Shown: positions 1 through 27,389 of the stretch, piece after piece
Position numbering within the stretch: the stretch's first letter is position 1
Layout: the number at the start of each line of letters is the position of its first letter
Origin: a virus
IMG/VR virus record: IMGVR_UViG_3300043172_000650
Location: 1-27,389 of that record
Strand: one strand, 5' to 3'
Length of the DNA stretch: 27,389 nt
Notes under the pieces: model-generated
The model's input: only the letters and a program-made list of their open reading frames with translations
Told to the model about the DNA's origin: nothing
The model's database searches: none
Made by a program: the position numbers and the translations under genes

Positions 1-1506
1 TGCGTCGAGGATTTCGACGACTTCGAAGCTCGGGGGCGTCTGCTCTCCGTGGACCGGGAGCCCGCCGAAGACTACGAGGCCAAGGAGTGGGGGAGTGGCG
101 TACCTGCAGCAGCCCAGCGTGCCATCATGGCGAGCCGGGTACTCCGCGTTCTATTCACCCGAGCAGACGGGCAGCGAGATGAGTCCGATGCGGACTTCCA
201 TGCTGCGTGCCTGCTTGCAGAGGCCGGCGTCTCGATGGCCGATGCGGAGCATGCGCTCCGGTATCGGCGAGAGAGGGTTGGCGCGAAGCCCCATACGTGG
301 AAGGATTACTTCAAGACAACCATTCGAAAGGCATACGGGAAGCAGGGTCAAGCGCCACCGGAGCCAGAGCCCGAGCCGGGTTCGACCAAGAGCTCCGCAG
401 AGGAAGAGACCGAATCCTCGTCGGAGAAGACCGCATTTGAATTGGCCTTTGCACCCGAGAACATGACCGTGGAGTTCGCATTCGATAGCAAACCTGAGCC
501 GCTCGAGTTTCTGGTCGAGGGATTCTTCCCGGCCAAAGAGACGGCCTTGCTCGTCGGCCCTGGCGGTGCCGGCAAGGGCTTCTGGCAGATGGAGCTTGCC
601 CGGTGCTTGGTGTTGGGTGAGCCCTTCGGGCCTCACAAGGTAGTGAAGCCTCGTGGCGTGCTGATGATCTCGCTCGAAGACGACCGCCTGGAATTCCATC
701 GGCGCCTAACGGCGATGCTCGACTTCCACTACAACGGCCATGACGAGGTCTGGCGGCGCGATCTGCTCGACGTCTTCATGCGTCGGATGCTCTTCGTGAG
801 TGGGTGTGGGATCTCAGAGTTCAAGCTGGGCGACTTGAGCCCGCTGCGTGGCGCCATCTATCAGGCCGTGAACCAGCACCTCGAAGAGCCGGGCCTGATC
901 ATGCTCGACCCGCTGGGGAGGCTGTTGCCTGCCGGCGCCAAGCTGAACGATCAGGCTGCAGCCGCGGATCTGATCACGGCGATGGATGCGATCCGGGTAG
1001 ACACGGGCGCGGCGGTGCTTGCAGCCCACCATGCCAACAAGGCGGCTCGGAAAGAGGGCGAGATGGGCAACGCCGTGGCTGCCACCGGGAGCGCCCAGCT
1101 GGTGGATCTGGTGCGATTAGTGGTCAACCTCTGGGATCCGGGTGCCGAAGAGTATCCCGAGGAGGATAACGCCAGCGAGTTCGGGTATGCGCGGCAGCGG
1201 GCGGTCAAGAGCAACCGGACCAAGTCAGACCTCTCGGGGCTCTGGTGGCGGCGTGAAGAGGGTGGCGTCTTGTCTTACTGCCCGGTCGCGAGCAAGCAGG
1301 GCAAGGTCGAGAATTGGATCCTCGACATGATCGAGATGGCCGGGCACCCCCTCCCGGTGGGTGTGATTCGGGACAAGATGAAGGCCGATCACGAGACCAG
1401 CCGCCGGCCTGTCGACGCTGCCCTGACCTCGATGGTGGAGGAGGAGATCCTGTTCAAGAAGGTCGAGTCCAACAGCGTCCTCTACGGTATTAGCGGGGGG
1501 AATTGA
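1..1506 (+). CDS. RepA-like replicative helicase / primase-helicase, 5' partial
   Basis: The frame is open from the first base, so the gene probably starts left of the window; a GTG at 49 gives 485 aa but has no convincing ribosome site. Counting from 49, residues 42-75 (RDESDADFHAACLLAEAG and on) resemble the helical linker that follows primase domains. Residues 101-130 are a Pro/Glu/Ser-rich linker. A RecA/RepA-like ATPase domain follows, with Walker A GPGGAGKG (170-177), Walker B-like LIMLDPLG (283-290) and the HHANK motif near 327 typical of RepA/AAA_25 ATPases. The last 65 residues look like a winged helix. By family knowledge it would be a hexameric ATPase unwinding phage DNA at replication. 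Whether a primase domain is fused upstream cannot be seen. Confidence 0.85.
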   Translation, partial: CVEDFDDFEARGRLLSVDREPAEDYEAKEWGSGVPAAAQRAIMASRVLRVLFTRADGQRDESDADFHAACLLAEAGVSMADAEHALRYRRERVGAKPHTWKDYFKTTIRKAYGKQGQAPPEPEPEPGSTKSSAEEETESSSEKTAFELAFAPENMTVEFAFDSKPEPLEFLVEGFFPAKETALLVGPGGAGKGFWQMELARCLVLGEPFGPHKVVKPRGVLMISLEDDRLEFHRRLTAMLDFHYNGHDEVWRRDLLDVFMRRMLFVSGCGISEFKLGDLSPLRGAIYQAVNQHLEEPGLIMLDPLGRLLPAGAKLNDQAAAADLITAMDAIRVDTGAAVLAAHHANKAARKEGEMGNAVAATGSAQLVDLVRLVVNLWDPGAEEYPEEDNASEFGYARQRAVKSNRTKSDLSGLWWRREEGGVLSYCPVASKQGKVENWILDMIEMAGHPLPVGVIRDKMKADHETSRRPVDAALTSMVEEEILFKKVESNSVLYGISGGN

Positions 1507-1531
1507 CCATGCGTAGGGGTTTCACTATGAG
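1503..1531 (+). promoter_or_regulatory. Candidate sigma70 promoter overlapping the helicase stop
   Basis: TTGACC (1503-1508) and TATGAG (1526-1531) are separated by exactly 17 bases, matching the -35/-10 consensus at 5/6 and 4/6 positions. Transcription would begin near 1538 and read into the small-gene cluster from 1776. The -10 element overlaps the first TGAGCAATAG motif (1528-1537), so a protein bound there could block the promoter. This is a consensus match only. Confidence 0.45.
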
Positions 1532-1689
1532 CAATAGATCAGAGCAGCTCGCTATTGTACAGAGGGTGAGCAACTAGGAAAGCTCAATGAAACCAGGAGG
1601 TTAATGCTATTGCTCACTAGGTACACACTGATCATGTCAAGATGGGCTCTAAGTGCCCGTAATCGTTGCAGTTGATCAGTTGCTCACCC
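1528..1689. repeat. Four TGAGCAA motifs forming two interleaved inverted repeats
   Basis: The 7-mer TGAGCAA occurs at 1528-1534 and 1567-1573 on the + strand and inverted at 1610-1616 and 1680-1686. Copies 1 and 3 form a perfect 10-bp inverted repeat (TGAGCAATAG at 1528-1537 with CTATTGCTCA at 1607-1616). Copies 2 and 4 form a perfect 12-bp one (GGGTGAGCAACT at 1564-1575 with AGTTGCTCACCC at 1678-1689). The two pairs cross, so both cannot form in one nested fold. A shorter CAATAG/CTATTG pair (1532-1537 with 1552-1557) lies inside. Possible roles are operators for a dimeric repressor, replication iterons next to the helicase gene, or RNA elements. Confidence 0.65.
1604..1675 (+). CDS. Possible 23-aa leader peptide (uncertain)
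   Basis: A short ORF (MLLLTRYTLIMSRWALSARNRCS) begins three bases after a perfect AGGAGG at 1595-1600, which is an unusually short spacing. It lies inside the repeat-rich non-coding region and overlaps copy 3 of the TGAGCAA motif. It could be a translated leader that influences the downstream hairpins, or the ribosome site may be chance. A 16-aa ORF at 1527-1577 upstream has no ribosome site and is not called. Confidence 0.2.
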   Translation: MLLLTRYTLIMSRWALSARNRCS

Positions 1690-1691
1690 CC

Positions 1692-1730
1692 CACCCCCTA
1701 CGGGGGTGTATTGCCGGCGGGCAACACCCC
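1692..1730 (+). promoter_or_regulatory. Two mutually exclusive hairpins (attenuator-like)
   Basis: Hairpin A pairs CACCCCC (1692-1698) with GGGGGTG (1702-1708) around a 3-base loop. Hairpin B pairs GGGGTG (1703-1708) plus TTGCC (1711-1715) with GGCAA (1720-1724) plus CACCCC (1725-1730), around a GGCG loop with a TA bulge. Both use the same G-run, so only one can form at a time. They sit 45-80 bases before the start codon at 1776. No U-tract follows either hairpin, so simple intrinsic termination is not obvious. Confidence 0.5.
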
Positions 1731-1775
1731 TCGTAAGAAGTGTCTATGTGTGGAAAACAACACGGAGGAGAATCG

Positions 1776-2024
1776 ATGACCACCACCACCAAAAAGTACG
1801 ATGTCGCTATCGCATGCCGAGTCTGGATCTCGGCTACTCAGCACTTGCATCGAGCGGTCAGCGCTCGACCACCCCGAGAGCGAGATAAGGTCTGCACTGC
1901 GCTCAACACCGCTGCGCACATCGTCGAGGCGCTGGTCAAACGCGTGGAAGCAGAGCCCAATGCCGCGCAGTCCGCACTGCCGATCGAGGAGATTGGTAAA
2001 CAAAACCAGGAGGTTGGCAAGTGA
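1776..2024 (+). CDS. Small hypothetical phage protein
   Basis: The 82-aa product starts MTTTTKKYDVAIACRVWISA. I chose ATG 1776 because GGAGGAG (1764-1770) lies five bases upstream; an in-frame upstream start at 1740 has no such site. The body is mostly helical (ATQHLHRAVSARPP..., AAHIVEALVKRVEAE) with no recognisable motif. The stop overlaps the next gene's GTG, indicating translational coupling. It is the first gene after the long regulatory region. Function not recognised. Confidence 0.75.
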   Translation: MTTTTKKYDVAIACRVWISATQHLHRAVSARPPRERDKVCTALNTAAHIVEALVKRVEAEPNAAQSALPIEEIGKQNQEVGK

Positions 2025-2275
2025 ACGTACCCAAAGACATCTCGGACGAGCAGCTCTCGCAGGCGCTCCGAACCGCGATCGAGAAGTTGATTGATACTGT
2101 GCGCGACTCGGGCAAACCCGTGGATATCGCTTGCTTTATCATGATTCCAGACCACGAGCGATCCGAGTTCACGGGCTGCTTCTTCGGCACACTGCCGCCC
2201 GAAGTCGCCAAGGAACTCATCATCGCTGTGGCAAAAGGCGAGGAGTTCGACCCCAAGACCCAGACCGCGCACTGA
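2021..2275 (+). CDS. Small hypothetical phage protein
   Basis: 84 aa from a GTG that overlaps the previous stop, with AGGAGG at 2008-2013 seven bases upstream. The sequence alternates helical segments (ISDEQLSQALRTAIEKLIDTV, PPEVAKELIIAVAKGEEFD) with a central hydrophobic strand (PVDIACFIMIPDHERSEFTGCFFG), which suggests a compact alpha/beta fold. No family was recognised. Transcription may end shortly after it, because a strong hairpin lies at 2386-2426. Confidence 0.75.
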   Translation: MNVPKDISDEQLSQALRTAIEKLIDTVRDSGKPVDIACFIMIPDHERSEFTGCFFGTLPPEVAKELIIAVAKGEEFDPKTQTAH

Positions 2276-2385
2276 ATTCCGTAGACAAAACGGGGGAGTT
2301 GGGTTACGAGTGTGGCGACACGATTGCGAGGGCTCGGACCTTCCGAGTGCCAAGCACCAGACGAAGACCAGCGACCAAAGGCCGT

Positions 2386-2426
2386 GGGGCCGGTGAGAAC
2401 CTTCTGTTCTTTTTCTCACTGGCCCC
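2386..2426 (+). terminator. 14-bp hairpin, terminator-like
   Basis: Bases 2386-2399 pair with 2413-2426 over 14 positions including one G-U, around a 13-base loop. The 3' side is followed by TTGTCC rather than a clean U-run. It lies in the 177-base non-coding stretch 2276-2452, which also holds two small hairpins: GTGT/ACAC at 2310-2321 and CTCGGA/TCCGAG at 2333-2347. It separates the 1776-2275 pair from the genes starting at 2453. Confidence 0.55.
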
Positions 2427-2452
2427 TTGTCCTGACACCCGGAGGAGACAGC

Positions 2453-2680
2453 ATGCTGACACCGTTCGGAAAACCCCGGAAGCCGGCAGGGTACACAGGT
2501 GCGTCAGGACCCAACTCACCGGGACGCATGCCGAAGAAGAATGCCTCGAAGGGCGGAAGCAAAGCAACACCCAACGCCGAGACACTCGGCGTGGATGAGG
2601 TCGACGGCAGCGTGCCGGGCCATGACTACGGAACCAACGAGGTCGGAGCGTACTCGCGCGAATTGCCGATGGAGAAGTAA
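2453..2680 (+). CDS. Small basic, low-complexity hypothetical protein
   Basis: 75 aa from ATG 2453, preceded by GGAGGAG at 2441-2447. The frame is open further upstream, but that part runs through the hairpin and has no start with a ribosome site. The product is rich in Pro, Gly, Lys and Ser (FGKPRKPAGYTGASGPNS, then PGRMPKKNASKGGSK) with an acidic tail, and is probably disordered. The MPKK segment after a GPNSP stretch resembles the product of 11041-11235. Role unknown. Confidence 0.65.
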   Translation: MLTPFGKPRKPAGYTGASGPNSPGRMPKKNASKGGSKATPNAETLGVDEVDGSVPGHDYGTNEVGAYSRELPMEK

Positions 2681-2683
2681 ACC

Positions 2684-2818
2684 GTGCCCACTATGCGTGG
2701 CACGAGACCTGCCAAGCGTAACAAGCACAACGTACGCTCGGCACCTACGACCAAGGGTAAGCCGCCTAACACGCCGCTACCCAAACCCAAGGCGCGCAAA
2801 GCCAGAGCTCCACGATGA
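2684..2818 (+). CDS. 44-aa very basic peptide
   Basis: A short ORF opens with GTG 2684, six bases after GGAGAAG (2671-2677), and ends with a TGA that overlaps the ATG of the next gene (ATGA at 2815-2818). The product begins MPTMRGTRPAKRNKHNVRSA and ends KPKARKARAPR, with about a third Lys/Arg and many Pro. The tight coupling on both sides supports a real gene despite its size. It may bind nucleic acid, by composition only. Confidence 0.55.
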   Translation: MPTMRGTRPAKRNKHNVRSAPTTKGKPPNTPLPKPKARKARAPR

Positions 2819-3111
2819 CGAGACCGGGGCCGAAGCTGGGCAGCAAGCAGGCCGCCAAACCCAAACCCACACACTCGTTCTCACCTACACTCAAGCAGGT
2901 AGAATTCGTTCGGCTACGGATAATCGAGTCGCTCGAGTCTTGCGGCTACGGCATCGTGCGCTTAGCCAACGCCGCCACCACCTGGGATCCGCTCGACGAG
3001 ATCATACGCGTGGAAACAGAGCTTGCGCGGTACGACGAGTACTGGCGAGCCGTGGGCGACTCGGCGATCCAGTTCAAGCGCAACGAGAGGGGCGAAGAGA
3101 TTGAGCACTGA
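2815..3111 (+). CDS. Hypothetical protein, possible small terminase-like N-terminus
   Basis: 98 aa starting MTRPGPKLGSKQAAKPKPTH. The RPGPK opening recalls P27-type small terminase subunits, but that is a weak resemblance and the rest does not confirm it. A helical segment (TLKQVEFVRLRIIESLESCG) is followed by IVRLANAATTWDPLDEIIRV and an ELARYDEYWRAVG helix. It starts within the stop of the 44-aa gene and its 3' end overlaps the likely TTG start of the next gene by 11 bases. Confidence 0.7.
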   Translation: MTRPGPKLGSKQAAKPKPTHSFSPTLKQVEFVRLRIIESLESCGYGIVRLANAATTWDPLDEIIRVETELARYDEYWRAVGDSAIQFKRNERGEEIEH

Positions 3112-3466
3112 GAGTGCTGATAAACAGCAGGACAACACCAAGGGGCGGTATGACCACCTCAAGGCACACCACTGGAAGCCCGGCCAGTCAGGCAACCCGA
3201 AGGGCAGGCCCAAGCGCGAGAGCTTCGAGAGCATCGTGCAGCGACTGCTCGACCTCGACCACCCCGACAAGGACGTCGACTGCTCGCGGCGTGAGTACAT
3301 CGCCCGCCAGTTCGTGGACATGATGGAGGGGCGAAACGATAAGGTGTTGAAAGAGTTTGCAGACCGGGTGTGGCCCAAGCTGACCAAGCACGAGATCACA
3401 GGCCGAGACGGCGAGCCCGTGGACTTCAGGCAGATCATCGAGAAGGCGAGGAGCGAGGATGACTGA
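3101..3466 (+). CDS. DUF5681-domain-like protein
   Basis: Residues near 25-40 contain WKPGQSGNPKGRPK, the signature of DUF5681 phage proteins (typically F-KPGQSGNPKGRPKG). A helical region follows (SFESIVQRLLDLDHPDK, YIARQFVDMMEGRNDKVLKEFADRVW). The frame is open upstream to 3023 but that part is a shadow of the previous gene. I prefer TTG 3101, preceded by GAGAGGGGCGAAGAGA, giving 121 aa starting MSTESADKQQ. DUF5681 genes are common near packaging genes in phages, but their function is not established. The start is less sure than the gene. Confidence 0.75.
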   Translation: MSTESADKQQDNTKGRYDHLKAHHWKPGQSGNPKGRPKRESFESIVQRLLDLDHPDKDVDCSRREYIARQFVDMMEGRNDKVLKEFADRVWPKLTKHEITGRDGEPVDFRQIIEKARSEDD

Positions 3467-3995
3467 GACCACACCTCCGTTCGGACAGCAACATGTGCTC
3501 GACCGTGGCTGTGCTTGCACCGTATGCACGCAAGCGTTCTACCTTGAGCGCCGCGAGTCTCGACCCGAGGTCGACAAGGCATTCGACAAGCTGAAGGTGC
3601 GCGACGCCGTGGCGTGCCATCGCTGCGGCAGGCTCACTGCCAACGCGATCGGATACTGCGACCAGCACACGGACAGCCTCAAGGCTCACGCGACGGCGAC
3701 TGACAAGGAGCCGTCAGCGCAGAAGGGCAATGGCACGCCGTTCATGTCTGCTGTGGGCACCGACAACTGGGTGCATCGCAGCGTGGGCATGAAGTGCTCG
3801 ACCTGCATGTGGTACTCGCCGAAGGTTGGCAGGCCGATCAGTGATGAGGCTGCGGCCAAGCTGATCGAGGGGCGAGGCGCTGTCGGACGATGCCGCAAGC
3901 ACTCGCCGACACTGCAGGGCTGGCCGGTCATGTACGCCGCCGACTGGTGCGGCGACCACAAGCTCGATGAGGAGAAGGTCAATGGCAACGCCTGA
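3459..3995 (+). CDS. Cys-rich, probable zinc-binding phage protein
   Basis: 178 aa with AGGAG at 3449-3453 five bases before the ATG. Three cysteine/histidine clusters are visible: CACTVC near residue 18, CHRCG with YCDQH near 53-70, and a C-terminal unit with CSTCMWY, GRCRKHSP and DWCGDHK. The last unit matches a recurring phage protein pattern (CxxC, later GxCRxxxP, W and DDWCGEW-like). This suggests one or more structural zinc sites. Enzymatic residues are not apparent. It is followed by the Acb2-like gene with overlap. Confidence 0.7.
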   Translation: MTETTPPFGQQHVLDRGCACTVCTQAFYLERRESRPEVDKAFDKLKVRDAVACHRCGRLTANAIGYCDQHTDSLKAHATATDKEPSAQKGNGTPFMSAVGTDNWVHRSVGMKCSTCMWYSPKVGRPISDEAAAKLIEGRGAVGRCRKHSPTLQGWPVMYAADWCGDHKLDEEKVNGNA

Positions 3996-4206
3996 CGACG
4001 TTCGCAACTGGTTCACCTACCACCAGCCGACCGACGACCAGCAGGAGCGGTACGCGGAGCTGCGCGATGCGTTCCGTGAGCTGGCCGACGAGATCCTGAT
4101 GAAGACGCCGTCCTGTGCCGACCAGACCGCGGCTCTTCGAATGCTGCGCGAGACGGCGATGGCGGTCAACCAGACGATCGCTTGCAACGAGGACGCGAAG
4201 CCATGA
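3982..4206 (+). CDS. Acb2/Tad1-like cyclic-nucleotide sponge (putative anti-CBASS)
   Basis: The 74-aa product begins MATPDDVRNWFTYHQPTDDQ. It carries the sequence pattern I associate with the Acb2/Tad1 hairpin family: FTYHxPxxxQxERYxxLRD, then a helix RELADEI, then TPxxxxxxxALRxLRExxMxxNxxIAcNE. Acb2 proteins are small phage proteins that assemble into hexamers and sequester the cyclic di- and trinucleotides that activate CBASS effectors; Tad1 proteins sequester the Thoeris signal. Start ATG 3982 has AGGAGAAGG upstream; an in-frame TTG/ATG region further upstream is less likely. It overlaps both neighbours, in a cluster of small accessory genes. Assignment is by motif memory; which ligand it would bind cannot be told. 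Confidence 0.72.
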   Translation: MATPDDVRNWFTYHQPTDDQQERYAELRDAFRELADEILMKTPSCADQTAALRMLRETAMAVNQTIACNEDAKP

Positions 4207-4574
4207 GAGGCGGGCTTGCAAACATCTATTCAAACGCCTTCGCACCTAGCGGTGCGCTGGCCCGGCAAGACAACCTGCCGGTGTACACGGAGAATTGGCT
4301 CTCGCACAGCGAGGACCAAGACGGCTGGCGTAACCAGCCGCAGTCCGGTGCGCTGCGTGTGAAGATGGATGCGCACCAGTACGCCATGCTCATGAATCAC
4401 CTTGCAACCCAGGAGCACACCGGCACGCACGGTGCGATGGAAGCGCTCGACCGCGACGGATACGGGATCAACGTGGAGTTCGAGTACGAGTCGCTGCGTC
4501 AGGCGAAGAAGGAAGTGATCAGCGCAGGTGGACTCGCGGCCCAAGATGGCCGGCGAGCATACAGGAGATTCTGA
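4203..4574 (+). CDS. Hypothetical phage protein
   Basis: 123 aa from ATG 4203, which overlaps the Acb2-like stop (ATGA). An in-frame TTG at 4182 is less likely. The product contains ALARQDNLPVYTENWLSHSE, DAHQYAMLMNHLATQEHTGT and a basic tail (GGLAAQDGRRAYRRF). No domain recognised. Its stop overlaps the start of the Ala/Gly-rich gene, so it may be expressed with the structural proteins that follow. Confidence 0.7.
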   Translation: MRGGLANIYSNAFAPSGALARQDNLPVYTENWLSHSEDQDGWRNQPQSGALRVKMDAHQYAMLMNHLATQEHTGTHGAMEALDRDGYGINVEFEYESLRQAKKEVISAGGLAAQDGRRAYRRF

Positions 4575-5572
4575 TGCCCTTTCTAGCCGCGATTCCGGCA
4601 GCGCTAGGCGCAGCAGCGAGTGCAGTAGGTACCGGTGCAGCCGCAGCTGCAGGTGCAATCGGCAGCGCAGCGGGAGCCGTGGGCTCGGCGATTGGCGGCG
4701 GGCTATCAAGCGCAGCAGGTGCTGTCGGTTCGGCTCTTGGCGGCGGCGCAGGCGGCGCAGCTGGCGGGTCGCTGGCCGGGATGGCCGGCGCAGGCGCAGG
4801 CGGCGCAGGTGTAGTGGCCGGCGGCGCAGGTGGTGGTATCGCGGGCGGACTCGGCGGCGGGCTGGCTGGTGGAGCAGGCGCGGCTGGCGGTATGGGCGCT
4901 GGCTCGCTCGGCGCAATGGGCGGCGGCGTGGCAGCTGGCACAGGGCAGCTGGCCGGCATCGCAGCGGGCGCACCCGGTGGCGGCATGGGCGCGCTGGCAG
5001 GCGGCGGTACGATGGCACCCGGGCAGATGACGGCGATGGCCGGGCAAGGCGCGACGGGATCGCTGGCTCCAGTGGGCGGCATGACTCCGACAGCTACGGG
5101 CGCATCGCTCACGGCCCCGAGCATGACGCCGATGACCTCGGTTCCGACGGCTACACCAACAGCGGTCGCCACGCCAGCATCGCAACCCGCAGTCTTCGGC
5201 GATGTGTCGATGGGCATGCCGACCTCGAATTTCGGTGTGCAAGGGCCGGCAGCGCAGATCGGGCCAGGGGGCGGGTCGTTTACTCCCACGGCAGAGCTGC
5301 CGATGCAGAATGCGGCGCAACCCGCGAACATGATGGACAACCTCAAGGCCAAGCTCGGCGAGCTGGGCTACGACGACTACATGGACATGGCGCAGCAGGC
5401 GATGGAAGGCATGAGTGGCCAGGGCGGCGGTGAAGAGCAGGGCGGCATGGCTGGCCCGCCACCGATGCAGCCCGGTCAGCCACTGGGCGCTGTCAACCAG
5501 ATGCAGAACTACCTCTCGCCGCTGATGGGCGGCGGTGGTGGTGGTGGCGGTCAAGGAGGTCTGTTCGGGTGA
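4574..5572 (+). CDS. Ala/Gly-rich protein, candidate virion or membrane-active protein
   Basis: 332 aa. Roughly the first 150 residues are almost entirely Ala and Gly with scattered Ser, Val, Ile and Met (AASAVGTGAAAAAGAIGSAA and on), a hydrophobic low-complexity stretch that could insert in or cross a membrane. A Pro/Thr-rich middle follows, then a helical segment (NLKAKLGELGYDDYMDMAQQ), and a Gly-rich end with eight consecutive Gly. Similar proteins sit among the head and ejection genes of podoviruses. Its stop overlaps the GTG of the next gene. A role in DNA ejection is inference from composition and position. Confidence 0.75.
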   Translation: MPFLAAIPAALGAAASAVGTGAAAAAGAIGSAAGAVGSAIGGGLSSAAGAVGSALGGGAGGAAGGSLAGMAGAGAGGAGVVAGGAGGGIAGGLGGGLAGGAGAAGGMGAGSLGAMGGGVAAGTGQLAGIAAGAPGGGMGALAGGGTMAPGQMTAMAGQGATGSLAPVGGMTPTATGASLTAPSMTPMTSVPTATPTAVATPASQPAVFGDVSMGMPTSNFGVQGPAAQIGPGGGSFTPTAELPMQNAAQPANMMDNLKAKLGELGYDDYMDMAQQAMEGMSGQGGGEEQGGMAGPPPMQPGQPLGAVNQMQNYLSPLMGGGGGGGGQGGLFG

Positions 5573-7509
5573 GCTTGTCCGCTCAGTACCAGCAGCAGGT
5601 GGGTGGGCTCAATGAGCCGACGCTACACCAGCGTGCAAGGATGCAAGCGCCGCCGCAGCCGAGCCTGCGCGACGACTTCAAGCGGATCAACGCGCTGCTT
5701 CGCATCGTGACTACCGAGACCGTGACGCAGCCGCACCAGATGGCAGCGATGGGGATGAGCCTGCCCGAGACGATGCGGCACATGGGCAGCGAGGCCTTGC
5801 GCGAGATACGCACAGGTGAGTACGGCAGCCCAGTCGAGGCCGGCAAGCAGGCGCTCGTCAAGTTCGGCGGTGAGTTTGAATCCAACTTGCAACGTATTCC
5901 AGGTGGCGAGTGGGCATCGGATGCGCTCGAAGGCGCTGCGCAGTACGCCGATGAGGCGGGTGTTGGTGGGGTGGGTCAGTTCGCTGCGGCGATGGTGGCG
6001 CCCGGCGTCCCGGTCAGCAAGACAGCCAAGGCGGGCAAGCTCTTCCGCGAGACGGGGCTCGAAGGCATCCCGAAGTACGGCAAGCAGGCCCAGATCAAGG
6101 ACGTCCCGCGCATGAACAAGGTGCAGGCTGCCGAGCAGCAGCGGGTCGACGACATCGTCGAGTCCCAGCTCCCCGACGCACGCGCACGCATGGAGCGCGG
6201 CATGCAAGAGGGGCTCGAATGGTACAACCTTGAGCCGCTCTACGAGGGCGTTGTTGCCGAGCTGGGCGAGGAGGGTGCGAAGAGCTGGCTCGAAGGCTTC
6301 GCCGCACGCATGGGTCCGACTTCCTCGGGCTCGCGAGTGCCGCATAACGTGTCGCGTGGCATGTGGGCTCAGAACGTGGCGCAAGCGGGCGACGACATTC
6401 GCCTGCTCGATCCCAGCAACGTGAAGCCGTGGAGTGCGCAAGGCCACATGCGCTACTACAACGCGATGCTCCCGGCCCTGGGCCGCATTCAAGACTTCGA
6501 GCAGGCCGGCAAGAGTGCGCTGTCTGCGATGGATCCACGCGACGCCTTCAAGATCAGGCGCTACAGCGAATCGATTGCCGGCAACTACCAGAACGTGCCG
6601 CCCGACATGCACATGACCCGGCAGTTCTTCGGCAAGGATATGCCGAGCGCATACGAGCAGCGTGCGATCGAGAACATCCACCAGAACGTGCTCGGTCCCG
6701 AGTACGGCCTGCCGCCCAGCCAGTCGATGGCCGCGCAGTGGGTGGGTGGCGCTGGGCTGACGAACATCGACGACACGCGTCCGCTGATGCAGATCGTGAA
6801 CGAGCAGATCTCGAAGGGCGCGCAGTCAATGGGTCTCGACGAGGCCGAGTACTTCCGGCGCATGGTTCACGGCGAGTTGCCGGTAGGTGCGAAGCGGATG
6901 ACTCAGCTGCCGCAGGGCAAGGGCTACCGGCTCCAGTCTGCAACGCCTACGGAATTCGTCGCCGCTCGAGATGCGTTTGCCGCGCAGTCTCAGTACGGCA
7001 GCTTCCTCAGTGACCTAACACCCGCCCAGCTCCTGGATTCCCAGTCGATGTCGTTCCTCGATGACACTGGCACAGTGGGCTACACGATTGGGCGTGACGG
7101 CACGCTGAACAACCTCTTCAATAACTCCGGCCGTCGTGGTGCAGGCCGGCGCGCAGTCGAGCATGCGATCGAGCAGGGTGCAGTGCGGCTCGACAACTTC
7201 GATGGGTTCTTGACGGACCTCTACACGCGGCACGGATTCGTCGAGACGAGCCGGATGAAGTTCTCCGATGAGTTCGCACCGCCGAACTGGAACTACGCCG
7301 AGCACAAAAGGCCTGATGTGGTTGAGATGGCGCTCGACAGCACGCGGCGCCGGAAGACTCACGGGGTCGAGACGGTGGACGTCAAGGTGCCGGTGGCGGA
7401 TGCCATCAGGGCCGACGCGAAGCAGGCCAAGATGCTGGGCGAGTCGCGCAAGGCCCGAGGCCGCAAGCTGGGCAAGCGCAAGCGGCTGACTGCGAAGGGA
7501 GGCCGGTAG
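5569..7509 (+). CDS. Large candidate ejected/polyvalent protein with GNAT-like C-terminal domain
   Basis: 646 aa from a GTG overlapping the previous stop. Residues 1-170 are helical with a hydrophobic stretch (VGGVGQFAAAMVAPGVPVS near 133-150). Residues 190-400 form a phage-type domain (EGLEWYNLEPLYEGVVAELG, then SWLEGFAARMGPTSSGSRV). Residues about 460-588 look like a GNAT fold: VGYTIGRDGTLNNLFNNSG, then GAGRRAVEHAIEQGAVRLDN, then TDLYTRHGFVETSRMKFSDE and PDVVEM. The last 50 residues are very basic. GNAT domains transfer acyl groups from acyl-CoA. Neighbours suggest it may travel in the virion and act in the host cell, or act on virion proteins; both are inference. Confidence 0.75.
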   Translation: MSLSAQYQQQVGGLNEPTLHQRARMQAPPQPSLRDDFKRINALLRIVTTETVTQPHQMAAMGMSLPETMRHMGSEALREIRTGEYGSPVEAGKQALVKFGGEFESNLQRIPGGEWASDALEGAAQYADEAGVGGVGQFAAAMVAPGVPVSKTAKAGKLFRETGLEGIPKYGKQAQIKDVPRMNKVQAAEQQRVDDIVESQLPDARARMERGMQEGLEWYNLEPLYEGVVAELGEEGAKSWLEGFAARMGPTSSGSRVPHNVSRGMWAQNVAQAGDDIRLLDPSNVKPWSAQGHMRYYNAMLPALGRIQDFEQAGKSALSAMDPRDAFKIRRYSESIAGNYQNVPPDMHMTRQFFGKDMPSAYEQRAIENIHQNVLGPEYGLPPSQSMAAQWVGGAGLTNIDDTRPLMQIVNEQISKGAQSMGLDEAEYFRRMVHGELPVGAKRMTQLPQGKGYRLQSATPTEFVAARDAFAAQSQYGSFLSDLTPAQLLDSQSMSFLDDTGTVGYTIGRDGTLNNLFNNSGRRGAGRRAVEHAIEQGAVRLDNFDGFLTDLYTRHGFVETSRMKFSDEFAPPNWNYAEHKRPDVVEMALDSTRRRKTHGVETVDVKVPVADAIRADAKQAKMLGESRKARGRKLGKRKRLTAKGGR

Positions 7510-7871
7510 TGGGCATCGCTGAAGACCGCCGCAAGCGTGCGGCAGCAGCTGCGAAGACCGCCGATGCGCCCCCCGCTCGCGGGCAGGAGAGCCTGAATCG
7601 CTACATGGGCGAGGACAAGTATCTGATTCGCCCGCCGAAGCGGAAGCGAGAAGAGCAGCGCAGTGGCGCATACGATGACGACCCCGACAACCCCGGTGAG
7701 ATCATCATCAACTGGGACTACGACGATGGGGGTGGTGAGACGTTGCGACAGTTTCATGCGAACTCGTTGGCTCGGATGACCGAGCGAAACGGGGGCGAGT
7801 GGATGGAGGAAAACAGAAGCAGGCTTGACAACGAATTCAAGTCCATGCTGGTCCGGGGTCTTCTGACATGA
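7509..7871 (+). CDS. Hypothetical protein with acidic centre
   Basis: 120 aa from a GTG sharing a base with the previous stop. It starts with a basic Ala-rich helix (DRRKRAAAAAKTADAPPARG), then RPPKRKREEQRSGAYDDDPD and a run of Asp residues (NWDYDDGGGE), and ends in a helix (NEFKSMLVRGLLT). No recognised family. It couples to the membrane protein at 7868. Confidence 0.65.
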   Translation: MGIAEDRRKRAAAAAKTADAPPARGQESLNRYMGEDKYLIRPPKRKREEQRSGAYDDDPDNPGEIIINWDYDDGGGETLRQFHANSLARMTERNGGEWMEENRSRLDNEFKSMLVRGLLT

Positions 7872-8263
7872 ATGAGCCTTTGCAAGAGGTAATTGTGCAT
7901 ATACCACCGATGTTGAGCTGGGCTGCAGGTGTAATGGCTGTTGCGATAGTGGGTATTCTTGCGAGGATCGAGATTCTTCATTCGGGCATGGCCAAGGCGC
8001 TTACGCGTCAGTCTGATGTACTGGACTCACTCCAGAGACTCGAAACCATGCACGAGCACCCCGACGACTACAACTTCGGGACGAGCGACACGAACAAGAT
8101 GATGATCGCACTCGGGAACAACTGCGAGCAGGTTTGCAAGCGTCACGGTCAAGTGCTCTACGCAATAGAGCGTCTGGCATCGCTCATCGCCTACGACATC
8201 GAGCAGAGGACAGGCAAGCGCCCGCCGCCCATGCCGATGAAGGCAGAGGATACAAAGGTATGA
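7868..8263 (+). CDS. Single-pass membrane protein, lysis-associated (holin or i-spanin candidate)
   Basis: 131 aa. One clear membrane segment at about residues 14-33 (PMLSWAAGVMAVAIVGILAR) is followed by a hydrophilic, helical region and a Pro-rich tail (TGKRPPPMPMK). The C-terminal part, with a helix before a xxQTGKxPPP motif, resembles small phage proteins often found beside endolysins. The start overlaps the preceding stop, and its own stop overlaps the endolysin start. Position argues for a lysis role; the single membrane pass would fit a class III holin-like protein or an inner-membrane spanin. The choice is not resolved. Confidence 0.65.
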   Translation: MNEPLQEVIVHIPPMLSWAAGVMAVAIVGILARIEILHSGMAKALTRQSDVLDSLQRLETMHEHPDDYNFGTSDTNKMMIALGNNCEQVCKRHGQVLYAIERLASLIAYDIEQRTGKRPPPMPMKAEDTKV

Positions 8264-8598
8264 AACTCGGGGCCAAACAGGAGCTGTTCGCATCGCTGCT
8301 GGTAGAGCTGATTGCCTTTGCGATTGCGCTGGGGCACGGAGTCAGGCCCAAGGAGCTGCTGCGAACCAAGGAGCAGGCGGCCCTGTACGCGGCACGCGGC
8401 ACCGGCATCCCGAACTCGCTGCACTGCAAGGGGCTCGCGATTGATCTGGTGCTGACCGAGGCCGGCGTTCCGCTGTGGTCGACTGAGCAGTACACGGAAC
8501 TCGGCGAGTTCTGGGAAGGGCTCGACGACCTGTGCAGCTGGGGCGGACGCTTCGGAGATGGTATGCACTTCAGTGTGATGCATCGAGGTGTCCGATGA
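8260..8598 (+). CDS. M15-family peptidase endolysin (VanY / L-Ala-D-Glu peptidase type)
   Basis: 112 aa from ATG 8260; the upstream in-frame extension is shadow. The fold signature is clear: SLHCKGLAIDLVL gives zinc ligands H55 and D62, FWEGLDDLCSWGGRFGDGMH gives the second part, with H103 as the third ligand and the WGGRFxDGxHF motif typical of T5-type and related M15 endolysins. The length is that of a single catalytic domain without a cell-wall-binding module, as usual for phages of Gram-negative bacteria. It would cleave peptide crosslinks of peptidoglycan. No signal peptide is seen, so it needs the neighbouring membrane protein or another holin for release. Confidence 0.9.
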   Translation: MKLGAKQELFASLLVELIAFAIALGHGVRPKELLRTKEQAALYAARGTGIPNSLHCKGLAIDLVLTEAGVPLWSTEQYTELGEFWEGLDDLCSWGGRFGDGMHFSVMHRGVR

Positions 8599-8888
8599 TC
8601 GAGTGGCTCGAAGACTGGGGCTGGATGGCCGCTTTCTTGCTGGCGCTGGTGTTGATGTGGAGCTTGGGCTGTGCGGTTGCCAGCTTGGAGCGCTACGACC
8701 CGGCGACGGGCGAGAAGATCTGCGACATCTGGAGCGGCGTCGTTGGTACGGGAGAGACGGAGCAAGTGACGAATGCTTGCGGCGACTACGGCTACTCGAC
8801 CAAGGACACTGGCATCAGTGACAACGGCAAGGCCGCTCTCGGCATGGTTGCAGAGGGCGCGGCACGCGGCATCATGCCGTTGCCATGA
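8595..8888 (+). CDS. Lipoprotein-like membrane protein (o-spanin candidate)
   Basis: 97 aa from ATG 8595, overlapping the endolysin stop; the open frame upstream is shadow. The N-terminus has a hydrophobic helix (MAAFLLALVLMWSLGC, residues 11-26) ending in a cysteine, resembling a lipobox although the residues before Cys (Ser-Leu-Gly) do not fit the consensus order well. The mature part is short and polar (RYDPATGEKICDIWSGVVG, then ACGDYGYSTKD). Located directly after the endolysin, an outer-membrane spanin is a reasonable guess; a plain membrane protein is the alternative. Confidence 0.6.
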   Translation: MIEWLEDWGWMAAFLLALVLMWSLGCAVASLERYDPATGEKICDIWSGVVGTGETEQVTNACGDYGYSTKDTGISDNGKAALGMVAEGAARGIMPLP

Positions 8889-8905
8889 AGACATAGGAGA
8901 GTGAA

Positions 8906-9187
8906 ATGGGAAACTTCCCGAAGAGTGCGTTGAAGGGCCGGAAAGGTGTCGGCCACTACGACAACAACAAGGGCACGTACTACGGCCCCGAGCCCACCGA
9001 CACGGGCAAGGGTGGCCCGAAGGCCGCGCCCAATGGCGGCGGCGTTCGTTCGCTGGACATTCCCGACAGCAAGGTGCCCCGCAGCAAGGGTGCTCCCGTG
9101 GAGCAGAGCGGTTCGTTGGGTATTCCGACATCGAAGATGCCTCGGCAGGTACGTGGCCGTGCGCAAAATGAGCCGCATCTGCGGTAG
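8906..9187 (+). CDS. Small basic low-complexity protein with internal repeat
   Basis: 93 aa with AGGAG at 8896-8900 five bases before ATG. The product is Gly/Lys/Pro rich and probably unstructured. It holds two copies of an 11-residue unit: SLDIPDSKVPR and SLGIPTSKMPR, about 20 residues apart. No recognised family. It belongs to a group of small basic proteins in this phage (2453, 2684, 9200, 11041). Lies between lysis and packaging genes. Confidence 0.65.
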   Translation: MGNFPKSALKGRKGVGHYDNNKGTYYGPEPTDTGKGGPKAAPNGGGVRSLDIPDSKVPRSKGAPVEQSGSLGIPTSKMPRQVRGRAQNEPHLR

Positions 9188-9199
9188 GAAGGGGACACG

Positions 9200-9526
9200 A
9201 TGCTGACAGACAGTGAGCTGGGGGTGAAGATCAAAGAGATCTTCCACTCCCCGATGACATGGCAGGGGCAGTCGGCTGCAATCCAGGCGCTCAAGCCTGA
9301 GTGCGGCGACATGCCCGACGAGAACACCATCGGGAGTCGCGCACGCAACGCGAGCTTGCTTGCGAAGCAGGCTGCCGAGAACGATACCAAGAAGGCGCAT
9401 CGCACTGCCCCTGGCCGTAAGCCCGAGCTGCGCGATCCGCCTCGCTACGTTGAGGACAAGGCCGAAGAGCCGAAGCCGAAACGGAAGACGTTCAGCAGCA
9501 AGAAGGCGACACGAAAGAAGGCATGA
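9200..9526 (+). CDS. Small protein upstream of terminase large subunit
   Basis: 108 aa, ATG 9200 after AGGAAGGGG. The N-terminal half has helices (SELGVKIKEIFHSP, SAAIQALKPECG, ASLLAKQAAEND); the C-terminal third is strongly basic (KPKRKTFSSKKATRKKA). Its stop overlaps the ATG of the terminase. Position immediately before terL is where a small terminase subunit would be expected, and a helical body plus basic tail does not exclude it, but no small-terminase motif is recognised. Confidence 0.65.
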   Translation: MLTDSELGVKIKEIFHSPMTWQGQSAAIQALKPECGDMPDENTIGSRARNASLLAKQAAENDTKKAHRTAPGRKPELRDPPRYVEDKAEEPKPKRKTFSSKKATRKKA

Positions 9527-10965
9527 GCGAAGCGATCAACACAGAAGGCGCGGCTGCTTTGGTGGAGCGGTGCCGGAAGGATCCCGAGTTCTTCGTTCGC
9601 GAGGTGCTCGGCGATGACCCGTGGGAGCAGCAGGTTGCGATCATGGAGTCGATCCGAGACAACCGCGTCACGGCAGTGCCGAGCTGCCACAGTAGCGGCA
9701 AGAGCTGGACCGCAGGGCGCATTGCGCTGTGGTTCGCGTTCAGTCACCACGGCTCGAAGGTGATCACCACCGCTCCCACCGAGCGGCAGGTGAAGGGTGT
9801 GCTGTGGGGCGAGATCCTGCGAGCGCACAAGAGCGCGAAGCTCCCGCTGGGTGGCGAGCCGACGGCGATGCAGCTCAAGCTCGATGCCGACTGGTGGATC
9901 TGGGGGTTTACGGCTCCCGACTGGGACGAGTCCCGCTTCCAAGGCTTCCACGCCCCCCATATTCTGGTGATCGTGGACGAGGCCAGCGGCATATCTAGCG
10001 CGCTGATGGATCAGATCGACTCGCTCTTGGCCGGGGGTCACGCCCGCAAGCTCCTGATCGGAAACCCGGTGATTGCCGGGTGCTCATTCCAGCGCGACTG
10101 CGAGAGCGGCGAGGTCCACACGATTCCGATTGCCGCGTGGGACACGCCGAACTTCTTGGCCTTTGACATCACGGAAGACGACATGGTGAGCGGCGAGTGG
10201 CGCCGCAAGGTGAAGGAGGATGAGTACCCGCACCCCGAGCTGATCAGCCCCGAGTGGGTCGCTGAGCGGTTGGAGCTCTGGGGCGTCGACTCCTCGGCGT
10301 GGCAGAGTCGTATTCGAGGCGAGTTCCCCAGTGTAGTCGAGGGCGCGTACTACGGTGAGCTGCTCGCCAAGGCCAAGGAAGAGGGCCGCATCGGAAGCGT
10401 ACCTTACGATGAGTCGAAGCTTGTTACGACCGCGTGGGACATCGGCGTGCGCGATCCGACTGCAATCTGGTTCTACCAGACGCATGGTAACAACCTACAC
10501 ATCATCGACTACTACGAGGCCACGGGTGTAGGCCTGCCGCATTACGTGAAGGTATTGCAGAACAAGGGCTACACGTACCGAGAGCACATTGCGCCGAATG
10601 ACATGAAGGTTCGCGACTGGTCGAATGGCGCGCTTGCGCGTACAACCGTCGCGCAGGAGCTGGGTATCACCTTCCGTGTCCTCGACCGCATCTTGGTCAG
10701 GATGGGCACCGAGGTGGCCGAAGGTATCGACGCTGTTAGACGGGTTCTCCCGCGCTGCCATTTCGACGAAGCGAACTGCAGAGAGGGTATTTCTGCACTC
10801 GAAAACTATAAGCGAAAGCGAAACAGGAGCACGGGAGAACTCACAGATACCCCGGATCACAACTGGGCCAGCCACGGAGCAGATGGGTTCCGGTACCTTG
10901 CTCTAGGAGTCAGGCAGGTGGCAAAGATCACCCGCCCGACGCAGAACACGCGATGGGTTGTGTAA
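9523..10965 (+). CDS. terL: Terminase large subunit
   Basis: 480 aa. The ATPase part has Walker A PSCHSSGKS (53-61), Walker B ILVIVDEAS (147-155) and the coupling motif GNP (180-182). The RNase H-like nuclease part begins TTAWDIGVRDPTAIWFY with candidate metal ligands D305 and D310, followed by the strand NLHIIDYYE (D329) and a C-terminal DHNWASHGADGFRYLALG segment typical of terminases. By family it pumps phage DNA into the prohead through the portal and cuts the concatemer. The start overlaps the upstream gene's stop (ATGA), and the small ORF at 10965 overlaps its own stop. Confidence 0.93.
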   Translation: MSEAINTEGAAALVERCRKDPEFFVREVLGDDPWEQQVAIMESIRDNRVTAVPSCHSSGKSWTAGRIALWFAFSHHGSKVITTAPTERQVKGVLWGEILRAHKSAKLPLGGEPTAMQLKLDADWWIWGFTAPDWDESRFQGFHAPHILVIVDEASGISSALMDQIDSLLAGGHARKLLIGNPVIAGCSFQRDCESGEVHTIPIAAWDTPNFLAFDITEDDMVSGEWRRKVKEDEYPHPELISPEWVAERLELWGVDSSAWQSRIRGEFPSVVEGAYYGELLAKAKEEGRIGSVPYDESKLVTTAWDIGVRDPTAIWFYQTHGNNLHIIDYYEATGVGLPHYVKVLQNKGYTYREHIAPNDMKVRDWSNGALARTTVAQELGITFRVLDRILVRMGTEVAEGIDAVRRVLPRCHFDEANCREGISALENYKRKRNRSTGELTDTPDHNWASHGADGFRYLALGVRQVAKITRPTQNTRWVV

Positions 10966-11201
10966 TGGGTTTCTTGGAAGTGTTTTACGAACTTGAGCGG
11001 CGGGTCGATGCTCTTGAAAAGCAAGTAAAGGAGATTCATGATGGCAAGGATCAAGACAAGAGAGACAACGGGCAAGGGCTTCAAGCATCGGGACCAGGGC
11101 GAGGGTCCGAGCAACCCGATGCCCAAGAAGATGTCTGCGAAGGCAGTAAACCGCAAAAGCGTGGCAAAGCGGGCCGGAAAGCCGATGCCTCGCACCACTA
11201 G
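10965..11201 (+). CDS. Small coiled-coil protein overlapping the next gene
   Basis: 78 aa from ATG 10965, which overlaps the terL stop. The first 30 residues form a convincing amphipathic coiled coil (FLEVFYELERRVDALEKQVK). From residue 26 on, the sequence is Gly/Gln/Lys/Asp rich with a basic end. It overlaps the 11041 ORF in another frame for about 160 bases, so its tail may be constrained by that gene or the frame may simply run on by chance. The coupling to terL and the heptad pattern favour a real gene. Confidence 0.5.
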   Translation: MGFLEVFYELERRVDALEKQVKEIHDGKDQDKRDNGQGLQASGPGRGSEQPDAQEDVCEGSKPQKRGKAGRKADASHH

Positions 11202-11235
11202 CGGTTCGACGTTCAAGAGAACTTCGGGAGCTTAG
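11041..11235 (+). CDS. Small very basic protein
   Basis: 64 aa starting MARIKTRETTGKGFKHRDQG; AAAGGAG at 11027-11033 is seven bases before ATG 11041 (an adjacent ATG at 11038 is possible). It is Lys/Arg/Ser/Pro rich (NPMPKKMSAKAVNRKSVAKR) and shares an MPKK unit after a GP-S/N-P stretch with the 2453 product. Codons mostly end in G or C as in the surrounding genes, supporting coding. Probably a nucleic-acid-binding or virion-associated small protein, by composition only. Confidence 0.6.
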   Translation: MARIKTRETTGKGFKHRDQGEGPSNPMPKKMSAKAVNRKSVAKRAGKPMPRTTSGSTFKRTSGA

Positions 11236-11244
11236 GAGGCAAAC

Positions 11245-13584
11245 GTGGGCGCACAGGATCCCAGAGAACTCATCCAGCAGCGAGGCGAGGCCGAGTCAGG
11301 CCCTCGCGACGGGCAGACGGGCACGCGTGCTCCCGATGGCCCCGCACCCTTGCGCCATGACGATGCGGTTGAGTTCCCGAGCATGGCCGGGGTGGATGCT
11401 GCCGAGCCCGCGCTCTCGGACTACCCCGAGGACGATCAGCCCGAGGCGCCCTACACATCTGGCAGTACCCGCATGGGTCACAAGATGTCGAAGAACGAGA
11501 TGCTCTCTATCGTGCAGCGCGAGTTGGATAGCAGCCTCGGATGGACGGGTACGCGGCTCAGTGAGGCGCGGCGCGTAAACTTGCAGCAGTATTTCAGCAA
11601 TCCGCGTGGCGACGAGCGCGAAGGCAGAAGCCAGGTGGTCACGCGTGATGTCTTCGAGCAGGTGGAGTGGCTACTTCCGCAGCTGATGGAGATCTTCACC
11701 AGCGGCCCCGAGGTGGCGCAGTTCATTGGAACCAACGACGACGATGAGCCCGCGGCAGAGCAGGCCACCGCTGCGGTCAATTACATCTTCAGACAAGAGA
11801 ACGGCTTCATGGTGCTCTACACCATGTTCAAGGATGCGCTGATCCAGAAGAATGGAATCGTGAAGGCAACGTGGGAAGAGGATGCGAGAGCCACATTCGA
11901 GAGCTACGAAGGCAAGAACATCATCGACCTGACAGGACTGGCCGAGGATCAGGAGTTCGAGATCACGGCCATCACGGCGTGGCATGAGCAGAACGGCGAG
12001 CGAGAGATACTCGACCAAGAGTCGGCGCTGCCCGAGAACCATGACCCGATGGCGGTGAAGTACGACATCGAGGGCACGCGGATCAAGCGCGACGGGAAGG
12101 TGGTGCTGGAAAACATCCCGCCCGAAGAGTTCATCATTAACCGCGATGCGCGAGGGCTCAAGGATCCGACATGCCGATTCGTGGGGCACCGCGTGCGCGC
12201 CAGCGAGTCGCTCCTAATCGCGTGGGGATTCCCGGCAGACTTGGTGAAGCGATTGCCGGGTTCGCAAGCGGTCTACACCACCGATCAGGACACGATCATT
12301 CGCTCCAGCCAGGATGATTCGTATCCCCTGGTCTACTCGTACCGCTCGGACTCCGAGCGAACGATCTACATCAACGACTCCTACGTCCTGATGGACACGG
12401 ACGGCGACGGGATCAGCGAGTGGTGGCACATCGTCACGGGTGGGGATTACGCTCAGGAACTCCTCTCGGCTGAGCCTTGCAGCGGGCATCCTTTCTACTC
12501 GGTGACGCCGATTCCGATCCCGCATCGCTTCTATGGCTTGAGCCTCGGCGATGTTACGGGCGACTTGCAGGAGATCAACACCACACTGTGGCGGCAGCTA
12601 CTCAACTGCGCCTACCTTGCGACCGACCCGCGCAACATCGTTACGTGTCAGGGAATTGGCGAAGAGGCCACTCCCATGGTGAATCTGGATCAGCTGCTCA
12701 ACGCCGCCCCTGGCGGCTACATCGAAGAGTACCAGCAAGGTGCTCTGCGACCTTACGAGCAGAAGAACAACATGATGGAAATCATGCCGGCGCTTGAGAT
12801 GCACAACAAGATGAAGGAAGCGCGCACGGGTATTAGTCCAGATGCAATGGGAATCAACCCGGAATCCATCAGCAAGCATGTGTTGGGGACGATGGTGCAG
12901 ACGAGTGCGGCGGCTATGCGGACTTCGCTCTACGCACGCATCTTTGCCGACACGGGCGTGAGGGACTTGTTCCAAGGAATCTACAGCCTGCTGCTGCGGC
13001 ACCACAGTGCCCCGATGATGGTGCGACTCAATGACAAGTACGTGCAGGTGGACCCGACGACATGGTCGACCAACATGGATTGTCAGGTCACAGTGGCACT
13101 CGGGCACGGTAGCCGGATGGAGAAGGGGATGAACCTCCAGACGATCGTCTCCGTGCAGAAGGAGCTGAACGAATCTGGCTGGGGCAACATGGCGACACAG
13201 GACAATGTCTTCAACACCGTGACGGACTTGGTCGAGGCTTTGGGATTCCGCGAGGCCAGCAAGTTTTTCACGGATCCGAAGACGAACGCTCCGACAGAAC
13301 CTGCCCCCGACCCGGCACAGCTGGCGATTGAGGAGCAGGGCAAGATCGAGTGGGCGAAGCTGGAACTGAAGCGGCAGGAGCAAGAGACCGATCGAATGAC
13401 GCTGGGCCTCGACATCAAGAAAGAAGAGCACCGGCACGAGGAGAAAATCCAGGAGCTTCGAGCAGGCGGTCAGCCTTACGAGGCTGAGACCGACCTGCCC
13501 TACGAGATGGACATTCCGGCTGCAAACCCGCTGCCTGAAACCCAACTGCCCGCTGACGATTCAGCGGCAGAGCCCACGCAATAA
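11245..13584 (+). CDS. Portal protein, P22-like
   Basis: 779 aa from GTG 11245 with AGGAGG at 11234-11239. The first 80 residues are polar and probably disordered. The portal body starts with NEMLSIVQRELDSSLGWTGT and contains the typical VVTRDVFEQVEWLLPQLMEI region, GFMVLYTMFKDALIQKNGIV and, later, GDVTGDLQEINTTLWRQLLN, as in P22-type portals of podoviruses. A coiled-coil tail (WAKLELKRQEQETDRMTLGL) and an acidic Pro-rich end follow. Twelve copies would form the head vertex ring through which the terminase packages DNA. The length agrees with P22-like portals (about 700-800 aa). Confidence 0.9.
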   Translation: MGAQDPRELIQQRGEAESGPRDGQTGTRAPDGPAPLRHDDAVEFPSMAGVDAAEPALSDYPEDDQPEAPYTSGSTRMGHKMSKNEMLSIVQRELDSSLGWTGTRLSEARRVNLQQYFSNPRGDEREGRSQVVTRDVFEQVEWLLPQLMEIFTSGPEVAQFIGTNDDDEPAAEQATAAVNYIFRQENGFMVLYTMFKDALIQKNGIVKATWEEDARATFESYEGKNIIDLTGLAEDQEFEITAITAWHEQNGEREILDQESALPENHDPMAVKYDIEGTRIKRDGKVVLENIPPEEFIINRDARGLKDPTCRFVGHRVRASESLLIAWGFPADLVKRLPGSQAVYTTDQDTIIRSSQDDSYPLVYSYRSDSERTIYINDSYVLMDTDGDGISEWWHIVTGGDYAQELLSAEPCSGHPFYSVTPIPIPHRFYGLSLGDVTGDLQEINTTLWRQLLNCAYLATDPRNIVTCQGIGEEATPMVNLDQLLNAAPGGYIEEYQQGALRPYEQKNNMMEIMPALEMHNKMKEARTGISPDAMGINPESISKHVLGTMVQTSAAAMRTSLYARIFADTGVRDLFQGIYSLLLRHHSAPMMVRLNDKYVQVDPTTWSTNMDCQVTVALGHGSRMEKGMNLQTIVSVQKELNESGWGNMATQDNVFNTVTDLVEALGFREASKFFTDPKTNAPTEPAPDPAQLAIEEQGKIEWAKLELKRQEQETDRMTLGLDIKKEEHRHEEKIQELRAGGQPYEAETDLPYEMDIPAANPLPETQLPADDSAAEPTQ

Positions 13585-13595
13585 AGGAGAACGAG

Positions 13596-14102
13596 ATGGT
13601 CTCGAAACGAACAGCAGGGAAAGCGGGAAAAGCCGCAATGTCAGCGCCGAACCGAGCAGCTCGGGCCGCGAAGGGTGCCGCGAAGGGCGCGCTGAAAGGC
13701 GCGAAAGCGGTAGGCAAGCTCGCCAAGAAGCCCGGCAAGGTCGCGAGCGCAGTGGGCAAGGCCCAGCTGAAGACCGCGAAGAAGGGCGCGAAGTTCATGT
13801 CCGGTGGCCTGCTCGGCAAGAAGGACACCCGCGTGAAACAGGATCCGGCGCGGAAGGCCGCACGCAAAGAGGGCGCGACGATCCGCAAAGCCGCTCGCGC
13901 AAAGGGCAAGGAGCTTCGGAAGGCCGGCGACAGCAAGGGCGCGCAGGCCGCTCGGAAGGCGGGACGCAAAGAGGCCAAGGCGATCATGAAGGCGACGCCG
14001 GGCCGCAACGTGGCGCGGAAGGCCGCGAAGGCAGCTGCCGAGAAGCCCGCTGGCAGGCCCAATCCGTCAGCGCGTGGCTCAGCGAGGAGGGGCAAGAAGT
14101 AA
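13596..14102 (+). CDS. Histone-H1-like Lys/Ala-rich protein
   Basis: 168 aa with AAAGGAG before ATG 13596. About half the residues are Lys, Arg or Ala, in repeated KAA, KGA and RKA units (ARAAKGAAKGALKGAKAVGK, later ARKAGRKEAKAIMKATPG), the composition of histone H1 tails and bacterial HU-tail/H1-like proteins. Almost no aromatic or acidic residues. It sits between portal and scaffold, an unusual place that suggests it is packaged or binds DNA near the portal. Codon choice resembles neighbours, so it is not an obvious import. Low-complexity sequence limits any family call. Confidence 0.75.
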   Translation: MVSKRTAGKAGKAAMSAPNRAARAAKGAAKGALKGAKAVGKLAKKPGKVASAVGKAQLKTAKKGAKFMSGGLLGKKDTRVKQDPARKAARKEGATIRKAARAKGKELRKAGDSKGAQAARKAGRKEAKAIMKATPGRNVARKAAKAAAEKPAGRPNPSARGSARRGKK

Positions 14103-14455
14103 TGCCGAGCGAAAAAGACATCCGCCGCGGTGAGCATGCCCAGGCCCTGATCGAAGACGAGGTCTTCCGAGATGCGCTGGAGATGACTCGCGACTGGGCG
14201 CTGGATCGTTTCTATCAGGCCAGCAATGCGGATGAGGCGTGGAAGGCGAAGCTCCGGTTCGAGATTGTCGACGAGTTTGCTGCGGTGATGCGTGCAACAA
14301 TGCAGCTAGGGAAGGCCGCGGTCTCGGAATTGATTCGAGATCGCGACAAGATGAGCGAGCGAAGGAGACGCAAGGAAGCGTTCCCTGAGTACATAGCGAA
14401 GGCAGCCTCGGCACGCGCCGAGCACGCTGCCTCGAAGGAGAGTGCAAGTGGTTAA
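14102..14455 (+). CDS. Conserved small helical phage protein
   Basis: 117 aa beginning MPSEKDIRRGEHAQALIEDE, overlapping the H1-like gene's stop. The pattern IxRGExAQxLIEDEVFxxAL followed by a helix and a second helix ending in MQLGK recurs in phage proteins placed beside portal or scaffold genes. Its function is unknown to me; a small terminase or head-assembly partner are possibilities. The tail is basic and Ala rich. AAGGAG at its 3' end serves as ribosome site for the scaffold. Confidence 0.65.
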   Translation: MPSEKDIRRGEHAQALIEDEVFRDALEMTRDWALDRFYQASNADEAWKAKLRFEIVDEFAAVMRATMQLGKAAVSELIRDRDKMSERRRRKEAFPEYIAKAASARAEHAASKESASG

Positions 14456-15632
14456 GCAAGAATTCCATACGCAGCACCACCCGATTGAAGGCCTTGACGA
14501 TGCAGCGAAGGAATTCTTCGCACGCGAACAGAAGCGAAATGCAGTGAAAGCCGGCGAGCTGCCGCCCGAAGAGTTCCAGTCGAACCTGAACTCGAGTGGC
14601 GTGCCGAAAGATTCGCCGGAGATCGATGCAGACGGTCTGAAGAAGGCCGAGCATTCTGAGCAGGAAACAGTGGGGGACGGCTTGGTCGATGAGACCGAGA
14701 CGGCCGGCTTGGCTCCCGAGCCCGATAACGAAACCAATCTTGAGGAGGAGAGGCTAGAGGAGGGCGAATCAGATTCTATGGAGGTCGAGGAAACCGGCGG
14801 GGATCTTGAGATTCCCGACGAGGCCCTCGTTACTCTTCCTGACGGGAGTCAAGCCACGTTTCACGAGTTGCAGCGCGGCTTCTTGCGCGAGCAGGACTAC
14901 ACGCGCAAAAACCAGGAGCTTGCCGAGCAGCGCAAGGGAATCCAAGAAGAGATCAGTCAAGCCAACGCCCAGATCGAGCAGCGCTCGCAAGCGCTCGACC
15001 AGCTGATTGGCAGCTTGCAGTCCGAGATGAACGAACAGCAGGTGAGTCCGATGCAGCTAGAGAAGCTGCGTGCCGAGAACCCTGCCGAGTACGCTGCGAT
15101 GTACGCAGACATGCAGCGCAAGGGAGCGAAGATTCAGCAGGCACAAGCGGCGAGGCACCAGCTGCAGACGGAGGCTGCACAGCGGATCGAAGCCCAGCGG
15201 CAGGCGCGGATCCCCGCGGAGCGGCAGCATCTGGAGCAGCGCTCGCCTGAGTTCAAGAAAGACTTTGATTCCGAGTATGCAAAGCTCGGAAGATACATTT
15301 TGGCTCCGGACGGGGGTGGTCTCCGTGCGGATGAATGGGACTTGGTTGACGACCATCGCTATGTCCTTCTCGCCCACAAGGCGATGAAGTACGACGAAGC
15401 GACACGGAAGAAAGCGCCGAGTGTCCGACAAAAGGTGGCGGGTCTTCCCCGCGTAGTGCGTCCCGGTGTCCAACGCGACCCTGGGGACACGCACCGCGAA
15501 GAAGAGAACGCCGTAATGCAGAGGCTCAAAGAAAACCCCGAGAGCAAAGACGCTCAGGAAGCTGCGTGGCTGATGCGCGAGCAGAAGCGCTCGCGACAGC
15601 GGCGCGGCGGTGGGGCGGGCCGACGCACATGA
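14448..15632 (+). CDS. Scaffold / head assembly protein
   Basis: 394 aa. I chose GTG 14448, seven bases after AAGGAG (14435-14440); the in-frame GTG 14442 is too close. The N-terminal third is acidic and probably disordered (EETGGDLEIPDEALVTLPDG at its end). Then comes the scaffold hallmark FHELQRGFLREQDYTRKNQE, a long coiled coil rich in Gln/Glu/Ala (residues about 155-260), and a basic C-terminus. Located directly upstream of the major capsid gene, as scaffolds are. It would direct capsid assembly and then leave the prohead. Confidence 0.88.
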   Translation: MVKQEFHTQHHPIEGLDDAAKEFFAREQKRNAVKAGELPPEEFQSNLNSSGVPKDSPEIDADGLKKAEHSEQETVGDGLVDETETAGLAPEPDNETNLEEERLEEGESDSMEVEETGGDLEIPDEALVTLPDGSQATFHELQRGFLREQDYTRKNQELAEQRKGIQEEISQANAQIEQRSQALDQLIGSLQSEMNEQQVSPMQLEKLRAENPAEYAAMYADMQRKGAKIQQAQAARHQLQTEAAQRIEAQRQARIPAERQHLEQRSPEFKKDFDSEYAKLGRYILAPDGGGLRADEWDLVDDHRYVLLAHKAMKYDEATRKKAPSVRQKVAGLPRVVRPGVQRDPGDTHREEENAVMQRLKENPESKDAQEAAWLMREQKRSRQRRGGGAGRRT

Positions 15633-15644
15633 GGACATTGAACG

Positions 15645-16646
15645 ATGACGCAAACACCGACAGGGATCTACGATTCCTACGAGGCCGCAGGGCTGCGGGA
15701 GGATATCAGTGATCTGATCTTCAACATCAGCCCGACAGAGACCCCGTTTCTGAGTGCCATCGGCACAACGACAGCGGGGCAGCGGTACCACCAGTGGCAG
15801 AAGGACGTTCTGGCAACTCCCGCCGCGGATAATGCGAAGTGGGAAGGCGAGGACGCCACCTTCGCCGAAGCCACGCCGACAGAAGTCGTCGGGAACTACA
15901 CGCAGATCTCGACCAAGGTCATCAACGTGACCGGGACGCTCGAAGTCACGGAGAAGTATGGCCGCGACTCGGAGATTGCGTATCTCGCAGCGAAGGCCGC
16001 TCGCGAGCTGAAGACGGATGTCGATACGTCGATGCTGTCGAACAACCCCAGTGCCGGTGCGACGAACGCAGCGGCGCGTCTCTCGGGGGGTATGGCGGCG
16101 TGGCTGGAGACCAATACGGTCTTCAACACGGCTGGCACACCCGGCGAAGATGGCGGCTTCGCTGCCGGCATCGTTGCGGCGCGAACGAACAACGCAGCTC
16201 TTCTGGCGTTGACCCAAGCCATGATCGATACGGTCATGCAGTCCGCGTGGGCGAATGGCGGGAAGCCGAGCATGCTGCTCTGCGGGCCGGTCCAGAAGAC
16301 GGCCATCTCGACGTTTGACGGCGTGGGCGGTGCCGGAACTTCCGGCGTGACGCGTTCGGATCGCGCAGGTCGCACGATCTACGCGACAGCCGATCTCTAC
16401 GTCAGCAACTTCGGCGAGCTGCGAGTCGTGCCGACCCGTCACATTCGTGTGACGTCAGCCACGGATCGGGAGCTGTTCCTGATCGACCCCGAGTACGCGA
16501 AAGCAGCGTACTTGCGGCCCTGGCAGCAATTTGACCTCGCCAAGACGGGCGACTCGATCAAGCGCGAGATGCTTGTCGAGTGGACCCTTGAGGTCTGCAA
16601 CGAAGCGGCACATGGTGGAGTCTTCGACCTCACCGTGCAGGCGTAA
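15645..16646 (+). CDS. Major capsid protein, SU10-like (DUF5309, HK97 fold)
   Basis: 333 aa from ATG 15645. The N-terminus (YDSYEAAGLREDISDLIFNI then SPTETPFLSAIGT) and the strands VVGNYTQISTKVINVTGTLE and KYGRDSEIAYLAAKAARELK are characteristic of the DUF5309/SU10 major head protein family. The C-terminal half has the LLCGPVQKTAISTF region, then YVSNFGELRVVPTRHIR and a KREMLVEWTLEVCNEAAHGG end typical of this group. No N-terminal cleaved delta domain is seen, consistent with a separate scaffold. It forms the icosahedral shell. A 13-bp hairpin follows immediately. Confidence 0.92.
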   Translation: MTQTPTGIYDSYEAAGLREDISDLIFNISPTETPFLSAIGTTTAGQRYHQWQKDVLATPAADNAKWEGEDATFAEATPTEVVGNYTQISTKVINVTGTLEVTEKYGRDSEIAYLAAKAARELKTDVDTSMLSNNPSAGATNAAARLSGGMAAWLETNTVFNTAGTPGEDGGFAAGIVAARTNNAALLALTQAMIDTVMQSAWANGGKPSMLLCGPVQKTAISTFDGVGGAGTSGVTRSDRAGRTIYATADLYVSNFGELRVVPTRHIRVTSATDRELFLIDPEYAKAAYLRPWQQFDLAKTGDSIKREMLVEWTLEVCNEAAHGGVFDLTVQA

Positions 16647-16658
16647 GTAAGTGAACAA

Positions 16659-16700
16659 GGGCGGCGGTCAGGGACCGTTGCTGCGGACTGACCGCCGCCC
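16659..16700 (+). terminator. 13-bp GC-rich hairpin after the capsid gene
   Basis: GGGCGGCGGTCAG (16659-16671) pairs perfectly with CTGACCGCCGCCC (16688-16700) around a 16-base loop. It lies in the 67-base gap after the capsid gene. No U-run follows, so it may act as a partial terminator or as an RNA-end stabiliser that lets capsid transcript exceed downstream transcript. The next gene's ribosome site (GGAG at 16704-16707) abuts the stem, so the fold could also modulate its translation. Confidence 0.6.
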
Positions 16701-16713
16701 GCTGGAGTGACAA

Positions 16714-17064
16714 ATGGCTCAGACACCTTGGGAAGATGTCAGCGCAGAGGGATCGCCGATTCGAAGGCGTATGCGTTTGAATACCACTGGCAAGCACGCT
16801 GTGGAATTCCACGCCGAGCAAGACTGCTCGGAGATCTTGCAGGCCAATGTTGATCTCCAAAACGAAGATAACTTCTCGGGCTCGCTTTGGAACGGTCGAG
16901 GCTGGGTCAAGGTGGCGTCTATCCCGATGATCGTTTTGGAGAAGTGGGCGCAAGAAGACGACATCGACTTCATGCGCTGGAACGAAGAGGACAAGGCCAA
17001 GGTCATGCGACGCCTCAACGACAAGGACTACTCGAAGCTGAGAACAGCACCGGGGAAAATCTAA
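16714..17064 (+). CDS. Conserved phage protein downstream of capsid
   Basis: 116 aa. It contains the pattern QNEDNFSGSLWNGRGWVKVA followed by SIPMIVLEKWAQEDDIDFMR and an ending of RRLNDKDYSKLRTAPGKI. The SIPxxxxExW and LND..SK.RTAPG motifs recur in phage proteins encoded just after the capsid gene. Function not established; head-tail joining or capsid decoration are possible. Its stop overlaps the ATG of the adaptor. Confidence 0.75.
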   Translation: MAQTPWEDVSAEGSPIRRRMRLNTTGKHAVEFHAEQDCSEILQANVDLQNEDNFSGSLWNGRGWVKVASIPMIVLEKWAQEDDIDFMRWNEEDKAKVMRRLNDKDYSKLRTAPGKI

Positions 17065-17723
17065 TGCCGTTTTCGAACTTCACAGAGCTGCAGGATTCCA
17101 TTCGAGCCTATCTGGTTCAATCCGATATCGAGGACAAGGTGCAGGACTTCATTAAGCTCACGGAGTCTCGCTTCAATCGCGAGGTGAGATGCCGCGAGAT
17201 GGTCAACATCGATACGGGTAGCCTTTACGGAGCTCAAGCTTTCGATCTGCCGAGCGGTTTCATCGAGGCGGTCGAAGGGTGGCGCGTCACGCTTCCATTC
17301 CCCGGCGGGGTGACACAGTACGTGCCGCCTGCAAGATTCTTCACGCTAGGGTCGAGCAACGTCTCGGGCGTTCCTCGGATACACACAATGGTTGGCAATC
17401 AGGTTTATTTCGCTCCTGATCCGACCGATGCCGAGGAGGATCAATTCCCGTATGTGCTCGACTACTACGCGAGAATCCAGCCACTCACCACCACCAATAG
17501 CAGCAACTGGATGCTTGAGAAGTATCCCGACCTCTACCTCTACGGCTCGCTGCTTGAGGCCGAGCCATTCATTGTGAACGATGCACGCATGGCTACATGG
17601 GAGAAGCTCTACGAGCGAGGGCGCAACAGCCTCACCGCTGCGGATGCGCGCTCGCGGTACAGGCCGGGCGGCGTGATGCGCCCTGAGAGCAGGATGAACG
17701 ACGGAAAGGCGTGGCGATACTGA
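17064..17723 (+). CDS. Head-tail adaptor protein (SU10/P22-type)
   Basis: 219 aa from ATG 17064; the open frame before it belongs to another reading frame of the upstream gene. Helices at the N-terminus (FTELQDSIRAYLVQSDIEDK, QDFIKLTESRFNREVRCREM) and a strand-rich middle (AFDLPSGFIEAVEGWR, VYFAPDPTDAEE, FPYVLDYYARIQPL) followed by WMLEKYPDLYLYGSLLEAEP are the usual features of phage adaptor proteins that dock under the portal. The C-terminus is basic. Position after the capsid and before the hub fits. Confidence 0.8.
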   Translation: MPFSNFTELQDSIRAYLVQSDIEDKVQDFIKLTESRFNREVRCREMVNIDTGSLYGAQAFDLPSGFIEAVEGWRVTLPFPGGVTQYVPPARFFTLGSSNVSGVPRIHTMVGNQVYFAPDPTDAEEDQFPYVLDYYARIQPLTTTNSSNWMLEKYPDLYLYGSLLEAEPFIVNDARMATWEKLYERGRNSLTAADARSRYRPGGVMRPESRMNDGKAWRY

Positions 17724-19270
17724 TGGTGATGATTGAACTACCCGAGTGGCTACCGGACAGGGCCGACGTCTCGACGCCGGGTGTCCCGATTGCTCGAAAC
17801 CTCCTCCCGACAGCGGACGGGTATAAGAGCATCCGCGACTTGAGCGCAGTAGATGTCACCCCGCTGCCTGGTTTCTGCAACGGTGCGTTTCGAGGCGCCA
17901 CGCAAGATGGCTCTCCGTTTCTCATGGCTGGAACGATTAGCTATCTCTACGACATCGTGGACAACGACTGGCGCGATATATCGAGGACTGCGGGCTACAC
18001 AATGGGGCTCGAAGACCATTGGGAGTTCAATGTTTACGGGGATCGCAAGTTCGCGACCAACTACATCGAGCAAGTCCAAACGATGCAAACTCCCGACACT
18101 GAGATGGAAGACCTCAACGATGCGGCTGGAGCGGGTGACGGCAACGCATCGCGTGCAGCCGTAATTGCCATAGTAGGCGAGTTCGTAGTCCTGGGCGACA
18201 TCGTGGGCCAGAACGACAACGCCGCCGCCATCGGGTCGCAGGAAGCGGGACTTCATTGGTGCGCCATCGGGAACCCGCTGCTGTGGCCGCAAGTTGGCAC
18301 ACAAGAAGCGGTCGATACGCAATCGGACTTCCAGATACTGCAGGGCGATGGAGGCCCGATCACCGACATCATCCCCGCTGCCGAGTGGACAGCCATCTTC
18401 CGCAGCCGCCAGCTATACCGCATGGACTACATCGGAGCGCCTGCAGTCTTCGCGTTTCGCAAGGCTGATGACCAGCGCGGAGCCACGGTACCCGGAACCG
18501 CTGTGGCGGTTGGCGGGTTGGTCTACTTCCTCGCCGAAGAAGGCTTCATGGTATTTAACGGTGCGCAAACCGCACCGATCGGCCACGAGAAGGTAGATTC
18601 AACCATCATGGACAGGATTGATTGGGTTCGTGCTGCGGCACGCTGCTCGGTGGTTCACGATCCCGACACACGCTCTATCGTGTGGGCTCTGCCTGTGGAA
18701 GGTGGCGAAAGCCTTATTCTCGGGTACCAGTACGAGCTTCAGAAGTTCTGGAATATCGAGAAGAGCGTTGACCGAATCATCACCTACCTCCCTGCCAACG
18801 ACAGCCTCGATGAAGATCCCTACGCCGACTGGGACATGGACGACACGGCCGAACTCGGCAACACCAATATGGACACAATCGGTGCGGGTGCCGCGAACCG
18901 AGAGATCCTCGCCGCCTTCGTTGCGGGCTCTCACCAGCTCTCAGCATTTGGATCCGATAATTTCATCTCTGGCGTGATAGAGGCGGGAGACTTCGAGATT
19001 GCAGACGGGAAGCGCGGAATCTTGCAGTGGGTCAGACCGGTATTCAAGGGGGATGGGGATATATTTCTCAGGTTGAATGCTTCGTTTGATCCAAAAACAG
19101 ACACCAGAATCTACGGTTATCGGAATCCGAAGGCAGCCTCGATCAACAGTGCCGGCGTCATCCCTTACCGCGTGGGCGGGCGCTACATGCGTGCGCAGTT
19201 CACAACGTCTGGCAAGATCAACCAGTTTCAGGGGTTCGATTTCAAGGCGTTTCCCGCAGGAGATAGGTAG
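17723..19270 (+). CDS. Tail hub / packaged-DNA stabilisation protein (P22 gp10-like)
   Basis: 515 aa from ATG 17723, which overlaps the adaptor stop; GTG 17711 upstream would add four residues but leaves no room for a ribosome site. The protein is strand rich with repeated hydrophobic turns (EFVVLGDIVGQNDNAA, AVAVGGLVYFLAEEGFMVFN, RTIWAL-like repeats) typical of the beta-propeller-like tail hub proteins of podoviruses such as P22 gp10. It starts ELPEWLPDRADVSTPGVPIA, and ends MRAQFTTSGKINQFQGFDFK, as this family does. It would close the portal channel and anchor fibres. Functional call is by pattern and gene order. Confidence 0.75.
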   Translation: MVMIELPEWLPDRADVSTPGVPIARNLLPTADGYKSIRDLSAVDVTPLPGFCNGAFRGATQDGSPFLMAGTISYLYDIVDNDWRDISRTAGYTMGLEDHWEFNVYGDRKFATNYIEQVQTMQTPDTEMEDLNDAAGAGDGNASRAAVIAIVGEFVVLGDIVGQNDNAAAIGSQEAGLHWCAIGNPLLWPQVGTQEAVDTQSDFQILQGDGGPITDIIPAAEWTAIFRSRQLYRMDYIGAPAVFAFRKADDQRGATVPGTAVAVGGLVYFLAEEGFMVFNGAQTAPIGHEKVDSTIMDRIDWVRAAARCSVVHDPDTRSIVWALPVEGGESLILGYQYELQKFWNIEKSVDRIITYLPANDSLDEDPYADWDMDDTAELGNTNMDTIGAGAANREILAAFVAGSHQLSAFGSDNFISGVIEAGDFEIADGKRGILQWVRPVFKGDGDIFLRLNASFDPKTDTRIYGYRNPKAASINSAGVIPYRVGGRYMRAQFTTSGKINQFQGFDFKAFPAGDR

Positions 19271-19830
19271 TGGCGACTGAGAAAATTGGCGCAATCAAGC
19301 CGCCTGGTTTCAACGAGAATGATGCAGAGCATCGACGACAGATAGTTGACTACGCGGGCGCTATAGGCGATTTCATAAACCTTGGCCGCTCGTTCGCAGA
19401 TATATATGCCTCTGACGTAGAGGCAGAGCACACGATCGCTGATACAGGCCAAGAGAACCGTGTCCAGATCGTCTCCTTCAACGCGAACGGAGAGTCTCGT
19501 GAAGCCGCCCCGGATTACACGAACGACCACATCACCGTCACGAGGGCCGGGATATATCTCGTGAACGTCTCCATGACGCTTGAGAGCGTAGCCGGGGCAG
19601 CTGCGGAGTTCGGCTATGCGGTCTACAAGAATGACGGCGCGACGGAGGTCATGGGCCTTCACGGGCACCGGGACCTCGCGGCAGGAGGAGGGCAGCACGG
19701 TTCGGTGGCCTTGAGCGGAATCGCAGACCTAGCCGTAGACGACACGGTCGAGGTCTGGATCTGGAACGAGACCAACACGCAGAACATCAAGATCGGCGAC
19801 ATCAATCTTTCGATCGTAGAGGTGGGATAG
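19270..19830 (+). CDS. C1q/TNF-like jelly-roll tail protein
   Basis: 186 aa, GTG start after AGGAGAT (19258-19264) and sharing a base with the previous stop. After a 50-residue helical N-terminus (RRQIVDYAGAIGDFINLGRS), the sequence has a C1q-like strand pattern: HITVTRAGIYLVNVSMTLES, FGYAVYKNDGATEVM, VALSGIADLAVDDTVEVWIW and a final INLSIVEVG. The aGIYLV and DxVEVW motifs are typical of C1q-like trimerising domains in phage tail or decoration proteins. Likely a tail-attached trimer. Confidence 0.7.
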   Translation: MATEKIGAIKPPGFNENDAEHRRQIVDYAGAIGDFINLGRSFADIYASDVEAEHTIADTGQENRVQIVSFNANGESREAAPDYTNDHITVTRAGIYLVNVSMTLESVAGAAAEFGYAVYKNDGATEVMGLHGHRDLAAGGGQHGSVALSGIADLAVDDTVEVWIWNETNTQNIKIGDINLSIVEVG

Positions 19831-19835
19831 AACGG

Positions 19836-20318
19836 ATGAGCAAGGGCGCAACGGTCAGGAAGCTTCACCCGCTGCAGGAGCGCGATGTGCGCTTCTTCGA
19901 GCTGACGGCTGACGAAGCCATGGAGCACTGGGGAAAGCTCGCGCCTTACTTGGAGATGAGCTTCAAGTACTCGGCGGGCCGGATGAACATTCAGGCCGTG
20001 AAAGACAACGTCGAGCAGGGCATGTCGATCGTGATGGTTGCCTACGATTACGCGAATAAGGAAGTCTTCGCAGTGCTTGCTGCGGAAGGCATCTGCTATC
20101 CCGAGCGCAAGGTATTCAGCGTGGGGCTGTGCGGCGGGAAGGATATCGATGTGTGGGCTCCCACGGTATGGGCAGGGTTGGTGCGCATTGCTATTGAACA
20201 TGGTTGCAACCAGATCGAGGTGGTGGGCCGGCGTGGATGGAAGAAATTCATTCCGGGGGTTGAGGAGATCGCGACATGGTACGCGATGGATCTCGATATC
20301 CCTGAGGAGGGTGCGTAA
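19836..20318 (+). CDS. GNAT-like protein in the tail cluster
   Basis: 160 aa, with GAGGTGGGA upstream of ATG 19836. The body reads like a GNAT-family fold: helix LTADEAMEHWGKLAPYLEMS, strands MSIVMVAYDYANKEVFAVLA and KVFSVGLCGGKDIDVWAPTV, a helix WAGLVRIAIEHGCNQIEVVG and RRGWKKFIPGVEE. The GRRGWxKxxPG motif recurs in podovirus proteins at this genome position that are annotated as acyltransferase-like. Whether it is an active enzyme is unknown; an intact acyl-CoA-binding loop is not clear. Its stop overlaps the next gene's start. Confidence 0.65.
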   Translation: MSKGATVRKLHPLQERDVRFFELTADEAMEHWGKLAPYLEMSFKYSAGRMNIQAVKDNVEQGMSIVMVAYDYANKEVFAVLAAEGICYPERKVFSVGLCGGKDIDVWAPTVWAGLVRIAIEHGCNQIEVVGRRGWKKFIPGVEEIATWYAMDLDIPEEGA

Positions 20319-21073
20319 TGGGAGCAGCATTCGGCGGAAGACAAGAATCTCAGACTCGCACGAAGATCAATAAAGATCTCCGTAGGGCGGGCGAGTTCAC
20401 GCTCGACGAGGCGCGCAACCTCTACGACAACCAACAGCCGCTGCCGTCTACCTACACGCCGATGTCCGGGCAGCGCCAGGGCGCGTTGGATTCGATCATG
20501 GGTACGGCGGAAGAGGGCGCGGTGAATCGAACTGGCCAACGCGGCTGGAACGATGTGATGAGCGGGAAATATCTCGACCCGTCGAGCAATCCCTGGCTCG
20601 AAGATGTAGTGAACCGCTCGGTCTCAGCCTCGCAGGGTTCGCAGGTATCGCAGTACGCGGGTGCGGGCAGGTTCGGTGGCGGCGCGATGGCCAATGCGGT
20701 GCAGGACGCGGGCCAGTCGACGGCATCGAGAATCTACGGACAGAACTACATGAACGAGCGAAACAACATGATGACTGCGCTGGGTATGACTGGCAATTTC
20801 CAGGAGCTGCAATACGCGGATGCGCGCATCCAGGGACAGGTTGGTCTCCAGTACGAGCAGGAAGATGCGGAGCGGAAGCAGGAAGAGATGCGGCAGTACA
20901 TGAATCCCTATATGCAACTGCAGCAGCTGCAGGGCTTCATGACCAGCAACCCGCTGATGGGTGAGTCGATCACGGACAGTGTGCAGAAGCAGCCCTTCCA
21001 GTGGGGTCAGGCACTCATGGGCGGCATTGGCGGACTGCTCAACCCGATGAAGGGCATGATGGGAGGTGAGTAA
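20318..21073 (+). CDS. Internal virion / DNA-injection protein candidate
   Basis: 251 aa, GAGGAGG at 20304-20310 before ATG 20318. Helical and Gln/Met rich, with SNPWLEDVVNRSVSASQGSQ, AGAGRFGGGAMANAVQDAGQ, YGQNYMNERNNMMTALGMTG and a C-terminal MGGIGGLLNPMKGMMGG. The motif of NPxLxxxV...GRxGGGA...YxxNYxxERxxxxxALG is typical of podovirus proteins in the ejection cluster upstream of transglycosylase-like genes. It probably travels in the head or tail. No enzymatic signature. Confidence 0.7.
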   Translation: MGAAFGGRQESQTRTKINKDLRRAGEFTLDEARNLYDNQQPLPSTYTPMSGQRQGALDSIMGTAEEGAVNRTGQRGWNDVMSGKYLDPSSNPWLEDVVNRSVSASQGSQVSQYAGAGRFGGGAMANAVQDAGQSTASRIYGQNYMNERNNMMTALGMTGNFQELQYADARIQGQVGLQYEQEDAERKQEEMRQYMNPYMQLQQLQGFMTSNPLMGESITDSVQKQPFQWGQALMGGIGGLLNPMKGMMGGE

Positions 21074-22497
21074 TGGCTGACCTACGAAATCTCGTACCGG
21101 GCGCGCAGCCGCCCTCTCCGATGGGGCCTCCCGTGACTGACCCCGGCTTCGGGGCTTACGAAGGTGGCGCACCCGCCCCCGTGGCGCTCGACATCCCGCC
21201 CACACCGGGTAGTAGCCGTGGTGGAGCTCTTGCCACTACACCCACTGGTGGCGGTGGTGGGCTCGCGGACTATATGCCGCAGCAGGGTAAGGGCGACTTC
21301 CGCGACTCGAAGGGTTGGGGAATCTTTGCAGGCGTAGTGAACGCCCTGGCCGGCGCGGGATACGCCGCAGGCGTGAGCGGCGCAATGCAGAATCCGTGGG
21401 CGGGGCCGCAAGCACTGGGCCAGATCAGGATGAACGGGATGCGGCAGGAGGCCCAGAAGATGTCCGCTGCGGCCCAGAAGAATGCGCAGGACCGGAAGAT
21501 GGCGCTTCGGTCCTACATGGAGCAGAACCACGGCTCGATGAGTACGCCCGAGGAATGGCAGCTCGCGATTGCGGACCTCAACAAGTTCGGCGCAATCAAA
21601 GACGCCAAGAACATGACCGAGCAGTACGCGGTGCTCTTCCCCGAGACCAAGCCCAAGGTGCCCACGACACGCACGGTGTACGAGGGAGACGAGCGGGTGC
21701 AGCAAGAGTACAACGCCGAGAGCGGCGAGTGGTTCGAAGTGGGCCGCGGTACGGCGGCTTCTGGCACAACCGTGAACGTGAGCCCGGCGAAGAACTGGGA
21801 GAAGGAAAGCCAGCAGATGCAGTACCAGTCTCTGGTCGCCCAGGGCGTCGAGCAGGGCATGGCACGCGACGTCGTGAAGGGCGATGCCTTCGAGATTCCG
21901 ATGCTCGGCAAGGAAGGCCGTGGCCGCTATGTGCGCGGCAAGGGCGAGTTCCGCAACAAGGTACTCGGTCTGGTGTCATTCCAGGAGACGGTCAGCCGGG
22001 TGGAAGCTGCGGCACAGCGCGTAGCAGACGAGCACGGCGAGACAGGCCGGGGTACTCAGTTTGTGGCGTGGCTGGACACGATGGCAACAGGAGCACCTAC
22101 ACCCGCGATCTCGAACTATCAGCAGATCAAGTCCTTGGCCGTGGCCGAGTTCATTAAGGCGATGTCGGGAGCGCAGGCCAGTGACAAGGAGCGTGCCTTC
22201 TTGACGCCCCTGTTCCCGAACCTCGCAGAGCTGGTCGGTGATGACGATCAGGTCTCCGAGACCGCAGAGAACAAGATCGCCGAGTGGCGAGCCAGGGCCA
22301 TCGATTACGTGCTTTCGAATATGGATGCAAAGGAGCGGCCCGCTGCGCGGCAAGCCTACGAAGAGATCTACGGCAAGGCGGCGGCGGCGATGGTCGCGAG
22401 CGACAAGGATCTGCCGGGTGGCCCCGACGGCATCACGGAAGAAGAGATCGAGGCCGAGCTGGCCGTGATGCAAGAGGAGGAGGCCAATGCCCTCTAG
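21073..22497 (+). CDS. Internal virion / ejection protein candidate
   Basis: 474 aa. The first 70 residues are Pro/Gly rich. A hydrophobic segment (WGIFAGVVNALAGAGYAAGV) follows, then helices with many Met/Gln/Ala. The C-terminal half has a helix-rich part (IKSLAVAEFIKAMSGAQASD, FLTPLFPNLAELVGDDDQVS) of a kind found in podovirus proteins that enter the host with DNA. It overlaps both neighbours' genes. The function is inferred from position between injection-type genes; no catalytic motif seen. Confidence 0.65.
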   Translation: MADLRNLVPGAQPPSPMGPPVTDPGFGAYEGGAPAPVALDIPPTPGSSRGGALATTPTGGGGGLADYMPQQGKGDFRDSKGWGIFAGVVNALAGAGYAAGVSGAMQNPWAGPQALGQIRMNGMRQEAQKMSAAAQKNAQDRKMALRSYMEQNHGSMSTPEEWQLAIADLNKFGAIKDAKNMTEQYAVLFPETKPKVPTTRTVYEGDERVQQEYNAESGEWFEVGRGTAASGTTVNVSPAKNWEKESQQMQYQSLVAQGVEQGMARDVVKGDAFEIPMLGKEGRGRYVRGKGEFRNKVLGLVSFQETVSRVEAAAQRVADEHGETGRGTQFVAWLDTMATGAPTPAISNYQQIKSLAVAEFIKAMSGAQASDKERAFLTPLFPNLAELVGDDDQVSETAENKIAEWRARAIDYVLSNMDAKERPAARQAYEEIYGKAAAAMVASDKDLPGGPDGITEEEIEAELAVMQEEEANAL

Positions 22498-24397
22498 CCG
22501 CGCAGCTGCGATAGCGCGAATCAAGCGCAAGCGAGCGATTGCACGCATCGAGGAGAAGCGCGCTGCCGCTGCCGATCCCGAGCCCGAGACGCCCGGTATG
22601 GCACGCTCGGCGATTCAGGGCGCGGCTATCGTCGCACCCGGTGCTGCGGGCACCCTGCTCGACCTCGGGGCTCGCGGGCTCAGCCAGCCGATGGAGCCGC
22701 CCTGGGGTGGCGGGATGGGTCTGCCGGAAGGAGTGGCTGACCCGCCTCCGCTGGAACTCGGTGCGGCCGAGCATTTCGAGAAGCCGGGCCGCTACGTGAT
22801 GAAGGCCGCAACGGGTGAGGAGTACATGAAACCCGTGACGGCAGGTGAGCGATTCGCGGAGCGTGCTGGGACCAACGTCGCCTTCGCAGCTCCCTTCATG
22901 CCGGCGATGGGCGTGATGGCCCCGCTGGTGGGCTCGATCACGGGTGCTGCAGCCGGGCAGGCCGCAGAGGAGGCTGGGCTCGGGCCGATGTGGCAAGCAG
23001 GCGCTGAGATGGTCGCTGACCCGATTGGCTCGGTGGGTGGGGCCAAGCTCGCCGGGAAGGCCGCGCATGTGGCCCGCACAGGCAAGCTGGCGGGCGAGTA
23101 CTCGCCGGGGCAGGCTGGCCGTGCGCTCGACAAGCTCAACGAGGTACCCGAGCTGCGAGCTGCCATCGAGAGTCCCGCAGGAGCCGATGAGGCGCTTGAT
23201 GCGACCCGAGAGGGGTACCGGCTCCAGAAGGCCCACGAAAGGGCCGCATGGCGCGAATCCGAGGCCACACGGCAGACGCTACGCGAGACCCACCCCGGAA
23301 CCACCACGCCGGGGCAGGAGATCTTCGATGTTGCAGCCGACATCGAGCAGAAGGTGGGACCGCGGCGCATGCCACCTTCCGCCCAGGACGTCCTGAATGA
23401 CCCTGAGCGATACGCGAAGATGACCCCGGACGATCTGCAGCAATTGCGGCGCGATGCGCTCTCAGACGTACGTGACGCCTCCACGCTTGGCGGCACAGCT
23501 GAGCACGGGCTGGCCAGCGGGTTCTTGGGGCCGATTGACGATGCGTGGGAGGCTCTCTCGAAGCAGAGCCCCGAGGCCGCGGACGCTTGGCGGTCATGGC
23601 GCAACGCAGTCGAGGAGTCTGGGATCAAGCACGAATACGCGCCCAAGCGCGGCCCCGGCTCGGTGGTGCTCAAGAAGGGCGTCGGGAAAGACGCGAACGA
23701 GAGCGCACAGGCGTTCTTCGATTCGGTGCTCTCCTCGGCCCAGCCGGTCAAGACGATGGAGAAGGTGCTCGGGCTGGCCGATCTCGCAGGTGGTCCCAAC
23801 CTTCGGGAGGCCTTCAAGCGGATCGCACTGGACCGCGCGATTCAGCGCAGCGCTGGGGTGGCTGGCACAGACATCGCTGGGACCGCAGGACAGGCAGCCA
23901 AGAAGGCCGTAGGCAAGGAGGCCGAGGCCCTCTCGATGCTCTTCGGCTCTGACCGCGCACTCGATCAGGTCGAGATGATCACACGCGAAGGCGCGGAAGG
24001 TGCAGCCAGGGCCAAGTCGCTTTCGTCCGGCAGGGCGCGGCATGGTGCATCGCTTGGGGCAGGAGCGCTCTCGGTCCCCGGCGCGATGGCGTCAACTCAT
24101 CCGGCTGGAATGTTGGCACCGTTGGGCGTTGGTGCTCTGGTAGAGGGCATCGGAGTCACCTACGCGAAGATCGTTTCGCGGTACGGGAGACACGTTGGCG
24201 ACCAGCTCGCAAATGCTGCGCTCACTGACAAGAGTCTGATTCCACAGCTTGAAATGCTCACATACGCGAGTCCCAGTGCAAGCCAGGCGATCATGAAGAG
24301 CTTGGCGCGGCGTGGCATAATTACATTCGGTGGCCTAGCGGCTTCCGCGGATGACTCCGAAGGAGAACGAGGCAATGACAACCTACAACCTGAGTGA
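22487..24397 (+). CDS. Large internal virion / ejection protein candidate
   Basis: 636 aa, with GAGGAGGAGG directly upstream of ATG 22487, which overlaps the previous stop. It opens with a basic helix (AAAIARIKRKRAIARIEEKR), then hydrophobic stretches at about residues 130-160 (VAFAAPFMPAMGVMAPLVGS and ITGAAAGQAAEEAG), a long helical middle and another hydrophobic region near 540-555. The EEAGLGPMWQAGAEMVADP part resembles DEAGVGGVGQFAAAMVAPG in the 646-aa protein at 5569. Membrane-interacting ejection protein is a fair inference. It ends within the next gene. Confidence 0.65.
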   Translation: MPSSRAAAIARIKRKRAIARIEEKRAAAADPEPETPGMARSAIQGAAIVAPGAAGTLLDLGARGLSQPMEPPWGGGMGLPEGVADPPPLELGAAEHFEKPGRYVMKAATGEEYMKPVTAGERFAERAGTNVAFAAPFMPAMGVMAPLVGSITGAAAGQAAEEAGLGPMWQAGAEMVADPIGSVGGAKLAGKAAHVARTGKLAGEYSPGQAGRALDKLNEVPELRAAIESPAGADEALDATREGYRLQKAHERAAWRESEATRQTLRETHPGTTTPGQEIFDVAADIEQKVGPRRMPPSAQDVLNDPERYAKMTPDDLQQLRRDALSDVRDASTLGGTAEHGLASGFLGPIDDAWEALSKQSPEAADAWRSWRNAVEESGIKHEYAPKRGPGSVVLKKGVGKDANESAQAFFDSVLSSAQPVKTMEKVLGLADLAGGPNLREAFKRIALDRAIQRSAGVAGTDIAGTAGQAAKKAVGKEAEALSMLFGSDRALDQVEMITREGAEGAARAKSLSSGRARHGASLGAGALSVPGAMASTHPAGMLAPLGVGALVEGIGVTYAKIVSRYGRHVGDQLANAALTDKSLIPQLEMLTYASPSASQAIMKSLARRGIITFGGLAASADDSEGERGNDNLQPE

Positions 24398-25448
24398 GTG
24401 GTCCCAAGAGGCCAGCAACAACAACGCTGCTTCTCCTGCTGGCGCTCCCGAAGGGTGGACGGGGAAGGAAGTCAACAACACGATCCGCGAGAACATGGCG
24501 GTCATCCGTGAGTGGTACGACGACCCCGAGTGGCTGAGCCTCTTGCCTGACATGAACCCTCGTAGTGCGAAAACGGTTACGAAGGTCTCTGACTCCGTCT
24601 TTCGTATCAACACCATCGATCAGGATCAGGTTGAGTACTTCAACGAGGGACGCCGCGTGGTGATGCTCGGCGGCGAAGGTGCAGAACAGTCCTTTATCGT
24701 CGGGGCTACAGCGGGGGGCGGTAATATCGATGTCACGATTCTTGGCACCAACGTCCCAACAAGCATTTCCGAGAATGGGATCCTGCTCTATTTCGCGAGG
24801 TCTCTCGACCCGAGTGCCTTCTCGGCAGCTATCGGGGTTGGCGATCTCAGGATGACCTCTGGCCCGGTGAGGCAAGCCGCGATCGATGGCTGGGTTGCAT
24901 GCGATGGCGCTGAGCATCTCGTGACCACTTACCCGGTGCTGGCGGATCTTTACGGCTCCACGGGGTTCGGCAATGGAGCCTACGATACTCACCCCACGAT
25001 GGGCGTTCCTGCGGACACCTACTTCCGCGTGCCTGACATGCGCGGTCGAGTTCCGATTGGGTACTGGGATGCGCTCGACTCGGATGCGGAGCCCGATGGG
25101 GACTACGACAACTACCCCGATGCGGGCGGTTCCGATCCCGACTCGACCTTTTACGGCGAGAAGAGCCACGAGCTGACAGAGGACGAGGGGCCGGCACATG
25201 AGCACGGAACCGATACATCCACTGACGGAGATCACATTCATGCCACAGACTCGGACGGAGCGGGTGGCACGATTACAGCGTCAGCTGTTGCAGGCTCTGG
25301 TGTGCCGCGAGATCCAGGCATTGAAGACCTAGTCCAAAGCGGAGGCGATCACTCGCATACCATTACGTCTTCAGGACTCGGAGATGCCCACGAGAACAGA
25401 CAGCTCTCCACGGTGATGGGCTACCTCGTTTACACAGGAGTGTTCTAA
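24375..25448 (+). CDS. Tail-collar fibre protein with HxH motifs
   Basis: 357 aa from ATG 24375, after AGGAGAACGAGGCA; the in-frame ATG at 24351 is less well placed. The N-terminus (TYNLSEWSQEASNNNAASPA and GWTGKEVNNTIRENMAVIRE) is an attachment segment seen in podovirus fibres. Residues about 154-229 form a Phage Tail Collar domain (DGWVACDGAEHLVTTYPVLA, then YFRVPDMRGRVPIG). The C-terminal part is Asp/Gly/Ser rich with HEH (275-277), HIH (287-289) and HSH (326-328), like metal-binding tips of trimeric fibres. It ends with STVMGYLVYTGVF. Likely host-contacting. Confidence 0.85.
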   Translation: MTTYNLSEWSQEASNNNAASPAGAPEGWTGKEVNNTIRENMAVIREWYDDPEWLSLLPDMNPRSAKTVTKVSDSVFRINTIDQDQVEYFNEGRRVVMLGGEGAEQSFIVGATAGGGNIDVTILGTNVPTSISENGILLYFARSLDPSAFSAAIGVGDLRMTSGPVRQAAIDGWVACDGAEHLVTTYPVLADLYGSTGFGNGAYDTHPTMGVPADTYFRVPDMRGRVPIGYWDALDSDAEPDGDYDNYPDAGGSDPDSTFYGEKSHELTEDEGPAHEHGTDTSTDGDHIHATDSDGAGGTITASAVAGSGVPRDPGIEDLVQSGGDHSHTITSSGLGDAHENRQLSTVMGYLVYTGVF

Positions 25449-27389
25449 ATGCGAAAACTACTGCTACTCCTCGCTTCGATACTCCTGCTGCCGGCGATCT
25501 CGAGCGGCCAGCCGTGGGACAACACGGAAAGCGTCGAGAAGGTCCTGGCGCTCAACGACATCACGTTTGTCTATACGTTCTCTAGTACCGGCGACGGCGC
25601 CCCTCTACATCAAGATATGACCGAGTGCATACCGGGTACAGATGTCACCATGACGGGCAGCGGTGCCGTGATCTCGCTTTACGATTGTCCATCCGTCAAT
25701 AGCAATCGCTCGGCTTGTACACGTATTCTCGATATGGGGACAGATGACTTCCAGCCGCAGCCAGTGATCTTCACGCGTGGGTTCGCAATGGTTCGCACCG
25801 TGACGGTTGGTGCTGGCGGCACGGTTTCGCTGATGTGCCCCAATATCCTGAACATGGTTTGGGACGACACAGGCGATGAGTGGATAGTTCAGTACGGCAG
25901 CGGCGGAGGCAGCCCCGTACATTACCCGCTGCAAGCCGATGTGCCCGCAGAGGATCCTGAGACCGGAACCATTATCTCGATTGGCGACGGCGTGGACGAC
26001 GCGGACTGTACGTTCGATACCTCGGTCGGTACGAGTATGGTTCTCTGCATGTTTAACGGCGATAGTTGGGAGCCGACGGGTGACTCGGGCACAGGCTCTG
26101 GAACGAATACAAAGGTGAACGACAGCCTTGTCACTTTGCCGAATTTTCACGACAACTACGGGGCAGAGTTCGTTGTTTGCACCGATGTGAATGCGCCGCT
26201 TTTCGGGTGCCTCGCCGCTGACGACGTCGTCGTCGTCATACCGGAGTTCTCGCACACGCATCATTTCGACACCGATATCACCTCGCCTGTTGGCACGAAC
26301 CCAGGCGTCGATAGGTTCGATACTCCGATCCCCGTGTCGCTGGGCGGGCCAGGTGGAATACAAGATAGCTGCGACGATACGTCGGACTGGTGTGCTGATA
26401 CTTGGCACGACAACAATAGTGCCCTCCGCGTCGCCACTCAACAGCTGCGTTTCAACAACTACCAAGGGTTTTATTACTTGCACGAGTCAGACGGCTCGGC
26501 CGCAGCTACCGCCTTCTCTTGGCAGTCGAATGCAAACGACGGGTCATCAGGCAATCGAGAGACCGGGCGATTCGAGGTAGACATAGAAGATGCAAGCATG
26601 GTCAATGTGATGGCTTTGAAGCTGGCTGTCACACCCAGCGATATAGACTACAACTACCCTGACATTCTCGTGATTCGAAACGAAGAGGCCGGCACGAGCG
26701 GCCAACCCGGAGGCACCAACGCTCGTGCGATTCTGATATACCCCACGAAGATCCAGGGCGAGACCACCACCGCGATTCAAGCATCGGATCACAATATCGT
26801 GAACGTGATGGACATCGGCGAGAACAACATCATCACCAGCTGCGCGGATCACTTCGATACCCCGACTGCGGGTGGCGGAGAACAGACCAGTTGCGCGGGG
26901 TCGTACAGCTCCGAGTGGCCGACCGGGTGTCACGACGACTTCTGCGATGCTGACGGCTCGACTGTGGCCCCCAATCAGGAGTCCTTCAGCGCAGCGGACT
27001 TCGAGATGGTGATGAACGGTGCGAGCGTCGATGTCGCCGACGAGCAGCACTCGCACTCCGCTGGCCACACTGAAGCCGGGGGCGACGGCACCGACACCAC
27101 CGCCATCCACGACGACACAGTGGGCGAGATCAACGTCGTTACAGAGAAGGCTTCACCTGTTGGCGCTGATGTGATCCTGATTGAGGACTCGGAAGCGTCC
27201 TATGCCAAGAAGCGCGTGCAGATTACCAACCTCCCTGGCGGTGCCGATTCGGATGCGATCCACGATAACGTCGCTTCGGAGATCTCGGCAATCACAGAGA
27301 AGGCATCCCCGGTCGGAGCCGACATGATCCTCATCGAGGACAGTGCCGACTCCAATAACAAGAAGAGGGTGCAGATCACGAACCTGCCC
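25449..27389 (+). CDS. Large fibre/spike-like protein with signal-peptide-like start, 3' partial
   Basis: Open from ATG 25449 (AGGAG at 25436-25440, spacing 8) to the right edge: 647 codons, no stop. It begins MRKLLLLLASILLLPAISSG followed by QPWDN, a textbook signal peptide shape. The body is strand rich with Gly/Asp/Thr/Ser and several Cys, and holds HTHH near residue 269 and EQHSHSAGH near residue 533. From residue 552 it enters a tandem repeat (AIHD, later EKASPVGAD, ILIEDS and KKRVQITNLP). That repeat is common in phage tail fibre proteins. It is probably the tail fibre or spike; the signal peptide is unusual for that. Confidence 0.75.
   Translation, partial: MRKLLLLLASILLLPAISSGQPWDNTESVEKVLALNDITFVYTFSSTGDGAPLHQDMTECIPGTDVTMTGSGAVISLYDCPSVNSNRSACTRILDMGTDDFQPQPVIFTRGFAMVRTVTVGAGGTVSLMCPNILNMVWDDTGDEWIVQYGSGGGSPVHYPLQADVPAEDPETGTIISIGDGVDDADCTFDTSVGTSMVLCMFNGDSWEPTGDSGTGSGTNTKVNDSLVTLPNFHDNYGAEFVVCTDVNAPLFGCLAADDVVVVIPEFSHTHHFDTDITSPVGTNPGVDRFDTPIPVSLGGPGGIQDSCDDTSDWCADTWHDNNSALRVATQQLRFNNYQGFYYLHESDGSAAATAFSWQSNANDGSSGNRETGRFEVDIEDASMVNVMALKLAVTPSDIDYNYPDILVIRNEEAGTSGQPGGTNARAILIYPTKIQGETTTAIQASDHNIVNVMDIGENNIITSCADHFDTPTAGGGEQTSCAGSYSSEWPTGCHDDFCDADGSTVAPNQESFSAADFEMVMNGASVDVADEQHSHSAGHTEAGGDGTDTTAIHDDTVGEINVVTEKASPVGADVILIEDSEASYAKKRVQITNLPGGADSDAIHDNVASEISAITEKASPVGADMILIEDSADSNNKKRVQITNLP
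27102..27389 (+). repeat. 51-codon tandem repeat within the terminal fibre gene
   Basis: Unit 1 spans 27102-27254 (153 bases, 51 codons) and unit 2 starts at 27255 and reaches at least 27389. The units encode AIHDDTVGEINVVTEKASPV and AIHDNVASEISAITEKASPV at their starts, followed in both by GAD-ILIEDS and KKRVQITNLP. Differences are mostly at third codon positions or are conservative, so the duplication is old and kept by selection. More units may follow beyond the window. Confidence 0.85.

Follow-up and report, generated by a model that had tools for sequence, protein, structure and literature searches.

A cluster of inverted TGAGCAA sites with stem-loop potential 3' of a RepA-type helicase gene in a tailed phage: a candidate replication element

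An important question raised by this locus is what four copies of one heptamer, which form two crossing inverted repeats in the gap just behind a replication gene, do for the virus that carries them. The window, i.e. the whole stretch of 27,389 nucleotides analysed here (positions 1 to 27,389 of the IMG/VR virus record IMGVR_UViG_3300043172_000650), otherwise carries tailed-phage genes, which specify terminase, portal, scaffold, capsid and tail components. The initial annotation had offered three explanations for the motif copies: sites of a dimeric regulator, iterons for the adjacent helicase, and a pseudoknot-like RNA switch.

Motif copies in the gap 1507–1775

The gap comprises 269 bases between the stop codon at 1504–1506 and the ATG at 1776, and this intergenic stretch has a lower G+C content. 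It contains TGAGCAA four times in the orientation order +,+,-,-; the fifth copy of the window is distant, at 19837. The features are as follows.

1–1506, + strand: replication gene, truncated at its 5' end by the window edge
1528–1534 (+), 1567–1573 (+), 1610–1616 (-), 1680–1686 (-): TGAGCAA copies
1528–1537, + strand: arm (site) 1, TGAGCAATAG
1564–1575, + strand: arm (site) 2, GGGTGAGCAACT
1607–1616, - strand: arm (site) 3, the identical 10-mer to site 1
1678–1689, - strand: arm (site) 4, the identical 12-mer to site 2
1776–2024, + strand: next gene, 82 aa, no known family

Our check confirmed the coordinates of the four copies and of the perfect inverted repeats, 1528–1537/1607–1616 (10 bp) and 1564–1575/1678–1689 (12 bp), whose pairs cross. 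Because arms 1 and 3 share one sequence and arms 2 and 4 another, there are two site subtypes, each present as an inverted pair. Of two small ORFs, 1527–1577 (16 codons) runs from arm 1 to arm 2 and 1604–1675 (23 codons) from arm 3 to arm 4, with their ends at or beside these arms.

The initial annotation had left to shuffled sequences the question whether such crossing repeats are expected by chance, and the answer differs between the repeats and their crossing. Among 5000 dinucleotide shuffles of 1503–1689, an inverted repeat of at least 12 bp together with one of at least 10 bp never occurred, an inverted repeat of 12 or more occurred nine times, and any 7-mer present at least four times was found in seven. 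Of 1361 window tiles of 187 nt each, a single one, located here, showed the 12+10 combination. The crossing pair is also the longest (22 bp summed) in 204,460 bases made up of the window and related contigs (14 stretches, some overlapping), but the runner-up reaches 20, so that crossing by itself is only modestly unusual. The inverted-site cluster with its stem-loop potential is real and not a product of chance, and its remarkable feature is the common TGAGCAA core within one gap rather than the crossing.

The sigma70 promoter that had been proposed to overlap the first arm did not withstand the same kind of comparison: the window has 13 matches as good as TTGACC-17-TATGAG (9/12), while 20 mononucleotide shuffles had 12.05 on average, i.e. 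chance level. An intrinsic terminator as the sole meaning of the region was also rejected, none being listed in 1504–1775 by the criterion of a hairpin plus T-run.

Predicted folding

The order of the arms had been thought to preclude a single nested stem. However, since the core is common to all four arms, arm 1 can pair with arm 4 and arm 2 with arm 3, and this nested arrangement is the predicted minimum-energy fold of the RNA (-92 kcal/mol, z -4.4). The same nested fold is predicted for the + strand as single-stranded DNA (z -4.8). Core pair probabilities for arms 1-4/2-3 are 0.98/0.99 in RNA and 0.72/0.83 in DNA, and forcing the other pairings in RNA costs 8.5 kcal/mol for 1-3 and 5.5 kcal/mol for 2-4. 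The argument for a pseudoknot loses its force, because a nested fold is available and is predicted to be more stable. The predicted elements are listed below.

1512–1702, + strand: nested stem-loop (RNA and DNA folding)
1512–1519 with 1695–1702: its closing stem, outside the motifs
1528–1548 with 1665–1686: its extended stem of arms 1 and 4
1565–1577 with 1607–1618: its stem of arms 2 and 3
1642–1647 with 1655–1660: small hairpin inside it
1627–1634 with 1673–1680: further inverted repeat of 8 bp, an alternative to the 1-4 pairing used in DNA folds
1703–1730, + strand: strong hairpin without a T-run immediately past the stem-loop, not a listed terminator

When the arms were kept fixed and the rest was shuffled, equal or better folding of the + strand was obtained in 3–7 of 400 shuffles; for the - strand, 21–78 of 400 folded as well as the natural sequence, which is no clear excess. 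These fixed-arm shuffles suggest that there is structure beyond the motifs, mainly on the + strand. The z-score of the gap is not special in itself, because several tiles of the window show similar values, the lowest (-4.5 among 606 tiles of 180 nt with 30 shuffles each) lying elsewhere than the gap. This lowest-z region is found around the end of the capsid gene (approximately 16521–16860), where perfect inverted repeats of 13 bp and 12 bp are present. In the next intergenic stretch after the gap, 2276–2452, a near-perfect 14 bp hairpin was seen by eye at 2386–2426 (GGGGCCGGTGAGAA / TTCTCACTGGCCCC, with one G-T).

The adjoining replication gene and its relatives

Judging from its sequence matches, the product of the upstream gene is a helicase of the RSF1010 RepA type. 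The gene 1–1506 matches AAA_25 with an E value of 1.4e-30, the only strong solved relative of the helicase is RSF1010 RepA (PDB 1g8y; E 7e-15, residues 157–427), and the comparison with the RepA of an IncQ1 plasmid gives 2.8e-19; among plasmid records there were three matches at E up to 0.01, the best being an IncQ1 replicon. A putative helical domain resembling that of the RepB' primase precedes the helicase, on a weak match to RepB_primase_C just below the cut-off (E 1.5e-5; 25.2 bits against 26.1), the catalytic part being off the window. The last 80 residues of this initiator have the look of a winged helix by eye, and a match to Penicillinase_R (E 0.024, below the cut-off) is the sole family support for it; a C-terminal winged helix is possible. 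The C-terminus has no similarity to RepC. Single-sequence AlphaFold models of the initiator were poor, with mean pLDDT of 37 and 48.

The collections searched yielded no close relative of this replication region. No relative of the region was obtained from viral_contigs with the helicase, the 82-aa gene, an 84-aa gene or exact DNA patterns, nor from genome_contigs with the helicase. A phage DNA search with window positions 1–8000 gave only six records, all at 7175–7254, and a search of phages with the helicase gave nothing at E 1e-5; with E relaxed to 10, it matched only parts of the helicase core. In viral_contigs, the capsid and the terminase protein each led to eight loci, which correspond to 11 distinct related contigs (G001–G011), none of which was seen to cover 1507–1775; two near-identical contigs cover the window only at 7187–15525 and from about 15,400 onward. 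A protein search of eight related contigs revealed no detectable relative of the helicase, and among the window and ten of the 11 contigs (all except G008), AAA_25 exceeded the cut-off in the window only. When the element was compared with 311,649 bases of loci by blastn and nhmmer, only 12-base matches appeared. One related contig, G006, from a phage with related structural genes, has YqaJ and RecT recombination genes (locus L016, 10871–12685) and no AAA_25 match, so that replication modules may differ within the group. A literature search found no publication on the region, a kind of search that cannot prove absence.

We scored inverted repeats on one scale in nine regions, with 300 shuffles each. 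The comparators are few, were hand-picked from the matches (H42, H44, H158, H159, H164, H199, H8 and H9) and also took in three precedents, so that they are not a random sample. No shuffle reached the score of the window, of the stretch 3' of the pRN1 gene, of that of Agarilytica plasmid pSU2, or of the crr of phage P4, whose score is boosted by its own two 120 bp direct repeats. BPP-1, a proposed phage precedent whose 3' stretch contains an annotated ORF, was weak (6/300, z -0.4). Negative results were obtained for four of the eight 3' comparators: Wheelie (51/300), C. bescii (56/300, on a stretch defined from an incomplete gene table), and WO and Vibrio phage 1.123.O (300/300 each). A 3' gap is absent from the helicase genes of Clancy, PrincePhergus and Puppers; since Clancy and PrincePhergus come closest in architecture (RepB_primase plus AAA_25), this argues against a general rule. 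The pSU2 gap (L041, 4195–4488), 3' of a Toprim-AAA_25 gene, has three copies of GCGTTCCC, in both orientations, and an inverted repeat of 10 bp. In Vibrio phage 1.123.O (L034, 2717–3201), CCGCGAG occurs seven times on one strand in non-coding DNA upstream of the DnaB/AAA_25 helicase gene, and thus some phages may have a repeat cluster at the opposite end of the gene.

Known systems, rival readings and a candidate replication element

We consider it about an even chance (roughly 0.5) that 1507–1775 is a cis-acting replication element of this tailed phage, either an origin or a control site like the P4 crr, situated immediately downstream of the gene that encodes the phage's own multidomain initiator. 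This reading is based on the finding that inverted sites beyond chance lie in a gap adjoining a replication gene, on the RSF1010 RepA type of the helicase with an IncQ1 replicon as best plasmid match, on the fact that the window scores like pRN1, the P4 crr and Agarilytica pSU2 on the same measure, on the + strand structure beyond the motifs, and on published fusions of primase, ATPase and winged helix with RepA-type helicases. Against it count the searches that yielded no homologous region, the weak BPP-1 score, the four negative comparators, the three helicase genes that lack a 3' gap, a winged helix that is no more than possible, and the - strand, which folds no better than expected once the arms are fixed. 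By analogy, the precedents of pRN1 and P4 point to a replication cis-element.

In the P4 record, crr is annotated immediately downstream of alpha, and its type 1 repeats point both ways; P4 crr/ori and the window thus have in common that short sites of either orientation adjoin the 3' end of a primase-helicase gene. Eight of the 11 sites printed for P4 are TGTTCACC, i.e. GGTGAACA, which is close to GGTGAGCA in the window. In contrast to the window with its four sites only, P4 has the two direct repeats of 120 bp, and its ori is separate. The likeness of the sites is post hoc, and no relationship between the two proteins was detectable (phmmer against P4 alpha gave E 0.24 and no real alignment), so that we count it as an analogy. 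Such similarity of motif does not confer membership of the GGTGANCA or IncQ family.

In the plasmid pRN1, too, a stem-loop occupies the gap behind the primase-helicase gene (orf904), that of the window being predicted. The account of pRN1 in PMC4234260 describes a stem-loop of 100 bp that is needed for replication and restores replication when relocated, reports that specific binding of the pRN1 protein to it was not found, and proposes a like arrangement for phage BIP-1. Unlike the window, pRN1 has a single perfect stem of 21 bp with no repeated motif, and its helicase belongs to SF3, whereas the window has a RepA-type and no pRN1-type SF3 helicase.

IncQ/RSF1010 shares with the window the RepA-type helicase and perhaps, on the weak match, a RepB'-type helical domain, but there RepA, RepB' and RepC are three separate proteins, whereas here helicase and primase-type domain are on a single chain. 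The oriV of IncQ/RSF1010 carries direct iterons, in contrast to the inverted sites in the window, where 1300–2000 contains no direct iteron array and the C-terminus of the initiator does not resemble RepC. This oriV includes the sites ssiA and ssiB, and PMC4434180 describes ssiA as a hairpin followed by GTG. Proteins with the order primase-PriCT-ATPase-WH, some with RepA-type helicases, are described in PMC5862659, and the section on these PrimQH-type proteins gives no origin. Should both the winged helix and a primase domain encoded before the window start be confirmed, the window protein would have the same domain order; it differs in that the primase domain proper is off the window. Of the three earlier explanations, sites for the adjacent helicase have the most support, in the form of inverted octamer-type sites like those of P4 and not of direct-repeat iterons.

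An unlikely alternative is that the + strand works as a structured RNA, as a 3' UTR, a small RNA or the leader of the gene at 1776. In such an RNA the nested multi-arm stem-loop would form, with 1-3 or 2-4 as possible switch pairings, perhaps around the two small ORFs. The fold z-score agrees with this, as does the + strand's better folding than 393–397 of 400 fixed-arm shuffles, which the - strand does not match; such a strand bias is expected of RNA. The hairpin at 1703–1730 comes next to the fold, and AGGAGG is present ahead of the ATG at 1604, but at a spacing of 3 nt compared with 7 nt at 1776. Moreover, the similar z-scores of other tiles weaken the first point, and perfection is seen in the crossing pairs, while in a nested RNA one would expect it in 1-4 and 2-3. 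No Rfam 15 covariance model matched even at E up to 5, so that a known Rfam family was rejected, as was a tRNA, no tRNA gene being present in the window.

That the two site subtypes form an operator, at which a phage regulator controls the genes from 1776 onward, is doubtful. An operator is in keeping with short sites that lie close to where a gene starts, in intergenic DNA of lower G+C; however, distances of 39 to 70 bp between the arms are too large for the half-sites of one dimer, no regulator gene was identified among the window proteins scanned, and the promoter match does not exceed chance. An operator would also leave the additional stems beyond the sites unexplained. It is very improbable that the region is a phage attachment site with arm-type sites for an integrase: its size and inverted short arms resemble an attP, and in P4 the annotated attP arms are repeats of 12 bp that run in both directions, but no integrase was identified among the window proteins scanned and a tRNA gene is lacking.

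If the gap is a replication element, as we favour, the putative C-terminal winged helix of the initiator would bind the TGAGCAA sites in duplex DNA, and the helicase would then open the duplex so that the strands may fold into hairpins via 1-4/2-3 or the alternative pairings. The primase part could start primers on the exposed strands, in the way RepB' works at ssi hairpins, and the inverted layout of the sites would serve both strands. A more elaborate and quite improbable version is a two-state origin, in which the arms pair either as 1-4/2-3 (nested) or as 1-3/2-4 (crossing) and the fold that forms licenses initiation, a fused RepB'-RepA-winged helix initiator reading the duplex sites plus one single-strand fold. 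If true, a single compact site would combine the octamers of P4, the stem-loop of pRN1 and the primed hairpins of IncQ replicons.

A replication element would give a compact and testable pair of initiator and origin, in a phage group for whose replication region the searched collections offered no close relative. If the reading is true, it would also connect two kinds of origin: octamer-type origins, as in P4, and stem-loop origins 3' of primase-helicase genes, as in pRN1, where no recognition sites had been found.
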